Shown here in pieces: positions 1 to 64,000 of a stretch of DNA of 64,000 nucleotides. A program made the position numbers and the translations under genes. The stretch comes from Alphaproteobacteria bacterium (lineage in GTDB: Bacteria; Pseudomonadota; Alphaproteobacteria; Rhizobiales; Aestuariivirgaceae): positions 1 to 64,000 of the forward strand of contig JAHEFB010000008.1 in assembly GCA_024640405.1 (NCBI GenBank). The letters are read 5' to 3'. The first letter of the stretch is position 1, and every line of letters starts with the position of its first letter. The notes below the pieces were generated by a model, which saw only the letters and a program-made list of their open reading frames with translations, made no database searches and was not told where the DNA came from.

Positions 1-29
1 GAGACCAAAAAATCTCAAGGAGGAAAGAA

Positions 30-554
30 ATGTATCGGCAGTTATTGATGACTGCGGCCCTGTGCGCCGCCTTTGGAACAGGTGCACACGCCGACGAGGC
101 GAAGATACAAAGTGCGCTTTCAGCCGGACCTGAATCATTGACCAGGAACGCTACTATTGCGGATTGGGACGGTACAGTCTTGCGCGAAGGTACTAACGGG
201 TGGACCTGTCTACCGGACATACCTGACAACGGCGGGACGGACCCATGGTGCGTCGACCAGTCTTGGATGAACCTATTGGACGCCCTGAACAACGGCAAAG
301 AGCCGAGCTACGATAAGATTGGTATCGGCTACATGTTGGCCGGCGATGCACCGATCAGCAATATCAAGCCTTCCGGAAAGAAGGAAGACGGTGACTGGGT
401 TGAAGGCCTTAAAAGCCATCTGATGCTGGCAGTTCCTGATAAGTCGCTTTACGATAATATCTCGACCGACCCGAACAATGGTGGGCCTTGGATAATGTGG
501 TCTGATACACCGTATGCCCATATAATGGTACCGATCGACTCCTATCCGAAGTGA
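30..554 (+). CDS. Secreted protein of unknown function
   Basis: The 174-residue protein starts with a typical Sec signal peptide (Arg near the N-terminus, hydrophobic core, cleavage probably after AHA at residue 21), so the mature part should be periplasmic or secreted. The mature part has motifs such as TIADWDGTVLREGTNGWTC and a C-terminal PYAHIMVP, with two cysteines in the first half. I recognise it only as a recurrent family of small secreted proteins without assigned function. An AGGAGG ribosome binding site lies 8 bases before the ATG and a strong terminator follows, so it is probably the last or only gene of its transcript. The gene is certain; its function is not known to me. Confidence 0.85.
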   Translation: MYRQLLMTAALCAAFGTGAHADEAKIQSALSAGPESLTRNATIADWDGTVLREGTNGWTCLPDIPDNGGTDPWCVDQSWMNLLDALNNGKEPSYDKIGIGYMLAGDAPISNIKPSGKKEDGDWVEGLKSHLMLAVPDKSLYDNISTDPNNGGPWIMWSDTPYAHIMVPIDSYPK

Positions 555-605
555 CCCTTAGAAATTTGATCTCGGATCAGATCAACTGCAAAATCGACAG
601 CAATG

Positions 606-632
606 AAAGCGGCCTTGCGAGGCCGCTTTTTC
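606..632 (+). terminator. Rho-independent terminator after the secreted protein
   Basis: An 8-bp perfect GC-rich stem (AGCGGCCT paired with AGGCCGCT around a TGCG loop) is followed directly by a T-run. It lies about 50 bases after the stop codon at 554. Confidence 0.85.
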
Positions 633-985
633 ATTGAAGCAATGACAATCAATAAGGAACGGAAGAAGGCCGCTTCGGGTCAACAGCGGCCGGTTTTGAT
701 GGCCGCATGCAATGTCTGCTTCACTCCCGAAAGCAGTCATTGTTCCGCCGTCGCAGCGAACGACCGTTTCCCGCCCGCTCGAGACCTCCAAGAAATAACC
801 CGGTTCTGGGCATTTCGTCTGCACTGCTGCCGTCGAACCTGATCAAACTCAATTACCGGTTCCGTTAAACGTGGTGCCGCAAACGGCATCTGCAGCGAAA
901 TCAGCGCGAATCCTGCGGTGCCAGGCTTGTTGTAGACCACCCAGATAGAGCGCAATTTCAGTCTGTAGTTCTACAGAACGACTTC
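633..985. other. Intergenic region with a small imperfect hairpin
   Basis: About 350 bases without a convincing gene between the terminator and the end of gor. At 711-741 there is an imperfect hairpin (AATGTCTGCTT, then AAGCAGTCATT after a short loop) that resembles short intergenic palindromes common in Proteobacteria. A 72-codon open frame exists on the minus strand (737-955), but it has no clear ribosome binding site and no recognisable domain, so I do not call it. Confidence 0.4.
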
Positions 986-2350
986 TCAGCCGCTCCATTT
1001 CGTGCGCATGGTGACAAGTTCCTCCGACGCGGTCGGATGAACTGCCATGGTTGAATCAAAGTCGGCCTTGGTGGCTCCCATCTTCACCGAGATGCCCAGC
1101 AATTGTGCCATTTCACCAGCGTCCGGGCCCATGATGTGACACCCGACCACCTTGTCGGACTTCGGCTCGACGATCAGCTTCATCAGCATTCGTTCATCGC
1201 GGCCTGACAATGTGTGCTTCATCGGCTTGAAGGTGGATTTGTAGATGTCGACCTCTCCAAATTGTTCACGGGCTTCGGCTTCGGTCAGACCGACGGTTCC
1301 GATTTCCGGCTGCGAGAACACGGCCGTCGGGATCAGCGAGTGATCCATTTTGATGTCCTTGCCATTGAACAGGTTGTCAGCAACGGCATGGCCTTCGCGA
1401 ATGGCAACCGGGGTCAGTGCCACCCGGTCGGTGACATCGCCGACAGCATAGATATGGTCGACACTGGTTTTTGAATACTCGTCTACCTTGATGGCACCGT
1501 TAGGCCTGGTTTCAACCCCTGCGTGCTCCAGGCCCAGGCCATCTGTGTAAGGAGACCGGCCGATGGCAAACATGATCTGGTCGGCCTCGATGACTTCGCC
1601 GTTCTTCAGCGTGCCTTTGAGAACCTCACCCTGCTTCTCGATCTTTGTAAACACCTGGCCGGTGACGACATCTATGCCCTTTTTCTTCATTTCAGCCGTC
1701 AGGTGGTCGCGCACATCATCATCGAAGCCACGCAGGATTTTCTCACCGCGATACAGCAGCGTCGTGTCCACGCCGAGGCCGGCAAATATGCCGGCAAATT
1801 CCACTGCAATGTAACCGCCGCCGGCAATCACGATGCGGTCGGGCAGCGCTTCCAGGTGAAATGCCTCGTTGGATGTAATCACATGCTCGATGCCGGGTAG
1901 CTGGTCATCCAGCCTTACCGTTCCACCGGTTGCGACCAAAATATACTTTGCCGTCACATGGCGCTGCTCGGCGATCAGGAAAACCGAGTGAGGATCGCGA
2001 ATTTCCGCCCGGGAGTTGAATATCTCGACCCCGGCCTTTTCAAGATTGGTTATGTAAATCCTGTTGAGCCGGTCAACTTCTTTGTCCTTGTTGGAAATCA
2101 ATGTCCACCAGTCGAAGGCGACCTTTCGTGTAGTCCAGCCAAAGCCTACAGCATCTTCAAAGCTTTCAGCAAAATGGCTGGCATAAACCAACAGCTTCTT
2201 CGGCACACAACCGCGGATGACGCATGTACCGCCATAGCGGTACTCCTCCGCGATACCGACCTTTGCACCATGGGTTGCCGCTATTCGAGCAGCACGAACG
2301 CCGCCGGACCCGCCGCCAATGACGAAAAGGTCGTAATCATATTCTGACAT
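986..2350 (-). CDS. gor: Glutathione-disulfide reductase
   Basis: Reduces glutathione disulfide with NADPH in the cytoplasm. The 454-residue length is normal for the family. Visible features are the N-terminal FAD-binding GGGSGGVRAA motif, the redox-active disulfide in GGTCVIRGCVPKK (CxxxxC around residues 43-48), the NADPH domain with AGGGYIAVEFAG, the second FAD contact at YAVGDVTDR, and the C-terminal HPTASEE segment holding the catalytic His-Glu pair. It starts 6 bases after the rpiA stop, so it is the third gene of a gabD-rpiA-gor operon. The gph, rpiA and gor neighbourhood is common in Hyphomicrobiales. Confidence 0.96.
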   Translation of the reverse strand: MSEYDYDLFVIGGGSGGVRAARIAATHGAKVGIAEEYRYGGTCVIRGCVPKKLLVYASHFAESFEDAVGFGWTTRKVAFDWWTLISNKDKEVDRLNRIYITNLEKAGVEIFNSRAEIRDPHSVFLIAEQRHVTAKYILVATGGTVRLDDQLPGIEHVITSNEAFHLEALPDRIVIAGGGYIAVEFAGIFAGLGVDTTLLYRGEKILRGFDDDVRDHLTAEMKKKGIDVVTGQVFTKIEKQGEVLKGTLKNGEVIEADQIMFAIGRSPYTDGLGLEHAGVETRPNGAIKVDEYSKTSVDHIYAVGDVTDRVALTPVAIREGHAVADNLFNGKDIKMDHSLIPTAVFSQPEIGTVGLTEAEAREQFGEVDIYKSTFKPMKHTLSGRDERMLMKLIVEPKSDKVVGCHIMGPDAGEMAQLLGISVKMGATKADFDSTMAVHPTASEELVTMRTKWSG

Positions 2351-2356
2351 GGGATT

Positions 2357-3049
2357 TCAGCTTTCGATAATTTCCAGACCGTCGGGACCACCTAGTATCG
2401 CCATGCCCGCCATTCCAATAAACAAGCCGTGATCGACTACGCCGGGAATCGTGGAGATTACCGAGGCGAGTTTCTGGGCGTCTGGAATTTTACCGAACGC
2501 ACAATCGATAATGACATTGCCATTGTCGGTTACAAACAGTTCGCCATCGCGAATGCGCAGGGCAAGCGGTCCTTCGCACCCGGCCCATTTGCCGGCATGT
2601 TCGAGCTTCATGGCCGTAGACTTGACGCCGAACGGCACCACTTCCACCGGCAGCGGGAAAGTGCCCAGTGTCTCAACCTTCTTGGTGTGATCGGCAATTA
2701 CGATCATCTGCTTTGAGGAAGACGCCACGATCTTTTCCCGCAGCAGCGCTCCGCCGCCACCCTTGATCAGGGTGAGATCGGCGTCCAGTTCGTCCGCACC
2801 GTCGACGGTCAGATCCAGTATCGGCTCCTCGTCAAGCCGGGTCAGCGGAATGTTGAGGCTTTCGGCCTGTTCCCGGGTGGCTTCGGAGGTTGGCACGCAA
2901 ACGACATTCAAGCCGTTTGCCACCATCTCGCCCAGTCCTGCGACAAATTTTGCCGCCGTCGACCCCGTCCCCAACCCGATCTTCATACCTTCGCTCACGT
3001 GCAGCAATGCTTCGCGGGCGGCAGCTTCCTTGGCCTCGTCAGGTGTCAC
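2357..3049 (-). CDS. rpiA: Ribose-5-phosphate isomerase A
   Basis: Interconverts ribose 5-phosphate and ribulose 5-phosphate in the pentose phosphate pathway. The 230-residue protein shows the phosphate-binding loop [11 protein letters not shown] near residue 25, the catalytic DGADELD around residue 84 and [11 protein letters not shown] around residue 97, all standard for RpiA. It starts with GTG and overlaps the stop codon of the upstream dehydrogenase (GTGA at 3046-3049), so translation of the two is probably coupled. gor follows after 6 bases. Confidence 0.96.
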
Positions 3050-4521
3050 GTGCTCAGGCCGCCCATCAGCATGTATTTCATTTCCACATATTCCTCGACA
3101 CCGTGGATGGAGCCCTCGCGGCCAATGCCTGATTCCTTGACGCCGCCAAACGGTGCCACTTCCGTTGAAATGATGCCTTCGTTGATGCCGACGATGCCGT
3201 AGTCCAGACCTTCACCGACACGCCACACCCTGCCGATGTCGCGGGTATAGAAATAGCAGGCCAGACCAAATTCGGTATCGTTCGCCATCGCGATGGCTTC
3301 TTCTTCGGTCTTGAACCTGAACAACGGCGCCACAGGGCCAAAAGTCTCCTCCCGGGTTATTTTCATATCCGTGGTCACATCGCGCAGGATGGTCGGCTCG
3401 TGGAAATTGCCACCCAGAGCCTTGCCGCCGGCCACTACGCTGGCACCCTTGTTGATGGCATCGACAATATGTTCCTGAACCTTGTCCACACCGGCCTTGT
3501 TGATCAACGGCCCGGTGGTAACACCCTCCTTGGTACCGTCTCCGACCTGCATCTTGCCAACAGCCTCTGCAAGTTTTGCCGCGAATGCGTCATAGACGCC
3601 TTCCTGCACCAGCAGGCGGTTGGCGCATACGCAGGTCTGGCCGGCATTGCGGTATTTTGAAGCCATTGCACCTGCAACCGCTGCATCCAGATCGGCATCG
3701 TCAAACACAATGAACGGTGCATTGCCGCCCAGTTCCATGCCGACTTTCTTGACCGTGTCGGCACACTGCTTCATCAGCACCTTGCCTATTTCGGTGGAGC
3801 CGGTGAAGGTCAACATCTTGATGGTCGGGTTGGAGGTCATTTCCGAACCGATTTCAGACGCCTTGCCTGTCACAACGTTGATGACGCCTGCCGGTATGCC
3901 GGCGCGCTCTGCCAGTTCACACAAAGACAGCGCGGACAGTGGTGTTTCGGATGCCGGCTTGATGACAATGCTGCAGCCCACACCAAGTGCCGGACCCGCT
4001 TTGCGGGTAATCATCGCATTCGGAAAATTCCATGGCGTGATCGCTGCAACCACGCCAACCGGCTGGCGTGTGACCACGATGCGGGCGTCCGTCTTGTGGC
4101 TCGGAATGGTCTCGCCATAAATACGCTTGGCCTCTTCGGCAAAGAATTCGATGAACGAAGCACCGTAGGCAATTTCACCGCGGGATTCCGCCAGCGGCTT
4201 GCCCTGTTCCGCGGTCATGATCTGGGCCAGATCTTCCTGGTTTTCCATAATCAGGTTGTACCAGGTACGCATGATGTTGCAGCGTTCCTTGGCGGTTCTG
4301 GCTGCCCAGCCCTTCATCGCCTGATCTGCCGCTTCTATGGCCTGTTTTGTTTCCGCCACACCGAGCTTGGGAACCGAGGCAATCACGTCACCGGATGCCG
4401 GGTTGGTTACTTCGATGGTGTCTTCACCGGAGACCCAGCTGCCGTTGATGTAACATTGTTCCTTGAGTAATGATTTGTCCTTGAGAATATCTTTCAAGGC
4501 CTGGGTTTTGATTGCGTCCAT
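3046..4521 (-). CDS. gabD: NAD(P)-dependent succinate-semialdehyde dehydrogenase
   Basis: Oxidises succinate semialdehyde (or a related semialdehyde) to the acid, typically in GABA degradation. The 491-residue protein has the ALDH signature: the PWNFPNAM region, FTGSTEIGK cofactor loop, catalytic Glu in MELGGNAP and catalytic Cys in [11 protein letters not shown]. The second Cys next to the catalytic one is usual in GabD-type enzymes. I chose the ATG at 4521 because GAGGAGG lies about 8 bases upstream and the sequence before it shows no family similarity, although the open frame runs on to 4755. It is the first gene of the gabD-rpiA-gor operon and is divergent from gph. Substrate is inferred from family resemblance; glutarate semialdehyde is an alternative. 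Confidence 0.9.
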
Positions 4522-4666
4522 TGTCTGAACCTCCTCACTTACGGGGTATGATGGCAGGCGGTGTAGCATGGCCTGCGCCACTCTCCAAGGCACATCAGCT
4601 TGCATAACGCCGATATTGGACGCATACCTGCAACAACGAAGCAAAGTGCTGTGACAGCGAGGAAAA

Positions 4667-5344
4667 ATGCCCAAATCTGCCGTGATTTTTGACCTGGACG
4701 GAACACTTGTCGATACAGCCCCTGATCTGTGGGGGGCCACCAACCATGTCCTCAAGGCCCACGGACGGCGCGAAGTGTCGCTGGAGGATGTCTACGAAAT
4801 GGTCGGCATGGGGGCGAAAAAGCTGATCGAGCGGGGTTTCGAGCGTACCGGCGAACCGGCCCGTGCGGACATGATTGACATTCTGTTTCGCCAGTTCATT
4901 GACCATTATTCAGCCAACATAACCGCGCAATCGAAACCCTACCCAGGTGTGCTGGCACTGCTCGACGAACTGAAGGCCCGCGGGATCGGTCTTGCGGTGT
5001 GCACCAACAAGATGGAGCGTTTGTCGGTCAAACTGATAAACGAGCTCTCCATGGATCACTATTTCTCTGCCGTGATCGGCCCGGACACCACCGGTGTGGC
5101 AAAGCCTGATCCGCGGCCTCTGGATGCAGCCATAAAAGCCGCCGGTTCAGCACGTTCGCATGCCGTCATGATTGGCGACAGCGCCACCGACATTCGCACT
5201 GCACAAGCCGCCGCCGTTCCCGTCGTTGCGGTCAGTTTCGGTTATACGGATACCCATGTGTCGGCTTTTGATCCTGATCACGTGGTGGATCATTTTGATG
5301 AAGTTCTGCCAATCCTCGAAGGCCGGTTCGCGGTTCATGCGTGA
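4667..5344 (+). CDS. gph: Phosphoglycolate phosphatase
   Basis: HAD-superfamily hydrolase that removes phosphate from 2-phosphoglycolate, formed during oxidative DNA repair. The 225-residue protein begins with the motif I nucleophile DLDGTLVDT (residues 9-17), has motif II/III elements CTNK and K-PDPRPLD, and motif IV GDSATDI. It is divergent from gabD, with about 145 bases between starts that must hold both promoters. Its 3' end overlaps the convergent MFS gene by 10 bases. Confidence 0.93.
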   Translation: MPKSAVIFDLDGTLVDTAPDLWGATNHVLKAHGRREVSLEDVYEMVGMGAKKLIERGFERTGEPARADMIDILFRQFIDHYSANITAQSKPYPGVLALLDELKARGIGLAVCTNKMERLSVKLINELSMDHYFSAVIGPDTTGVAKPDPRPLDAAIKAAGSARSHAVMIGDSATDIRTAQAAAVPVVAVSFGYTDTHVSAFDPDHVVDHFDEVLPILEGRFAVHA

Positions 5345-6537
5345 GCCTTTTGTGACCTCTCGATGCGGCCCAGCACAACACCGGCAAGCGCCGTCAATGC
5401 CGCCATTGGCAGCAGGTAGACCAGTGACATTGTCCAGCTGCCGTTTCCGGTTGAAACCAGCCAGGTAGTGACGGCCGGACCGATGAGTTGACCGATTGCG
5501 ACGCATTGCAGCATGAAACCGTTCACGCTGGAGACATGTGCCCGGCTCGGCGCATGAAGTGCGACACCGGCGAACAATGAGCCCGGTATCATGCCGCCGA
5601 AGCTGGAAAACAGTACGGCGCCGGCTATTCGCAGCGGCACCGGCAAACCGGCACTCATCACCGTTGCCGCTCCACAAGCCATGGCTGCGCTGGCCACCAG
5701 AATCAGCGTTTGCCGGCGGACGCCGCGGTCGAGCATGTAACCGGCGGCAATATTACCGGTCGTGTTGACCACCATGATCATCGCGCCGGCTGCTGCAGCG
5801 GGCGCAAGCTCCCATCCTGCCCGCTCCACCAGAATCAGCGGCACAAACGAGGTAACCGCCATGTATTGTCCTGAATAGGCGCCGAATACCGCGCCCAGCA
5901 TGACGGCTCCCGGGGTTTTCATGACCGCCTTGACGCGTCTTTCCCCGATGCTGGATGCAGGCCCCTGTTGGCGCGGCGCTGCCCAGACCAGAGCGGCAAA
6001 AAACACCACATAGCTTGCCGAGATCAGCAGCCACAGTCCCCGCCACCCGACGTTGGCGATGACGATCCCGCCCGCCAGCAGGATCAAACCGGCTCCCAGC
6101 GGCAGGTAAGCGCCCCAAAGTCCCATCGCCGTCTGCCGGGTGCGATCGTCGGCCAGCCTCAACACCAGTCCGGGCAGCGACACGGATATCATGAAGAACC
6201 CGACACCCTCGGCAACCCTGCTTGCAATGAGTGTCGCGCCGGTGTCGGCCAGCGCGCCGGCCGCACCAGCCAGCGCGGCAAGCACCAGGCCGACCATGGC
6301 AAGCCTCAACTGCCCCCATTTGTCGGACAACACACCGAAAAACAATCCGGCAACCGCTGCTACCAGCGAAAACATCGACACAACAAGGCCTGCCTGAAAC
6401 AGCGACAGGTCCAGCTCCGACCGCAGTACCGGAAGTGCGGCCGGCGCCTTGCCAACAAGAAACGCAGCCGCCACACCTGTCAGGAAAACTGCCCAGATGC
6501 GCGGCCATTGCCCGGTGTTGTCAGATGGTGATGACAT
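5335..6537 (-). CDS. MFS transporter
   Basis: A 400-residue major facilitator with about 12 hydrophobic segments and the intracellular loop 2-3 motif FFGVLSDKWGQLR, a typical MFS motif A. It lies in the inner membrane and probably exports or imports a small solute; the sequence does not tell which. It overlaps gph at the 3' end (convergent). A TIR-bounded palindromic element begins 5 bases upstream of its ATG, so its promoter and leader must lie within or beyond that insertion. No obvious Shine-Dalgarno sequence precedes the ATG in the element. Confidence 0.88.
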   Translation of the reverse strand: MSSPSDNTGQWPRIWAVFLTGVAAAFLVGKAPAALPVLRSELDLSLFQAGLVVSMFSLVAAVAGLFFGVLSDKWGQLRLAMVGLVLAALAGAAGALADTGATLIASRVAEGVGFFMISVSLPGLVLRLADDRTRQTAMGLWGAYLPLGAGLILLAGGIVIANVGWRGLWLLISASYVVFFAALVWAAPRQQGPASSIGERRVKAVMKTPGAVMLGAVFGAYSGQYMAVTSFVPLILVERAGWELAPAAAAGAMIMVVNTTGNIAAGYMLDRGVRRQTLILVASAAMACGAATVMSAGLPVPLRIAGAVLFSSFGGMIPGSLFAGVALHAPSRAHVSSVNGFMLQCVAIGQLIGPAVTTWLVSTGNGSWTMSLVYLLPMAALTALAGVVLGRIERSQKAHA

Positions 6538-6541
6538 TTAA

Positions 6542-6906
6542 TACCAGACCTCCGTAACAGCGACGCCTTCCACCGGAGCGATTTTTCCGCCGGCAAGGCG
6601 CGTGTCGCGCTCTGGTACATGTACCACAAGCGGCGCGCAACGTGGCTGGCGCGAAAAAGCGCGTGGAGCGACATGGGTTCATCCGAACCGATAAAGTCGC
6701 TCCAGCACTTTTGAATCGATCAGCTTAATGGTTTTGATTGGTTCAATCAAAAACCATACTGATCTAACCCTTCGGGTGGGTCCTAGCGGCCCATCGGGTG
6801 CGTTGCATTGCTTGCCCGATGCGACCAGCATCGCGCTACGCACTGCGCCTGCCCGAGTGAACCGCTATGATCCCATGAAATGAGCCGCTGTTACGGAGGT
6901 CCGGTA
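6542..6906. mobile_element. MITE-like element with 20-bp terminal inverted repeats
   Basis: The sequence ACCAGACCTCCGTAACAGCG after TA at 6542 returns in inverted orientation at 6886-6904 with one mismatch, ending in TA at 6905-6906. The pair encloses about 365 bases without a gene. This is the structure of a miniature inverted-repeat element with TA target duplication. The interior holds one copy of the structured repeat at 6664-6766 and further short palindromes. It fills most of the 531-base gap between the MFS gene and pcaH; 6910-7068 shows nothing else clear. Confidence 0.6.
6664..6766. repeat. Structured intergenic repeat, copy A
   Basis: A 103-base segment closely similar to 52442-52545. 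It consists of a TGGAGCGAC / GTCGCTCCA stem with an inner GGTTC/GAACC hairpin, then a second stem (ATGGTTTT with AAAACCAT) bracketed by GATCAG/CTGATC. Differences between the two copies preserve pairing in several stems. Confidence 0.75.
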
Positions 6907-7068
6907 TGAGGATGGCCCTACCCCGTTTGACCAGGATAGTGCCATCGCGCGCCGGCGATTACCATGCAGAGTTTGCCCGGGTATGCTCTATTTTGCATCC
7001 AACACCCGCTTGACGCCACCTGCCTGGCGGTAGACATTGAATGACGAGTTTTACCTCAGGGCGAACCG

Positions 7069-7797
7069 ATGGCTTCCGATACCATTTCCGATTACTATCC
7101 GCGCGACCGCTCGTGGCACCCGAAGGGACTGACACCAGCCTATAACTCCTCTGTGCTGCGCTCACCGAAACGCGCTTTGCTGCAGATGCCAACTTCCTTG
7201 AGTGAAACTTCCGGCCCGGTGTTTGGTCACAATTTTCTGAGCGAACAAGATAGCGACATGCTGAGCAACGCAATCGTAGACGGAGACCCTGTCGGCGAGC
7301 GCATCATAGTCTCGGGCCGGGTGCTGGATGAAAATGCCCGGCCACAAGCAAGTGTGCTGATCGAAGCGTGGCAGGCAAATGCCGGTGGGCGCTATCGGCA
7401 TGTGCGAGACGGATATCTTGCGCCGCTTGATAAAAACTTTTCCGGATATGGCCGCTGCGTATCCGATGAACAGGGAAACTATACCTTTCGCACTCTTCGG
7501 CCCGGCCCCTATCCGTACGCCAATAACGGGCCGGCCTGGCGACCGGCACATATTCACCTGTCGCTGCTCGGCGCAGCATTCGCCCAGCGCCTGGTCACGC
7601 AGTTTTATTTTGAAGGAGACCCGCTGATCAAGCATTGTGCCATAGTCAATTCCGTCAGCGACCCGGCCGCGGTTGATCGACTGGTGGCAAAGCTTGACCT
7701 TGAAAACGCCGCCCCGTTTGATGCGCTCGCCTATCGTTTTGATATTGTCCTTCGCGGCCGCAATGAGACGCCGCTTGATGCAGGGCACGGCCGATGA
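7069..7797 (+). CDS. pcaH: Protocatechuate 3,4-dioxygenase beta subunit
   Basis: With PcaG it forms the non-haem Fe(III) intradiol dioxygenase that opens protocatechuate to beta-carboxy-cis,cis-muconate. The 242-residue protein has the N-terminal DYYPRDRSWHPKG segment typical of PcaH, the VLIEAWQANAGGRYRH core and the iron-ligand region (Tyr in GPYPYANN, His residues in WRPAHIHLSL). The alpha subunit follows with a 4-base ATGA overlap, as usual. No other pca gene (pcaB, C, D, I, J, F) is present in the window; a beta-keto acid cleavage enzyme follows instead. Confidence 0.94.
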   Translation: MASDTISDYYPRDRSWHPKGLTPAYNSSVLRSPKRALLQMPTSLSETSGPVFGHNFLSEQDSDMLSNAIVDGDPVGERIIVSGRVLDENARPQASVLIEAWQANAGGRYRHVRDGYLAPLDKNFSGYGRCVSDEQGNYTFRTLRPGPYPYANNGPAWRPAHIHLSLLGAAFAQRLVTQFYFEGDPLIKHCAIVNSVSDPAAVDRLVAKLDLENAAPFDALAYRFDIVLRGRNETPLDAGHGR

Positions 7798-8363
7798 ACA
7801 AGCGTCTGAAGGAAACCCCCTCACAAACCGCCGGGCCTTATGTGCACATTGGACTGCTGCCGGCGGCTGCCGGTATTGAGGTTGAACATCACGGCATTTC
7901 ATCCCGCACCAATCTGGAAAAGGGCATACCGGTTATCATCACAGGCGTTGTTCGTGACGGCGCGGGGGAAATCGTCACAGACGCACTACTGGAAATCTGG
8001 CAGAGCGACGGCGACGGTAAATTTCACGATGGCCGCAAAGGATTTGCGCGTTGTCATACCGACTACGACAGTGGTGAATTCCGGTTTGAAACAGTCAAAC
8101 CCGGCTCAGTTGCCTGGCGAGATGGTTCACCGCAGGCGCCGCATATAACACTGCTTGTGTTCGCCCGCGGCATCAACATGCATTTACATACCCGCATCTA
8201 TTTCGCCGACGAGACCGAAGCCAACGCGTGCGACCCTGTGTTGAATGCAATTCCGGATGGCCGTGAAACCCTGCTTGCCAAACCCGATGCAAAGTCCAAC
8301 AACAGCTATCGGTTTGATGTTTCGCTGCAAGGTGATGCTGAAACCGTGTTTTTTGATATCTGA
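7794..8363 (+). CDS. pcaG: Protocatechuate 3,4-dioxygenase alpha subunit
   Basis: The 189-residue structural partner of PcaH in the ring-cleaving complex. It has the QTAGPYVHIG start characteristic of PcaG, the ALLEIWQSDGDGKF core shared with the beta subunit, and APHITLLVFARGINMHLHTRIYF-like strands near the C-terminus that lack the iron ligands. Its start overlaps the pcaH stop (ATGA at 7794-7797), and the next gene begins 8 bases after its stop, so the three form one operon. Confidence 0.94.
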   Translation: MNKRLKETPSQTAGPYVHIGLLPAAAGIEVEHHGISSRTNLEKGIPVIITGVVRDGAGEIVTDALLEIWQSDGDGKFHDGRKGFARCHTDYDSGEFRFETVKPGSVAWRDGSPQAPHITLLVFARGINMHLHTRIYFADETEANACDPVLNAIPDGRETLLAKPDAKSNNSYRFDVSLQGDAETVFFDI

Positions 8364-8371
8364 GGAAACCC

Positions 8372-9205
8372 ATGTCCGACCCTTGCATCATATGCGTTGC
8401 AATTACCGGTTCCGTGCCGACCAAGGCTGCCAATCCCGCAGTACCGATCACCATAACCGAACAGATCGAGAGCACGCACGAGGCGTTCGAGACCGGTGCC
8501 GCCATCGCTCATTGTCATGTGCGCAATGACGACGAGACACCAACGTCCGACCCTGAAAAATTTGCCCGTCTGGGCGAGGGCCTGCGCAAGCATTGCCCAG
8601 GCATGATCATCCAGTACTCAACCGGCGGTCGTTCGGGCGCCGGCCATGAACGCGGCGGCATGTTGCCGCTGAAACCGGACATGGCATCCCTCACCGTCGG
8701 GTCCAACAACTTTCCGACCCGGGTGTACGAAAATTCACCGGACCTGGTGGACTGGCTGGCAGGTGAAATGTTGACATATGGAATCAAACCGGAGATCGAA
8801 GCCTTTGATCTCAGTCATGTTTTTCAGGCGGTCAAGATGGCAGAAGACGGCCGGATAAAGGGGCCGTTGTATGTACAGTTTGTCATGGGTGTGAAGAACG
8901 CCATGCCCGTCGACAAGGAAGTATTCGACTTCTATATAAAAACCCTGAACCGTCTGGCGCCCGACGCCAAATGGTGCGGAGCCGGTATTGCGCAGAACCA
9001 GATTGTCCTGAATGAATGGTGCATAGCGGCAGGCGGTCATGTCCGAACCGGCCTGGAAGACAATGTTCGTCTTGACCGCAACACGCTGGCGCCTTCCAAC
9101 TCTGCCCTGGTTAAACGCGCCGTGGAGTTGTGCGACAAACATGAGCGGCCGGTCGCCAGCTGGCAGCAGGCGCGCGACATTCTGCAGCTTCCCCAGGCTG
9201 CGTAG
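8372..9205 (+). CDS. Beta-keto acid cleavage enzyme (BKACE, DUF849 family)
   Basis: Members condense a beta-keto acid with acetyl-CoA and cleave it to acetoacetate plus a new acyl-CoA; the founding member is 3-keto-5-aminohexanoate cleavage enzyme (Kce). The 277-residue protein has the family TIM-barrel motifs: ITGSVPTKAANPAVPIT at the start, AAIAHCHVRNDD (metal-binding HxH) near residue 47, STGGRSGAG near residue 85, and AGGHVRTGLEDN near the C-terminus. Its place directly behind pcaHG suggests a substrate at the end of the protocatechuate pathway, such as 3-oxoadipate, but this is inference. The stop codon TAG is formed where a TA-inserting element entered an original TAA (see 9203-9468). 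Confidence 0.9.
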   Translation: MSDPCIICVAITGSVPTKAANPAVPITITEQIESTHEAFETGAAIAHCHVRNDDETPTSDPEKFARLGEGLRKHCPGMIIQYSTGGRSGAGHERGGMLPLKPDMASLTVGSNNFPTRVYENSPDLVDWLAGEMLTYGIKPEIEAFDLSHVFQAVKMAEDGRIKGPLYVQFVMGVKNAMPVDKEVFDFYIKTLNRLAPDAKWCGAGIAQNQIVLNEWCIAAGGHVRTGLEDNVRLDRNTLAPSNSALVKRAVELCDKHERPVASWQQARDILQLPQAA

Positions 9206-9468
9206 AGCCTTTCACCCTTAAATGAAAGCGATTGATGACACCAAATCAGTTCACTCGGCCAGGCGAAAAGCGAAGCGCGATGTGGTGCATCGGGCAAGCT
9301 TTTCAACGACGACGATGGACTGATTTGGTCCACCGAAGGCCGGATTTCTGCGCTCGCTGGACAGCGTTATGTCTCCCTTGTGGTCAACCTGACCACGGCG
9401 GGAGCCATGCCTTGCCAGCAAACGCAGAAAACCGGTCAAACGCTTTTATTTAAGGGTGAAAGGCTCTA
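9203..9468. mobile_element. 266-bp MITE with 26-bp terminal inverted repeats, inserted in a stop codon
   Basis: The bases after TA at 9203 (GAGCCTTTCACCCTTAAAT and onward to 9230) return in inverted orientation at 9441-9466 with one mismatch in 26, followed by TA at 9467-9468. The interior (about 210 bases) encodes nothing and has further self-complementary segments, such as the ACCAAATCAGT/ACTGATTTGGT pair. TA at both ends fits the target duplication of IS630/Tc1-mariner-type transposases. Removing the element with one TA restores a TAA stop and a 12-base gap to the next ATG. It fills the whole gap between the BKACE and aminotransferase genes. Confidence 0.88.
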
Positions 9469-9481
9469 AGAAGGAACCGAT

Positions 9482-10822
9482 ATGTCTCACGTATTCCCAA
9501 GACACACCAAGTCAAACCTGGCGACTGCGGTTGCCGGTGACGGCGCATACGTTATCGATGCCAACGGCAAACGCTACCTGGATGCATGCGGCGGTGCGGC
9601 GGTATCCTGTCTCGGCCATTCCAACGAGGTCGTACGCGAAGCAGTAAAATCACAACTTGATCGACTGGCCTGGGCTCACACCAGCTTTTTCACCTCCGAA
9701 CCGGCAGAACAACTAGCGGACATGCTGATCGAACGCGCCCCGAAAGGCATCGACCGGGTGTATTTCGTATCCGGCGGATCGGAAGCAACCGAAGCTTCGA
9801 TGAAACTGGCCAGGCAGTATTTTCTGGAAAAGGGCGAACCCAACAGGCGGCATGTCATCGCGCGCTGGCAGAGTTACCACGGCAACACGCTGGGCGCACT
9901 TGCAGCCGGTGGAAACCGTTGGCGCCGCAAGCAGTTTGAACCGTTTCTGACAGCCGCCATGCACCACATAGACGCCTGTTACTTCTGGCGCTGGGCGCAA
10001 GCCGGCGAAACGCCTGAGGCATATGGCCTGCGCATGGCCAATCAACTTGAAGAGAAGATTCAGCAGCTCGGTGAAGACAGTGTCGCGGCTTTTATCGCTG
10101 AACCGGTTGTGGGCGCAACACTCGGTGCGGTGGCCGCCGAGGCCGGTTACTTCAAACGGATTCGCGAAATTTGCGTCAAGTATGGTGTATTGCTGATCCT
10201 GGACGAAGTGATGTGCGGTATGGGGCGATGCGGCACACTGTTCGCGTCGGAACAGGACGGTGTTTCCCCCGACATGGTCTGCATTGCAAAGGGCCTCGGT
10301 GCCGGAATTCAACCCATCGGTGCCATGTTGTGTTCCGCTGAAATCTATTCCGCAATTGAGCAGGGTTCGGGCTTTTTCCAGCACGGACATACCTATCTTG
10401 GTCACCCGGCAGCCTGCGCTGCGGGTGTGGCGGTGTTGCAGGAAGTCGAGCGCCACGATCTGTTGAGCAATGTAAACTTGATGGGCAGCAGCCTTATGAC
10501 AGCTCTGGAGGCGCGTTTTGGTCAACATCCCCATGTTGGTGATATCCGCGGCCGCGGGCTGTTTCTCGGTGTTGAACTGGTGCAGGACAAGGATACAAAG
10601 GAACCATTTGATCCTGCACTCAAACTCCATGCGGACATCAAAAAGCGCGCATTGGCAGGTGGCCTGATGGTCTATCCGATGGGTGGCACGGTTGACGGCC
10701 AGGCAGGCGACCACGTATTGATCGCACCACCCTACATCATCAACGAAAGTCATGTTGCAGAGATCGTGGAAAAACTGGACGCGGCAATTAACGGCGCCGT
10801 AAATGCAAGCAAAGCGGCATAA
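9482..10822 (+). CDS. Class III aminotransferase (aspartate aminotransferase family)
   Basis: A PLP-dependent, probably omega-type, transaminase of 446 residues. Seen are the VSGGSEATEASMKLAR PLP-phosphate region, YHGNT, the LDEVMCGMGRCG motif with the Asp that pairs with the PLP ring nitrogen, and the PLP lysine in CIAKGLGAG. The ATG at 9482 has AAGGAA 8 bases upstream, just outside the right end of the MITE. Without the MITE it would be translationally close to the BKACE gene, so the two were probably one operon acting on a common amino/keto acid pathway. Substrate cannot be told; beta-alanine, 3-amino acids or other omega-amino acids are possible. Confidence 0.9.
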   Translation: MSHVFPRHTKSNLATAVAGDGAYVIDANGKRYLDACGGAAVSCLGHSNEVVREAVKSQLDRLAWAHTSFFTSEPAEQLADMLIERAPKGIDRVYFVSGGSEATEASMKLARQYFLEKGEPNRRHVIARWQSYHGNTLGALAAGGNRWRRKQFEPFLTAAMHHIDACYFWRWAQAGETPEAYGLRMANQLEEKIQQLGEDSVAAFIAEPVVGATLGAVAAEAGYFKRIREICVKYGVLLILDEVMCGMGRCGTLFASEQDGVSPDMVCIAKGLGAGIQPIGAMLCSAEIYSAIEQGSGFFQHGHTYLGHPAACAAGVAVLQEVERHDLLSNVNLMGSSLMTALEARFGQHPHVGDIRGRGLFLGVELVQDKDTKEPFDPALKLHADIKKRALAGGLMVYPMGGTVDGQAGDHVLIAPPYIINESHVAEIVEKLDAAINGAVNASKAA

Positions 10823-10828
10823 ACAAAG

Positions 10829-11287
10829 ATGCCTGACACACCAGCCATGACTCATCTGGGAGGCGACAGCACGCTTCCGGCCTCACTGGATCAGGCGATA
10901 ATGGAACGAGTGCCGTCTCCGCACAAAGACACCGACTACCTGGTGCGGTTTGCAGCCCCCGAATTCACCTCGATCTGCCCGGTTACCGGTCAGCCGGACT
11001 TTGCCCATCTGGTAATCGACTATGTTCCGCAAGACTGGATCGTGGAGTCCAAGTCCCTGAAGCTGTACCTCGGCTCGTTTCGCAATCATGGGGCCTTCCA
11101 CGAGGACTGTACTGTCCGCGTGGGCCGCGACATCGTAGCCCTTCTGCAACCAAAATGGCTACGAATTGGCGGATACTGGTATCCACGCGGTGGTATACCG
11201 ATTGACGTATTCTGGCAAAGTGGCGAGCCGCCGAACGGCCTCTGGCTGCCGGACCAGGGTGTGGCACCGTATCGCGGCAGGGGGTAG
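10829..11287 (+). CDS. queF: NADPH-dependent 7-cyano-7-deazaguanine reductase
   Basis: Reduces preQ0 to preQ1 in queuosine biosynthesis for tRNA modification. The 152-residue, type I-length protein has the catalytic Cys in [14 protein letters not shown], the downstream conserved Asp in this motif, the [25 protein letters not shown]/substrate region, and [11 protein letters not shown] near the end. It starts 6 bases after the aminotransferase stop; an in-frame ATG at 10847 just before THLGG is an alternative start. It is probably co-transcribed with the upstream genes although functionally unrelated. Confidence 0.95.
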
Positions 11288-11353
11288 TTCCGGTCGCATC
11301 GATGCTCTGAGCGACGTCAAGGTCTGCGCGCTACCCAAGCCGGTATGGGGGTA

Positions 11354-11388
11354 CAAAAAAACGCAGCGCTCCCGAGGAACACTGCGTC
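11354..11388 (-). terminator. Terminator of the minus-strand hypothetical gene
   Basis: Read on the minus strand this is a 12-bp stem (ACGCAGTGTTCC with GGAGCGCTGCGT, two G-U pairs, loop TCG) followed by seven T. On the plus strand the same stem has two mismatches and a weaker T-run, so it may also help end the queF transcript. Confidence 0.8.
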
Positions 11389-11413
11389 AAAAATCTTGCG
11401 GTCGCGGAGGAAA

Positions 11414-11854
11414 TTAATCCCTGGATGCCCGGCGCCCTACCCGTGCGGTGAAAACTTCGCGCTTGTTCACAGGTTTGAACATCATTGTTTCGCCGTTCTG
11501 GCTGTTGGTCGCGACATACCATTCACCATTCTGGGTGATTGCGCCGCACTTGTATTGTCCACGTGTCCACGAGCGCCATGCTATACAAAGTTGCTCATCC
11601 TTGATCACCCACAGGCCGTGATCTTCCTTGCCGAATGCACGGCCAAGCATGGTACCGTCGTCTCTTGCCGCAATCAGCAATCTGTACCCGCCGGCAACAC
11701 GAGCTTCATAGTGACCCGGAAAAAGCCCTTCGAGCGCATCAGGTTCCATTGACAACTGATCCACAGGAACGCCGTCGGGCTGCTCTGCCTGCACGGTGCC
11801 TGTAAAAAGCAGCGCAAACATGGTTGCGGAAATTGCGAGAATCAATTTTTTCAT
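11414..11854 (-). CDS. Small secreted protein of unknown function
   Basis: A 146-residue protein with a signal peptide (MKKLILAISATMFALLFTG, cleavage near VQAEQ). The mature part has a beta-rich look with two Cys (LCIAW and YKCGAI) and the motifs GHYEARVAGGYRLLIAARDDG and ITQNGEWYVAT. I do not recognise the family. I prefer the ATG at 11854 because AAGGGG lies 6 bases upstream; a TTG 6 codons earlier is possible. A terminator follows, so it is probably monocistronic. Confidence 0.8.
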   Translation of the reverse strand: MKKLILAISATMFALLFTGTVQAEQPDGVPVDQLSMEPDALEGLFPGHYEARVAGGYRLLIAARDDGTMLGRAFGKEDHGLWVIKDEQLCIAWRSWTRGQYKCGAITQNGEWYVATNSQNGETMMFKPVNKREVFTARVGRRASRD

Positions 11855-12294
11855 GGGGAACCCCTTGGACAACTAACCTAAGCAGCACACGCCCAGGAGC
11901 AACTGTGTTTTGGCTCTCGTGTGGATGATGTGCGTTAAGGTCAGTATCGGCACGTATGGTAACTATTGAATTAACGTAGTGTTCAAAAGCCACAATATCA
12001 TGCAGATTTCGTGTCACAATTGCGGCGTCCGGTAGTGGTTAACCGACCGGATTCATTGCATTTTTTCTCAACTCCCTGTCATTTTCGCCGGTTTTCGGCA
12101 GTTTTACAGCATTTCTTCAGGCTTTGAACCCGTGGCTGGGATCGTCGCCGGACAACAACATCACGTGAGAGTCTGGAGAAAGTTATCCCGAATTGGATGA
12201 AAAACACCTTGTGGTGCGTCACTGGCTGACTAGGCTTCATGTGTGGCGGATAAAACGACACACATTTTTGGTGTCCTAGCAGGAGTGTTCAATT
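11855..12294. other. Intergenic region between divergent small-protein genes
   Basis: About 440 bases between two divergently read small genes. It must hold both promoters. I see only the AGGAG ribosome binding site at 12281-12285 for the gene at 12295 and short AT-rich stretches; no gene or clear repeat. Confidence 0.5.
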
Positions 12295-12585
12295 ATGGAT
12301 TTGACTTCCCTTATCGTGCAGGCCGTTGGTGGTGCTGCAGGCGGCACGGCCGGCGGCAAACTGATCAGCGGCGGTGACATGGGACAGGTCGGCAACCTGA
12401 TCGCGGGTGCGATTGGCGGAATTGGCGGCGGATCAGTGCTTGGTGGATTGCTGGGTGCAGCCGGTGGCGATGCAGCAGGCGGCATGGATATCGGCGCACT
12501 GGCCGGCCAACTTGTTGGCGGCGGTATCGGCGGCCTTGTCGTTCAGACAATCGTTGGAATGCTCAAGAACAAATTCATGAGCTGA
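12295..12585 (+). CDS. Glycine-rich hydrophobic small protein
   Basis: A 96-residue protein made almost wholly of Gly, Ala, Ile, Leu and Val with GG repeats (GGAAGGTAGG, GAIGGIGGGS, GGGIGGL). It looks like a small membrane-associated or glycine-zipper protein that could insert into or associate with a bilayer. No signal peptide cleavage site and no enzymatic motif are visible. Similar proteins are common in Hyphomicrobiales and remain uncharacterised. A good AGGAG site and a strong terminator frame it, so it is a real, probably highly expressed, monocistronic gene. Confidence 0.75.
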   Translation: MDLTSLIVQAVGGAAGGTAGGKLISGGDMGQVGNLIAGAIGGIGGGSVLGGLLGAAGGDAAGGMDIGALAGQLVGGGIGGLVVQTIVGMLKNKFMS

Positions 12586-12614
12586 TTTTTCCGTCGAACA
12601 AAAAATTCCATTGC

Positions 12615-12650
12615 AGGACATCACGGCTCCACCGTGATGTCCTTGTTTTC
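12615..12650 (+). terminator. Rho-independent terminator
   Basis: A perfect 12-bp stem (AGGACATCACGG with CCGTGATGTCCT, loop CTCCA) followed by TGTTTTC, 30 bases after the stop of the glycine-rich protein gene. Confidence 0.9.
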
Positions 12651-12681
12651 GACCTCCCAGGAAGCCGGCTGTTCAGAAGCC

Positions 12682-13659
12682 CTAATTGGTGGCTATCGCG
12701 GCCAGCAAGGCTTCCTTGTCAAAATTGGCACCACACAGCAACACAACATTGACCTGCCCGGCATAGTCTTCCTTGGTCGCAAAGTATCCGGCAAGAGCCA
12801 GAGCTGCCGCGCCTTCAACAATCTGCTTTTCGCTCCAGGCCAGCGAGTTTAACGCAACGACTATTTCTTCTTCACTGCAATGCACCACCCGGTCGATGAC
12901 TTCGGATGCCAGGGCAAGGGTAATCGAGCCCTTATCGATGCCACCTGCAATTCCGTCTGCAAGAGTGTCCAGATGCTGTGTTTCGACCACCTTGCCGGCA
13001 GCCATGGAAGCCGCCAGCGCGGCAGAATTGGTGGCGCTGACCCCAATAATGCGGCATTGCGGAAGAAACGCCTTGAGCACCGAGCCGATGCCGGAAATCA
13101 GGCCGCCGCCGCCCATTGCAACAAAAATATTGTCGATATGTGGCAGCTGTTCGAGAAGTTCCAGGGCGATGGTGCCCTGCCCCGCAATAACCTCGGTGTC
13201 GTTGTAGGGAGACACGTATACGAACTGACCGCTGTCAGCCAACTGCCGCGCGTGGACCTCCGCAAGTCCGGACTCTGCCCCATGCAATATGACTTCCGTG
13301 CCCAGGTTCTTTATCTTTGCCAACTTCGACTGGGCCACCGTTTCGGGCAGCACGACAGTCAGGTTATGGCCGCAAATGCGGGCAGCATGGGAGCACGCAA
13401 TGCCGTGATTTCCGGAAGACGCGGTGATGAGCGGCCTGTCTGGCGGCAGGGATGTCAACTTTGCCATGGCCCCTCGCAGTTTGAAGGAACCCGTTGTCTG
13501 AAAATTCTCGGCTTTGAAATAGAGTTCCGCGTTGCCCGCTTGTGCGGAGCATGATGACAATACCGGCGTCATGACTATGCGGTCCCGAATACGACGGCGC
13601 ACGGCTATACTGCGGGCAGCCGATGCCAGAGCGGACCTGGAAGGTGGCGGAGTTGTCAT
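12682..13659 (-). CDS. Threonine/serine dehydratase family PLP enzyme
   Basis: A 325-residue fold-type II PLP enzyme. The PLP lysine is in TTGSFKLRGA (about residue 60), the substrate loop is ASSGNHGIA, and the PLP-phosphate tetraglycine loop is MGGGGLISG. There is no C-terminal ACT regulatory domain, so it resembles catabolic threonine dehydratase or the EutB-type dehydratase of (hydroxy)ectoine use rather than biosynthetic IlvA. No ectoine genes lie next to it, so the exact substrate is open. It stands alone between convergent and divergent neighbours. Confidence 0.85.
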   Translation of the reverse strand: MTTPPPSRSALASAARSIAVRRRIRDRIVMTPVLSSCSAQAGNAELYFKAENFQTTGSFKLRGAMAKLTSLPPDRPLITASSGNHGIACSHAARICGHNLTVVLPETVAQSKLAKIKNLGTEVILHGAESGLAEVHARQLADSGQFVYVSPYNDTEVIAGQGTIALELLEQLPHIDNIFVAMGGGGLISGIGSVLKAFLPQCRIIGVSATNSAALAASMAAGKVVETQHLDTLADGIAGGIDKGSITLALASEVIDRVVHCSEEEIVVALNSLAWSEKQIVEGAAALALAGYFATKEDYAGQVNVVLLCGANFDKEALLAAIATN

Positions 13660-13719
13660 GCGGCAAACTGCTCAGTCACTGGATGAGGCATGGGCATACT
13701 TGATTGAGGCAGCAATCTT

Positions 13720-14613
13720 TTAACCAAATGTATCGCACTGACGAATATCGCCGGTCTTGATACCACGTGTGAACCATTCAACCCTCTGGGCGGAAGTGCC
13801 ATGTGTGAAACTCTCCGGCACCACATAACCCTGGCTGCGTTTCTGCAGGCGATCATCACCAATTGCAGTGGCCGCGTTTATGCCCTCTTCGATATCTCCC
13901 TTCTCCAGGATGTCCTTGTTGTCACGCGCCCACACGCCCGCCAGACAATCTGCCTGCAATTCCATACGGACCGACAGGCTGTTCGCCTCCGTCTTCGACG
14001 TGCGTGCCCGCGCTGCCGTGACTTTGGCCGCAATTCCAAGCAGGGTCTGAACGTGATGGCCCACCTCATGTGCAATCACATAGGCATGGGCAAAGTCGCC
14101 CGAAGCGCCTAGACGGGTACTCATGTCGCGGAAAAAACTAAGGTCGATGTATATTTTCCTGTCACGCGGACAATAAAACGGACCCATTGCCGATTGGGCC
14201 GCGCCACATGCTGACTGCACAAATCCGGAAAACAAAACCATTCGCGGCTCTTCGTATTGCCGGTTGTTTTCCTTGAATATCCGGGCCCAGGTCCGTTCGG
14301 TGGTGGAAAGCACCTTGCTGGCGAATTTGCCCATTTCATCGTTGGCCGCAGGCGAGTTCTGCTGGCTCTGCGTCTGCGGAACCTGTTGCTGGGTCTGCGG
14401 CGCTAGACCACCGCCCAGCATTTCCAGCGGGTTGACGCCGAACACCAGCCACATGATTCCGAGTATGATTATGGTGCCTATGCCGATACCGCCGCCGCGC
14501 CTGCCCATCGGTACACGAAACCCGCCACGACGACTGCGTTGGCCCCGGCGATCCTCGACGTTGGAACTTGTTTTTTCGTCATCCAGCCGCATGGCCATAT
14601 TCCTCTGCTGCAC
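13720..14613 (-). CDS. Neutral zinc metallopeptidase (YpfJ family)
   Basis: A 297-residue membrane-anchored putative metalloprotease. After a basic N-terminus there is one transmembrane helix (IGTIIILGIMWLVFGVNPL, about residues 45-63), then a Gln/Pro-rich linker, then the zinc-binding HEVGHHVQ (HExxH) near residue 175 and a downstream Glu-containing helix (MELQADCLAGVWA) typical for the family. Its activity has rarely been tested. It is separated from the downstream dehydratase gene by 60 bases on the same strand. A perfect hairpin (14670-14727) lies upstream of its start. Confidence 0.88.
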   Translation of the reverse strand: MQQRNMAMRLDDEKTSSNVEDRRGQRSRRGGFRVPMGRRGGGIGIGTIIILGIMWLVFGVNPLEMLGGGLAPQTQQQVPQTQSQQNSPAANDEMGKFASKVLSTTERTWARIFKENNRQYEEPRMVLFSGFVQSACGAAQSAMGPFYCPRDRKIYIDLSFFRDMSTRLGASGDFAHAYVIAHEVGHHVQTLLGIAAKVTAARARTSKTEANSLSVRMELQADCLAGVWARDNKDILEKGDIEEGINAATAIGDDRLQKRSQGYVVPESFTHGTSAQRVEWFTRGIKTGDIRQCDTFG

Positions 14614-14669
14614 TTACGAGTTGATTTTTCGCAGTTTCGCCGCAACCGGACCGAAACATCAAGCCATAA

Positions 14670-14727
14670 TACCAAAGGATATGACTATTGACTCATTTGA
14701 CGGTGTCAATAGTCATATCCTTTGGTA
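14670..14727. repeat. Perfect 23-bp inverted repeat (58-bp hairpin)
   Basis: The left arm 14670-14692 (TACCAAAGGATATGACTATT then GAC) pairs perfectly with 14705-14727 around a 12-base loop. Both arms end in TA, as in very short TA-inserting MITEs. It sits between the metallopeptidase start and the panE-like gene end, so it could also shape the mRNA between them. Confidence 0.85.
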
Positions 14728-14751
14728 CAGGTACACTTGCGGGAAAATCGT

Positions 14752-15774
14752 TCAGGCGCTTCGGGCCAGACCATCGCCATTCGCAGCCGGATAGGTAGGA
14801 TAAAGTCCACGACCTTCGGCGAGTTGCTGAACCAGAGCCAGCACCCCGTCAATTGCCGGCGTCGCCACGCCGGCAACGCGACCCATCTCCTGAACCGCGG
14901 TCACCAGGGCGTCAATTTCCATGGCCTTGCCGGAATCCAGATCCTGCAACATGGAGGTTCGGTGTGCACCGACACCGGCAGCGCCATTGATCCGACGCTC
15001 CACGTCAACACGAAAACTTGCGCCCAGTTTTTCAGCCAGCGCTTGCGCTTCAAGCATCATGGACTTTGCCAGCGCACGGGTACCGGGCTCGGTTGCAATG
15101 ACGTCCAGAGTTGCACCAGTCAGTGCGGAAATCGGGTTGAAACACAGATTTCCCCACAATTTGAGCCAGATCTCGGAGCGGATATCTTCCAGAACGGGAG
15201 CGCGAAGACCGCCCTCTTCCAATGCCTTCGACAAGGCTTCGCAGCGAGGTGACAAGGTGCCGTCCGGCTCACCGATGGAGAATTTGTCACCGTAGATGTG
15301 CTTGATGACACCGGGCTCGACAATTTCGGTCGCCGGATAAACAACGCATCCGATGGCTCTTCCAGGTCCGAATGTGTTCCACTGACGGTCATGCCGGTCT
15401 ACCGCATCCAGCTTGCTGCCCTCGAATTCACCGGTCAGCTTGTGGAAGTACCACCAGGGTACGCCGTTCTGACAGGTAACAACTGCCGTGTTTGGCCCCA
15501 ACAGTGGTTTGATACTTTCCGCCGACTGCCAGGCCTGATGGCTCTTGAGCGCAATTACCACATAGTCCTGAGGCCCCAGATCCGCAGGGTTTGATGTTGC
15601 CGTTACCGGCACGGAAAGCCTTTTGCCGTCCTTGACCAGTGTCAGGCCGTCTTCCTGCATGGCTTTCAGATGAGGGCCGCGTGCAATCAGCGACAGCTCC
15701 ACGCCGGGTACCCGGGCTAATGCGTGCCCCAAATAACCGCCGATCGCGCCCGCTCCGTAAATGCATATTTTCAT
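14752..15774 (-). CDS. 2-dehydropantoate 2-reductase family protein
   Basis: A 340-residue NADPH-dependent ketopantoate reductase (PanE/ApbA) family member. The N-terminus is a Rossmann fold (IYGAGAIGGYLGHALA), followed by VALKSHQAW and the catalytic Lys region EIWLKLWGNLCFNPISALTGA. PanE reduces 2-dehydropantoate in pantothenate synthesis, but many paralogues act on other 2-keto acids; genome context does not decide. The ATG at 15774 (MKICIYG) is preferred over an upstream one. The upstream region has two palindromes of IclR-operator type and a CG palindrome. Confidence 0.85.
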   Translation of the reverse strand: MKICIYGAGAIGGYLGHALARVPGVELSLIARGPHLKAMQEDGLTLVKDGKRLSVPVTATSNPADLGPQDYVVIALKSHQAWQSAESIKPLLGPNTAVVTCQNGVPWWYFHKLTGEFEGSKLDAVDRHDRQWNTFGPGRAIGCVVYPATEIVEPGVIKHIYGDKFSIGEPDGTLSPRCEALSKALEEGGLRAPVLEDIRSEIWLKLWGNLCFNPISALTGATLDVIATEPGTRALAKSMMLEAQALAEKLGASFRVDVERRINGAAGVGAHRTSMLQDLDSGKAMEIDALVTAVQEMGRVAGVATPAIDGVLALVQQLAEGRGLYPTYPAANGDGLARSA

Positions 15775-15846
15775 TGCGAAAAACCCTTGAACCACATTGA
15801 ATTTGCCCTGTTTCTAACCGCCCGCGCGCGCGCGGGCAAGCGCCTC

Positions 15847-15865
15847 ATTCCACCATATGGTAGAA
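15847..15865. promoter_or_regulatory. Operator-like palindrome, site 1
   Basis: ATTCCACCATATGGTAGAA is nearly palindromic and about 73 bases upstream of the panE-like start codon. Its TTCCACCAT half is repeated, inverted, at 15981-15997. The form resembles operators of IclR-family repressors, but no regulator gene is adjacent. Confidence 0.45.
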
Positions 15866-15980
15866 ATTCATTGTGCTATGTGTTTTTCACATTTGTCTTG
15901 TTATTAATACGTTGAAAAAACTGATTAAAAAATTTTATACATTACCAAAATGAATAACGTTGATCTGTTTTTGGGTATTT

Positions 15981-15997
15981 TGTCCCACATGGTGGAA
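15981..15997. promoter_or_regulatory. Operator-like palindrome, site 2
   Basis: GTCCCACATGGTGGAAT is the inverted, diverged copy of the site at 15847; both share ATTCCACCAT-TGG. Two spaced copies in one promoter region suggest cooperative binding by a regulator encoded elsewhere. Confidence 0.4.
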
Positions 15998-16179
15998 TGG
16001 CAAAGCTACCGCTCAGCAGGGCGTTACTTTCCCCGCATCCAAGGCCGCTCCCAAAATTGACAGCGCGGTCAGGGTCAGTGTGGATCATGGTTGCTTCCGA
16101 AATGCCAGGGCAATGCTGCCACAGCCTCATGCAGCATTCGCAGCGACCCGGTTAGACCGCGCCAGAATTTACAGTGCCG

Positions 16180-17706
16180 TCATGCCGGTGTTTCAGCCTT
16201 GGCGGATTTCACTTTTGTCCAGATTTTCTTGAACAATGGCAACAGGATCAGTATGATTGCGATAACTGTAATCGGCCCGGCAATCGCGCGGGTGAAAAAG
16301 ATTGACGGATCACCGGAAGACAATAGCAACGACTGGCGCAGTGTCGGTTCGGCAATGGGACCCAGTACAATGGCGAGCACGGCAGGCGCAAGCGGGTAAT
16401 CAAGTTTGCGCAGGAAGAATGCACCGAGACCGAAACCCAGCATCAACCAGACATCGTGCATGTCCTGAGTAGCTGCATAACCGCCGACCACTGACAGAAC
16501 AAAGATCATCGGCGCCAGGATCGTGAACGGCATGCGCAGCATCCAGATGAACAGAGGGATGAAGGCCACATTGATCACCAGAGCGAAGAAGTTTGAAACA
16601 TAGAACGAACCAATCAGGCCCCAAACGAATTCGCTTTGATCGGTAAACAGTCGCGGACCAGGGGTCAGGCCCCAGATCACCATGCCGCCGAGCAGGATGG
16701 CTGTTGTCGGGGACCCTGGAATGCCGAGTGTCAGCATGGGCAACATTGCACCGGTTGACGCGGAATTGTTGGCAGCTTCAGGTGCCGCCACGCCACCTGG
16801 ATGGCCCTGGCCAAACTCTTTCGGGTTCCTGGCAATCATCTTGGCGACACCGTAAGACATAAGTGAACCGGGCGTTGCCCCGGCAGCCGGCAGAATGCCC
16901 ACGAAAAAGCCAAGGAAGGAGCCAATTGCGGTGCCTTTCCATCCGCGCCGCATGCCTTCCTTCGCATCAGACACAATACCCTTCACTGACATTTTTGCGT
17001 CTGTGGAAGTGATTTTTCCCCGCGTTGAATCGATGGTCCAGAGCATTTCACCAATACCGTATACCCCAATCGCCAATACCAGGAAGTTGACGCCGTGCAG
17101 GAAGCCGGAAATGTCGAAAAACACCAGCCGGGGCGCGCCAGAAATCTCATCATACCCCACGGCCGCAAACACCAGGCCGATACAAATCGAAAACACGGTC
17201 TTAGGAATATCGTCACCCCCCAGCCCCACAAAGGTGGCAAATGCGAGAAGCATAAGTGCGAAAATTTCCGGATTGCCAAAACTCAGGGCTACTGTGGCAA
17301 GAGGTGGTGCAAAAGCAGTAAACAGGACGTTTGATACAGTTCCACCGATAAATGATGCAATCGCAGCTGTGATCAGCGCCAGACTTGCCCTGCCCTTCAA
17401 CGCCAGCGGCCTGCCGTCAAAGGTTGTGGCGACCGCCGTTGAGGCACCTGGAATTCCCAGGGTTATCGAACTGATCGCCCCGCCATACATGGCACCATAA
17501 TAAATAGCCGCGAGAAAGATGATGGCCGATGCCGGCGGCACCAGGAAGGTGATCGGCAGCAGGATGGCCACGCCGTTTACCGAACCCAGCCCGGGCATGG
17601 CGCCAATGAACAATCCCAGGGTTACACCGACAATGATCAACAACAGGTTGGTTGGTTGTAATGACAACCATAAACCGTCATTCAGCAGTCCGAGAATTTC
17701 CATCAT
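16180..17706 (-). CDS. tctA: Tripartite tricarboxylate transporter permease TctA
   Basis: Large membrane subunit of a TTT-family, proton- or sodium-driven uptake system. The 508-residue protein has about 11-12 hydrophobic segments and the family motifs GAMPGLGSVNGVAILLP near the start and GILPAAGATPGS in the middle. It is the last gene of tctC-tctB-tctA, all leftward, with 45 bases between tctB and tctA. Cargo is a carboxylate bound by TctC; the shared operators with the upstream oxalate-type genes suggest a small dicarboxylate. Confidence 0.93.
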   Translation of the reverse strand: MMEILGLLNDGLWLSLQPTNLLLIIVGVTLGLFIGAMPGLGSVNGVAILLPITFLVPPASAIIFLAAIYYGAMYGGAISSITLGIPGASTAVATTFDGRPLALKGRASLALITAAIASFIGGTVSNVLFTAFAPPLATVALSFGNPEIFALMLLAFATFVGLGGDDIPKTVFSICIGLVFAAVGYDEISGAPRLVFFDISGFLHGVNFLVLAIGVYGIGEMLWTIDSTRGKITSTDAKMSVKGIVSDAKEGMRRGWKGTAIGSFLGFFVGILPAAGATPGSLMSYGVAKMIARNPKEFGQGHPGGVAAPEAANNSASTGAMLPMLTLGIPGSPTTAILLGGMVIWGLTPGPRLFTDQSEFVWGLIGSFYVSNFFALVINVAFIPLFIWMLRMPFTILAPMIFVLSVVGGYAATQDMHDVWLMLGFGLGAFFLRKLDYPLAPAVLAIVLGPIAEPTLRQSLLLSSGDPSIFFTRAIAGPITVIAIILILLPLFKKIWTKVKSAKAETPA

Positions 17707-17751
17707 GATGTCACAGGCCTCTCGCGTGCAGCGCCGCCAGGCGCGCTCCGG

Positions 17752-18255
17752 TCAATAAATGATCGTGTTGAGATAGTTGAAGAACGGTTCGAGGAATTTC
17801 ATGCCCTTGGGCAACGTAATGCGCATCAGCGCCTCGAAGAAAAAGAAAAATGTAATCGGCACTAGTGTCGCGATGGTCATTGTGAGGACCCAAGTATGAC
17901 GGCCGAGGAATCGCAAATAGTAGATCAGGAATACGAACATCGCGCCGTACATGGAAATTATGTTGACCAATGCGATGAAGCCAAAAATACCGCCGCCAAC
18001 AAGCAACAGCATTTTCTTGCCGTATCCGTCCAGAAACGGTTCGGTTGATTGTGAAGGAGGCGAGGTTTGCCTATACCAGTTAAATGCAATAAAACCGGTG
18101 CAGACCAGCATTATTCCGGATAGCCAGAATGGCCAGGCACCACCTCCGGGGCCTTCGCCCGTAATATAGCCAACATTCAATTCGGTGCTCTTCCACATCA
18201 GATAAATTGACATCAAGGCGAGAACACCGGCCGTAACAATTTCTGCACGCCGCAT
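17752..18255 (-). CDS. tctB: Tripartite tricarboxylate transporter small subunit TctB
   Basis: The 167-residue small membrane subunit of the TTT system with four hydrophobic segments, including LVGGGIFGFIALVNIISMYG and TIATLVPITFFFFFEALM, ending with the typical KGMKFLEPFFNYLN tail. It sits between tctC and tctA. A hairpin in the 141-base tctC-tctB gap probably lowers its expression relative to the binding protein. Confidence 0.9.
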   Translation of the reverse strand: MRRAEIVTAGVLALMSIYLMWKSTELNVGYITGEGPGGGAWPFWLSGIMLVCTGFIAFNWYRQTSPPSQSTEPFLDGYGKKMLLLVGGGIFGFIALVNIISMYGAMFVFLIYYLRFLGRHTWVLTMTIATLVPITFFFFFEALMRITLPKGMKFLEPFFNYLNTIIY

Positions 18256-18333
18256 AGCGGCTCCTCCCGTACGCCCTCATTCGAGCGTGCCTACAGGCTC
18301 GCACGTGAAAACGAAAATTTTAATTCCCAAGTT

Positions 18334-18371
18334 GCTGGAGCAGCCAGCTTTACCAGCCTGAATGCTCCAGC
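18334..18371 (-). other. Intercistronic hairpin between tctC and tctB
   Basis: A perfect 9-bp stem (GCTGGAGCA with TGCTCCAGC) around a 20-base loop that itself can fold, located after the tctC stop. No T-run follows, so an mRNA-stabilising or partially terminating element is more likely than a full terminator. Confidence 0.6.
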
Positions 18372-18396
18372 TTGTTGTTCGCAGTTCTGCGCCTGT

Positions 18397-19374
18397 TTAG
18401 CCGCCAATTGCCTTCAGCAGTTCGGTGTGCCGGTCGACCTGGGTCTTCCAGTACTCCTTTTGAGTTGCCGCATCCATCGGCAGGGGCTCAAGGCTTTCTG
18501 ATTTCATGTAGTTCTGCCACTCTTCGGTGTCATAAATCTTCCCGAAGAGGTCCCGGTAATAGGCTGCGGCATCGTCCGACATGCCTGGCGCACCAACAAC
18601 AGCGCGCTGGTTGTAGTAAGAGAAGTCCTTGCCCAGTTCCTTGACCGTGCGCGTATCAGGCAGATTCGGCAGACGTTCATCGGAAAACGCAATCAATGGC
18701 ACCACGTCGCCCGATTCATAGAACCCCTTTGCTTCCGCAGGGTTGTTCACGGACGCCATGATCTGCTGGCCGGCGAGATCCTTGGCCACGGCACCACCGC
18801 CCTTGTAGGGGATGTACTTGATCTTCACATCGAAGTTCTTTTCCATCCATGCAATGACGATCGAGTCCTCCTGGCCCTTGCCGGTACCACCCATAACGTA
18901 CTCGCCGTTATCAGCCTTTACCTTTGCCAGCCAGTCCTCGAATGTCTTGATGCCGGAGTCCTTGTGAACCCACAGCACGAAAGGATCCACGCCCATCATC
19001 GTGATAGGTGTGAACGTCTGAATATCGATGCCAAGATTCGGCTGGCGAATCGGCGTTGTGAAGAACGAGTTCAATGTCACCAGGATGCTGTGATCCTTGT
19101 CGCTGGCACCGTTCAGGGCAATCAGCGCTTCAGCGCCGGAACCACCGCCCTTGTTGTTTGGTACAAGCGGACGAACTGTCAGCTTCTTCTTCTCTGCAAC
19201 AGACTGCAGGAAGCGGGCAATCTGATCTGCACCACCGCCGGCGCCGGCCATGATCACAAAGTCAATCGGTTTGGTCGGTTCCCAGGCATGGGCCGGAGTC
19301 GTTGTAGTGACAACAGACGCCATCATGCCGGTCGCAAACATAAATCCAAGTGCAATTCTTCTAGTAAGTTTCAT
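18397..19374 (-). CDS. tctC: Tripartite tricarboxylate transporter substrate-binding protein TctC
   Basis: A 325-residue periplasmic binding protein with a signal peptide (MKLTRRIALGFMFATGMMAS, cleavage near AHA). It has the Bug/TctC core: the IDFVIMAGAGGGADQIARFLQ opening loop, VPNNKGGGSGAEAL and YIPYKGGGAVAKDLAG. The ATG at 19374 has GGGAG 8 bases upstream; an open frame extends 13 codons further without support. It is the first gene of tctCBA. Two palindromes shared with the gntR promoter lie 116-180 bases upstream, so the GntR regulator probably controls it. Confidence 0.92.
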   Translation of the reverse strand: MKLTRRIALGFMFATGMMASVVTTTTPAHAWEPTKPIDFVIMAGAGGGADQIARFLQSVAEKKKLTVRPLVPNNKGGGSGAEALIALNGASDKDHSILVTLNSFFTTPIRQPNLGIDIQTFTPITMMGVDPFVLWVHKDSGIKTFEDWLAKVKADNGEYVMGGTGKGQEDSIVIAWMEKNFDVKIKYIPYKGGGAVAKDLAGQQIMASVNNPAEAKGFYESGDVVPLIAFSDERLPNLPDTRTVKELGKDFSYYNQRAVVGAPGMSDDAAAYYRDLFGKIYDTEEWQNYMKSESLEPLPMDAATQKEYWKTQVDRHTELLKAIGG

Positions 19375-19489
19375 TTTATTTCTCCCTTTGGGGTCGTTGA
19401 CAACAACAACCATGTTAAGTTGTTGCTACAAATTTTAAACCCAGACCACCAGACCGCCGCATCTGTTGCCGGCTTAACTCCGGAATCTA

Positions 19490-19502
19490 TCCACATTGTG
19501 GA
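19490..19502. promoter_or_regulatory. Operator palindrome B of tctC
   Basis: TCCACATTGTGGA is a near-perfect palindrome 116 bases upstream of the tctC ATG. The identical 13 bases occur at 25682-25694 upstream of gntR. Confidence 0.7.
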
Positions 19503-19541
19503 ACCAATTGATATACAAGCCAAAATCAAGACATTCTGGAG

Positions 19542-19553
19542 TGTGGTATACCA
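19542..19553. promoter_or_regulatory. Operator palindrome A of tctC
   Basis: TGTGGTATACCA, with the 10-bp perfect palindrome TGGTATACCA at its core, fits the GT-N-AC pattern of FadR-type GntR operators. The same 12 bases occur at 25624-25635 in front of gntR. Confidence 0.75.
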
Positions 19554-19767
19554 GTTGACAACCGGATCGTATCAGATTGACGGTCCGCATCAAGAAAAAC
19601 CGGACAGCTTGTCGCGAATTCTGTGATGTTTTCCCGCACAGTGGTTGCTCCTTTCCCTTCTGGTTTCGCGATCCCGATATTTTCGGCACTTTCGTCCAAA
19701 AACAATCGCAATCGGCTCGAACTCTTTTGCAACAACATCGCCCGTTCAAATTGAACTCGATGCTATG

Positions 19768-20628
19768 CTAGTGCGCCATTAATACAGGCATATTTGCATG
19801 ATCGACAACATATTGCGTTGCACCTCCAAACACCATTTCACGACCCCGGCTTGAACCGTAGGCACCCATCAAAAGACAATCCGCATCCACCGATTTGGCG
19901 CCCTCAAGCAAGGCCTTTCCTGCATTGCTGCCGGCCTTGATTTCAACATGGGCTGCCTTGATGTCATGATCAGATAGGAAATTGAGCAGGTGCGCCCCGG
20001 TAAGTTCCAGTTTCTCACCCGCCATGGTCATGACGGACACGGTGGACGCAGCCGCCAGTAGCGGCATTGCCAGAGAAACCGCCCGCGCGGCCTCGCGCGA
20101 TCCATTCCATGCCACGGCAATATGATTGCCAATCTTCTCAGGTGGTGACAGTGGCGGGCACATCATCACAAGCGACCCGGTGTTCACCAGTGCTGCCTCG
20201 AGTGTGTTGCGACCCATCGCTCTGTCGCGATCTGGCTTTGCAACCGCAACAACATCCGCCAACCGACCGCGAGCCGACACCATGTTGGCTTGCTTGCCAC
20301 GCTCGATACGCCAGGTAGCAGTCAGTTTGTTCTTCGGGTGAGGCTTGCCGATTTCCACCAGGACAAGTCCTCTGGCATCGGCATAGTCTTCAAACTGTTT
20401 GGTGATTTGCGCTTCTTCCGCCTTGGCAAGATCGTCACCGGATTTGGAAATCTGTTCACGCAAGATTGCGGGCACCGAAACGCCAAACGGCAACAGATCG
20501 TCGGGCGCAGGACGGCAATGCACTGCCTCGATATGGCCGGTCTTGCCGGTCAGTGCCAGTGCGTGATCGAGTACATTCTCCCCCTTACCGTCATTCCTGA
20601 TAGGCACAAGAACTCTTCGAATTGCCAT
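19768..20628 (-). CDS. Universal stress protein with two UspA domains
   Basis: The 286-residue protein holds two tandem UspA-like alpha/beta domains. The first starts with RRVLVPIRNDGKGENVLDHALAL, the second with NHIAVAWNGSREAARAVSLAMPLL, and the C-terminal part has the nucleotide-loop-like MGAYGSSRGREMVFGGATQYVV. Such proteins bind nucleotides and modulate stress or metabolic enzymes. It lies between the formyltransferase-like gene (38 bases) and the tct promoter, leftward like both, so it is probably the last gene of the oxalate-type operon. Confidence 0.88.
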   Translation of the reverse strand: MAIRRVLVPIRNDGKGENVLDHALALTGKTGHIEAVHCRPAPDDLLPFGVSVPAILREQISKSGDDLAKAEEAQITKQFEDYADARGLVLVEIGKPHPKNKLTATWRIERGKQANMVSARGRLADVVAVAKPDRDRAMGRNTLEAALVNTGSLVMMCPPLSPPEKIGNHIAVAWNGSREAARAVSLAMPLLAAASTVSVMTMAGEKLELTGAHLLNFLSDHDIKAAHVEIKAGSNAGKALLEGAKSVDADCLLMGAYGSSRGREMVFGGATQYVVDHANMPVLMAH

Positions 20629-20666
20629 ACCTTGCTTCCTCTTTCCCCGGTTCCGTACTCAGAATT

Positions 20667-21617
20667 CTAACTGCCCAATACTGTCCCGGCCGCAATACCT
20701 GCCTGGCTGGCCCAGTCCTGCGCAGCCATCTTTTCGCCACCGGCCGGACGGACTCGCTTGAGGCGAATGCGTCCGCCAATGAGCTGTACTGTGACACCAT
20801 CGTCGGACACGTCCACGATTTTGGCGGAAACTCCGTCACCCGGCACGCGCTGGCAATCATAGACTTGCACTTGTTGTCCGTTCAGCGTTGTCCACGCTCC
20901 CGGGCTGGGGTTGGTGCCGCGAATGAGATCGTAGACCTGTTTGATCGGCTTGTTCCAGTCGATCATTGCATGTTTCTTCGTGCAGCGCCGTTCGTAAGTC
21001 GCATCGGCCTCATCCGGCACAATGTGCGGCGGTTCGCCGGCACGGAAAAGATCGCACACCCGAGTGACGCTTTGCACAGCGGATGGATATATCTTCTTGA
21101 AGTACAGATCGATGACGGTGTCGTCCGGTCCGATCTCGCATTCCCATTGCAAAAGACTGTCACCCTCATCCAGACCGTCGGAAGGATAAAACCAGCTGTA
21201 ACCCGACTTCGTCGAACCCATGATAATCGGCCAGTTCACCGCACTGGGACCGCGATGGAGGGGCAAAAGTGACGGATGGAAGCAGATTGAGCCCATTTTC
21301 GGCGTATTCCGGGCTGCCTCCGGCACAAAGACATTCACGAACGCCATCACCATCAGGTCAGCATTGCAAGATGCCAATATTCCCAGGGCTTCAGGGTCGT
21401 CAAAGTCGGCCGGCTGGTGAACCGGCAGGCCCTTTTCCAAGGCAAACTCCTTGATCGGATCAACCGGTTTGCCGTCGCGGTCGGGCTCGCAGTAGACGGC
21501 AACAACCTCGTCCTTGCCGGTCTCCAGGATTTTGGCAATCGCATCCTTGCCAAATGCCTGTTGACCCATCACGATCAGGCGCATGGGATCGCCGGGTTTT
21601 TGCCAGTTGTCTGCCAT
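20667..21617 (-). CDS. 10-formyltetrahydrofolate hydrolase-like formyltransferase-family protein
   Basis: A 316-residue protein of the formyl transferase family (Fmt/PurN fold). The catalytic His is in CFHPSLLPLHRG and the Asp in SDGLDEGDSLLQWECE. The stretch GLDEGDSLLQ, followed by GPDDTVIDLYF and a C-terminal PGAW segment, is much closer to the N-terminal hydrolase domain of animal 10-formyl-THF dehydrogenase (ALDH1L1) than to methionyl-tRNA formyltransferase. It has no aldehyde dehydrogenase part. With Frc and a ThDP lyase beside it, I infer a role in handling formyl units made from formyl-CoA or formate through tetrahydrofolate. GGGAG precedes the ATG by 8 bases. The gene ends 38 bases before the stress protein. 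Confidence 0.82.
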   Translation of the reverse strand: MADNWQKPGDPMRLIVMGQQAFGKDAIAKILETGKDEVVAVYCEPDRDGKPVDPIKEFALEKGLPVHQPADFDDPEALGILASCNADLMVMAFVNVFVPEAARNTPKMGSICFHPSLLPLHRGPSAVNWPIIMGSTKSGYSWFYPSDGLDEGDSLLQWECEIGPDDTVIDLYFKKIYPSAVQSVTRVCDLFRAGEPPHIVPDEADATYERRCTKKHAMIDWNKPIKQVYDLIRGTNPSPGAWTTLNGQQVQVYDCQRVPGDGVSAKIVDVSDDGVTVQLIGGRIRLKRVRPAGGEKMAAQDWASQAGIAAGTVLGS

Positions 21618-21640
21618 CAGTGTTGCTCCCGATCTTCCTG

Positions 21641-22912
21641 CTATTCAGCTGCTTGCTTCATCTCGCCAATGGCGCCAGAAGCTCTGATCTGATCAATCTC
21701 GTCTGCCGTATATCCCAGCACCTGCGTCAGAATTTCCTGGGTATGTTCACCCAGCAATGGAGAGCGTTTTACTTCAGCAGGAGAATCCGACAATTTTACC
21801 GGCATGCCCACTGTGATGTAGGGCCCGCGCTCGGGATGATCCACCTCCACGACCGTTTCAGTTGCCCGCAACGATGGTTCTTCAGCAATTTCCTTCATTG
21901 ACAGGATTGGGCCAACGGGAATGTCCTGCGGGTTGCAAATCTCCATGACCTCGAACTTGCTCTTGGTCTTTGTCCACTGTTCGATTCGCTCGAAGATGTG
22001 CTCCAGTTTGTCGAGACGGGCGGGCGGCGTTGCATAACCCGGATCGGTTTTCCAACCGGGCTCACCGATGGTGTCACAGACCTTTTCCCACACTGCCGCC
22101 TGGGTAATGAAATAGGTATAGGCGTTCGGATCGGTCTCCCACCCCTTGCATTTGAGTATTGCGCCCGGCTGTCCGCCGCCGGAATCATTCCCGGCACGCG
22201 GTGTCGCGTCGCCAAATTCAATTCCCTTGCCGAACTGGGTATATTCGTTCAACGGACCATGTGCGAGACGCTGCTGGTCACGTAATTTCACACGGCACAG
22301 GTTCAATACACTGTCCTGCATGGCAGCCAAAACCCGCTGCCCCTTACCGGAATGAGTGCGCTGATAAAGCGCCGACACAATGCCAAACGCCAGATGCAGT
22401 CCTGTGCCTGAATCGCCAATCTGAGCCCCGGTTACCAAAGGCGGTCCATCGAGAAACCCGGTCGTGGATGCTGATCCACCGGCGCACTGAGCGACGTTTT
22501 CATAGACCTTGCAATCCTCATACGGGCCAGGACCAAAACCCTTTACCGAGGCATAGATCATTTTCGGGTTCAGTTCCTGAATCCGCTCCCAGGTCAGCCC
22601 CATGCGATCAAGCGCACCGGGCGCAAAGTTCTCCACCAGCACATCGCAGGTCTTCACCAACCGCTCCAGTACGTCCTTGCCCTGTTCAGTCTTGGAGTTA
22701 AGGGTAATGGAACGCTTGTTGTGATTGAGCATGGTGAAATACAGCGAGTCGGCATTGGGCACATCACGCAACTGTCCGCGTGTTGCGTCACCTACACCGG
22801 GGCGTTCCACCTTGATCACGTCTGCGCCTAGCCATGCCAGCAGCTGAGTACAGGTAGGCCCGGATTGTACATGGGTGAAATCCAGAATCTTGACGCCTTT
22901 GAGTGCCTGCAT
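21641..22912 (-). CDS. frc: Formyl-CoA:oxalate CoA-transferase
   Basis: Class III CoA-transferase that moves CoA from formyl-CoA to oxalate, giving oxalyl-CoA and formate. The 423-residue protein matches Oxalobacter Frc motif by motif: [17 protein letters not shown] at the start, [24 protein letters not shown], the catalytic Asp in [10 protein letters not shown] near residue 170, the glycine loop NDSGGGQPG, and [12 protein letters not shown] at the end. It lies between the ThDP enzyme (about 95 bases) and the formyltransferase-like gene (23 bases) in one leftward operon. This is the best anchor for an oxalate function of the block. Confidence 0.92.
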
Positions 22913-23006
22913 TTTTGTCTCCCGTTTCGATCATTCAGCGGTCAATTTGTGTTACCGGCCTGCTGAAAATAACCATTACTTGTGTTGTTTGTCTGGGGCT
23001 GCCTGA

Positions 23007-24755
23007 TCACTTGTACATGGTCTGTGCCTTGGTGCCGGGCGCATATTCGTCCGGGTCGACCCAGACATTCACAACGGCACATTTCCCGGTCTTGGCGATG
23101 GCTTCCCGGGCCCGCTGCAGGGCCGGTTGAATTTCTGAAGCTTCACGCACCTCTTCGCCATAACCACCGATCATTTCACCAAACATGGAGAACGGAATGT
23201 CCCCCAGTTTGTTGCCGATATTGCCGCGCTGTTCGCCATACTTGGCAATCTGGCCATACCGGATCTGGTTCATGTGCGAATTGTTGCCGATCACTGCCAG
23301 ATAAGGTGCGCCAAACCGCTGAGCGGTTTCCATGTCGAATGCAGTCATGCCGAACGAGCCATCTCCATAAAGACACATGACTTCCTTGTCCGGGTTGGCC
23401 AGCTTTGCTGCCATGGCAAATCCGGTACCCACACCGAGCGAACCGAGGGCACCGGGATCCATCCACTGACCGGGACCACGGGGGCGCACCGCCTGGGCCG
23501 AAATTGTGACGATGTCACCGCCGTCACCAATGTAGATGGTGTCTTCGCCCAGAAACTCATTGATTTCCCAGGCAAGGCGGTAGGGGTGAATCGGGTTGCG
23601 GTCAGACGTGAACAGTGGCATCAACCTTTCAAGCGCCACCGATTCTGCTGCGCGCAGTTTTGCCATCCACTGCTTGCGTTCATCCTGTGCAGACTTGTCA
23701 ATGCGTCCGGATGCAGCCTGCTCGACGGCAGCCAGAATGGCGCCCGGATCTCCGCACAAGCCCAAATCAACATCACGGTTCTTGCCGACAGTATTGTAGC
23801 CCATGTCAATCTGCACCAGCGTGGCTTCTTTGGAAATACGCTTGCCGTATCCCATGCGGAAGTCGAATGGCGTACCAACTATCAGGATGACGTCGGCGTC
23901 CTTGAATGCCATCGACCGGGTTCGGTCAAACCCGTGCGGATCACTGGGGTGCAGCATGCCGCGGCTGGCACCGTTCAGATATGCCGGAATGTCCAGAGCC
24001 CGCACCAGTGATATGGCCTCATTGTGACCCTGGGCCGCCCACACCTGTTGACCGAACAAAACCGCGGGGCGCTTTGAATTCACCAGGATATCGGCCAGTT
24101 TTTCGATGTCTGCAGGATCGCCTATGGAGCGAACCGATCCGCGGTATTTGCCGGGTGTCGGCAGAACTGCCTTTTCAACCGGAATTTCGGCATCAAGAAT
24201 GTCGCGCGGAATTTCCAGATAGGAGGGGCCATAGGCACCGTTGAAACTTTCACGGGCCGCCATGGCAATCATGTCCGCCACCCGCTCTGTCGACAGAACA
24301 CCCGCTGAAAATTTGGTGATCGGCGCCATCATGTCAACGTGTGGCAAATCCTGCAGCGATCCCATCTTGTGCTGGGTCAACGACGACTGCCCGCCGATAT
24401 GCAGGATCGGACTTTCCGACCTGAAGGCTGTTGCAACACCGGTCACTGCATTGGTGCAGCCCGGCCCTGCCGTCGTTACAACACAACCAAGCTTGCCGGT
24501 CTGACGCGCATATCCGTCAGCGGCATGCGCTGCGACCTGCTCATGGCGTACATCAACAATGCGAATGCCTTCGTCGATGCACCCGTCATAGATGTCGATG
24601 ATGTGACCGCCGCACAGCGTGAAGATAGTATCCACACCTTCGGCCTTGAGCGCTTTCGCAACGAGATGGCCCCCCGAGATTACCGACCCATCCTTGGTCT
24701 TGGCCTTCAGCGTATCTTCTGCTGTTGAAGTCGGCGTTGCTATTGTTGTGCTCAT
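23007..24755 (-). CDS. Thiamine-diphosphate enzyme, candidate oxalyl-CoA decarboxylase or 2-hydroxyacyl-CoA lyase
   Basis: A 582-residue ThDP-dependent decarboxylase/lyase. The catalytic Glu is in VRHEQVAAHAADGYAR; the central domain has GASRGML; the ThDP site GDGSFGMTAFDMETA with the Mg-binding GDG-NN spacing ends in IGNNSHMNQI. Its start (FTLCGGHIIDIYDG) is closer to HACL1/ILVBL-type lyases than to Oxalobacter oxalyl-CoA decarboxylase, which has a different sequence here. Beside a clear Frc, the natural reading is that it decarboxylates oxalyl-CoA to formyl-CoA, but cleavage of a 2-hydroxyacyl-CoA to formyl-CoA plus aldehyde would also fit. It follows gntR by 64 bases. Confidence 0.8.
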   Translation of the reverse strand: MSTTIATPTSTAEDTLKAKTKDGSVISGGHLVAKALKAEGVDTIFTLCGGHIIDIYDGCIDEGIRIVDVRHEQVAAHAADGYARQTGKLGCVVTTAGPGCTNAVTGVATAFRSESPILHIGGQSSLTQHKMGSLQDLPHVDMMAPITKFSAGVLSTERVADMIAMAARESFNGAYGPSYLEIPRDILDAEIPVEKAVLPTPGKYRGSVRSIGDPADIEKLADILVNSKRPAVLFGQQVWAAQGHNEAISLVRALDIPAYLNGASRGMLHPSDPHGFDRTRSMAFKDADVILIVGTPFDFRMGYGKRISKEATLVQIDMGYNTVGKNRDVDLGLCGDPGAILAAVEQAASGRIDKSAQDERKQWMAKLRAAESVALERLMPLFTSDRNPIHPYRLAWEINEFLGEDTIYIGDGGDIVTISAQAVRPRGPGQWMDPGALGSLGVGTGFAMAAKLANPDKEVMCLYGDGSFGMTAFDMETAQRFGAPYLAVIGNNSHMNQIRYGQIAKYGEQRGNIGNKLGDIPFSMFGEMIGGYGEEVREASEIQPALQRAREAIAKTGKCAVVNVWVDPDEYAPGTKAQTMYK

Positions 24756-24819
24756 TTGTCAATCGCTCCCTGATAAATCTCTGTGTTGTCCGGCCCTGCC
24801 ATCGGGCTGGTTTGCTGTT

Positions 24820-25530
24820 TCAGCCCGCACCTTCTTCGGCGCCGGAAAATGTTCTCCAGTTCTTTCGGACATGGCCATGCAGCCGCATGGTATGTTCGCG
24901 CACCAGCATTGAAGCAAGTTCGGCATTACGGCCTTCGATTGCCTCAATGATATTCATGTGATCCACCACCGACCGGGTAATGCGGTCGCCTTCTGCCATG
25001 GCGCGTTCCCGGATTGACCGCATATGAAGGAAGAGGCCTTTGGCGATATCCAGCAGCATGGGGCTGCCAGATAATTCGAGTATGCGCAGATGGAAGGCGA
25101 TGTTGGCTTCTGAATATTCATGCAGGTGTGCCCGCAGTTCACTCTCGCCCTTTTGTTTGGGCAAAGCTTTGCGCAATCCCTCTACCTCCTTGTCAGTGGC
25201 GTTTTCCACCGCCATTCGGGCTGCCATGCTTTCAAGTGACGCCCAGACCACAATCATGTCGAGAACCTCATTCAGGCTCTTGCGGCGAATAAACACCCCT
25301 ATGCGAGGCTGCACTTCAACAAAACCTTCCTGTTCCAGCCTGGTGAGCGCCTCGCGCACTGGGGTCCTAGAAATGCCCAACTGCTCTGCCACCGCGCGCT
25401 CGTCAAGGCGCAGGTTGGCATCCGCATCGTACAAATTCATACCGCTGATGGCATCCTTGAGCACTTCGTAAATGTGCTCCTTGAGACTGAAATTGGTGCC
25501 GACGGGCTTAAGTTTCAGGCGGGTTGCCAT
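24820..25530 (-). CDS. GntR-family (FadR-type) transcriptional regulator
   Basis: A 236-residue repressor/activator with an N-terminal winged helix (LDERAVAEQLGISRTPVREALTRL) and a C-terminal FCD ligand domain whose metal-binding His residues are visible (HEYSEANIAFH, DHMNIIEAI, REHTMRLHGH). Ligands of this class are small organic acids. It is the first gene of the leftward block with the ThDP enzyme, frc and formyltransferase-like genes. Start at 25530 is chosen because the domain begins there; the open frame extends 29 codons upstream. Its promoter and that of tctCBA share two palindromes, so autoregulation and control of the transporter are likely. Confidence 0.88.
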   Translation of the reverse strand: MATRLKLKPVGTNFSLKEHIYEVLKDAISGMNLYDADANLRLDERAVAEQLGISRTPVREALTRLEQEGFVEVQPRIGVFIRRKSLNEVLDMIVVWASLESMAARMAVENATDKEVEGLRKALPKQKGESELRAHLHEYSEANIAFHLRILELSGSPMLLDIAKGLFLHMRSIRERAMAEGDRITRSVVDHMNIIEAIEGRNAELASMLVREHTMRLHGHVRKNWRTFSGAEEGAG

Positions 25531-25623
25531 TGTTGGTCGCGGGCCTCTTTGGGTCAGTCCGGCTGACTGGAGCATCGCCGAAGACCAGTTACAAGGTCCG
25601 GGACAGCACCATGTCACCTGGTC

Positions 25624-25635
25624 TGTGGTATACCA
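25624..25635. promoter_or_regulatory. Operator palindrome A of gntR
   Basis: TGTGGTATACCA, identical to 19542-19553, about 94 bases upstream of the gntR ATG. Confidence 0.75.
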
Positions 25636-25680
25636 AGTACCAACAACATGACACGGACGAAGGTTTATGCGGAGTCAGCA

Positions 25681-25694
25681 TTCCACATTGTGGA
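25681..25694. promoter_or_regulatory. Operator palindrome B of gntR
   Basis: TTCCACATTGTGGA contains the same 13 bases as 19490-19502. The centre-to-centre distance to palindrome A is about 57 bases here and 52 in front of tctC, but the order relative to the gene is reversed. Confidence 0.7.
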
Positions 25695-25837
25695 TGGGCA
25701 TGTTGGACAAAGCGATAAAAACCGCCGTATGAGGCCTACAATACAAGGCAATAATATGAAGCCCTGTGCCTGCTCTGTATGCAACAAGGCGATTTACCGG
25801 ACTATGTGCCGCGAAATCGAATACGCCGACAAAATAA

Positions 25838-26971
25838 CTAGCTACAATCTGACCCGGAAAACTTCATCTCAATGCATACTCCGCGCTCGCCAATGGCGGT
25901 CGCCGAAATCTCGATCTGGCATAAGCGAAGCAAGATCGCAGCCAGAGCCAAACCGTAACCGCTGGCATTACCGGTAAGGCTGATTTCCTTCACCGGTTCA
26001 CCGCTGTCGATGCTATCAAGAATGGACTGCACATCGGTGCGGCCAGCATCGAACTCTACCTTGATGCACAAGAAATTGCTTGCCAGAGCCTGAGCGCGCA
26101 GACGAAGGCAACTGCCTGTCCCTCCCAACACAGCCGAGGTGCAGAGCAAACTGGTCATGGCACGCCTGGCAAGACGGGCATCCATGCGCGCGCACCTGGT
26201 TCCGATTGTTTCGAACACTGTGCCTGAATCAAGCTCAACTTCTTCACTTATCAGCACCGGCTGGATTTCCTCAATGGCACCGGAGAGCAAGGTATGCAAA
26301 GCCCGCGCCTCAAGCTCGACGGGCTGCTGGTTTCGCTGCAGCCGGATGATCTCCATCATCTCGTTCATATTCAACAACAGCGCGCTGGCAGATTCGCGAA
26401 TGAAGCCGAGATAGGAGTTTCTTGTCGCGGCATCGACTTCGTTGACATCCCCTGCCGACAAAATATCGATATAGCCAAGGATTACATTGAGCGGCGTGCG
26501 GAAGTGGTGTGCAACCTGGGATACAAACGTGGTTCTGGCCTGCTCAATGACCTGCTTTTGTTCAAGTACTTCCTGCATCGCCTGCTCGCTGCGATGTTGC
26601 GAAGTGACGTCTTGCATCAGGATCAATGTGCCGCCCAACTGATCACGTGCATCTATGTACTGCAGTTCAAATTTACAGCCCGTCAACCCTGTCACCTGTC
26701 GTGGTCTTTGCTGCAGCCTTGGTGCAACATCGTACAAAGACCGAGTAACAATCTCTTCCCGGGAACGGCCAAAAAACTCCAGGCTCAACAATCCTGCCCG
26801 GCGCAACATGTCATAAAACCTGTCATTGCTGGTTATGACGCGACCGTCATCGGCAACCGACGCGACCCCCGAACCAATGCCGTTCAGGGTGGCTTGCAGA
26901 AGCTCTACTTCTGAAGTTGCCGTTGCAACCTTATCTTGACTCGATGTCAGTGCCACAAGAAAGGCCTCCAT
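25838..26971 (-). CDS. PAS-domain sensor histidine kinase with degenerate ATPase domain
   Basis: A 377-residue soluble protein: a short coiled N-terminus, a PAS domain (about residues 25-125, ending in LILMQDVTSQHRSEQAM), a HisKA helix with the phospho-acceptor in SQVAHHFRTPLNVILGYIDI (His155), then a HATPase-like region. That last region keeps a G2-like GNASGYGLALAAILL but I see no N-box Asn and no clear DxGxG box. It may be a non-catalytic or divergent kinase, or act through a partner. No transmembrane segment and no response regulator gene nearby. It is leftward, downstream of the nadE promoter region and convergent with nothing. Confidence 0.8.
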   Translation of the reverse strand: MEAFLVALTSSQDKVATATSEVELLQATLNGIGSGVASVADDGRVITSNDRFYDMLRRAGLLSLEFFGRSREEIVTRSLYDVAPRLQQRPRQVTGLTGCKFELQYIDARDQLGGTLILMQDVTSQHRSEQAMQEVLEQKQVIEQARTTFVSQVAHHFRTPLNVILGYIDILSAGDVNEVDAATRNSYLGFIRESASALLLNMNEMMEIIRLQRNQQPVELEARALHTLLSGAIEEIQPVLISEEVELDSGTVFETIGTRCARMDARLARRAMTSLLCTSAVLGGTGSCLRLRAQALASNFLCIKVEFDAGRTDVQSILDSIDSGEPVKEISLTGNASGYGLALAAILLRLCQIEISATAIGERGVCIEMKFSGSDCS

Positions 26972-27124
26972 GGCGGGCTCATCTGTTCAGCCCCGGAAAC
27001 AGATACCTGCCTGTTCCGCAGTGTGTCCGTCGTCCCGACCGGGTAAAATTTCTCCCGGCAAATTTAACCGTGAAATCTAAAGCAATCATTGATGGCCGGT
27101 CCGGATGGCGCTAATAGAGCGGGC

Positions 27125-28786
27125 ATGATTGATAATCTCAAAATCATGCTTGCCCAGTTGAACCCGACAGTGGGCGCGATCGAGGCAAATTCGGACCGCG
27201 CGCGCTCGGTTCATGCTGATGCGGTAGCTGCAGGTGCCGACCTGCTTGTGTTCACGGAACTGTTCATCTCCGGATATCCGCCCGAGGACCTGGTTTTGAA
27301 ACCCACCTTCGTTGATGCTTGCCAGCAAGCAGTAGAAAAACTTGCAAGTTTGACTGAAAATGGCGGAACGGCGATGTTGATTACTTCGCCCTGGGCTGTA
27401 GAAGGCAAACTCTACAATGCGGTAATCCTGCTAGAAAACGGGAAAGTGGATGCTGTTCGTTTCAAGCATGACCTGCCAAACTATGGCGTTTTTGATGAAA
27501 AACGCGTGTTCGATGCAGGCCCGGCACCGGGGCCTGTCAGCTTTCGCGGCGTGCGTATCGGGGTGCCGATTTGCGAAGACATCTGGACGGATGAGGTATG
27601 CGAAACACTGGAAGAAACCGGTGCAGAACTGTTTATCGTGCCAAACGGGTCACCGTTTGAGCGCGACAAGCAGGATGTGCGGCTGAACCTCGTCGTGGCG
27701 CGGGTGACAGAAACCAACCTACCGATGATCTACATCAATCAGGTCGGCGGACAGGATGAACTGGTATTTGACGGTGCTTCCTTCGTCTTGAATGCAGATC
27801 GGTCCCTGGCCTGCCAATTGCCGGAATTTGAAGAAGCGACATTGCTGACTGAATGGACCCGTGGTCCGGACGGTTGGGCATGCAGCAAATCAAGCACTTC
27901 GCGCCAGCTACTGGGTTACGAAGAAATCTGGCATGCGTGCGTGTTGGGAACGCGTGATTACGTGCGCAAGAACCGATTTGAGAGTGTCGTGCTGGGGCTT
28001 TCGGGCGGGATAGACTCTGCTGTCGTAGCGGCTATGGCGGTCGACGCACTGGGCGCGGACAAGGTTCACTGCGTCATGCTGCCCTACGAATACACCTCGT
28101 CAGACAGTCTCGAAGATGCCGAAGCGTGTGCAAAGGCTTTGGGCGTTCGCTATGACGTTGTGCCGATTTCCGAACCGGTTGGCGGATTTCTGAATACACT
28201 TGGGCCGATGTTCGAAGGTACGGCGGAAGGTATTACCGAAGAGAATATCCAGTCGCGCACCAGAGGCGCGATTTTGATGGCGATCTCCAACAAGTTCGGG
28301 TCCATGGTTCTTACAACCGGCAACAAATCGGAAATGTCGGTCGGCTACGCAACGCTGTACGGTGATATGAACGGCGGGTTCAACCCGATCAAGGATGTCT
28401 ACAAGTCAGATGTCTATGCGTTGGCCAGCTGGCGAAACCAGTCTGACGCAACCGGCCTGGAAGGCCCGGCAGCGCGTGTGATTCCGGAGCGCATCATCAC
28501 CAAAGCACCGTCTGCCGAGTTGCGTCCTGACCAAACGGATCAGGATTCATTGCCGGAGTATGACGTGCTGGACGACATTCTGGATGGTCTGGTCGAGAGC
28601 GAAACCGCACTGGCTGATCTGGTTGCCAAAGGCCACGACCCCAAAGTCGTCGAGCGCATTCAACACCTGCTCTATATTGCCGAGTACAAACGCCGCCAGG
28701 CTGCGCCGGGCGTCAAAATCACCCGCAGGGCATTTGGCAAGGAACGCCGCTACCCGATAACCAACGGGTTCCGGGACAAGGCTTGA
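27125..28786 (+). CDS. nadE: NAD+ synthetase, glutamine-hydrolysing
   Basis: Makes NAD from deamido-NAD with ATP and glutamine. The 553-residue protein has an N-terminal nitrilase-type glutaminase domain with the Glu-Lys-Cys triad (FTELFISGYPPEDL; FKHDLPNYGVFDE; GVPICEDIW) and a C-terminal synthetase domain with the P-loop LGLSGGIDSAVVAAMA and TTGNKSEMSVGY. I place the start at ATG 27125 (MIDNLKIMLAQLNP), where similarity begins. gltX follows 3 bases after its stop, so the two form an operon. Confidence 0.95.
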   Translation: MIDNLKIMLAQLNPTVGAIEANSDRARSVHADAVAAGADLLVFTELFISGYPPEDLVLKPTFVDACQQAVEKLASLTENGGTAMLITSPWAVEGKLYNAVILLENGKVDAVRFKHDLPNYGVFDEKRVFDAGPAPGPVSFRGVRIGVPICEDIWTDEVCETLEETGAELFIVPNGSPFERDKQDVRLNLVVARVTETNLPMIYINQVGGQDELVFDGASFVLNADRSLACQLPEFEEATLLTEWTRGPDGWACSKSSTSRQLLGYEEIWHACVLGTRDYVRKNRFESVVLGLSGGIDSAVVAAMAVDALGADKVHCVMLPYEYTSSDSLEDAEACAKALGVRYDVVPISEPVGGFLNTLGPMFEGTAEGITEENIQSRTRGAILMAISNKFGSMVLTTGNKSEMSVGYATLYGDMNGGFNPIKDVYKSDVYALASWRNQSDATGLEGPAARVIPERIITKAPSAELRPDQTDQDSLPEYDVLDDILDGLVESETALADLVAKGHDPKVVERIQHLLYIAEYKRRQAAPGVKITRRAFGKERRYPITNGFRDKA

Positions 28787-28789
28787 GAC

Positions 28790-30148
28790 ATGACCATTAC
28801 AGTTCGCTTCGCACCCTCCCCTACGGGCCGCATACATATCGGCAATGCCCGGACAGCCATCTTGAACTGGCTGTTCGCACGCAAGGCAAACGGCCGTTTC
28901 ATACTCAGGTTTGATGACACCGATCTCGAGCGCTCCACCAAGGAATACGCCGATGGAATTGCAACCGACCTCAATTGGCTTGGCCTGAAACCGGATGAAA
29001 CATACCGGCAGTCGGAACGGTTTGCCCTGTATGACGCAGCGGCCGGAAAGCTCAAAAGTGATGGCCGCTTGTATGCCTGTTATGAGACTGCTGAAGAACT
29101 TGACTACAAGCGCAAACGTCAACTGGCACGCCGCCAACCTCCGATTTATGACCGGACCGGACTTAACCTGTCTGATGAAGAACGGGCCAAACTGGAAGCA
29201 GAAGGCCGCAAACCTCACTGGCGTTTCAAACTGGATCAACGTGACATTCACTGGAGCGACCTGGTGCGTGGTGATGTACACATCGATACATCGTCGCTTT
29301 CCGATCCTGTCCTGATCCGCGAGGATGGCAGTTATCTGTACACGCTGCCGTCGGTTGTCGATGACATCGACATGGGACTGACCCACATCATTCGCGGCGA
29401 AGACCACACTACCAATGCGGCGGTACAGGTGGAGATATTCGAAGCGCTCGGAGCCCCGGCGCCGGAATTTGCACATCACTCGCTGCTGATAGGTGCAGAC
29501 GGCAAAGGCCTTTCAAAACGCCTTGGATCGCTGTCGATTGCAGCAATGCGGGAACAAGGGCTGGAAGCCATGGCCGTCGTCAGTCACGGCGCGCTGATTG
29601 GCACGTCGGAAGCGATTGAACCGCACACCGGCATGGAGACACTTCTGGAAGCGTTTGATTTATCGAAACTGTCCAGGGCGCCAGGCCGGTTCGACATGGC
29701 GGAGCTGGAAAACCTCAATGCCCGTATTGTGCACCAGTTATCCTATGCGGAAGTCCGGGACCGTCTTGCCGCCTTGCAATCAGATGGCGGTGAAGAGTTC
29801 TGGCAAGCCGTGCACGGCAACGTCTCCAAGGTTCACGATGCAGCGGAATGGCATGAGATTGTTTTTGGCGACATTACTGGCGAAATCGCCAGCGAAGATC
29901 GCGATTTCATCTCACAAGCAGCCGGTCTGCTGCCTGATGAGCCGTGGGATGACAGGACCTGGAAATCCTGGACTGGCGCTGTCAAGGACGCCAGCGGCAG
30001 AAAGGGCAAGGCATTGTTCATGCCGTTGCGCATGGCGCTGACGGGAAAGCAGCATGGACCCGAACTTGCAAACCTGCTGCCGCTCATCGGCCGGGGACGT
30101 GTCGCGGCAAGGCTGTGCCCGATGCCGCAGGACATAGTTCAACCATAG
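28790..30148 (+). CDS. gltX: Glutamate--tRNA ligase
   Basis: Class I aminoacyl-tRNA synthetase, 452 residues. The HIGH motif is [16 protein letters not shown] at the N-terminus and the KMSKS equivalent is GKGLSKRLG near residue 245. The C-terminal anticodon-binding part is a little shorter than in E. coli GltX, which is common in alphaproteobacteria, many of which carry two gltX genes; this could be either. It starts 3 bases after nadE. Confidence 0.94.
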
Positions 30149-30182
30149 CAAAAGCATGATAGTGCCGGAAACATCCAGGGAG

Positions 30183-31106
30183 TTATGATCCGCGTAACCT
30201 GGGCAGGACCAACACCATGAAGATTGCCGAACAAACCAGCAGCAGCGCAACGATCTCGCGCCAGCCCACCGGTTCGCCGAGCAGCAGCAGGCTGGAATAG
30301 ACCCCGACCACCGGAACCGCCAGAACGCCAATTGCGGCATAGACGGCGGGAAACATGGACACGATCTTGAAGTAGGCCCACTGGCAAAACACCATCGGGA
30401 ACGCCAGTACATACGCGAAGGCCAGGATCGCCGGCGTGCTGAGTGTTTGCAGGGCCGGCACGGGCTCCAGGGCCAGTGCGCCAATACTTACCGGAACTGA
30501 CGCCAGCAGCAACTGCCACCCGATAATCGTTGCAACCGGTGTTCGCCAGTCATGCCGCTTGAACAAAACTGTCCCGACCCCCCACGACAAAGCGGCACCC
30601 AGCATGAACATTGATCCGACAGGCGCCGTTCCAAGCACCGCCATGTCATGGCCAATCAAAACCGCAAGGCCGGCCAATCCAAGTCCCAACCCGGCCAACA
30701 CTGGAAATGCCGCCCTTTCGCCCAGCACCGGAATCGCGAACAGCGCTGCCCATACCGGCATGGTGAATGCAATAATCGACGCCCGGCCGGCCGGCACCAG
30801 CGTCAGGCCATAAGCGGAACACAAATGCCAGCCGACCATGTTGAAAATGCAGCACAACACGAGCGGCTGGAAGTCGCCAACCGGCACACGCAAGGTATTG
30901 CCCGACAATCTGGAAATACAAAGCAGGGCACCGCCGCCAAGTGAAAGACAGATTGTCCTGAACCACCACGGACTGACCTCTCCGAGAATAATTTTCATGC
31001 CCGGCCAGTTAACACCCCAGAACACAGTTACCGCCGCCAGCAGAACAAATCCCGCGATCGGCAATCCTTCCGGTGAGGGGCGCCCAGGGGCATATGGCTC
31101 AGTCAA
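30183..31106 (-). CDS. EamA/DMT-family transporter
   Basis: A 307-residue drug/metabolite transporter with ten predicted transmembrane helices in two EamA repeats (first repeat from FVLLAAVTVFWGVNWPGMK, second from VGSMFMLGAALSWGVGTVLFKR). Probably an inner-membrane exporter of an amino acid or metabolite; substrate unknown. Its start overlaps the stop of the glutathione transferase gene by 8 bases, so the pair is translationally coupled. Confidence 0.88.
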   Translation of the reverse strand: MTEPYAPGRPSPEGLPIAGFVLLAAVTVFWGVNWPGMKIILGEVSPWWFRTICLSLGGGALLCISRLSGNTLRVPVGDFQPLVLCCIFNMVGWHLCSAYGLTLVPAGRASIIAFTMPVWAALFAIPVLGERAAFPVLAGLGLGLAGLAVLIGHDMAVLGTAPVGSMFMLGAALSWGVGTVLFKRHDWRTPVATIIGWQLLLASVPVSIGALALEPVPALQTLSTPAILAFAYVLAFPMVFCQWAYFKIVSMFPAVYAAIGVLAVPVVGVYSSLLLLGEPVGWREIVALLLVCSAIFMVLVLPRLRGS

Positions 31107-31731
31107 CTTGCGGAATCTCGCGATCCGGGTTCGGAACCTTGAAAGCGGCCTGGACAGCCGGACGAGCGGCTATTTCCTTGTACCAGCGTTTGGCATTCGC
31201 AAATTCATTCATGTCAATCTGTTGCCATTCAAACCGGGACGCCCACGGCCAGGCCGCCATGTCCGCAATCGAATATTCTCCCGCCAGAAACTCTTCTTCC
31301 GCCAGCCTGCGGTCAAGCACGCCCCAAAGCCGTTTGGTCTCAGCTTTGTAGCGCTGTTCGGCATACTCGGACTTGCCCTGATTGAAATGTAGGAAATGGT
31401 GGGCCTGGCCCAGCATCGGACCAAAGCCGCCCATCTGCCACATCAGCCATTCGATGGTCTGCCAGTAGCGAGGTCCATCGGATACAAGGAACTGACCGGT
31501 CTTGTTGGCAAGGTACATGAGGATTGCGCCGGACTCGAACACCGACTGGTCACTGTCATGATCATAAATCGCCGGTATCTTGTTGTTTGGAGATATTTTC
31601 AGGAAATGCGGCTGAAACTGCTCATCCTTCATGATGTTGATCGGATGGGTGGTGTATTCGAGCCCCATTTCTTCAAGCGCAATGGATGCCTTGTAGCCGT
31701 TGGGTGTACTCCATGTGTAAAGATCGATCAT
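31099..31731 (-). CDS. Glutathione S-transferase, YfcG/Ure2-like (Nu class)
   Basis: A 210-residue GST. The N-terminal thioredoxin fold has TWSTPNGYKASIALEEMGLEY with the TxNGxK active-site motif of Nu-class disulfide-bond oxidoreductases, the cis-Pro in NNKIPAIYD and the glutathione-binding ESGAILMYLA. The alpha-helical C-terminal domain has the conserved SIADMAAWPWASR. It probably acts on disulfides or peroxides in the cytoplasm. First of a coupled pair with the EamA transporter. Confidence 0.9.
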   Translation of the reverse strand: MIDLYTWSTPNGYKASIALEEMGLEYTTHPINIMKDEQFQPHFLKISPNNKIPAIYDHDSDQSVFESGAILMYLANKTGQFLVSDGPRYWQTIEWLMWQMGGFGPMLGQAHHFLHFNQGKSEYAEQRYKAETKRLWGVLDRRLAEEEFLAGEYSIADMAAWPWASRFEWQQIDMNEFANAKRWYKEIAARPAVQAAFKVPNPDREIPQVD

Positions 31732-31790
31732 GGCAGTCGTATTCTCCTTGGTGTTTCAGATGAGAAAAGTGGGTTTTCAGGGCCACGGGG

Positions 31791-32594
31791 TCAAGCAAGC
31801 ACGGTGTTGTTTGCAGCCTTTTCGAGCTCGAGGATGGCGTTGTAGTGTGCAGGGTCCGGAAATGTAATACCTGACAAGAGCAATTCGGCACGAACATCAC
31901 TCAGTGCGGGGTCGTCCAGCGCATGGCGAAGCGCCATCCGCAGCCGCTCCACGGTATGAGCAGTAGCCGTCAGCGACGTTATGTAAGGCAATCCTGGCAC
32001 TTTGGGGGTCTGTCCCAGCAACCTGACCCGTGAAATCAACCCGGGATCAACTCGCGACAGCAGTGAAAACGTCACAGCGTCAATGCAGGCAACGTCCGCC
32101 CTGCCTTGCGCAACCTGCTGCAGCGACCGCCGGTGGCCGCCGGAACTCAACAGGGAACTGAAGAACGGTTCGCGCTGGCCGGTCTGGTTTGCGACAACCG
32201 CACGCAAGGCAAGCAGGCCCGACATGCTGTCTTCGGTATTGTAAACCGCCCTTCTGTTTCTACAGTCGTACAGTGAATGCAGATTTGAAGATGCCGGAAC
32301 TACGATCATGGACGAATAGGATCCGTCGGGATCACACCCCTTGCAAGCATACACCGGCAGTCCCAGCAGCCTCACCCTGCCTTGCAGTTGATGGGTCAGC
32401 GGATAACCGCAGGTTTGCGAGAACAGCAGGTTGGGCGCCAACCAATGCCGCTCCAGATCATCAGGGGTAACGCAGACCTCGGGAACATCGACTATCCCCT
32501 GCCGCCGCATGTGGCCGGCAACACCCGCCCACCACGCGCGGGTGGCTCCGGCGAGTTCCGGCAGGTCGTACATCGGCAGTGACGCAAATTTCAT
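31791..32594 (-). CDS. PhnD-like phosphate/phosphonate-binding family protein without signal peptide
   Basis: A 267-residue protein of the type II periplasmic-binding fold (PhnD family): LPMYDLPE opening, VVPASSNLHSLYDCRNRRAVYN for the first domain and QGRADVACIDAVTFSLL for the ligand-binding loop. Unlike a transporter component it starts directly at the fold, with no signal peptide, and no phn ABC genes lie nearby. It may be a cytoplasmic sensor or orphan. It is 59 bases upstream of the GST gene on the same strand. Confidence 0.75.
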   Translation of the reverse strand: MKFASLPMYDLPELAGATRAWWAGVAGHMRRQGIVDVPEVCVTPDDLERHWLAPNLLFSQTCGYPLTHQLQGRVRLLGLPVYACKGCDPDGSYSSMIVVPASSNLHSLYDCRNRRAVYNTEDSMSGLLALRAVVANQTGQREPFFSSLLSSGGHRRSLQQVAQGRADVACIDAVTFSLLSRVDPGLISRVRLLGQTPKVPGLPYITSLTATAHTVERLRMALRHALDDPALSDVRAELLLSGITFPDPAHYNAILELEKAANNTVLA

Positions 32595-32908
32595 CTGAAA
32601 ATCGCCGTAGTTGCTGGCAGGCAGTCAAACAATGGCAGCGTTCTAGCAGGTAAATGCCTGTCCTACAAAGCAGAGCGGCTGTTTTCCCGGCACGTGGCAC
32701 AAAGACGCCCGAATGGCTTGCAGTTCATGACACATGGGTTAAGGTTACACCCGGATTGGGCGCTTGGTGACATGGATGTGTCTCGTTTCAGCAATACTGC
32801 AATGACGAGCTTGCTGCTACGATAACGCCAAAAATGCCAGGCGACGGCATCCGGGGAACTGAAAGACGCCGGGAGTACCGGCGCTTAACGGGGTGGGAAG
32901 AGGGTTAC
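32595..32908. other. Intergenic region before the dpp-type operon
   Basis: About 310 bases between divergent genes, holding their promoters. I see the GGGAAGAGGG ribosome binding site of the permease gene and nothing else. In particular there is no substrate-binding protein gene here. Confidence 0.5.
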
Positions 32909-33850
32909 ATGATTCAATTGGCCGGCAAGCGACTTGTACAGATGGCGTTGATCATGCTCACTGTATCGCTGTTATTGTTTCTGGCATTTGAAGCAGACAA
33001 GTACAGTCTGGCTGGCAAGGTCCTCGGTGCATATTCAACGCAAGATCAAAGGCTGTTGTGGCTGGAGGAAAACGGCTACAATGCGCCATTCGTTCAACGC
33101 TATTTCACCTGGATCATCAATGCGGCGCGCGGTGATTTCGGCGAGTCGGTGCAGTTTGCGACTCCTGTTTCAAAACTGCTCAAGGATCACCTCCTCAACA
33201 CCGCCGTTCTTGGCGGTCTGGTGTTCACCATAACAGTGTCAATTGCCCTTGTGCTTGGCGTCTTGTCCGGTATTGCCGAAGGTTCAACGCGAGATCGCGG
33301 CATCACCGTTCTGGCTGTTATAACCACGTCTGTTCCGGAGTTTGCTTCTGCCACCATTCTCGTGGCGATCTTTGTATTCTGGCTGGATATATTACCGGGA
33401 ACATCGCCGTTCAGCAACGGGTTGACGTGGTCGGACGCCAACCAGCTTGTGCTGCCAGTGATGGTGCTGGTCATATACAATTTCGGTTACTACACCCGCA
33501 TGACGCGGGCTTCCATGGCTGAAGTAATGACCTCGCAATACGTGCGAACTGCCATTCTCAAGGGGCTGCCGTATAAACGGGTGATTATGCGGCACGCGCT
33601 GCGAAACGCCCTGATTGCGCCGTTTACGGTCATGATCCTGCAGTTGAACTACCTGCTGTCCGGGGTGATCGTGACCGAGGTGTTCTTCTCATACAAAGGG
33701 TTTGGGAAGCTGCTCTACGAGGCGGCGCTGTTCGGCGATATTTTCGTTATCGAGGCTTGCGCCATGGTGGCGGTGTTCATTGCAGTGTTTTCGCAGTTTG
33801 TCTCTGACATCGGCTACACGCTTCTAAATCCACGTATTCGGTTCAGCTGA
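32909..33850 (+). CDS. Peptide/nickel-type ABC transporter permease (DppB/OppB family)
   Basis: A 313-residue inner-membrane subunit. It starts with the typical KRLVQMALIMLTVSLLLFLAF helix and periplasmic loop, has six hydrophobic segments and the EAA cytoplasmic loop (RTAILKGLPYKRVIMRHALRNA shown here only by its start and end: RTAILKG and RHALRNA). ATG 32909 is chosen because GGGAAGAGGG lies just upstream and family similarity begins there. It forms an operon with the second permease (12 bases downstream) and the fused ATPase. The binding protein must be encoded elsewhere. Confidence 0.9.
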   Translation: MIQLAGKRLVQMALIMLTVSLLLFLAFEADKYSLAGKVLGAYSTQDQRLLWLEENGYNAPFVQRYFTWIINAARGDFGESVQFATPVSKLLKDHLLNTAVLGGLVFTITVSIALVLGVLSGIAEGSTRDRGITVLAVITTSVPEFASATILVAIFVFWLDILPGTSPFSNGLTWSDANQLVLPVMVLVIYNFGYYTRMTRASMAEVMTSQYVRTAILKGLPYKRVIMRHALRNALIAPFTVMILQLNYLLSGVIVTEVFFSYKGFGKLLYEAALFGDIFVIEACAMVAVFIAVFSQFVSDIGYTLLNPRIRFS

Positions 33851-33862
33851 GGACACAGACCC

Positions 33863-34819
33863 ATGACAGATACAACAGCTGAACAGACCAACACACCCGA
33901 TTCAAATTCCGGATTGAAGAAGTTTCTGAGCTCGTTTTCCCTGCTTCGTGAAAGCTGGGTCGGCATGATCGGGTTGTTCCTGGTTGTGTTCTGGGTGTCG
34001 ATTGCAATCTTCGTCGACCTTCTGCCACTGCAGGACCCGCTTGCCCAGACCCGCGGCGCCATCAACCTGCCGATGCTGACAGAAGACAAAAAAGGCATCA
34101 TGCACTGGATGGGCACTGATGATCGCGGCCGTGACCTGTTGGCGCGCCTGCTGCACGGGTCCAGAGTCGTCCTGTTCTGGTCTACCCTGGCGACAATCGT
34201 TGCCTACTCGGTTGGCATGCTGATGGGCGTAACGGCCGGGTATCGAGGCGGCTGGTGGGACGAAATCATCTCTTTCATGGGCAATGTGCTGTTGTCGTTC
34301 CCGCAGATTGTACTCCTGCTGGTGATCTTGACGGCATTCGGACCGAATTCCAACGTTGGCGTATGGATGAATTCGACGCTTGGACTGGGCAAGACCGTTG
34401 TGTCCGGCGCGCTGATCATCGTGGCCATCACTTTCTCCACGGCTCCGCAGGTTGCCCGTATCGTGCGTGGTATCGTGCTTGACCTGAAAACCCGCGATTA
34501 CATTGCGGCAGCTGAGGTTCGCGGCGAAGGCCCGCTATGGATCATGCTGGTGGAACTTCTGCCAAACGCCCGCGGGCCCCTGATTGTGGACGCCTGCCTG
34601 CGCCTCGGGTACGTGATCATCACCATTGCATTGCTGGGTTTTCTATCACTCGGACTGCCGCCCCCGGATCCGGATTGGGGCAAGATGATTTCGGACGGGC
34701 GCCAGTGGGGCTATAATGGCCTGAACATCATGCTGTGGCCTGCCCTGGCGATCTCTTCGCTGGTACTGGGTTTGAACCTGCTGGCCGATGGCCTGCGTGA
34801 AATTTCGCTGAGGGATTGA
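33863..34819 (+). CDS. Peptide/nickel-type ABC transporter permease (DppC/OppC family)
   Basis: A 318-residue second membrane subunit. It has the N-terminal SLLRESWVGMIGLFLVVFW helix, the MGTDDRGRDLLARLLHG motif that marks DppC/OppC proteins, and the EAA loop (RDYIAAAEVRGEGP). Six transmembrane helices are apparent. It ends 4 bases before the ATPase gene. Confidence 0.92.
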   Translation: MTDTTAEQTNTPDSNSGLKKFLSSFSLLRESWVGMIGLFLVVFWVSIAIFVDLLPLQDPLAQTRGAINLPMLTEDKKGIMHWMGTDDRGRDLLARLLHGSRVVLFWSTLATIVAYSVGMLMGVTAGYRGGWWDEIISFMGNVLLSFPQIVLLLVILTAFGPNSNVGVWMNSTLGLGKTVVSGALIIVAITFSTAPQVARIVRGIVLDLKTRDYIAAAEVRGEGPLWIMLVELLPNARGPLIVDACLRLGYVIITIALLGFLSLGLPPPDPDWGKMISDGRQWGYNGLNIMLWPALAISSLVLGLNLLADGLREISLRD

Positions 34820-34823
34820 TCCT

Positions 34824-37361
34824 ATGGCCAAACCGGACATGAGCACACCTGTTCTGGAATGCAACAACGTCTCGATCTCATATTATACGAGAGCAGGTGA
34901 AATACCCGCAGTTGTTGATTTCAACATGAAAGTCATGCCCGGCGAAGCCGTCGGCATTGTGGGTGAGAGCGGCTGCGGCAAGTCCACCGTCGCGCTCGCC
35001 ATCATGCAGTACATGGGAAAGAACGGCGACATTGTCGGCGGCGAAATCAAGTTCATGGGGCGCGACATGCGTACCATGTCGGAAGAAGAACTGCGTGACA
35101 TTCGCGGCTCGCGCATTTCCATGGTTTATCAGGAACCGATGGCTTCCCTGAACCCGTCCATGTTGATCAAGGAACAACTCAACGAAGTTTTGATCTATCA
35201 CGAGGGCATCAGCGAGGAAGAGGCTTCAAAACGGTCCATAGAGATGCTGGATGCCGTGCGCCTGCCCGATCCTCAGCGGGTCATGGACTCATTCCCGCAC
35301 CAGATTTCAGGTGGCCAGCAGCAGCGTGTCGTTATTGCCATGGCGCTGCTGTCCAAACCGCAGTTGTTGCTTCTGGATGAACCCACAACCGCGCTGGATG
35401 TAACCGTGGAGGCCGGTGTTGTCGAGTTGATCAAGGACATCTCAAAACAATTCGGCACGTCGATGATCTACATCTCGCACAATCTGGGTCTTATCCTGGA
35501 AACCTGTGACAAGATCGCGGTGATGTATTCCGGCGAAGCCGTTGAATTTGGTTCGGTCAGCCAGGTGTTTGACGAAATGCGCCACCCTTACACCCGCGGC
35601 CTGTTCAATTCCATTCCCCTGCCCGGTGCCGACCGGTACTCGAGGCCATTGGTTCCGATTCGCGGGCAGTTGCCGCTGCCACACGAACGTCCGACCGGCT
35701 GTAACTTCGGGCCACGCTGCGACCATTTCAAGGATGGCGTATGCAATGTTGAAGCGTTGCACATGCAGGACGTTTCGGCCCATCTCGGTCATCAGGTACG
35801 CTGCGAACGGTATCTGAATATCGACTGGGAAGCTGCAAAACCAAAGGCGGTGGCAGGCGAGGCCATCAGTTACGGCAAAACCATTCTGCAGGTTAAAAAC
35901 ATGCAGAAATATTACGAGGTTCATGACCGATCGCTCAAGGCGTTGATTTCCGGCAAGGCGTCCCGATTTGTGAAGGCCAATGAAAAACTCGACTTCGAGG
36001 CCCGTGAAGCCGAGACTGTGGCTATTGTCGGTGAATCCGGCTGCGGAAAATCAACTTTTGCCAAGGTAATGCTGGGTCTTGAAACCGCGACAGGCGGCGA
36101 AGTCATACTCAATGGGCAGGAGATCGGACAGATAACAGTCCACAAGCGCACGCCGCAAATGGTCGGTTCGATGCAGATGATCTTCCAGAATCCGTTTGAA
36201 ACCCTCAATCCGTCGCATACCGTCGGCAGTCAGATCGGCCGGGTTTTGCGCATGTTTGGTGTGGCGAAGAACAAGGAAGAGGCGCTTGAAAAAACCTACA
36301 AGTTGCTGGATCTGGTGAAGTTGCCGCGTGATTTTGCAATGCGTCGTCCACGTCAGTTGTCAGGCGGTCAAAAACAACGCGTCGGTATTGCACGAGCCTT
36401 TGCCGGCGAAGCCCAGGTGGTGGTTGCCGACGAGCCGGTGTCAGCGCTGGATGTGTCCGTGCAGGCAGCCGTGACAGGACTTTTGACCGATATTCAGCGT
36501 GAACGGCGCACGACCATGCTGTTCATTTCGCATGATCTGTCGGTGGTGCGATATCTGGCGGACCGGGTCGTGGTCATGTATCTCGGCCAAATCATGGAAC
36601 AGGGCGACACCGACGACATCTACTCGCCACCTTACCACCCCTATACGGAAGCTCTGCTGTCGGCTGTGCCGATTGCCGACACTTCCATCACCAAAAAGCA
36701 CATCGTGCTCGAGGGTGAACTCCCCTCGCCGATGAACCCGCCATCGGGCTGCCCGTTCCAGACCCGCTGTCCGCGCAAGATCGGCGCTGTTTGCGAGGAC
36801 GAGTTACCGGCAGTCAAGGATCTGGGAGGCGGCCACAAGATCATGTGCCATCTGAGTGAAGAAGAACTCAGGGCAATGGAACCGGTTATAGCGATGCCTT
36901 CCGACAAGAAGAAAAAGGCTGCTGCCGCTGCCAACCCGGGACGGGCCAAGGCTGCACTGGCAGCCGCGTCAATAGCGGCAATTCCCGGCGTCGATACGCC
37001 GCCTGTACCCAGGGCCAAGACTGCCGCCAAGATCGAACTAACCGTAAAGAAGGCTCCGCCGAAAAAGGCCGCCGCAAAGAAACCCGCAGCGAAAAAGGCG
37101 ACCGCCAAAAAACCGGCGACAGGCAAAACCGGCCCCGAACGACTGAAAAAACCTCGCGGGAAGGCGGATGACCTGAAGCAGATTTCCGGAGTCGGGCCTA
37201 AACTCGAACAGACGCTGAACGGTCTCGGCTTCTGGCATTTCAACCAGATCGCCAAATGGAGGAAGTCCGACATTGCCATCGTTGATGACGAGCTGTCATT
37301 CAAGGGCCGTATCGAGCGGGATGACTGGGTCAAACAGGCCAAGGCCCTGGCACGCAAGTAA
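34824..37361 (+). CDS. Fused double ABC ATPase (DppD-DppF) with C-terminal helix-hairpin-helix domain
   Basis: An 845-residue fusion. ABC 1 (about 10-320): Walker [10 protein letters not shown], signature SGGQQQRV, Walker [13 protein letters not shown], and the OppD-type Cys tail [14 protein letters not shown] 2 (about 355-680): Walker [10 protein letters not shown], signature [14 protein letters not shown], Walker [13 protein letters not shown], tail [11 protein letters not shown]. Fused OppDF proteins are known. Unusual is the rest: about residues 692-770 are rich in Lys and Ala with KKxAAK/KKPA repeats like histone H1 tails, and residues 771-845 form a helix-hairpin-helix domain ([20 protein letters not shown]) of the kind seen at the C-terminus of NuoE in Hyphomicrobiales. 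The function of this tail is unknown. Confidence 0.93.
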
Positions 37362-37372
37362 TACCACGTCAG

Positions 37373-37822
37373 TTATCGCTTCTTGTTCAGGTGATAGGTG
37401 AGCGCAAGTGCCACGCAGTGGCGCAAGGCTGCTTCATGCACGAGATCTTCTGTTGAAATCAGAATTGCGCGGCGGCCCTCGAATTCAAAAAGGCCGGGGT
37501 ACAATTGCTGAAAATCATCAGCCAGTGACGAGTTGCAACTGAAGTAGAGACCGACCATGTCGGCCCGTATTGGGTGGCGATCGATGCGCAGAGTTGTTCC
37601 GATGCGTGGTTTTGCAGGCAAATAGCTTGGCTGGCCCCATTTCAGGGTTTCCTGAAGCTTGCCAATCTCGGGATGCCGACCGGCTTCATCCATAATCAAC
37701 CTTCTGAGTTCTAGCAATTTGCCCCGTATGGAATTTTCATAATTCCCGAACACCTCCCGAACCTTTCGATCCAGGATTTTCACATCCTTCGGGACTTTCA
37801 GTTTCATGTCAGACGCCCCCAT
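37373..37822 (-). CDS. DUF1801 domain-containing protein
   Basis: A 149-residue protein of the YdhG/DUF1801 type, with ETLKWGQPSYLPAK and ADMVGLYFSCNSSL as recognisable stretches. The fold is thought to be a small iron-chaperone-like or ligand-binding domain; function is not established. The ATG follows directly on the stop codon of the DUF1194 gene (TGAATG), so translation is probably coupled. An internal ATG at 37807 is another possible start. It is convergent with the ABC ATPase gene, 11 bases apart. Confidence 0.8.
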   Translation of the reverse strand: MGASDMKLKVPKDVKILDRKVREVFGNYENSIRGKLLELRRLIMDEAGRHPEIGKLQETLKWGQPSYLPAKPRIGTTLRIDRHPIRADMVGLYFSCNSSLADDFQQLYPGLFEFEGRRAILISTEDLVHEAALRHCVALALTYHLNKKR

Positions 37823-38602
37823 TCATCGCATCCCGACAACCGGATCGGGATCTATTTCGCGCAGCAGCTTGCGGCGCATGGCGCGGGCAAAGTCATCATA
37901 GTCTTGAGCCACTTCGACGAAACTGCCGTCACCAACTGCCAGCCGTTCACGATAATAATCGTCCAGTTGCTTGTCTTCATTCAGAATTGCCAATCCGTTC
38001 AACGTTACATTACGGGCGATCGCCATGGACCGTGCCTCACTCAACACCGTTGAGTACTGGCGCGGCGGGGTTTCACGTCCGTCGCCGGACACATCCACGA
38101 CACGCCGGCTGGATTGTATGGCGTTTTCGTCAATCGACCTGATGGCATGGGCAACACCATCGCCAATGCCGGTACCGCCGACCTGATTGCGCGGCATGGC
38201 TGCAATAATGGCGGCTGCACGTTCCACTTCTGCCGCGTTGCTCAGGACAAACCAGCCTGTTTCATCTTTCGGATACCGTGCTTCTGCCCAGATCAATACG
38301 TTCAATGCGATCTGTTTTTGCGGACCTGCTGTGATGGCGCGCAAAACGGCCGGATCGCGCAGAGCAGTGGCAATTCCCGTCAGTTGCAACCTGTACTCCG
38401 CATTATCCACGCTGCCTGATGCATCGACAGCCAGCACCAATTCAAGATCAACCTGACCACCGGCAAGAGCCACATCGGTAGCCGGGCCGCTCAACACCAG
38501 CAATACTGCTGTCAATGCGCCAAAAAACTGTCTCACAGCGCCATGTTGTGAAAGCGGTTGTCGCTTGCAGGCATGACTTGGCTGGCTGCTAAGTGATTGC
38601 AT
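37823..38602 (-). CDS. DUF1194 (von Willebrand A-like) secreted protein, paralogue 1
   Basis: A periplasmic VWA-like protein of about 259 residues. The hydrophobic signal segment (FFGALTAVLLVLSGPATDVALA) is followed by VDLELVLAVDASGSVD, a MIDAS-type DxSxS motif, then VGGTGIGDGVAHAI and VVDVSGDGRE. A second copy lies at 53074-53817. The start is uncertain: ATG 38632 would leave only 5 bases to the divergent dehydrogenase gene, so ATG 38602 or GTG 38536 (MRQFFGALTAV) are more likely. It is coupled to the DUF1801 gene. Metal-dependent ligand binding is inferred from the motif; no function is known to me. Confidence 0.82.
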   Translation of the reverse strand: MQSLSSQPSHACKRQPLSQHGAVRQFFGALTAVLLVLSGPATDVALAGGQVDLELVLAVDASGSVDNAEYRLQLTGIATALRDPAVLRAITAGPQKQIALNVLIWAEARYPKDETGWFVLSNAAEVERAAAIIAAMPRNQVGGTGIGDGVAHAIRSIDENAIQSSRRVVDVSGDGRETPPRQYSTVLSEARSMAIARNVTLNGLAILNEDKQLDDYYRERLAVGDGSFVEVAQDYDDFARAMRRKLLREIDPDPVVGMR

Positions 38603-38637
38603 CGCTGCGTGGAATATTCTCATCAAGGACATGGGTC

Positions 38638-41070
38638 ATGAAATCGCATTATCGCGCAATTGTCATCGGCGGCGGCGTCGTCGGCTGTTCAATTCTGTAT
38701 CATCTGACGAAAAAAGGCTGGTCGGATATTCTGCTCATCGAGCGCGACGAACTGACATCCGGTTCAACCTGGCATGCGGCAGGCGGATTCCATACCCTGA
38801 ACGGCGACCCCAACGTCGCCAAGCTGCAGGAATACACGATCAACCTTTACAAGGAGATCGAGGAAGTCTCAGAGCAATCGACAGGTTGTCATGTCACTGG
38901 TGGTGTCATGCTGGTGTCGAACAAGGACCGCTTCGACTGGCTGAAAATGGCCCACGCCCGCAACAAGTACCTCGGTGTGGATACCCGCATGATCTCGGTT
39001 GAAGAAGCCGCCGAGCACTTTCCGCTAATGGACAAGGACCAGTTTGTCGGCGCCATGTGGCATCCACTGGAAGGCCACCTCGATCCATCCGGCACCACCC
39101 ATGCCTATGCCAAGGCAGCGCGGGTAAACGGAGCTGAGATCGTGCGCCAGAACCGGGTTCTGGAAACCAACCAGTTGCCGGATGGCACCTGGTCAGTGGT
39201 TACGGAAAAAGGCACCGTTACCTGCGAGCACCTGGTCAACGCCGGCGGCCTGTGGGGACGTGAAGTCGGCCGCATGGCGGGCCTGGAACTGCCGGTTTTG
39301 TGCATGGCGCACCAGTATCTCATCACTGAGGAAATGCCGGAAGTTGTTGCCTACAACGATGCCAACGACGGCAAGGAGATCGTCCACGCCATCGACTTTG
39401 ACGGTGAAATCTACATGCGCCAGGAAGGTAAAGGCATGCTGATGGGCACCTATGAGCCCAACGGCATACCCTGGTCGCCTACAGAGGCTCCATGGGATTT
39501 CTCCACCGAACTGCTGCCGCCGGACCTCGACCAGATTGCCGACAATCTGGAGCGTGGTTTCCAGCATCACCCGGCCTTTCAGTCTGCCGGCATCAAGAAT
39601 ATCATCAATGGCCCGTTCGCTTTCGGCCCTGACGGCAACCCGCTGATCGGTCCGGTCCGCGGCCTGCAGAACTACTGGGTGGCGTGTGGTGTCATGGCCG
39701 GGTTCAGCCAGGGCGGCGGCGTTGGTCTGGCACTCAGCAACTGGATTGTTGATGCAGATCCCGGATTCGATGTCTGGGCCATGGATATTGCGCGCTACGG
39801 CTCTTATGCCAACATGGCCTATACCAACAAGAAGGTACGCGAAAACTACGGTCGCCGCTTCCGCATCATGTTTCCCAATGAGGAGCTTCGCGCCGCACGC
39901 CCGTTGCGCACAACTCCGCTGTATGACCGGTTCAAGGCCATGGGAGCCTTCTTCGGGGCCTCCTACGGTATTGAAAGCGCCCTGTGGTTCGCGCCAGAAG
40001 GGAAAAAAGCCGAAGAAGCTGTTACATTCCGCCGCTCCGAGGCCTTCGGAATTGTTGGCGATGAGTGCCGGGCGGTGCGCAATTCAGTCGGTGTTCTTGA
40101 AATTTCCGGGTATGCCAAGTACGAGATCACCGGGTCCGGCGCCGAAGGCTGGCTGTCGCATCTGCTGGCCAACAAGGTACCAGCCAAGGGCCGCATGACC
40201 CTGGCTCCCATGCTTAAGGAAGACGGCAAGCTGATTGGCGATTTCTCGCTGGCCAAGGCGGACGACGAACGGTTTTACATATTCGGCTCAGGTGCTGCGG
40301 AGAATTTCCACATGCGCTGGTTCGAACAGCATCTGCCCGAAGACGGTTCTGTCAAGGTTCGTGCCTTTGGCCTGGAAATGTGCGGCCTGTCGATAGCCGG
40401 TCCGAATTCGCAGAAACTGCTGGCCAAACTTACAGACGCAGATGTCTCAACCAGCGCCCTGCCCTTCATGTCATTTCGCGAAATGGATCTGGGGCTGGTT
40501 CCGGCGAAGCTTGCCCGTGTCAGTTTCACCGGTGACCTGGGTTATGAAATCTGGGTGGCTGCAGAGTACCTCACTACGCTTCACACGATGATCATGGAGG
40601 CTGGTGAAGAATTTGACATCAAACCGGTGGGTGGACGGGCGTTGCTGTCGCTGCGGCTTGAAAAGAACTGGGGCACCTGGGCAAGAGAGTATCGTCCCAT
40701 TTACGGCCCGTATGAAGCCGGCATGGGCCGCTTCGTCGCTTTGTCCAAAAACGATTTCATCGGTCGTGATGCGGCTGCCAGGGAAAAGGAAACCGGCGGC
40801 GAGCGCGCCATGACGGTGTTCACGGTTCACGGCAATGAAGTCGACGTGATCGGTGATGAACCGATCTATCACGGCGGCAAGTGTGTCGGCTGGATCACAT
40901 CCGGCGGTTATGCTCATTCTGCAGGACAATCTGTTGCGATCGGGTTTGTGCCGAAAGAAATTGCCACTGAAACGGATGGGTTCGAGATTGAAATTCTCGG
41001 ACAGAACTATAAAGCTAGCCCGCAACGCGATCCGCTGTTTGATGCTGATGCTTCGCACATGAGATCATGA
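38638..41070 (+). CDS. Dimethylglycine/sarcosine dehydrogenase-like FAD enzyme with GcvT domain, paralogue 1
   Basis: An 810-residue two-domain flavoenzyme for oxidative N-demethylation, passing the methyl group to tetrahydrofolate. The N-terminal DAO domain has the FAD loop IGGGVVGCS and the covalent-flavin motif GSTWHAAGG with His46. An FAO_M linker (about 370-425) leads to a C-terminal GcvT aminomethyltransferase-like domain (about 430-800; SFTGDLGYEIWV, LRLEKNWGTWAREY). ATG 38638 begins at the family start. The next gene is a close paralogue, 26 bases downstream. Likely substrates are dimethylglycine, sarcosine or a related methylated amine. Confidence 0.9.
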   Translation: MKSHYRAIVIGGGVVGCSILYHLTKKGWSDILLIERDELTSGSTWHAAGGFHTLNGDPNVAKLQEYTINLYKEIEEVSEQSTGCHVTGGVMLVSNKDRFDWLKMAHARNKYLGVDTRMISVEEAAEHFPLMDKDQFVGAMWHPLEGHLDPSGTTHAYAKAARVNGAEIVRQNRVLETNQLPDGTWSVVTEKGTVTCEHLVNAGGLWGREVGRMAGLELPVLCMAHQYLITEEMPEVVAYNDANDGKEIVHAIDFDGEIYMRQEGKGMLMGTYEPNGIPWSPTEAPWDFSTELLPPDLDQIADNLERGFQHHPAFQSAGIKNIINGPFAFGPDGNPLIGPVRGLQNYWVACGVMAGFSQGGGVGLALSNWIVDADPGFDVWAMDIARYGSYANMAYTNKKVRENYGRRFRIMFPNEELRAARPLRTTPLYDRFKAMGAFFGASYGIESALWFAPEGKKAEEAVTFRRSEAFGIVGDECRAVRNSVGVLEISGYAKYEITGSGAEGWLSHLLANKVPAKGRMTLAPMLKEDGKLIGDFSLAKADDERFYIFGSGAAENFHMRWFEQHLPEDGSVKVRAFGLEMCGLSIAGPNSQKLLAKLTDADVSTSALPFMSFREMDLGLVPAKLARVSFTGDLGYEIWVAAEYLTTLHTMIMEAGEEFDIKPVGGRALLSLRLEKNWGTWAREYRPIYGPYEAGMGRFVALSKNDFIGRDAAAREKETGGERAMTVFTVHGNEVDVIGDEPIYHGGKCVGWITSGGYAHSAGQSVAIGFVPKEIATETDGFEIEILGQNYKASPQRDPLFDADASHMRS

Positions 41071-41096
41071 CCAAGTAGCCAGTCCGGGAGCTGCCA

Positions 41097-43526
41097 ATGA
41101 AGTCGCATTACAAGGCCATAGTAATCGGCGGTGGTGTGGTTGGCTGCTCTGTGCTGTATCACCTGACAAAAGCCGGCTGGAGCGATGTGCTGCTTGTCGA
41201 GCGTTCGCAACTGACGTCCGGTTCGACGTGGCATGCAGCGGGTGGATTCCTGACACTGAACGGCGACCCCAACGTCGCAAAGCTGCAGGCCTACACGATC
41301 GAGCTGTATGACGAGCTGGAACGTATCTCCGGCCAGTCGTGCGGCCTTCACCGGTGCGGTGGTCTGCTCATGGCTGACAGCCAGGAGCGTATGGACTGGT
41401 TGAAGATGGCTCACGCCCGGTCCGCCTATCTCGGCCTTGAAACCGAATTGCTGACCCCTGCGCAAGCCAAGGCACGCATGCCCTTACTGGACGAGAGCAA
41501 GTTTACAGGAGCCATGTGGGACGCAGCAGAAGGTAATCTCGATCCATCCGGTACCACACATGCCTATGCCAAATCCGCCCGCATCCAGGGTGCCGAAATC
41601 GAGCTGGAAAACCGGGTCGTCGAACTGATACCCCGCAGCGATGGCGGCTGGGATGTGGTGACCGAAAAAGGCACTGTCGCCTGCGAACACGTGATCAACT
41701 GCGGCGGATTGTGGGCACGTGAGGTCGGGCGCATGGTGGGCATTGAGCTGCCGGTGCTTGCAATGGAGCACATGTACCTTGTCACCGACGACATGCCCGA
41801 TGTGATTGCGTACAAGGAAGAGCACGGCGCGGACATGCCGATGATTGCCGACTTCGGTGCGGAAATCTATATGCGCCAGGAACGATCGGGCATGCTGCTT
41901 GGCACCTACGAACGGGACTGCCGGCCGTGGTCACCCAGAGACACGCCGTGGGATTTCGCCGCTGAACTGCTGCCGCCGGATCTGGATCGAATTACCCCAT
42001 CGCTCGAGAAAACCTTCGCGAGTTACCCCGCCATGGGCGAGGCAGGCATCAAGAATGTCGTCAACGGCCCGTTCACATTCGCACCTGATGGCAACCCGCT
42101 GGTGGGCCCGGTTCAGGGTCTGTCCAATTACTGGTGCGCGTGCGGTGTCATGGCCGGTTTCAGCCAGGGAGGCGGTGTCGGCCTCAGCCTTGCCAACTGG
42201 ATGGTCAACGGCGATCCGGGCGGAGATATCTGGGCCATGGATGTGGCGCGGTACGGTGATTGGGCGACGCGAAGCTATACCAATGAAAAGGTGCGCGAGA
42301 ACTATTCAAAGCGGTTCTCCATCAAATATCCCAATGAGGAACGCCCGGCCGCCCGGCCCCATCAAACAACACCGCTTTTCGATGTGATGATTAGGCAGGG
42401 CGCCGTCATGGGTGACAATTGGGGGCTTGAGGTTCCGTTGTGGTTTGCGCCGGAGGGTGTTGAACCCTTTGATATATTCTCCTTCCGGCGGTCCAATGAC
42501 TTTGCTCACGTGAAAGCAGAGGTTCTGAACACCCGTGAGCGGGTCGGCGTCACGGAGATTGCCAACTTTGCCAAATACGAGATCACAGGACCAGGCGCGG
42601 AAAGCTACCTGTCGCGCCTGATGACCAACAAGATGCCACGCACCGGGCGCATTTGCCTGACCCCCATGCTCAATGAACAAGGCAAGCTGATCGGTGACTT
42701 CACCATCGCCAAGGCCGCAGATGACCGCTTCATGATGTGGGGCTCGGCGCCGGCGCAGATTTATCACATGCGCTGGTTTGAAAAGCATCTGCCCGATGAT
42801 CAGTCGGTTCGGGTCGAGCGCCTAGACCTCGGTCTCGTCGGTCTATCCATTGCCGGGCCGAAATCCCGCGAGGTGCTTGCTGCGCTCACCGATGAGGATG
42901 TGTCCAATGCCGGCTTCCGTTTCATGGATTATCGCGAGATCGATGTGGCCAGTGTTCCCGCCAGGGTCAATCGCATCACCTACACCGGCGACCTCGGCTT
43001 TGAACTCTGGATTAAACCGGAATATGAGCGGCGGCTGTATACGGCAATCATGAAGGCAGGCGAAGCGTATGGTATTGTCAATTTTGGCATGCGCGCACTG
43101 CTTGCCATGCGCCTGGAGAAAAATTTTCCGACCTGGTATCGCGAACTCAGACCAATCTACGGCCCTTTTGAGGCCGGTATGGATCGCTTCATTGATCTGA
43201 CAAAGAACGATTTCATCGGTCGCGAGATGGCGCAGGCCGAACACGATGGCGCCGGCAAACTGGCGCGGGTCACGTTTGTCGTGGACGCCGATGATGCAGA
43301 TGTCATTGGCGACGAGCCGGTTTCACACGACGGCAAAATTGTTGGCTGGGTGACATCAGGCGGCTATGGCCACTATGTCAATGCATCGCTGGCACAAGGC
43401 TATATTCCAAAACAGCTGGTATCTGAAAAAACCGGATTTGAAATCGAGATCATGGGTGACATGCGCCCTGCCCGCATCCAGCACGAGCCTCTGTTTGATC
43501 CTGCCGGCGAACGGATGAGGAGCTGA
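41097..43526 (+). CDS. Dimethylglycine/sarcosine dehydrogenase-like FAD enzyme with GcvT domain, paralogue 2
   Basis: An 809-residue tandem paralogue of the preceding gene: 43 of the first 50 residues are identical, including the FAD loop and the covalent-flavin His46. The domain order is the same. The paralogues differ more in the substrate domain (for example [13 protein letters not shown] against GCHVTGGVMLVSN) and in the GcvT domain, which suggests different substrates or successive demethylations rather than a dosage duplication. The enolase-superfamily gene starts 8 bases after its stop. Confidence 0.9.
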
Positions 43527-43534
43527 CACGGATT

Positions 43535-44641
43535 ATGAAAATCAGAAAGCTGGAAACATTCACCAACGGGTTTGTCGGTTTTGTACGTGTCACCGCAGAC
43601 ACGGGAGACACCGGCTGGGGCCAGGTCTCCACCTATCACTCAGACATCACCGCACAAATCTTTCACAGGCAGGTTGCGCCTTATGCACTGGGGGAGGATG
43701 CGTATGATTTCGACGACCTGCTGGATCGCATTACAGAGCGCGAGCACAAGTTTCCGGGCTCTTATCTGCGCCGGGCCATGGCCGGACTGGATACCGCGCT
43801 GTGGGACTTGCGCGGGCGGGTGGAGAGCAAACCGGTAACCGAGTTGCTCGGCGGCTCTCCGGGACCCTTGCGGGCTTATGCATCCTCGATGAAACGTGAC
43901 ATAACCCCTGAAGATGAAGCCGCCCGTATGTGCAGATTGCGGGACCAGTGTGGTTTTGACGCCTTCAAGTTTCGTGTTGGCGCCGAGTGCGGCCGGGATG
44001 TCGATGAATGGCCGGGCCGTACAGAAGCCATTGTACCTGTAATGTGCAAGGCGCTGGGTGACGATGCGGCCAAACTGGTTGACGCGAATTCCGGGTTCTC
44101 GCCGGCACGGGCCATTGAAGTGGGCAGACTGCTGGAGTCGGAAGGCGTTTCACATTTCGAAGAACCCTGCCCTTACTGGGAACTGGAGCAGACCAGGCAG
44201 GTTACCGATGCACTGTCCATTGATGTCACCGGCGGCGAACAGGATTGCGACCTGTCGTGGTGGCGACACATGATCGGGATGCGCGCGGTTGACATCGTAC
44301 AACCGGATGTCATGTACATGGGTGGTCTGGCACGCACGCTAAGGGTCGCCGCCATGGCTGCACAGGCCGGCCTGCCCTGTACACCGCATTGCGCAAATCT
44401 CTCGCTGGTTACCCTGTGCACCATGCATCTGCTGCGTGCCATTCCCAACGCCGGCAAATACCTGGAGTTCTCGATCGAGGGAGAAGACTACTATCCCTGG
44501 CAGACTGGTCTGTTTGTTGAAGATCCATACAAGATCATTGATGGAAAGGCGACCGTAACAGATGCGCCTGGCTGGGGGTTCGAAGTCAGTCCGGCCTGGC
44601 TGGACAAGGCGATATACCAATCAAGTGAGTTTTCTGCATAA
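43535..44641 (+). CDS. Enolase-superfamily (mandelate racemase/muconate lactonizing) enzyme
   Basis: A 368-residue acid-sugar dehydratase or racemase-like enzyme. Metal ligands are visible as Asp183 (LVDANSG), Glu209 (HFEEP) and Glu235 (GGEQD). The general acid/base pair is His285 (CTPHCAN) with Asp258 (VQPD), and Glu311 (LEFSIE) follows, as in the mandelate racemase subgroup; Lys145 is in AFKFRVG. The Lys-Asp-Glu-Glu-His pattern excludes the MLE-type betaine epimerases with a second Lys. Substrate unknown. It is 8 bases from the flavoenzyme gene and 27 from the DddP-like gene. Confidence 0.85.
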
Positions 44642-44668
44642 ACCGCATCCATTGAAAAGGCAGCAGCC

Positions 44669-45922
44669 ATGCGCGACACCGTGTTCAGCGACGACCGGAA
44701 AAAATCCTATTTCAACCCTGAAGGCAAGGACAAGCCGATGCGATCGCCGGTACCGCATTCGGTGCTGGAAAAAGCGCGCGACTACCGCCGCCAACGGATG
44801 CTGGATCAGGTGATCAAGCACGATTGTGCGGCCATCTTGATGTACGACCCTCTAAACATCCGCTACACGTTTGATCTGTCCAACATGCAATTGTGGGGCA
44901 CGCACAACCCGTTTCACTACGCCATGTTGTTTGCCGACAGCCATTCGATCAATTTCGAGTATCACGGCGCCGAGCATCTGGCAGACGGGCTTGCGACCGT
45001 GCGCGACATCCGTCCCGCCAAAAGCTGGTTCTACTTTTCTGCGGGAGGCCGACTGGACGAGCGCGTCAATGCGTGGGCCGACGAAGTCGTGGACGAATTG
45101 AAAGCCCATGGTGGTGGCAATATGCGGCTGGCGGTCGACAAACTGGAGCCGATGGGCACGTTTGCACTGGCTGAACGCGGCGTTACAATCGTCGAAGGCC
45201 AGGAACTGACCGAACTGGCTCGCGAGATCAAGTCGGCAGACGAGCTTGAGTTGATGAAGTGGACGATCCGGGTTTGCGAGGCCGGCATGGCGCGTATCTG
45301 GGAAAACTCGCTCCCGGGAAAAACCGAGCAGGAAATCTGGGCAGAGCTGCACTATGAAAACATCCGTTCCGGCGGCGAGTGGATCGAAACCCGCCTGCTC
45401 ACCATTGGTGAACACAGCAATCCCTGGTTTTCCGAAGCCTCGGATTTCGTAGCCAGTGAAGGCGACATAATCGCCTTTGATACTGACCTGATCGGTCCCT
45501 ATGGCTATTGCGCCGACATTTCTCGCACCTGGACTATCGGCCATACCCGGTTTGATGCCAAGCAGCATGAACTGTACTCAGCAGCGCTTGAGCAAATCGA
45601 GCACAATGCCTCGATTCTGAAAGCCGGCATGACATCGCGGGAGTTCAACGAGAAGTCCTGGCGGATACCGGAAAAATATCAACCGTGCCGCTATTCGGTG
45701 GCTCTGCACGGAGTTGGCCTGTGCGACGAATACCCGTCTTTACCGCTGCATCCGGACTTTGACAGGGCCTATGATTTCACGTTTGAGGAAAACAGCGTGG
45801 TGTGCGTTGAAAGCCTGATCGGCGAAAAAGGCGGCAAGGAATGCGTCAAGCTCGAAACCCAGGTGGTTGTAACACCCGACGGCGTCCGGGCGCTTGACAC
45901 TTTTCCATGGGAAGACGTTTAA
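44669..45922 (+). CDS. M24-family protein of the DddP (DMSP lyase) type
   Basis: A 417-residue pita-bread metalloenzyme. DddP cleaves dimethylsulfoniopropionate to DMS and acrylate. The protein matches Roseovarius DddP in many blocks (DPLNIRYTFDLSNMQLW; HGGGNMRLAVDK; RSGGEWIETRLL; FDTDLIGPYGYCADISRTW; HGVGLCDEYP). The six metal ligands align as Asp271, Asp273, Asp283, His347, Glu381 and Glu396, and the catalytic Asp of DddP as Asp353, with nearly the same spacing as I recall for D295-D297-D307-H371-E406-E421 and D377. Ordinary Xaa-Pro peptidases and creatinases lack these blocks. It could still be a sister group with another onium substrate. It ends the flavoenzyme-enolase operon. Confidence 0.8.
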   Translation: MRDTVFSDDRKKSYFNPEGKDKPMRSPVPHSVLEKARDYRRQRMLDQVIKHDCAAILMYDPLNIRYTFDLSNMQLWGTHNPFHYAMLFADSHSINFEYHGAEHLADGLATVRDIRPAKSWFYFSAGGRLDERVNAWADEVVDELKAHGGGNMRLAVDKLEPMGTFALAERGVTIVEGQELTELAREIKSADELELMKWTIRVCEAGMARIWENSLPGKTEQEIWAELHYENIRSGGEWIETRLLTIGEHSNPWFSEASDFVASEGDIIAFDTDLIGPYGYCADISRTWTIGHTRFDAKQHELYSAALEQIEHNASILKAGMTSREFNEKSWRIPEKYQPCRYSVALHGVGLCDEYPSLPLHPDFDRAYDFTFEENSVVCVESLIGEKGGKECVKLETQVVVTPDGVRALDTFPWEDV

Positions 45923-45995
45923 ACTGTTTCAAAACAGACAGTTGGTAAGACTTACTTAAACTTTTGAAAACTTCGCGTTAACCCGACTCGCAGCA

Positions 45996-46023
45996 TCAAT
46001 CACATCATGAGTAATGTGATTGA
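45996..46023 (+). promoter_or_regulatory. Perfect hairpin presenting the start codon of the next gene
   Basis: Two perfect 10-base arms (TCAATCACAT and ATGTGATTGA) flank an 8-base loop that contains the ATG at 46007-46009. No Shine-Dalgarno sequence precedes it. It could control translation of the small gene or be a DNA operator. Confidence 0.65.
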
Positions 46024-46294
46024 TTTTGCGTTTAAATCCCGCGAACGTGAGTTGTCCCGACGCAGGATGAGTGAACCACCCGCAGCCATTGTACTGTTGA
46101 CCGAGGCCGGCAAAATAGCCGCCTGGGCCAACGGCCTGAATGAGCGAATCGAGGATGTGTGGTTCGGTGAAGACCATGAAGTTCAGTGGCAGCCATTTTC
46201 CGTCGCGGAGGCAATGGCCGAGCAACTGCGACAGCATCCTGCCGCGCTGGCAATGGCACAGGCCGGATTTCGAATAGAGGCCGTTCGTATCTAG
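46007..46294 (+). CDS. Small hypothetical protein (95 residues)
   Basis: A soluble protein rich in Ala and Glu with AAIVLLTEAGKIAAWANGLNE and a helical C-terminus (VAEAMAEQLRQHPAALAMAQ). No domain is recognised. Codon and amino-acid composition look like a genuine gene. Its start codon lies in the loop of a perfect hairpin and lacks a Shine-Dalgarno site, which is unusual. It is 84 bases downstream of the DddP-like gene. Confidence 0.6.
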   Translation: MSNVIDFAFKSRERELSRRRMSEPPAAIVLLTEAGKIAAWANGLNERIEDVWFGEDHEVQWQPFSVAEAMAEQLRQHPAALAMAQAGFRIEAVRI

Positions 46295-46307
46295 GGAATT
46301 TTAGTTG

Positions 46308-46600
46308 ATTCCGCTCACGCAAGCAGCCTGACGGCCGCGTTCCGCTGGGGCGCACTTCGTGCGACGGCCGGTCGGCCTTGCCTCAGCACTGCGTGTTTCG
46401 GATTTGTTTATTCCGCTCACGCAAGCAGCCTGACGGCTGCGCTCCTCTGGGGCGCACTTCGTGCGACGGCCGGTCGGCCTTGCCTCAGCACTGCGTGCCG
46501 GGTTTATTCCGCTCACGCAAGCAGCCTGACGGCTGCGCTCCGCTGGGGCGCACTTCGTGCGACGGCCAGCCGGCCTTGCCTCAGCACTGCGTGCTTCGGA
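46308..46600. repeat. Three tandem copies of a 95-102 bp repeat
   Basis: Units start at 46308, 46410 and 46506, each with ATTCCGCTCACGCAAGCAGC, then a GGGGCGCACTTCGTGCGACGG core and a GCCTTGCCTCAGCACTGCGTG end. They differ at a few bases. The core GCGCACTTCGTGCG is a hairpin. The minus-strand open frame over it only translates the repeat. From 46601 to 46707 there is no clear gene, though the sequence reads like a further fragment of repetitive DNA. Confidence 0.9.
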
Positions 46601-46707
46601 AGGGAGTTCATCATTACAGTAGTTGCGGGGGTTGGAGAACGGCCTGAGCGAAGCGAGGACAAGCTGTTCGACCAGAAAAATGACAACCATTCAATCAGCC
46701 AAGCCAC

Positions 46708-47334
46708 TTAAACCAGCAGGGCACGCTGCTTCACGTCTTTGGTCCACATATAAACGGCCAGCAGAGGTTGCAGCCCGACATTGGTGGCGTGCGGAACATA
46801 GGGCTCGTGCCAGACGGTTTCACCGGGTTCGCGTGGTGAGAAGACTTCATCGCGCACCCGCCATTCACTCATACCCGACAAGATCCAGTAAAGTTCGGGA
46901 GCCGGATGGGAGTGGTTGGGATAGTTGAGTCCCGGTCCAAGCAAGAACAGCCCCAGAAGAAAATCATCGCCGGCGTAGACACCGGTTGGCCCGATGATTT
47001 CTGCATAGGCATAATTGTCCATATAATGCGGCTGGCCCATGGCTTCGTTGGAGTAATTCGGGTTCTGGGTCCAGTGGAGGTCTTCCTCCACTGCCGCCAG
47101 CGCTGCAGCCACATCAGGGGCGACGAGCAACGTCGAGGCGACCACGTCCGGCAGGAACCGGCAGGCCGGCAATCGCCTCGCTGTCGGAACAGTCAATGCG
47201 GTGGCAGTGGTATCTTGCTGGACAAGCCGCGCCAAAGCTTCATCCACGCCGTCTTCACCGGTACTGTTGGTTCGCAAGGTGGAGCGGATGGCGCGGATCA
47301 GCCACTGCGCTGTGTCGTGAACATGCGATGCCAT
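46708..47334 (-). CDS. Cupin protein of the DMSP lyase family (DddQ/DddL-like)
   Basis: A 208-residue protein matching the dimethylsulfoniopropionate lyase cupin family. After a helical N-terminus there is LHWTQNPNYSNEAMG and YAYAEIIGPTGVYAGDDFLLGLFLLGPG (quoted in part: YAYAEIIGPTG, LGLFLLGPG), then cupin motif 1 YPNHSHPAPELYWILSG and motif 2 WHEPYVPHATN. The DddQ metal ligands align as His143, Glu147, Tyr149 and His182, with His141 also present. ATG 47334 is preferred over a TTG at 47352 because GGGAAGGGG precedes it. The family includes true DMSP lyases and untested members. It is convergent with the small gene/repeat region and divergent from the MmgE/PrpD gene. Confidence 0.78.
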   Translation of the reverse strand: MASHVHDTAQWLIRAIRSTLRTNSTGEDGVDEALARLVQQDTTATALTVPTARRLPACRFLPDVVASTLLVAPDVAAALAAVEEDLHWTQNPNYSNEAMGQPHYMDNYAYAEIIGPTGVYAGDDFLLGLFLLGPGLNYPNHSHPAPELYWILSGMSEWRVRDEVFSPREPGETVWHEPYVPHATNVGLQPLLAVYMWTKDVKQRALLV

Positions 47335-47523
47335 GTGCAACCCCTTCCCCAAAAGTCAGATCCCAACCGTGCCGTTCAACCGATAGCGCGTACATGGGCC
47401 AAACGGACAGCAAAAATCGCCAACAAGATTAACATCGAAACATTTTCGCTGACCACTTTTCAGATCGCTGCAACCAGTCCATGCTGACCGAATATTGCCA
47501 ACCAGCCAATTACAGGTGACACC

Positions 47524-48846
47524 GTGGACGCAATCGACTTCATATTGGGACTGGACGCGTCTCGTGTTCCTGAAAGCGCCCGCTACCATGCCACCCGTGT
47601 TCTGATTGACACGCTGGGTGTAGCTGCCGCCGCTACACAAACCGACAATTCTCGAATTCTTCGCGATTTCGCCAGCACCGCATTTGCTGCACCAGGCACG
47701 TCAGCAAAACTGCTGTTTGACGGACGCTCCGTATCGCTGCCAGGTGCGGGCTTCGCCAACTCGGGATCAATTGACTCTCTGGACGCCCACGATGGGCAGA
47801 GAAACACCAAGGGGCATATGGGCGTTGTCGTCATTCCGACCTTGTTTGCATTTGCGCGAACACCGATGCCTGTGTCGGGCAAAGAATTCATGACTCGACT
47901 GGTGATCGGTTATGAAATTGCTACCCGGGCAGGCCTGGCGCTGCACGCAAGCGTATCTGATTATCACACGTCCGGCTCCTGGAACGCGCTTGCAGCTGCT
48001 GCAATCGGCGCCCGTGCCCTCAAGCTTGACGCTGACTGGACCCGGCATGCGATCGGCATTGCTGAATACAACGGCCCACGATCGCAAATGATGCGTTGCA
48101 TCGACTATCCGACCATGGTCAAGGATGGCGCGACCTGGGGCGGATTTACAGGCATTGCAGCGGCGCAACTCGCTCAGTTGGGCCACACAGGCGCGCCAGC
48201 CGTCACAATGGAAAATCCGGATCTGGCGGTCTACTGGAACGATCTTGGCGGACGATGGTATGTTACCGATCAGTACGTCAAACTGTATCCCGTATGCCGC
48301 TGGGCCCAGCCGGCCATTGCAGCGGCCCTGTCCCTGAGTAATCAGTTTGATGTGGCAGACATTTCCGGAATCCGTATCCAGACCTTCCACGAAGCAAAGC
48401 GCCTGCCGCTGGCAGAACCTGCCAACACCGAACAGGCGCAATATTCGATCAAGTTCCCCGTTGCCGCCGCATTGGTGCGCGGCCACATCGGCGTCGAAGA
48501 AGTTTCCGGGGCAGCACTCAGCGACCCCGACATCCTGCGGTTGGCCAACATGATCGAAGTTACCGAGGACAATGAAGCCAACGCGGCTTTTCCGAAAGAC
48601 CGTCTCGCAAGGGTCGGCATTTCGCTGGCTGACGGGCGGGAACTTGAAAGCGGGATGATGAAGGCGGTCGGCGACCCCGAAGACCCGATCAGTGACGCCG
48701 CCCTGCATGAGAAGTTTACCGGCCTCGCCGCACCGGTTCTAGGCAAGGCCAGGGCCGGAAAGTTGCTTGAGACATGCGAAAGTCTCTGGGAGGCTGAATC
48801 AATCTCGGAACTGCTGGACCTGGTAACATCACCGGCGAGAGATTAA
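47524..48846 (+). CDS. MmgE/PrpD family protein
   Basis: A 440-residue protein of the 2-methylcitrate dehydratase/aconitate decarboxylase/immune-responsive gene 1 superfamily. Recognisable are ATRVLIDTLGVAAAATQT, NSGSIDSLDAHDG, and KLYPVCRWAQPAIAAAL. It starts with GTG. PrpD acts in the methylcitrate cycle for propionate, but no prpB or prpC is present, so the substrate is open. It is divergent from the cupin gene (about 190 bases) and its stop overlaps the end of the convergent flavoprotein gene by 4 bases. Confidence 0.88.
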   Translation: MDAIDFILGLDASRVPESARYHATRVLIDTLGVAAAATQTDNSRILRDFASTAFAAPGTSAKLLFDGRSVSLPGAGFANSGSIDSLDAHDGQRNTKGHMGVVVIPTLFAFARTPMPVSGKEFMTRLVIGYEIATRAGLALHASVSDYHTSGSWNALAAAAIGARALKLDADWTRHAIGIAEYNGPRSQMMRCIDYPTMVKDGATWGGFTGIAAAQLAQLGHTGAPAVTMENPDLAVYWNDLGGRWYVTDQYVKLYPVCRWAQPAIAAALSLSNQFDVADISGIRIQTFHEAKRLPLAEPANTEQAQYSIKFPVAAALVRGHIGVEEVSGAALSDPDILRLANMIEVTEDNEANAAFPKDRLARVGISLADGRELESGMMKAVGDPEDPISDAALHEKFTGLAAPVLGKARAGKLLETCESLWEAESISELLDLVTSPARD

Positions 48847-50852
48847 GCAATCTCCAGTGCTGCCTTGCGGCCTTCGTAAATGGCCATGTGAGCCTTGCGG
48901 GGCGCATTGCAGTCACCCACCGTGCTGTATGGCGGACAATCACCCAGAGCCTGAATGTCCTCAGCAAACTCCGTGTCGGGGCTGGCGACGGTCGCCAGTA
49001 CCAGTGTGTCAAAATGCTGCTCGAAAGTATCGCCCGTCAGCAAGCTCACAAATCCGGCTTCCGAACCCTCATTTCCAGGTTTGCCCCACGACAGCAGAGC
49101 GGTATCGGTTAGGGCGATGCCGCCGTGGCGGGCAAATCTGGCGCGAGCAGCACCGTCGGCTCCGGTGCCGGCCAGCTCCGCCGCCAGTACCGCGTTTGCT
49201 GTCATGGCGGTCACTTTGTGACCAGCCTCGGCCAGAAACATTGCGGTTCCAATGCCACGCCAGGAATGCAGGTCATCCAGCACCAGCACCCGCTCGCCAA
49301 TCATTACTCCGTTGCTCAGGACCCTGTGATAGCTGAGAACGTTTTCTTCGTCATGACCCGGCAACTCATCGTTCATCGGCAGGGCCCGCTGGAAGCCGGA
49401 CGTTACAGGTTTGATGCCGGTTGCAACAATGATGTGATCAGGATGCAACCGGCGGACTGTCAGCGGCGTTGCCTCCTCGCCAAGTCTTACATCAACACCC
49501 AGGCGGTCCAGTTCATCGCCGTACCATCTGATATGATCGGCAATTCTGGATCGTGTCGGCTGGCGGGCTGCCAGTTGCCACTGACCGCCAATCATCGGTC
49601 CGCGTTCCATCAGGGTCACCTTGTGCCCCGCTTCCGCCGATACCCGGGCAGCTTCAAGGCCTGCTGGTCCCGCGCCAACCACCAGTATGGACTTGCGGCG
49701 TTCCGCCCTGGCAATTTTGTCGCCCCGCCATTCCCACTCACGCCCCACCGACGGATTGACCAGGCAGGAAATCCAGTAATCCTTGTAGCGGCGCGCAATG
49801 CATTGCTGGTTGCAGTGAATGCACGGCCGGATAGTGGCTCCAAGGCCAGCTTCGGCCTTGTTGGCCAGATGCGGATCAGCAATCTGGGCGCGAACCATTG
49901 AACAGGTGTCGGCCTGGCCGGTTGAAATCAACATTTCAGCCTTTTCGGGTGAATGAATGCCGGCCTCCGCCTGTACCCGGGCAAACCGCATATGGTGTTT
50001 GATGTGATCAGCCAGATGAGCGCCTTCCACACCCTCATGAACATGGGTCGGGATAATCGGCTGGTTGCGGAAATAGCTGCCAGTGCCGCATGTCACATAA
50101 TCCATCAGCCCGCGCTTATCGTGCCATGAGGTGATTTCGCTGAGGGCTTCAAGAGACAGGGCGGGTTCTGCCAACTGATCAACCGATACAGCCAGGCCGA
50201 TGATGAAATCGGGACCACACGCTGCGCGGATACGCTTCAATATCTCAGAAGAAAACCGTACCCGGCGATCCAGACTGCCCCCCCAATTGTCATCCCGCCG
50301 GTTGGACCAGGGGGTCCAGAACTGATCAATCAGGGAATGGTAGGCCGCGAAAACCTCGACACCGTCAAAACCTGCCTGCTGTGCACGGTCGGCGGCGGCA
50401 ACAAATGAGGCTATCAATTCCTCGATCTCTGCCTCGCTGACTGTGTGACCGCCATCGGAATCATGCATTGACGGCATGCCCGATGCCGACCAGTTGGCAT
50501 GATAGGAGTTTGCTCCGTCACCGTGCTGCCCAACATGATACAACTGCTGCAGCATCACCGTGTCATGGTTGCTGCAGGCTTCATTGATCTTGCGCAGCGG
50601 CGCAATAATCGCATCGTCATTTGCCCTGAAGTTTCCGCGGGTCAGTACGCCGGATGCATGCACCGGCACGGGTTCAACCACGATCATTCCGGCGCCACCC
50701 TTGGCACGTTCGACGTAGTAGGCCTTGGTACGCCGGGAGGGCAACCCGTTCTCAGCCATGTTGTTGGTATGGGCGCCAAACACGATGCGATTTTTCAATC
50801 GCTTGTGGTTGATCGTTATAGGTGTGAACAAATGCGGGTATGGATTGCTCAT
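48843..50852 (-). CDS. FMN/FAD/4Fe-4S NADH:flavin oxidoreductase (StcD/TMADH/dienoyl-CoA reductase family)
   Basis: A 669-residue two-part flavoenzyme. The N-terminal Old-Yellow-Enzyme barrel (PHLFTPITINHKRLKNRIVFGAH with first 370 residues) ends with the 4Fe-4S motif CIHCNQQCIARRYKDYWISC. The C-terminal pyridine-nucleotide-disulfide-type domain starts at ILVVGAGPAGLEAA. Relatives include trimethylamine/dimethylamine dehydrogenase, 2,4-dienoyl-CoA reductase and StcD, the N-methylproline demethylase of stachydrine catabolism. The neighbouring methyl-amine flavoenzymes favour a demethylase reading, but the sequence alone does not decide. Confidence 0.87.
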   Translation of the reverse strand: MSNPYPHLFTPITINHKRLKNRIVFGAHTNNMAENGLPSRRTKAYYVERAKGGAGMIVVEPVPVHASGVLTRGNFRANDDAIIAPLRKINEACSNHDTVMLQQLYHVGQHGDGANSYHANWSASGMPSMHDSDGGHTVSEAEIEELIASFVAAADRAQQAGFDGVEVFAAYHSLIDQFWTPWSNRRDDNWGGSLDRRVRFSSEILKRIRAACGPDFIIGLAVSVDQLAEPALSLEALSEITSWHDKRGLMDYVTCGTGSYFRNQPIIPTHVHEGVEGAHLADHIKHHMRFARVQAEAGIHSPEKAEMLISTGQADTCSMVRAQIADPHLANKAEAGLGATIRPCIHCNQQCIARRYKDYWISCLVNPSVGREWEWRGDKIARAERRKSILVVGAGPAGLEAARVSAEAGHKVTLMERGPMIGGQWQLAARQPTRSRIADHIRWYGDELDRLGVDVRLGEEATPLTVRRLHPDHIIVATGIKPVTSGFQRALPMNDELPGHDEENVLSYHRVLSNGVMIGERVLVLDDLHSWRGIGTAMFLAEAGHKVTAMTANAVLAAELAGTGADGAARARFARHGGIALTDTALLSWGKPGNEGSEAGFVSLLTGDTFEQHFDTLVLATVASPDTEFAEDIQALGDCPPYSTVGDCNAPRKAHMAIYEGRKAALEIA

Positions 50853-50985
50853 AGGAAGATCAACATGAGGTTGCCGTTGGAAATTATTTTCAGATCAAAG
50901 TCGAAAAACAAATTCAGGTTGCCGCCCGTCACATTACTGTCATATTTTTTGCACTGATTTGCCAAGCATTCGTTGCAATTTTCTC

Positions 50986-51909
50986 TCATTTAGTCTCGCA
51001 ATTGGCGGTCCATGGCGGTTTTGGGCGATATAATGCGGCGATCCAATCCAAAAAACTACGGACCTTTAGTGGCTCATACCGCTTACTGGCACTCAGCGCA
51101 TATATGCCCAGGGTGCTTCCCGTCCAGCCCGGCAACACCCGCACCAGCCGGCCGGAGGCAATATCCGCGTTGGCAATGAAGTCGGGTTGCAGGGCAATTC
51201 CACCCCCCGAAACAGCCACCTCTTCAATGGCATCACCGCTGTTTGCCCACACCGCCGGGGACACACGCACCTGCTCCGAGGCACCCGTGCTGTCGCGCAC
51301 CCTCCACAGATCACCCTCCGAGCCAAGCGAATAACCAAGGCAGCGATGATCGAGCAGTGATTGCGGCGTTTCGGGACTGCCGTGGCTGGCAATGTATTCC
51401 GGGCTTGCACACATGATTTCCCGGGCACTGGCGATGCGCCTGGCAATCAGGTTGGAATCGGACATTCGCCCGGTAATGCGAATTGCGACATCAAACCCTT
51501 CCTCTACCAGATCAACCAACCGGTCGTTCAGCGTCATATCAATACTGACGTCCGGATTGACCGAGGTATACTGTCCGAGATAGGGCGCAATATGCCGTAC
51601 CCCGAATGACATTGGTGCGGAAACGGCCAACCGGCCCTGCGGTGTCAATGTCTGAAGACCAGCAATGCGATCTGCCTCGTCAAGTTGCGCCAGAATATGC
51701 CTGGCCCGCTCCAGATAGACGGCACCTGTACTGGTCAGACTGAGCGAGCGCGTGGTCCGGTTCAACAATCGCACGCCAAGATGGGCTTCAAGATCCGCCA
51801 CATGTCGAGACGCCATGTTGCGTGACATGTCGAGCGCATCAGCAGCGGCGGCGAAGCTGCCGTCATCTACGACCGTCACAAATACTTCAATGGCGCGAAG
51901 GCGATCCAT
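50986..51909 (-). CDS. LysR-family transcriptional regulator
   Basis: A 307-residue LTTR with the N-terminal helix-turn-helix (FVTVVDDGSFAAAADALDMSRN) and a type II binding-fold effector domain (from GRLAVSAPMSFGVRHIAPYL). It is divergent from doxX, with palindromes in the 108-base intergenic region, so it probably regulates the doxX-VOC pair, a common arrangement for resistance or redox functions. Confidence 0.92.
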   Translation of the reverse strand: MDRLRAIEVFVTVVDDGSFAAAADALDMSRNMASRHVADLEAHLGVRLLNRTTRSLSLTSTGAVYLERARHILAQLDEADRIAGLQTLTPQGRLAVSAPMSFGVRHIAPYLGQYTSVNPDVSIDMTLNDRLVDLVEEGFDVAIRITGRMSDSNLIARRIASAREIMCASPEYIASHGSPETPQSLLDHRCLGYSLGSEGDLWRVRDSTGASEQVRVSPAVWANSGDAIEEVAVSGGGIALQPDFIANADIASGRLVRVLPGWTGSTLGIYALSASKRYEPLKVRSFLDWIAALYRPKPPWTANCETK

Positions 51910-51910
51910 T

Positions 51911-51939
51911 TTATCTCCTTATAGGGGATAATATATCCC
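51911..51939. promoter_or_regulatory. LysR-type operator palindromes
   Basis: TTATCTCC-TTATA-GGGGATAA (7 of 8 paired) overlaps the perfect palindrome GGGATA-ATA-TATCCC just upstream of the LysR start. A further ATTATCTCC at 51951 repeats the half-site. Confidence 0.6.
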
Positions 51940-52017
51940 ACATTTGGCAGATTATCTCCAGCCATTGATGTCCTATTCATGGAACATCAACTCAAAACCA
52001 CGAAAAGGATACCTTAA

Positions 52018-52437
52018 ATGACCAATGACCAACTCACTGCCAATGGTACCGCGCTACTCCGCGTCACGCTGGGTGTCGCGGCAATTTCGCACGGACTTCT
52101 GAAAGTGTTTGTGTTCACCCTGCCCGGTGCCGCCGCTTTCTTCGAATCCCTGGGCCTGCCCGGCTTCCTTGCCTACGTAACAGCGCTTGTCGAGATTATC
52201 GGCGGCCTGGCCCTGGCTGCTGGATTTCAGACACGACTGGTATCACTGGCCATGATCCCGATTCTGCTTGGCGCATTCTGGGCGCATTCCGGAAATGGCT
52301 GGGTGTTTTCCAACGCAGGCGGCGGATGGGAATATCCATTATTCTGGGCTTTCACGCTGGCAGCACAAGCCATGCTCGGCAGCGGCGCTTATGCTATTGA
52401 TGACATGCAAACCCGCACGGCACCGGCCAAAGCGTAG
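52018..52437 (+). CDS. DoxX family membrane protein
   Basis: A 139-residue protein with four hydrophobic helices, starting with LLRVTLGVAAISHGLLKVFVF and ending in an amphipathic tail. DoxX-like proteins are inner-membrane subunits associated with quinone or sulfur-redox and detoxification systems. It is the first gene transcribed away from the LysR regulator, followed by the VOC gene after a repeat insertion. Confidence 0.88.
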   Translation: MTNDQLTANGTALLRVTLGVAAISHGLLKVFVFTLPGAAAFFESLGLPGFLAYVTALVEIIGGLALAAGFQTRLVSLAMIPILLGAFWAHSGNGWVFSNAGGGWEYPLFWAFTLAAQAMLGSGAYAIDDMQTRTAPAKA

Positions 52438-52441
52438 GATC

Positions 52442-52545
52442 TGGAGCGTCATGGGTTCATGTGAACCCATAAAGTTGCTCCAGCACTTTGGAAACGAGCA
52501 ATTTTATGTTTTTTGTTTGTTTCAATCAGAAAACATACTGAGCTA
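52442..52545. repeat. Structured intergenic repeat, copy B
   Basis: A 104-base segment similar to 6664-6766. It holds a perfect ATGGGTTCAT/ATGAACCCAT-type hairpin (ATGGGTTCATGTGAACCCAT) within a TGGAGC/GCTCCA stem, and an ATGTTTT/AAAACAT stem. It sits between doxX and the VOC gene, ending 9 bases before the AGGAGA ribosome binding site. Confidence 0.75.
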
Positions 52546-52563
52546 CGCCAGGAGACCATATCA

Positions 52564-53082
52564 ATGTTCAAAAACATCGACCCAGTTCCGCCATCACCTG
52601 TCGCCTCGGGCGCACGCATCGGGCATGTTCACCTGAAGGTGGCAGATATCGACAGAGCGCTTGAGTTTTATGTCGGCGTGCTGGGATTCAGCGTGAAGCA
52701 GCGATATGGCAGGCAAGCTGCCTTCATAGCCGCCGGTGACTACCATCACCATATCGGCCTCAACACGTGGGAAAGCCAAGGCGGTTCACCGCCGCCACCC
52801 GGGACAACCGGATTATATCATCTGGCCATCCTGTATCCCGAACGTGCTGATCTGGCTGATGCGCTGAGGCGTGTGCAGCAAGCCGGGTATGTGCTTGATG
52901 GAGCGTCCGATCATGGTGTGTCACAGGCATTGTATCTGCGCGATCCGGACGGTAATGGTGTCGAACTTTACTGGGACCGGCCGGAGACTGAATGGCCACA
53001 AAACCAGGACGGTACACTGGCCATGGTCACCGAACGGCTGGACCTGGACGCATTGCTGGCAGAAAATCCGGTGTCAGGATAA
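52564..53082 (+). CDS. VOC-family protein (catechol 2,3-dioxygenase/glyoxalase-like)
   Basis: A 172-residue vicinal-oxygen-chelate protein. The first module has GHVHLKVADIDRALEFYVGV with the metal His, followed by GLYHLAILYPERADLADALR and the C-terminal metal Glu in DPDGNGVELYWDRP. CatE-like proteins of this size are often paired with DoxX under LysR or MarR control. The start at 52564 has AGGAGA 9 bases upstream; the open frame extends through the repeat without support. Confidence 0.9.
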   Translation: MFKNIDPVPPSPVASGARIGHVHLKVADIDRALEFYVGVLGFSVKQRYGRQAAFIAAGDYHHHIGLNTWESQGGSPPPPGTTGLYHLAILYPERADLADALRRVQQAGYVLDGASDHGVSQALYLRDPDGNGVELYWDRPETEWPQNQDGTLAMVTERLDLDALLAENPVSG

Positions 53083-53817
53083 CCCCGGCCCGGTGATCTC
53101 CTTGATCAGCTTGCGATATATTGCCTCCCGATAGGCATCATAATCATTGGCGGGCAATACGAAGTGGTACGGCCCGCCAATGATCGAATTCCTGAAATAG
53201 ATATCCAGTGTCGGCCATTCGTTCAAGATGGCCAGTCCGTTGATGGTTATGCCTCTGGAAATCACTTCGTCGCGCGCAACCTCGACAATCTCGCCACGGT
53301 TGTTTCGGCCATCGGAGGATATGTCTATCACCCTCCTTATGGCAGTAAAGGGCGCTGCGGTAGCGGCAGCGGCTGCAAACTGCAGGGCTGCACCGATTGC
53401 CGTCCCGCCTTCGGCCAACTCGCGCTGGACGGAGAACACTGTTTGCGCAAATGAATTGGCTGAAGCAGGACCGTCAATCACTGTCCACGGCGTGGATAGG
53501 GACTGGTTTTCTGCATCAGACCATTGAAACACCGTTACGGCTATGCGCCCCAGCGGACCGCTTGCAATTGCACGGTGAACTTCCCTAGTCTGGAATGCCT
53601 GCCCGATTCCGTCCATTTGCAAACGGAATTCGCGTGAATCCACGGAATACGAACAATCCACCGCCAGCACCAGAATGAGGTCGACCTCTCCGCCGGCTTG
53701 CGCATTACCCGGACCGGCGAGTTGGACGGCGCCGGCCATTGTTCCGCCCGCTGCGGCACCAGACAGAAAAAGCATCCGCCTGCGCGATAATAGCTGACGA
53801 ATGCTCTTGCTGTTCAT
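53074..53817 (-). CDS. DUF1194 (von Willebrand A-like) exported protein, paralogue 2
   Basis: A 247-residue paralogue of the protein at 37823-38602. The N-terminus looks like a twin-arginine signal (LLSRRRMLFLSGAAAGG). The VWA core follows: VDLILVLAVDCSYSVD with DxSxS, GGTAIGAALQFAAAAA and VIDISSDGRNN. It is the last gene of the polyamine-type ABC operon (29 bases after the second permease), and overlaps the VOC gene by 9 bases at the 3' end. Export to the periplasm is predicted; a link to the transporter is inferred only from position. Confidence 0.85.
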   Translation of the reverse strand: MNSKSIRQLLSRRRMLFLSGAAAGGTMAGAVQLAGPGNAQAGGEVDLILVLAVDCSYSVDSREFRLQMDGIGQAFQTREVHRAIASGPLGRIAVTVFQWSDAENQSLSTPWTVIDGPASANSFAQTVFSVQRELAEGGTAIGAALQFAAAAATAAPFTAIRRVIDISSDGRNNRGEIVEVARDEVISRGITINGLAILNEWPTLDIYFRNSIIGGPYHFVLPANDYDAYREAIYRKLIKEITGPGLS

Positions 53818-53846
53818 GTTGGTTTTGCGTCTCTGACGATGTGTCT

Positions 53847-54914
53847 TTAACCCGGAGACAGGCCGCGAAGACGCTCAGACCGGCGGCGCAACAATTCCAG
53901 AGTGGTCAACAGGGCAATTGAGATCACCACCAGCACCGTCGCCACTGCAAGAATGGTTGGCGAAATCTGTTCCCGAATGCCGGAGAACATCTGGCGCGGA
54001 ATGGTAACCTGGTGCACATCAGCCAGGAAGATTACTGCAACAACCTCATCCAGCGAGGTGATGAAAGCAAACAGCGCACCTGAGATCATGCCCGGCAAGA
54101 TCAACGGCATGATCACCCGGCGGAACGTGGTCCAGCCATTTGCACCAAGGCTCTTCGACGCGCGTATCAGCGAGTTGTCGAAACCGGTCAGTGTTGCGGT
54201 GACGGTGATGATCACAAACGGAACTCCCAGCGTGGCGTGAGCCAGAACAATACCGAGATCTTCATTGATAAGGCCATCGGGGAAAAACGGAAACGTGTCC
54301 TTTTTTGCATAGAAGAAGAACATGCCGGTCGCGGTAATCACCAGTGGCACAATCATCGGCGAGATCAACAGGCTTGTTATGGCTGATCTCCACGGCATCT
54401 CAGGGCGTGATAGACCCAGTGCCGCAAGGGTGCCGAAAAACGTTGCCATGATGGTCGCCAGAACAGCAAACTTGAATGAATTGAATGCGGCTTTCACCCA
54501 GGTCGCGTTGTTCCACATGTCGGACCACCAGCCGTCAACACGATTGGGATCGTTCATGCCGAACAGCATGATATCCTGATACCAGCGTGTCGAAAATGCA
54601 GCGGGATCAAGCGACATCATGCCTTGTGTGAAACTGAAATAGGGCTCTGAGTTAAATGACAGCGGCATTATGATGAGCACCGGTGTGATCAGGAAAATAA
54701 AGATCATCGTGCAGATCAGCAGGAAAATGTACTGGCCGAACTTCTCCAGCCACGTCGCATAAGGTGGCAGATCACTCATGAAGTACAGCGGCAGCCCTAT
54801 GATTATCGCGAACCCAATTGTGGCAACCAGTGTGCCACTGAACAGATATGCGATAACGCACGCCACGCCAAAAGCAATGTAACCGGGTGCGGGCAATTTA
54901 TCCAATGCGCTCAT
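53847..54914 (-). CDS. ABC transporter permease, PotC type
   Basis: A 355-residue inner-membrane subunit of a spermidine/putrescine-type importer. It has an extra N-terminal pair of helices (about residues 12-50) before the usual core, and the EAA loop (RASKSLGANGWTTFRRVIMPLI in part: SKSLGANGW, PLILPG). It overlaps nothing and follows the PotB-type gene by 10 bases. Substrate is not necessarily polyamine; this class also carries opines, amino-acid derivatives and betaines. Confidence 0.88.
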   Translation of the reverse strand: MSALDKLPAPGYIAFGVACVIAYLFSGTLVATIGFAIIIGLPLYFMSDLPPYATWLEKFGQYIFLLICTMIFIFLITPVLIIMPLSFNSEPYFSFTQGMMSLDPAAFSTRWYQDIMLFGMNDPNRVDGWWSDMWNNATWVKAAFNSFKFAVLATIMATFFGTLAALGLSRPEMPWRSAITSLLISPMIVPLVITATGMFFFYAKKDTFPFFPDGLINEDLGIVLAHATLGVPFVIITVTATLTGFDNSLIRASKSLGANGWTTFRRVIMPLILPGMISGALFAFITSLDEVVAVIFLADVHQVTIPRQMFSGIREQISPTILAVATVLVVISIALLTTLELLRRRSERLRGLSPG

Positions 54915-54924
54915 GACTTGCTCC

Positions 54925-56205
54925 TCACCCGAACTTCAGATTGTCGACGCCGACAAGCTTGTTGTAGATCCAATAAAAGATCAGCACTATTGCAAGAAGA
55001 ATGGCACCAAGCGCCGAACCCAAACTCCAGTTGAGGGTCTTCTTGATGTGATCCGCAATGAGATTTGAGATCAGCAAACCATCACTACCGCCTACCAGTG
55101 CCGGTGTAATATAGTAGCCAATCGCCAGAATGAACACGAGCAGTGTTCCGGCAGCAATTCCCGGTATGGTCTGCGGGAAATAGACTTTGACGAATGAATA
55201 GGTACCGGTTGCTCCAAGCGACCGTGCTGCCCGCATGTAATAGGGCGGGATGGTTTTCATCACCGAATACAGCGGCAGGATCATGAACGGCAACAGAATG
55301 TGCACCATAGCGACAATCGTACCGGTTTGATTGTAGATCATCTGAATTCGGCTCTCCTCGGATATGACCCGGGTGAAAACCAGTATGTTGTTCACAATGC
55401 CTTCGGTTTGCAGCATGGCAATCCAGGCGGTCGTGCGCACCAGAAGTGATGTCCAAAACGGCAGCAGCACCATGATCATCAAAAGGTTCGACGTTCGTAA
55501 TGGCAATGTTGCCAGCAGATAAGACACCGGATAGGCGACCAGCAGGCAGATGAATGTAATCAGTGCGGACAGCCACAGTGTCTTGCCCATGATTGGCAAG
55601 TAGATCTGGTACAGCGGGTCGGCCATGACAATATCGTTGTTTTCGTCATATTTCCTATCGGTTGCAGCCAGGTAGAACGACATGGTGTAATTGCTGGAAA
55701 TGCGTTGCAGCGTCCGCCAGATGTGCTGGTCTTCCCAACGTTTGTCCAGCCCAATCAGGGCTTCCTTGTACGGCCCCTCGGTTATGTTCTTGACCTTGCG
55801 GGCGGATTTGGTGAACAGACCGCGCGAACCGGGAATCTCGTAATTCACCCGGGTTGCCAGGTTGCCCACGGTCTTGCCGATCTCATTGCTCTCCCTGGCC
55901 GCCGTCATATCCTTGACAAACACTTCGAACGTTGATTCCGGCGGCAAATCCTCGCCGTCCCATTCCTGAATGACTTTGGAGAAGTTCGGCAACACATCCG
56001 GACCGATCGGGCTATATATCGACCGGAAGAGCATTTCGCCGATTGGCAGGACAAAGGCGACCAGCAGGAACAGCAACAACGGCAGTACAAGCAGCAACGC
56101 CTGCATACGCTGGCGTCTGGTGGCGCGGGCCAAAGATACCTTAAGTGGCACGCCATCGCTGGTGGTGATGTTCTCCGGCGCGCCTGGTGCAGCTACATCG
56201 GTCAT
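54925..56205 (-). CDS. ABC transporter permease, PotB type, with a long periplasmic insert
   Basis: A 426-residue membrane subunit, much longer than the usual 280-300. After the first helix (about residues 36-60) comes a hydrophilic stretch of about 140 residues (64-205) before the second helix (LWLSALITFICLLVAYPVSY). This should be a periplasmic domain that may contact the binding protein. The EAA loop (RAARSLGATGTYSFVKVYFP in part: RSLGATG) is standard. It lies between potD- and potC-type genes. Confidence 0.88.
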   Translation of the reverse strand: MTDVAAPGAPENITTSDGVPLKVSLARATRRQRMQALLLVLPLLLFLLVAFVLPIGEMLFRSIYSPIGPDVLPNFSKVIQEWDGEDLPPESTFEVFVKDMTAARESNEIGKTVGNLATRVNYEIPGSRGLFTKSARKVKNITEGPYKEALIGLDKRWEDQHIWRTLQRISSNYTMSFYLAATDRKYDENNDIVMADPLYQIYLPIMGKTLWLSALITFICLLVAYPVSYLLATLPLRTSNLLMIMVLLPFWTSLLVRTTAWIAMLQTEGIVNNILVFTRVISEESRIQMIYNQTGTIVAMVHILLPFMILPLYSVMKTIPPYYMRAARSLGATGTYSFVKVYFPQTIPGIAAGTLLVFILAIGYYITPALVGGSDGLLISNLIADHIKKTLNWSLGSALGAILLAIVLIFYWIYNKLVGVDNLKFG

Positions 56206-56287
56206 GTTATGCCTTCTTCCCCGTCCCTGTCGACAGACTAAAATATCGCCAAGCCATTCACGTCATAATAAAAAGTACTCAATTGGC

Positions 56288-56314
56288 CCGGGCGGATGAT
56301 GGACACCCGCCCGG
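56288..56314 (-). other. Intercistronic hairpin after the substrate-binding protein gene
   Basis: A perfect 8-bp GC stem (CCGGGCGG with CCGCCCGG, 11-base loop) in the 127-base gap between the potD-type stop and the potB-type start. On the minus strand a T5 run comes only about 17 bases later, so partial termination or mRNA stabilisation is likely. Confidence 0.6.
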
Positions 56315-56332
56315 ACACGGGCAAAATAAACC

Positions 56333-57418
56333 CTATTGTGCAAGCCAGGCGTTAAAACGCTCGTTCAGCGCATCCTGGTTGTCTGCCCACCACTCAAAGT
56401 CGTTTTGAACAGCGTTGGCCAGGTTGGCCGCTGCTGTTGGCATCTGTGGGCCCATGTCGATCTTGCCGTCTTCATATTTGCCCACGAGAGGTGCCGAGGA
56501 CATACGAGCCGGACCGTACGCAATGTACTTGGCCTGATTGGCAAGCTGCTGGGTTTCGGTGGAGAACTTCAGGAATTCCATCGCCTTGTCCATGTTTGGT
56601 GCACCCTTTGGAATTGCCCAAAGGTCGATGTCCCAAACCTGACCGTCCCAGACAATGACGAACGGCTTGTTCTCTGCTGCGACAGCATTGAAGATACGGC
56701 CATTGTATGCCGTGGTCATCAGCACTTCACCGTCAGCAAGCAACTGCGGCGGTTGCGCGCCTGCTTCCCACCACACCGCGGAAGCCTTGATGGTGTCGAG
56801 TTTGGCGAATGCACGATCAATTGACTCAGGCTTGGCCAATTCCTCGTATACATCCGCAGCAGCGACGCCATCAGCGATCAGCGCAAATTCAAGGTTTGGC
56901 TTTGGACCCTTGCGAAGTCCGCGCTTGCCTTCCCAGGTCTTGGTGTCGAAGAAGTCAGCCATGGTGGTTGGCTTCTTGTCACCGATTTTGGTGTCGTCAT
57001 AGGCATAGATTGTCGACCAGACGATGTTGGCGACAGCGCACTCATGCAGCGTACCGGGCAGGAAATCTTCCTGAGCCGGCTTGCCATCCGCGCCGGCCGG
57101 CAATGTAGATGCATCGATTTTCTCAAAGATGCCTTCATCACAACCGCGAACCGCATCGGACAGTTCTACATCAACAATGTCCCACGACACGTTGCCGGCT
57201 TCAACCTGAGCTTTTACCTCGGCAATACCACCGGAATAATCAACCGAATTGATCTTGATACCGGTCTTCGCGGTGAAAGGCTCGTGATAGGCCTTCACCT
57301 GGCTCTTCGTGTAGGCACCGCCCCACGATACAGCCGTAAGTGAGCCTTCAGCGCTGGCAGCTGTCGATACAGCTCCTAGTGCCAGAACAGAAAGGCTTGT
57401 TGTCAAAAATTTCTTCAT
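56333..57418 (-). CDS. ABC transporter substrate-binding protein, PotD type
   Basis: A 361-residue periplasmic binding protein with a signal peptide (MKKFLTTSLSVLALGAVS, cleavage after ASA). The mature part starts LTAVSWGGAYTKSQVKAYHEPF, typical for PotD/PotF-like proteins, with WDIVDVELSDAVRGC and the ligand-site Trp-rich segments VWWEAGAQPP and WDGQVWDIDLWAIPKG. Upstream in the operon is the ATPase gene; hairpins flank it on both sides. Confidence 0.92.
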   Translation of the reverse strand: MKKFLTTSLSVLALGAVSTAASAEGSLTAVSWGGAYTKSQVKAYHEPFTAKTGIKINSVDYSGGIAEVKAQVEAGNVSWDIVDVELSDAVRGCDEGIFEKIDASTLPAGADGKPAQEDFLPGTLHECAVANIVWSTIYAYDDTKIGDKKPTTMADFFDTKTWEGKRGLRKGPKPNLEFALIADGVAAADVYEELAKPESIDRAFAKLDTIKASAVWWEAGAQPPQLLADGEVLMTTAYNGRIFNAVAAENKPFVIVWDGQVWDIDLWAIPKGAPNMDKAMEFLKFSTETQQLANQAKYIAYGPARMSSAPLVGKYEDGKIDMGPQMPTAAANLANAVQNDFEWWADNQDALNERFNAWLAQ

Positions 57419-57442
57419 CCAGACTTACTCCCTTTGGTAGAA

Positions 57443-57495
57443 CGGCGGCTCAACAAAACCGCCGGTAAACCGCCCTGCTCCCACTATTGGGGCAG
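57443..57495 (-). other. Two hairpins between the ATPase and binding-protein genes
   Basis: CGGCGG/CCGCCG (57443-57464) and CTGCTCCCA/TGGGGCAG (57475-57495) lie in the 95-base gap of the operon. Neither has a T-run in the direction of transcription, so they more likely mark an mRNA processing point. Confidence 0.45.
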
Positions 57496-57513
57496 AACAG
57501 AATTATCGAAATC

Positions 57514-58626
57514 TCATGCTGCCAGATCGTCCAGCGCACGGCAATCCTCGGCCTGCCAGCCCAGTGTCGTTGTCTGACCCTGGGTAAGCTCGTGGTGCTC
57601 GGCATTGTTTGGCACCTTGACAATGAAGTCGGGGTGGCCGGCAACCGACATACGGGTTCGAATGTGGTCGCCAAGGTAAATCAACTCCTCGACACGGCCT
57701 GTAAGGGTAACCGTGTTCGGGGTTTTCTTCGGTTCGATGGCCACACGTTCAGGCCTGACCGACAGGAGTGTGCGTTCTCCCTTTGAGCTGACATTGACCG
57801 CGAGAGCTTTTACCATATCGCCTGAGTCAAGTTTCACGGTCGCCAGCTTGTCTTTGCCGATTTCCTGAACCGTTCCACGCAGCTTGTTGTTCTCGCCGAT
57901 AAACTGCGCCACGAAGGAGTTTTTCGGGCGTTCATAAAGTTCTTCCGGACTAGATAATTGCTGAATTATACCATCTTCGAACACAGCAACACGATCTGAC
58001 ATCGTCAGGGCCTCAGACTGGTCATGGGTCACATAAACCACGGTAACGCCCAGCGATTCATGGATATGCTTGATTTCATACTGCATCTGTTCACGCAGTT
58101 GCTTGTCCAGCGCGCCCAGCGGCTCGTCCATCAAGACAAGATCTGGTTCAAATACAAGTGCGCGGGCAACGGCCACACGCTGCTGCTGACCACCTGAGAG
58201 CTGGGCCGGCCGTCTGCCGCCGAATTCCGGCAGCTCAACCATTTCCAGCACCCTTTTCACCTTGTCTTCCTGCTCGGACTTCGTCATGCCGCGGACAGCC
58301 AGCGGAAAGGCCAGGTTTTCAGCAACCGACATATGCGGAAACAATGCATAGTTCTGGAAAACCATTCCGATGCCGCGCTTGTGCGGCGGCACGTTGTTGA
58401 TCGGATTTCCGTTGAGATAAATCTCGCCGTGCGTGGCCGGCTCAAAGCCTGCAAGCATCATCAGCGTAGTTGTCTTGCCGGATCCCGAAGGGCCCAACAT
58501 GGTTACAAACTCGCCTGTAGCGATATCGAGGTTCAGATCCTTAACAACAAGCGTCTCGCCGTCATAGCTTTTCTGAACGTTTTGAAAGCGAACCATTGGC
58601 TCGCCGGAATTACCAGCTTTACCCAT
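57514..58626 (-). CDS. ABC transporter ATP-binding protein, PotA type
   Basis: A 370-residue ATPase: Walker A GPSGSGKTTT, Q-loop MVFQNYALFPHMSV, signature [15 protein letters not shown], Walker B LVLMDEPLGALD, then a C-terminal TOBE domain (about 290-370). It is the first gene of the leftward operon potA-potD-potB-potC-DUF1194. The 300 bases upstream hold its promoter. Confidence 0.93.
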   Translation of the reverse strand: MGKAGNSGEPMVRFQNVQKSYDGETLVVKDLNLDIATGEFVTMLGPSGSGKTTTLMMLAGFEPATHGEIYLNGNPINNVPPHKRGIGMVFQNYALFPHMSVAENLAFPLAVRGMTKSEQEDKVKRVLEMVELPEFGGRRPAQLSGGQQQRVAVARALVFEPDLVLMDEPLGALDKQLREQMQYEIKHIHESLGVTVVYVTHDQSEALTMSDRVAVFEDGIIQQLSSPEELYERPKNSFVAQFIGENNKLRGTVQEIGKDKLATVKLDSGDMVKALAVNVSSKGERTLLSVRPERVAIEPKKTPNTVTLTGRVEELIYLGDHIRTRMSVAGHPDFIVKVPNNAEHHELTQGQTTTLGWQAEDCRALDDLAA

Positions 58627-58926
58627 TCAACACCCCAGTCGACGTTCCACCCAAATGACCACACATTTTGCTGCACGGTCCCGTTTTTTGTTCAAGCAAA
58701 CATAAACGCTTGCCTGACGATTTAGCAACAGTGATGATTTTTTCACCATAATCAACAGCAGAAACGGCTTTTCCTGTTCAATTCACGTCATATTGGCCTG
58801 AATGGTTAATACCACGCAACAAACGTGCCAAGTGCGACTGTGATATCGCAGCCCCATTCCACTGTGCGGCAGGGGTTTTCAAAATACACGGTTGTCGCTT
58901 GACGGGAACGCTTCACGTCGCCAAGT
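58627..58926. other. Divergent promoter region between the PotA-type gene and moaA
   Basis: 300 bases with AT-rich stretches (58680-58760) and no gene. I see no molybdenum-cofactor riboswitch-like structure that I could support by eye. Confidence 0.4.
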
Positions 58927-59967
58927 ATGGCTGGCATGAACAACATAATACACACTCCAACCGATCAGGCATCTGACATGATCGATCCGTTCGGGCGTCA
59001 TGTGAGTTATCTTCGTGTGTCGGTGACAGACAGGTGCGACTTCCGCTGTGTCTACTGCATGTCTGAAAACATGACCTTTCTGCCAAAAAAAGACATTCTT
59101 ACGCTGGAAGAGCTTGACCGGCTGTGCACGGTGTTCGTCGAAAAGGGTGTCAGGAAATTGCGTCTGACCGGCGGCGAGCCGCTGGTGCGCCGAAATATCA
59201 TGTCCTTGTTTGAAAATCTGTCGCGACACCTGAAAACCGGTGTACTGGATGAACTGACACTGACCACAAATGGTTCGCAACTTGAGAAGTATGCTTCGCA
59301 ACTGGTGGACTATGGTGTGAAACGCATAAATGTCTCACTCGACACGATTGACGCCGCCAAGTTCAAGGACATAACCCGCTGGGGCGATCTTGCCAAGGTG
59401 ATGGGCGGCATCAGGGCAGCGCAGGCAGCTGGTCTGGCAATCAAGATCAATATGGTTGCGTTGAAGAATTTCAACGAAAATGAGATAGAGCCGATGATGG
59501 AATGGTGCCATGCAGAAGGTATGGACCTGACCCTGATCGAGACCATGCCGCTTGGAGAAATCGAGGAAGATCGCACAGACCAGTATCTGCCATTGTCAGT
59601 GGTTCGTGCCAATCTTCTGGACAAATATTCGCTGGAGGACATCCCGTACAAGACCGGCGGTCCGGCGCGTTATGTTGAAGTCAGGGAAACCGGCGGCAGG
59701 CTCGGCTTCATAACACCGATGACCCATAACTTCTGCGAGAGCTGCAATCGCGTGCGGCTAACCTGTACCGGTACACTGTACATGTGCCTTGGCCAGGACG
59801 ACGCGGCCGACCTGCGGGGCGCATTGCGCGCTTCGGAAGGCAATGACCTCGTGAACGCTGCCATTGACGAAGCCATAGGCCGCAAACCGAAAGGCCATGA
59901 CTTTGTCATCGATCGTCGCACCAGTTCACCGGCTGTTACCCGGCACATGAGCGTGACCGGAGGCTGA
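58927..59967 (+). CDS. moaA: GTP 3',8-cyclase
   Basis: Radical SAM enzyme of molybdopterin synthesis, 346 residues. The SAM cluster motif is [11 protein letters not shown] (CxxxCxxC), the C-terminal cluster is [14 protein letters not shown] plus a third Cys, and the protein ends in GG, which MoaA needs for activity. Starts at 58927, 58936 or 58978 are possible; the conserved part begins near [14 protein letters not shown]. No other moa gene is adjacent. Confidence 0.94.
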
Positions 59968-60166
59968 CGCCGACAATCGAAATCCCGGCAGCTTGTCGCG
60001 TACCGCGTTAACAGTAATTGTTAGTTTTACTCTCGCTAACCATAAATCCGGACCATAAGTAACTTGCCGGCATTGACATATTTCGACGAGGCACAGAAAC
60101 AGGCTTGACGGCACAGGCAACCAGGGCCCAGACCTGACAACCGGCATAACTCAGGGAGAGTTCGCT

Positions 60167-61186
60167 GTGACAATGAATCGACGCAGGGCAATCGCACTTA
60201 TTGGAGGAGCTGCTGCAACCGCAGGTCTGGCAGCGCCAGCCCTGTCCCAAAACAGGAAAATTACTGTCGGCGCCCTGCGCTTCACCAGCCATTCAGGCAG
60301 TTTTATCGCCTTCGAACGGGGATACTTTTCCGACGCCGGGCTGGACGTAGAACTGAAGTTCTTTCAGGCAGCCCAACCCATGGCAGTCGCTATCGCTTCA
60401 GGCAGCATCGATTACGCTGTCACAGCAGTCTCCGGTGGACTGATTTCGCTGGCCCAAAAGGGCGCGGTAAAAGTCATTGGCGGAGCCTTGACGGAAGAGC
60501 CCGGCATAGACGGACAGAAAATCATTGCTTCGGATGTGGCTTTCAAAGCGGGAGTGACATCACCCAAAATGCTCGACGGCAAGGTTTTTGGCATGTCTAC
60601 TGCGGGATCCAGCTTCCATTATATGGGATCAAAGATTGCGTCTGCCGAGGGTGTTTCGCTGAAATTCAAGCCGTTGCAGAAAGTTGGCGCGATCATCGGT
60701 GCCCTGAAATCAGGTCAGATCGATGCCTGGTCCATAGTGCCGCACATTGCCAAGCCACTGGCCAGATCAGGTGCTGCCCATATTATCGGCAACGTTTCGG
60801 ATTACCTGCCCAACTACCAGATAACCACGGTCTTCACCTCTGCCAGAAATGCTGCCGAGGAAAAGGCCATGACCCGCAATTTTCTGTCCGGGTTCTCAAA
60901 GGGAGTGGCTGACTACAACGCCACCATGATCGAGAGAACCGGCGGGGAGGACGGTGTCAGCGAAATGGTCAGACTGATCCATAAGTATGTCTATGCGAAC
61001 CGTCCGCTGGAAAAAGCAGCCCCGTCAATAATCAATGGCACCATGCGACTGAACGAAGGCGCTGCGCTTAACGTCACGTCCATCCAGGATCAGTTGAAAT
61101 GGTTCCAGTCGGAAGCCCTGGTGGATGCCGACATTACGATGGATACGCTTGTCGATTCCAGCTATGTAAAGACCATCCACGCGTAA
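60167..61186 (+). CDS. ABC transporter substrate-binding protein, NMT1/SsuA type
   Basis: A 339-residue exported binding protein. The N-terminus (NRRRAIALIGGAAATAGLAA, cleavage near ALSQ) has consecutive Arg and may be a Tat signal. The core has AFERGYFSDAGLDVELKFF and IASGSIDYAVTA as in thiamine-pyrimidine (NMT1), sulfonate and nitrate binding proteins. I keep the GTG start because AGGGAGAG is 6 bases upstream; ATG 60173 is an alternative. It leads an operon with an ATPase and a permease. Cargo unknown. Confidence 0.9.
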   Translation: MTMNRRRAIALIGGAAATAGLAAPALSQNRKITVGALRFTSHSGSFIAFERGYFSDAGLDVELKFFQAAQPMAVAIASGSIDYAVTAVSGGLISLAQKGAVKVIGGALTEEPGIDGQKIIASDVAFKAGVTSPKMLDGKVFGMSTAGSSFHYMGSKIASAEGVSLKFKPLQKVGAIIGALKSGQIDAWSIVPHIAKPLARSGAAHIIGNVSDYLPNYQITTVFTSARNAAEEKAMTRNFLSGFSKGVADYNATMIERTGGEDGVSEMVRLIHKYVYANRPLEKAAPSIINGTMRLNEGAALNVTSIQDQLKWFQSEALVDADITMDTLVDSSYVKTIHA

Positions 61187-61252
61187 AACACTTTTGTCTG
61201 AACAGCATGGTCTGGGCATAACCACCGCCAGATCACCGACGGAGCACCGTTC

Positions 61253-62020
61253 ATGGATATTCGTCTATCGGGGATCAGTCATTCCTATGACGGCTTCGAA
61301 GTATTGCGTGACATTACACTGGACATTCCATCCGGAAAGATCGTTTGCATCGTGGGGCCTACAGGCTGCGGGAAATCCACCCTGCTGCGTTTGATAGGTG
61401 GCCTGGAACGTCCGGCAAAAGGCAGTGTGCTGCAGCTGGGACTGCCGGCTGAAGACTGTCTCAATCCGCTGACATATGTTTTCCAGGACTTCGCGTTGCT
61501 GCCGTGGCGAAGTGTCGCCGGCAATATCTCGCTGGTTCTGGAAGATCACGGCATGAAGAAGTCCGCCATAACGGAGATCGTCAACAACGTGCTGGCCCGC
61601 ACCAAGCTGACGGAGTTTGCGCGCGCGTTGCCAAAGCAGTTGTCCGGAGGCATGAAACAGCGTGTGGCGATTGCCCGTGCGCTGGCTGTGAAACCTGCTG
61701 TCATGCTGATGGATGAACCCTTGTCGGCGCTCGACAGCCAGACCCGCGAACTGCTGATGAGCGATCTGGTCAAACTCTGGACGCAGCAGCCATTTACGGC
61801 AGTTTATGTGACCCACAATCTGGACGAAGCCGTGCGAATGGGCCACTCGATAGTCGTGCTGTCTCGTTGTCCCGGCAAAATTCGTGAAATCATTCATCTG
61901 GAAAAGCCGCTTGCAGAACGCAGCTACGGCGACGGGGAACTTCAGTTTCGCCAGAAATACCTGTGGAATCTGATGCGGGACGAAGCTCTTGCTGCCGATG
62001 CGGAGTTGGTAAATGTCTGA
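61253..62020 (+). CDS. ABC transporter ATP-binding protein, SsuB/TauB type
   Basis: A 255-residue ATPase: Walker A GPTGCGKST, Q-loop YVFQDFALLPWRSV, signature LSGGMKQRVAIARAL, Walker B VMLMDEPLSALD and the H-loop VTHNLDEAV. The FALLPWRSV stretch is typical of nitrate/sulfonate/taurine-type systems. Its 3' end overlaps the permease start by 8 bases. Confidence 0.92.
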   Translation: MDIRLSGISHSYDGFEVLRDITLDIPSGKIVCIVGPTGCGKSTLLRLIGGLERPAKGSVLQLGLPAEDCLNPLTYVFQDFALLPWRSVAGNISLVLEDHGMKKSAITEIVNNVLARTKLTEFARALPKQLSGGMKQRVAIARALAVKPAVMLMDEPLSALDSQTRELLMSDLVKLWTQQPFTAVYVTHNLDEAVRMGHSIVVLSRCPGKIREIIHLEKPLAERSYGDGELQFRQKYLWNLMRDEALAADAELVNV

Positions 62021-62822
62021 CGTTGAGGAAACAGAAATCGCCCGCCAGGTTGCCTTTCGTGGTGGCGGCTTCGCGCCGAAACCATATCGCTGGATCGGAT
62101 TGGCGGTATTTGTCATGTTGATCAGCCTGGCTGAACTGGGAACGCAGAACGGTTTCATTTCGCCCCTGACATTGCCGAAGCCATCCGATGTGTTCCTCAA
62201 ATTCCGCGAACTGTACGAAACCGGCCTGCTGCGAAAACATCTTGAACCGTCGCTTACCAGGCTGGCGGTAGGCGGCGCGCTGGGTGCAACGATCGGCATT
62301 GCAGTGGGTGTTTTGATTGGCCTGTTTTCCTACATCCGGGCCGGACTTGTGCCACTGGTTGCTGCCATTTTTCCGATCCCAAAAATTGCGCTGTTGCCAC
62401 TATTCGTTATCTGGTTTGGCATCGATGAAGCATCCAAGTATGCGCTTATTGCGTTCGGTACTTTTACCCCGACGGTGGTTGCAACCTACGGTGCCGTGGA
62501 CAATGTGGACCGTAACCTGATCCGCATGGCACAAAGTTTTGGCCTGAGCTGGAAATCCATCGTTCGCAAGATAATTCTGCCTGGGGCAATGCCCGGCATC
62601 CTGTCCGGATTGCGCATCTCTTTGGCCATTGCCATCATTCTGCTGGTTGCCGCTGAAATGCTGGGCGCAGAATACGGTATTGGAGCTTACATTCTGGAGG
62701 CCGGTTCGCTGTATGATCTGGACCGCCTGTTTGCCGGTGTCGTCATGCTGTCCCTGCTGGGTGTATTGTTGAGCGCGGTGATTGGCGGCATCGAACGTTA
62801 TGTCCTGCGCTGGCGAACATGA
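62013..62822 (+). CDS. ABC transporter permease, SsuC/TauC type
   Basis: A 269-residue inner-membrane subunit with six helices. The EAA loop (RMAQSFGLSWKSIVRKIILPGAMP in part: QSFGLSW, LPGAMPG) and the FPIPKIALLPLFVIWFG stretch are standard for the family. It overlaps the ATPase gene by 8 bases and closes the operon; the following genes are on the other strand. Confidence 0.92.
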   Translation: MSDVEETEIARQVAFRGGGFAPKPYRWIGLAVFVMLISLAELGTQNGFISPLTLPKPSDVFLKFRELYETGLLRKHLEPSLTRLAVGGALGATIGIAVGVLIGLFSYIRAGLVPLVAAIFPIPKIALLPLFVIWFGIDEASKYALIAFGTFTPTVVATYGAVDNVDRNLIRMAQSFGLSWKSIVRKIILPGAMPGILSGLRISLAIAIILLVAAEMLGAEYGIGAYILEAGSLYDLDRLFAGVVMLSLLGVLLSAVIGGIERYVLRWRT

Positions 62823-62846
62823 AGCGCGGTATTCGACTGGTCCCGG

Positions 62847-63065
62847 TCATTGCCGCTGCATGTCCACAGCCTCGCCAAAGAAGATCAACATGCAATCCTC
62901 GTCGCAGACGTGAAACTCCCGCTGGCCATAGTCCTGATTGAACAGCACCGTGACACGCCCGGTGGGCAGTTTTTCAGGATCAGCAGCCATGCCGGCATAG
63001 TACCAAAGGAACTGACGTGCAAAGCCGGAGCAGAGCACAAATGGGGCAAGCCGGTGCATGCGCAT
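62847..63065 (-). CDS. Short hypothetical protein coupled to the SDR gene
   Basis: A 72-residue open frame starting with ATG 2 bases after the SDR stop on the same strand. It contains LPTGRVTVLFNQDYGQREFHVCDEDCMLIFFGEAVD with a CDEDC pair of cysteines (quoted in part: FHVCDEDCMLIFFGEAVD). The tight spacing suggests translational coupling and a real gene, but I recognise no family. Confidence 0.5.
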   Translation of the reverse strand: MRMHRLAPFVLCSGFARQFLWYYAGMAADPEKLPTGRVTVLFNQDYGQREFHVCDEDCMLIFFGEAVDMQRQ

Positions 63066-63067
63066 AC

Positions 63068-63820
63068 TCAGCGTCCCCCGGTGACATCCAGCAACACACC
63101 GTTGACATAAGATGCCGCGGGCGACAGCAGCCAGACCACGGCATCGGCCACCTCCTGCGCAGAACCGCCCCGCCCCATGGGCACCTGGTCCTGCAACCTT
63201 TCCACGCGATCAGGTTGTCCGGATGAAGCATGGATGTCGGTATGGATCAGGCCGGGGCGCACCGCATTCACCCTGATACCTTCGCGGGCAACTTCCTTGG
63301 AAAGGCCGAGCGTCATGGCATCTATTGCGCCTTTCGATGCGGCATAGTCGATGAATTCGTTGGGAGAGCCAATGCGCGCCGCGGCTGACGACAGGTTTAC
63401 AATCGCTCCGCCGTTGCCGCCTTGAGCCGTGCTCATCCGCCGCACGGCTTCGCGTGCGCACAAAAAGCTGCCAGTCACGTTCACCCGTAAGGTTTCGTTG
63501 ATGCGATCTGCATCAAAGTCCCTGAGCAAGGCCTTTTCAAACAGAATTCCCGCATTGTTGACCAGTCCGGCCAGCGGCGGCATGGATCGGTCGATTTCCT
63601 GATACATCGCCGTGACTTCAGCGTCAGATCCGACATCGGCCCTGATGGCGATGGATGACCTGCCCAGGCCTGTCATTTCAGCAACCAGACTGTCCGCCGC
63701 GGCTGCGGAGCGGGCGTAATTGATGACGACATCGTAACCGTCGCGCGCCAATAGCCTCACACATGCAGCACCAATGCCCCTGCTGCCGCCTGTTACCAGG
63801 ATTGTGCCCTTGGATGCCAT
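63068..63820 (-). CDS. Short-chain dehydrogenase/reductase
   Basis: A 250-residue NAD(P)-dependent oxidoreductase. The cofactor loop is VTGGSRGIGAA, the structural motif LVNNAG, and the catalytic Ser and YxxxK are in IVNLSSAAARIG and YAASKGA. It resembles FabG-type or sugar/alcohol SDRs; substrate unknown. ATG 63820 is chosen because AAGGAGA lies about 9 bases upstream, although the frame extends 17 codons further. Confidence 0.92.
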   Translation of the reverse strand: MASKGTILVTGGSRGIGAACVRLLARDGYDVVINYARSAAAADSLVAEMTGLGRSSIAIRADVGSDAEVTAMYQEIDRSMPPLAGLVNNAGILFEKALLRDFDADRINETLRVNVTGSFLCAREAVRRMSTAQGGNGGAIVNLSSAAARIGSPNEFIDYAASKGAIDAMTLGLSKEVAREGIRVNAVRPGLIHTDIHASSGQPDRVERLQDQVPMGRGGSAQEVADAVVWLLSPAASYVNGVLLDVTGGR

Positions 63821-63959
63821 ATGCGGTGTCTCCTTGTCGTGAATGCAATCGGTGCGGGGTCCCGTTCCCAAGAGTTATCAGGAAAACTCCCCAAACATGA
63901 CAATAATTGGCCGCAATCAAAAGTTTAAAGCTGTGGCACAAACAAAACAGGGACGTCAC

Positions 63960-64000
63960 ATGAACAAATACATCTTCGCAGCAGGCGTGCTGAGCGCCTG
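63960..64000 (+). CDS. Start of a gene truncated by the window edge
   Basis: ATG at 63960 with AGGGA about 6 bases upstream opens a frame reading MNKYIFAAGVLSA, which looks like the start of a signal peptide. The gene continues beyond the window, so nothing more can be said. Confidence 0.55.
   Translation, partial: MNKYIFAAGVLSA

What the first reader, a model, noticed from the sequence alone, without database searches (positions are those of the whole stretch)
38638..50852. Locus with two unrelated DMSP-lyase-type enzymes beside methylamine/betaine flavoenzymes
Seen: a DddP-type M24 protein (44669-45922) and a DddQ/L-type cupin (46708-47334) lie 0.8 kb apart. Around them are tandem dimethylglycine dehydrogenase-like enzymes, an enolase-superfamily enzyme, an MmgE/PrpD protein and a StcD/TMADH-like flavoprotein. 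Known: DddP and DddQ independently evolved to cleave DMSP, and PrpD-type enzymes act in propionate metabolism downstream of acrylate. Inference: the locus may degrade DMSP together with betaines or another methylated onium compound. It could also be a pathway for an undescribed onium compound in which the lyase-family members have a new substrate.
Basis: partly seen in the sequence, partly recalled or inferred. Interest (0 to 1): 0.8.

Follow-up and report, generated by a model that had tools for sequence, protein, structure and literature searches.

The report
DMSP-lyase relatives in betaine-degradation locus
This bacterial gene cluster holds relatives of two enzymes that make the climate gas dimethyl sulfide, but both fall outside the clades of the reference enzymes and their kin often sit beside genes for stripping methyl groups from nitrogen compounds, so the cluster likely breaks down a nitrogen betaine rather than the sulfur compound DMSP.

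Summary
The genes are all there, at the stated coordinates. The M24 protein keeps all eight DddP metal and catalytic residues, and the cupin keeps all six DddQ active-site residues. Neither groups with the reference DMSP lyases: the M24 scores 393 bits against a DddP cut-off of 600 and sits in its own strongly supported clade, and the cupin sits apart from three DddQ references.

Kin of both occur in soil and nodule Alphaproteobacteria, often beside N-demethylation genes (DMGDH, MttB, betaine-homocysteine methyltransferase, Rieske oxygenases) and sometimes glycine-betaine transporters. In 8 of 10 StcD/HpbA-type loci read, a "DMSP_lyase" cupin adjoins the N-methylproline demethylase gene of the proline betaine pathway. 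In Sinorhizobium fredii the M24 (there split into two frames), a cupin, StcD and a relative of the window's flavoprotein occur together.

The cluster is conserved in sister genomes; one relative has M24, flavoprotein and two cupins in a single run. Best reading: an undescribed betaine-catabolic locus in which the lyase relatives likely act at a C-N+ centre. The substrate is unknown and activity on DMSP is not excluded. Side result: the six-residue cupin DMSP-lyase signature does not separate DMSP lyases from these relatives.

The parts
38635..41070 (+). DMGDH1, dimethylglycine dehydrogenase-like flavoenzyme with folate-binding domain
   Evidence: Pfam DAO/FAO_M/GCV_T; PDB dimethylglycine dehydrogenase 4pab E 5e-160
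41097..43526 (+). DMGDH2, tandem paralogue, 59% identical to DMGDH1
43535..44641 (+). Enolase-superfamily (mandelate racemase group) enzyme, function unknown
   Evidence: MR_MLE; solved chains 3t8q, 3u4f, 3t9p, 3tcs at 612-629 bits, none named beyond racemase/MLE family; 66-73% identical in the 20 rows listed of 69 plasmid records
44669..45922 (+). DddP-like M24 metalloenzyme, outside the DddP clade
   Evidence: NF043017 393 bits, cut-off 600; 41.5% identical to RlDddP, own clade 100/100; 8 of 8 catalytic/metal residues kept
46708..47334 (-). DMSP_lyase-family cupin, outside the clade of the DddQ references
   Evidence: PF16867 111.7 bits; tree; YHHEYH active-site residues; AlphaFold model pLDDT 95, best PDB hits DddQ with TM 0.70-0.74
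47524..48846 (+). MmgE/PrpD-family protein, not a PrpD equivalog
   Evidence: nearest solved chains Bacillus subtilis IRG1 and IDS-epimerase, E 3e-13 and 1e-12
48843..50852 (-). OYE/TMADH-type FMN and FAD flavoprotein (called OYEw here)
   Evidence: 50-51% identical homologues in rhizobial and Roseobacteraceae plasmids
50986..51909 (-). LysR-type regulator
   Evidence: kept in L003 and L004
32834..37361 (+). Dpp/Opp-type ABC transporter (two permeases, one protein with two ATPase domains)
   Evidence: BPD_transp_1 twice; ABC_tran and oligo_HPY, two stretches each; 66-77% identical copies beside M24 and cupin in L006-L008
53074..53817 (-). DUF1194 (VWA) protein
   Evidence: DUF1194 cluster in 24 of 33 loci
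53847..58626 (-). Pot-type ABC transporter: potC, potB, potD, potA (permease names are mine)
   Evidence: potA TIGR01187 377.7 bits over cut-off; SBP_bac_8; BPD_transp_1 for both permeases
37823..38632 (-). Second DUF1194 protein, divergent from DMGDH1

Best explanation
The locus is likely a catabolic island for an imported nitrogen betaine (an N-methylated onium compound, possibly amino-acid-derived) and not a DMSP pathway. Inferred steps: the Dpp/Opp-type and Pot-type ABC transporters bring the compound in, and the enolase-superfamily enzyme may set its alpha-carbon configuration or dehydrate it. The DddP-like M24 enzyme (predicted dinuclear metal site, Asp353 as base, Tyr342) and the DddQ-like cupin (His141/143/182, Glu147, Tyr138/149) would each use DMSP-lyase-type chemistry, carboxylate bound to metal and proton removed next to it, to cleave or rearrange a C-N+ rather than a C-S+ bond. 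The two DMGDH-like enzymes and the TMADH-type flavoprotein would then remove N-methyl groups oxidatively, the DMGDHs passing them to folate. Shown here: the genes, their kept catalytic residues, their clades, and recurrence of the same gene families in demethylation and betaine loci. Not shown: the substrate and any reaction.
For: (1) M24 lies in a 29-row clade (100/100, branch 0.53) apart from the 13-row clade holding RlDddP (100/99). It scores 393, cut-off 600; three clade mates score 362, 400 and 425, against 886, 812, 692, 623 and 592 for five members of the RlDddP-side clade. (2) Relatives live in soil and nodules: 179 plasmid records match at E 1e-30, 152 of them Rhizobium or Sinorhizobium; the 40 rows listed are 59-64% identical (that collection holds many rhizobial plasmids). 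(3) Context: 14 of 23 clade loci read carry a DMGDH, MttB, betaine-homocysteine methyltransferase or Rieske gene. In a separate search of 60 relatives by M24 alone, 18 loci besides the window score over 600 bits (taken as clade, not re-treed); 9 of 18 carry a DMGDH, 10 a PF16867-type cupin, 6 a window- or L011-type OYE flavoprotein, and 16 at least one of these or a Rieske match, one of the two Rieske matches only 34%. The chance of a DMGDH within 10 kb of a random gene in the window's genome is about 4% (from 8 frames of 802-858 aa). (4) Terrarubrum plasmid: soxBDAG, a DMGDH-type oxidoreductase, DUF1289, bmt, mttB, MR/MLE and M24 on one strand. (5) Sinorhizobium fredii SMH12: ETF, cupin, StcD-type enzyme, glycine-betaine ABC transporter, Rieske + reductase, M24 (in two frames), OYEw homologue and MttB within about 22 kb. 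(6) In 8 of 10 StcD/HpbA-type loci read (L100, L102, L175, L176, L178, L181, L182, L184) a PF16867-type cupin is the next gene; the S. meliloti one scores 223 bits to the DMSP_lyase model, twice the window's. (7) L204: DUF1194-OCD-M24-OYEw-FeADH-cupin-cupin-hydrolase on one strand. L011 keeps the genes it shares with the window in the same order and orientation. (8) DddK, a cupin DMSP lyase, joins dimethylamine or pyrrolidine to acrylate, so this active-site type can handle C-N bonds (PMC12582016, abstract and passages).
Against: All DddP and DddQ catalytic residues checked are kept, so DMSP or DMSOP cleavage remains possible. The genome also holds an AcuI-type protein over cut-off and a DmdA-like protein at 375 of 410 bits, so acrylate and DMSP metabolism may exist elsewhere in it. 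Nine of 23 M24-clade loci show no demethylation gene in the stretch read (L005-L008, L082-L085, L089), and two of 18 in the relatives set show none of the linked genes (L198, a 5.9-kb contig, and L205). DMGDH or MttB also lie beside 2 of 9 RlDddP-side loci and 6 of 20 other DddP-like loci, so the context is not exclusive to this clade. In the class sample the clade genomes' cupins are mostly of other clades, and only in the window's genome and G274 within 15 kb of the M24. Paracoccus, Shinella, S. meliloti and R. etli IE4803 StcD/HpbA loci have the cupin but no M24 in the stretch read; Pseudosulfitobacter and Thioclava StcD/HpbA loci show no PF16867 cupin. The StcD-linked cupins are a different clade from the window's, 30% identical in the pair compared, and the window's flavoprotein is only 30% identical to an StcD-type enzyme. 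The S. fredii SMH12 and CB3060 M24 frames and the NGR234 OYE frame appear split. Some cupin loci show only an ABC transporter beside the cupin (L103, L104). No enzyme of the window has a tested substrate.
Confidence: 0.57

Rival explanations
1. Genuine DMSP (or DMSOP) cleavage locus: both proteins are divergent but functional DMSP lyases, and the demethylases serve glycine betaine taken up together with DMSP.
For: All catalytic residues checked are kept; cupin model matches DddQ best among solved structures; AcuI-type protein present in the genome; DMSP lyases also accept DMSOP (PMC10686828 passages).
Against: M24 393 bits against cut-off 600 and outside the RlDddP clade; cupin outside the clade of the DddQ references; relatives in soil and nodule bacteria; none of the ten proteins of 38635-53817 scanned is named as an acrylate or propionate enzyme over a cut-off, and the AcuI-type gene lies on another contig; MmgE/PrpD protein not a methylcitrate dehydratase.
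Confidence: 0.18
2. Two independent units that only happen to touch: DMGDH1-DMGDH2-ENO-M24 on one strand, and Pot transporter-DUF1194-OYE-cupin on the other, each for its own substrate.
For: Opposite strands; many relatives carry only one unit, e.g. cupin with potA and no DddP-like M24 in Aestuariivirga-type loci, or M24 with MttB and no cupin.
Against: Both units together in Anderseniella, L004 and L011, and interleaved in one run in L204 and L005-L008; M24, cupin and OYEw homologue again together in S. fredii SMH12.
Confidence: 0.13
3. M24 is a hydrolase (peptidase- or creatinase-like) that splits an N-methylated peptide or amide imported by the Dpp-type transporter; the cupin is an accessory isomerase or epimerase.
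For: Dpp/Opp-type transporter or its binding protein beside several M24-clade loci (L006-L008, L080, L081, L086, L088); in Aestuariivirga-type loci another M24 with Creatinase_N domain stands in the same operon.
Against: The clade keeps Phe (25 of 29 rows; Tyr in 4) and Asp (29 of 29) where M24 peptidases are said to have two histidines, a change thought to abolish peptidase activity in DddP (PMC5395565 passage; which columns these are is my reading).
Confidence: 0.12

Closest known systems
DddP DMSP lyase (RlDddP 4rzy, RdDddP 4b28)
   Same: M24 fold; six metal ligands plus Tyr366 and Asp377 equivalents all present
   Different: 41.5% identity to RlDddP, separate clade, below the equivalog cut-off, 30 columns with a different fixed residue
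DddQ cupin DMSP lyase (4la2, 5cu1, 4b29)
   Same: PF16867 cupin, predicted fold TM 0.70-0.74, six active-site residues
   Different: 19-24% identity in the structural matches, separate clade, kin in records titled groundwater and Rhizobiales
Proline betaine / stachydrine catabolism (stcD, hpbA, hpbD loci)
   Same: PF16867 cupin, OYE-type demethylase, enolase-superfamily enzyme and ABC importer together; M24 added in several rhizobia
   Different: Window has tandem DMGDHs instead of a Rieske oxygenase, no StcD-like flavoprotein above 30%, other transporters
Glycine betaine - dimethylglycine - sarcosine demethylation (Bmt/MttB, DMGDH, SoxBDAG)
   Same: DMGDH-type enzymes; Terrarubrum puts the same M24 family in such an operon
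   Different: No Bmt, MttB or SoxA/SoxB reference is kept as a match in the 64-kb window
Trimethylamine/histamine dehydrogenase and 2,4-dienoyl-CoA reductase flavoproteins
   Same: Oxidored_FMN plus pyridine nucleotide-disulphide domains
   Different: Below the cut-off of all 25 NCBIfam families shown of 47; substrate unknown

Membership tests
DddP DMSP lyase | NCBIfam NF043017 equivalog cut-off 600 bits | tested here: not met
   393 bits; RlDddP-side proteins 886, 812, 692, 623 and 592
DddP DMSP lyase | Monophyly with characterised DddP | tested here: not met
   Window in 29-row clade 100/100; RlDddP, the only characterised row, in 13-row clade 100/99; fungal DddPs not included
DddP DMSP lyase | Six metal ligands, Tyr366, Asp377 | tested here: met
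   8 of 8 in the window, and in 29 of 29 clade rows; residue numbers from PMC4108388 passages
DddP DMSP lyase | DMS + acrylate from DMSP | not testable with these tools
   needs enzyme assay
Cupin DMSP lyase (DddQ) | PF16867 above gathering score | tested here: met
   111.7 bits, cut-off 27; also met by StcD/HpbA-linked cupins, so not specific
Cupin DMSP lyase (DddQ) | Tyr120, His123, His125, Glu129, Tyr131, His163 | tested here: met
   YHHEYH in the window and in 76 of 83 rows, StcD-linked cupins included, so not diagnostic; residues from PMC4437653 passages
Cupin DMSP lyase (DddQ) | Clade with characterised DddQ | tested here: not met
   Three DddQ references form their own clade 100/98; window elsewhere; deep branches of that tree are weak
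Cupin DMSP lyases DddL, DddW, DddK, DddY, DddU | Clade membership | not tested
   No reference sequence in the trees; DddK and DddY appear only as weaker structural hits
Proline betaine (Stc/Hpb) pathway | StcD/HpbA orthologue | tested here: not met
   window flavoprotein 30% identical to R. leguminosarum StcD-type enzyme
Proline betaine (Stc/Hpb) pathway | PF16867 cupin near an OYE-type flavoprotein and an ABC importer | tested here: met
   window 46708-58626
Proline betaine (Stc/Hpb) pathway | Rieske demethylase | tested here: not met
   no match of the Rieske reference at E 1e-15 in the 64-kb window
Dimethylglycine dehydrogenase | Full-length DAO-FAO_M-GCV_T architecture | tested here: met
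   substrate not tested
2-methylcitrate dehydratase PrpD | TIGR02330 cut-off 458 bits | tested here: not met
   22.4 bits

The most novel reading that the evidence does not exclude
DddP and the cupin DMSP lyases are marine offshoots of two older enzyme families whose main work is cutting C-N+ bonds of nitrogen betaines. This locus runs such a lyase-first route for a quaternary amine, with one M24 and one cupin enzyme, and the Pfam family named DMSP_lyase is mostly a betaine-pathway family.
Probability: 0.32. Interest if true: 0.85.

Novelty: new variant of a known kind. Interest (0 to 1): 0.6.

Why it matters
DMSP lyase genes are counted in metagenomes by sequence to estimate dimethyl sulfide production. 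If close relatives with the same catalytic residues serve nitrogen betaines, such counts need clade-aware limits. It would also give an evolutionary source for DddP and the cupin lyases, and name candidate enzymes for a betaine route in soil, nodule and other bacteria, including a cupin beside stcD that can be knocked out in Sinorhizobium.

Tried and rejected
Rejected: the PrpD-propionate link; reading the six-residue cupin signature as proof of DMSP cleavage; reading Anderseniella-only conservation as enough (wider loci were needed). The enolase-superfamily enzyme was traced to Roseobacteraceae and Shinella plasmids, in five loci read: four of five have an ABC transporter matching the window's potA within 12 kb (L170-L172, L174), and five of five a GMC-type oxidoreductase or choline dehydrogenase; this did not fix a substrate. 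By gene counting it is likely SPOA0378 in Ruegeria pomeroyi, near SPOA0381-0384, listed as a spermidine transporter in PMC9038784 (passage); this is my inference. The prolidase/creatinase-type M24 in the same place of Aestuariivirga-type operons is noted but not explained. The M24 AlphaFold model was only moderate (pLDDT 77.7) and was not used.

Literature: 10 searches. I judged them by the listed titles and abstract starts, and several lists were cut (for example 25 of 150 papers, 15 of 39). No listed paper visibly ties PF16867 cupins or DddP-like M24 proteins to betaine loci; that is weak evidence of novelty, as the library lacks most subscription papers. The two most relevant papers looked up, the proline betaine pathway (PMC3950512) and the opp-like proline betaine transporter Prb (PMC1595395), are not held; I saw only their titles in a reference list, and what I say of the pathway beyond annotated gene names is recalled.

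Rows dropped before counts: two short M24 hits (L123, L126) were left out; L043 and L044 (the latter with an in-frame stop) did not come through gene calling, and the loci were fetched later, so none of these is in the M24 tree. In one search cupins with identical tails were merged. In one search seven of the 23 loci had been fetched through the cupin, so its cupin count (10 of 23) is biased and is not used. In one search stretches were 6-41 kb (the window 64 kb), and 4-20 kb, so absence is absence in the stretch read.
Full report
What is there. DMGDH1, DMGDH2, an enolase-superfamily gene and the M24 gene run on the plus strand with gaps of 26, 8 and 27 bases. The cupin faces them on the minus strand, 785 bases away, and is followed on that strand by the OYE-type flavoprotein, a LysR regulator, a DUF1194 gene and a Pot-type ABC transporter; an MmgE/PrpD gene on the plus strand lies between cupin and flavoprotein. 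A Dpp/Opp-type ABC transporter lies upstream of DMGDH1. The nearest named relative with the cluster is an Anderseniella MAG (L003, M24 96% identical).

Is the M24 a DddP? The NCBI DddP equivalog model gives 393 bits against a cut-off of 600. In the same test five proteins of the RlDddP-side clade score 886, 812, 692, 623 and 592, one of another DddP-like branch 520, and three clade mates of the window 362, 400 and 425. In a 72-row tree the window lies in a 29-row clade with 100/100 support, while RlDddP (PDB 4rzy) lies in a 13-row clade with 100/99. Yet the six metal ligands and the two catalytic residues described for DddP (PMC4108388 passages) are present in the window and in 29 of 29 clade rows. 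So the active site looks DddP-like and the clade is not DddP's.

Is the cupin a DddQ? It passes PF16867, its predicted fold (pLDDT 95) matches DddQ structures best (TM 0.70-0.74, 19-24% identity), and it keeps all six DddQ active-site residues. In an 83-row tree the three DddQ references form one clade (100/98), the cupins beside stcD/hpbA another, and the window sits in a third, 33-row clade (98/96) with Aestuariivirga, Taklimakanibacter, other Hyphomicrobiales and Anderseniella; deep branches are weak. [quoted passage not shown] Here 76 of 83 rows carry the full Y-H-H-E-Y-H set, the stcD/hpbA-linked cupins included, so the signature does not separate DMSP lyases from these relatives.

Neighbourhoods by M24. 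In a sample of 385 genomes of the class, 12 have an M24 of this clade (over 600 bits). Of those 12, 10 also have a cupin match, against 40 of the other 373; shared ancestry is not removed from that comparison, the cupins are mostly of other clades, and only in the window's genome and in G274 does one lie within 15 kb of the M24. Reading 23 clade loci, 10 carry a DMGDH, 6 an MttB, 4 a betaine-homocysteine methyltransferase and 3 a Rieske oxygenase; 14 of 23 carry at least one of these and 9 carry none. Of 9 loci of the RlDddP-side clade, 2 carry a DMGDH; of 20 other DddP-like loci, 6 carry a DMGDH or MttB at 39% identity or more. So the demethylation context is commonest in the window's clade but not unique to it. 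A separate search of 60 relatives by M24 alone gave 18 loci over 600 bits besides the window: 9 with DMGDH, 10 with a PF16867-type cupin, 6 with an OYE flavoprotein of the window or L011 type, 2 with a Rieske match (one at 34%), 2 with none of these. Seven of those 18 have the contig length of loci fetched earlier through the cupin. Of five same-genus genomes four have the M24; three of them show DMGDH1, DMGDH2, ENO, M24, cupin, PrpD-like and OYE in the window's order, and the fourth is on a 4-kb contig that ends after M24.

Betaine loci with the same families. Terrarubrum: soxBDAG, a DMGDH-type enzyme, DUF1289, bmt, mttB, MR/MLE, M24; its MR/MLE is only 26% identical to the window's. Rhizobium anhuiense: putA, Rieske and reductase, M24, 4-hydroxyproline epimerase, glycine-betaine ABC transporter, formaldehyde genes, ETF and two PF16867-type cupins, one of them with the active-site residues lost, beside an OYE enzyme. 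The R. leguminosarum copy of that OYE enzyme (96% identical) is 94% identical to an annotated stcD and 75% to an annotated hpbA. S. fredii SMH12 has cupin, StcD-type enzyme, betaine transporter, Rieske, M24, a 51% homologue of the window's flavoprotein and MttB within about 22 kb, with the M24 in two overlapping frames; in NGR234 the M24 is whole and the flavoprotein frame is broken. Shinella places a 51% homologue of that flavoprotein directly after a glycine-betaine/proline transporter, and Pseudosulfitobacter places one in a run with a 72% StcD-type enzyme and a proline racemase, near an ornithine-cyclodeaminase-type gene; in R. phaseoli the context is not clearly betaine. Of 10 StcD/HpbA-type loci read, 8 have a PF16867-type cupin as the next gene; Pseudosulfitobacter has none and Thioclava has a short Cupin_2 protein on the other strand. 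Paracoccus, Shinella, S. meliloti and R. etli IE4803 have hpbA/stcD-cupin without M24 in the stretch read. StcD is described as an N-methylproline demethylase of stachydrine catabolism (PMC12239276 passage). Loci that do not fit: Sinorhizobium and Ensifer cupins inside a Dpp-type transporter operon with no demethylase near.

How it likely works. The common thread is removal of N-methyl groups from onium amino compounds. The DMGDH pair and the flavoprotein are natural demethylases (inferred from family). The M24 and cupin would act on the carbon skeleton with lyase-type chemistry at a C-N+ centre. That this active-site type can handle C-N bonds is shown for DddK, which adds dimethylamine, pyrrolidine and other amines to acrylate (PMC12582016, abstract and passages). 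The Dpp/Opp-type importer fits a betaine: a S. meliloti opp-like transporter, Prb, is reported for proline betaine (title only, in the reference list seen). The order of steps and the substrate are not determined.

Limits. DMSP or DMSOP cleavage is not excluded by sequence. The genome has an AcuI-type protein over cut-off, a DmdA-like protein just under cut-off and two more PF16867 cupins elsewhere. DddL, DddW, DddK, DddY, DddU and fungal DddP were not in the trees. Counts are of related loci and are not independent events.

Noticed in passing
G000:C56:93820-94911 (L109:8821-9924): DmdA-like protein at 375 bits, cut-off 410, elsewhere in the same genome; possible DMSP demethylase variant.
   Followed up: partly
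G000:C35:7297-7911 and G000:C32:72814-73254: Two further PF16867 cupins in the genome; the C35 one lies with genes that look like acyl-CoA and keto-acid cleavage enzymes (read from sequence, no search).
   Followed up: partly
L100:17281-17976 and L102:36323-37021: Second PF16867-type cupin in Rhizobium stcD loci has lost active-site residues (FHQRFF for YHHEYH), suggesting a non-catalytic partner.
   Followed up: no
L012-L033 (e.g. L021:5331-6641, L029:1138-2409): In 12 loci a prolidase/creatinase-type M24 stands in front of potA-DUF1194 and the cupin, where other relatives have the DddP-like M24.
   Followed up: partly
L004:12424-13218: A HalD-like (weak Pfam match) oxygenase gene is inserted between the enolase-type gene and M24 in one relative.
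   Followed up: no
window 37823-38632 and 53074-53817: Two DUF1194 (VWA-type) genes flank the cluster, about 40% identical; DUF1194 recurs beside the cupin unit in many relatives, role unknown.
   Followed up: partly
DddP-like rows: Among 30 rows outside the two main clades (one of them the Creatinase_N outgroup), 7 have Gly, one Asn and one Cys at the catalytic Asp377 position, hinting at further functions.
   Followed up: no
L170:12001-13104: Ruegeria pomeroyi copy of the enolase-superfamily gene (69% identical) lies near a Pot-type transporter that by gene counting is SPOA0381-0384, listed as a spermidine transporter.
   Followed up: partly
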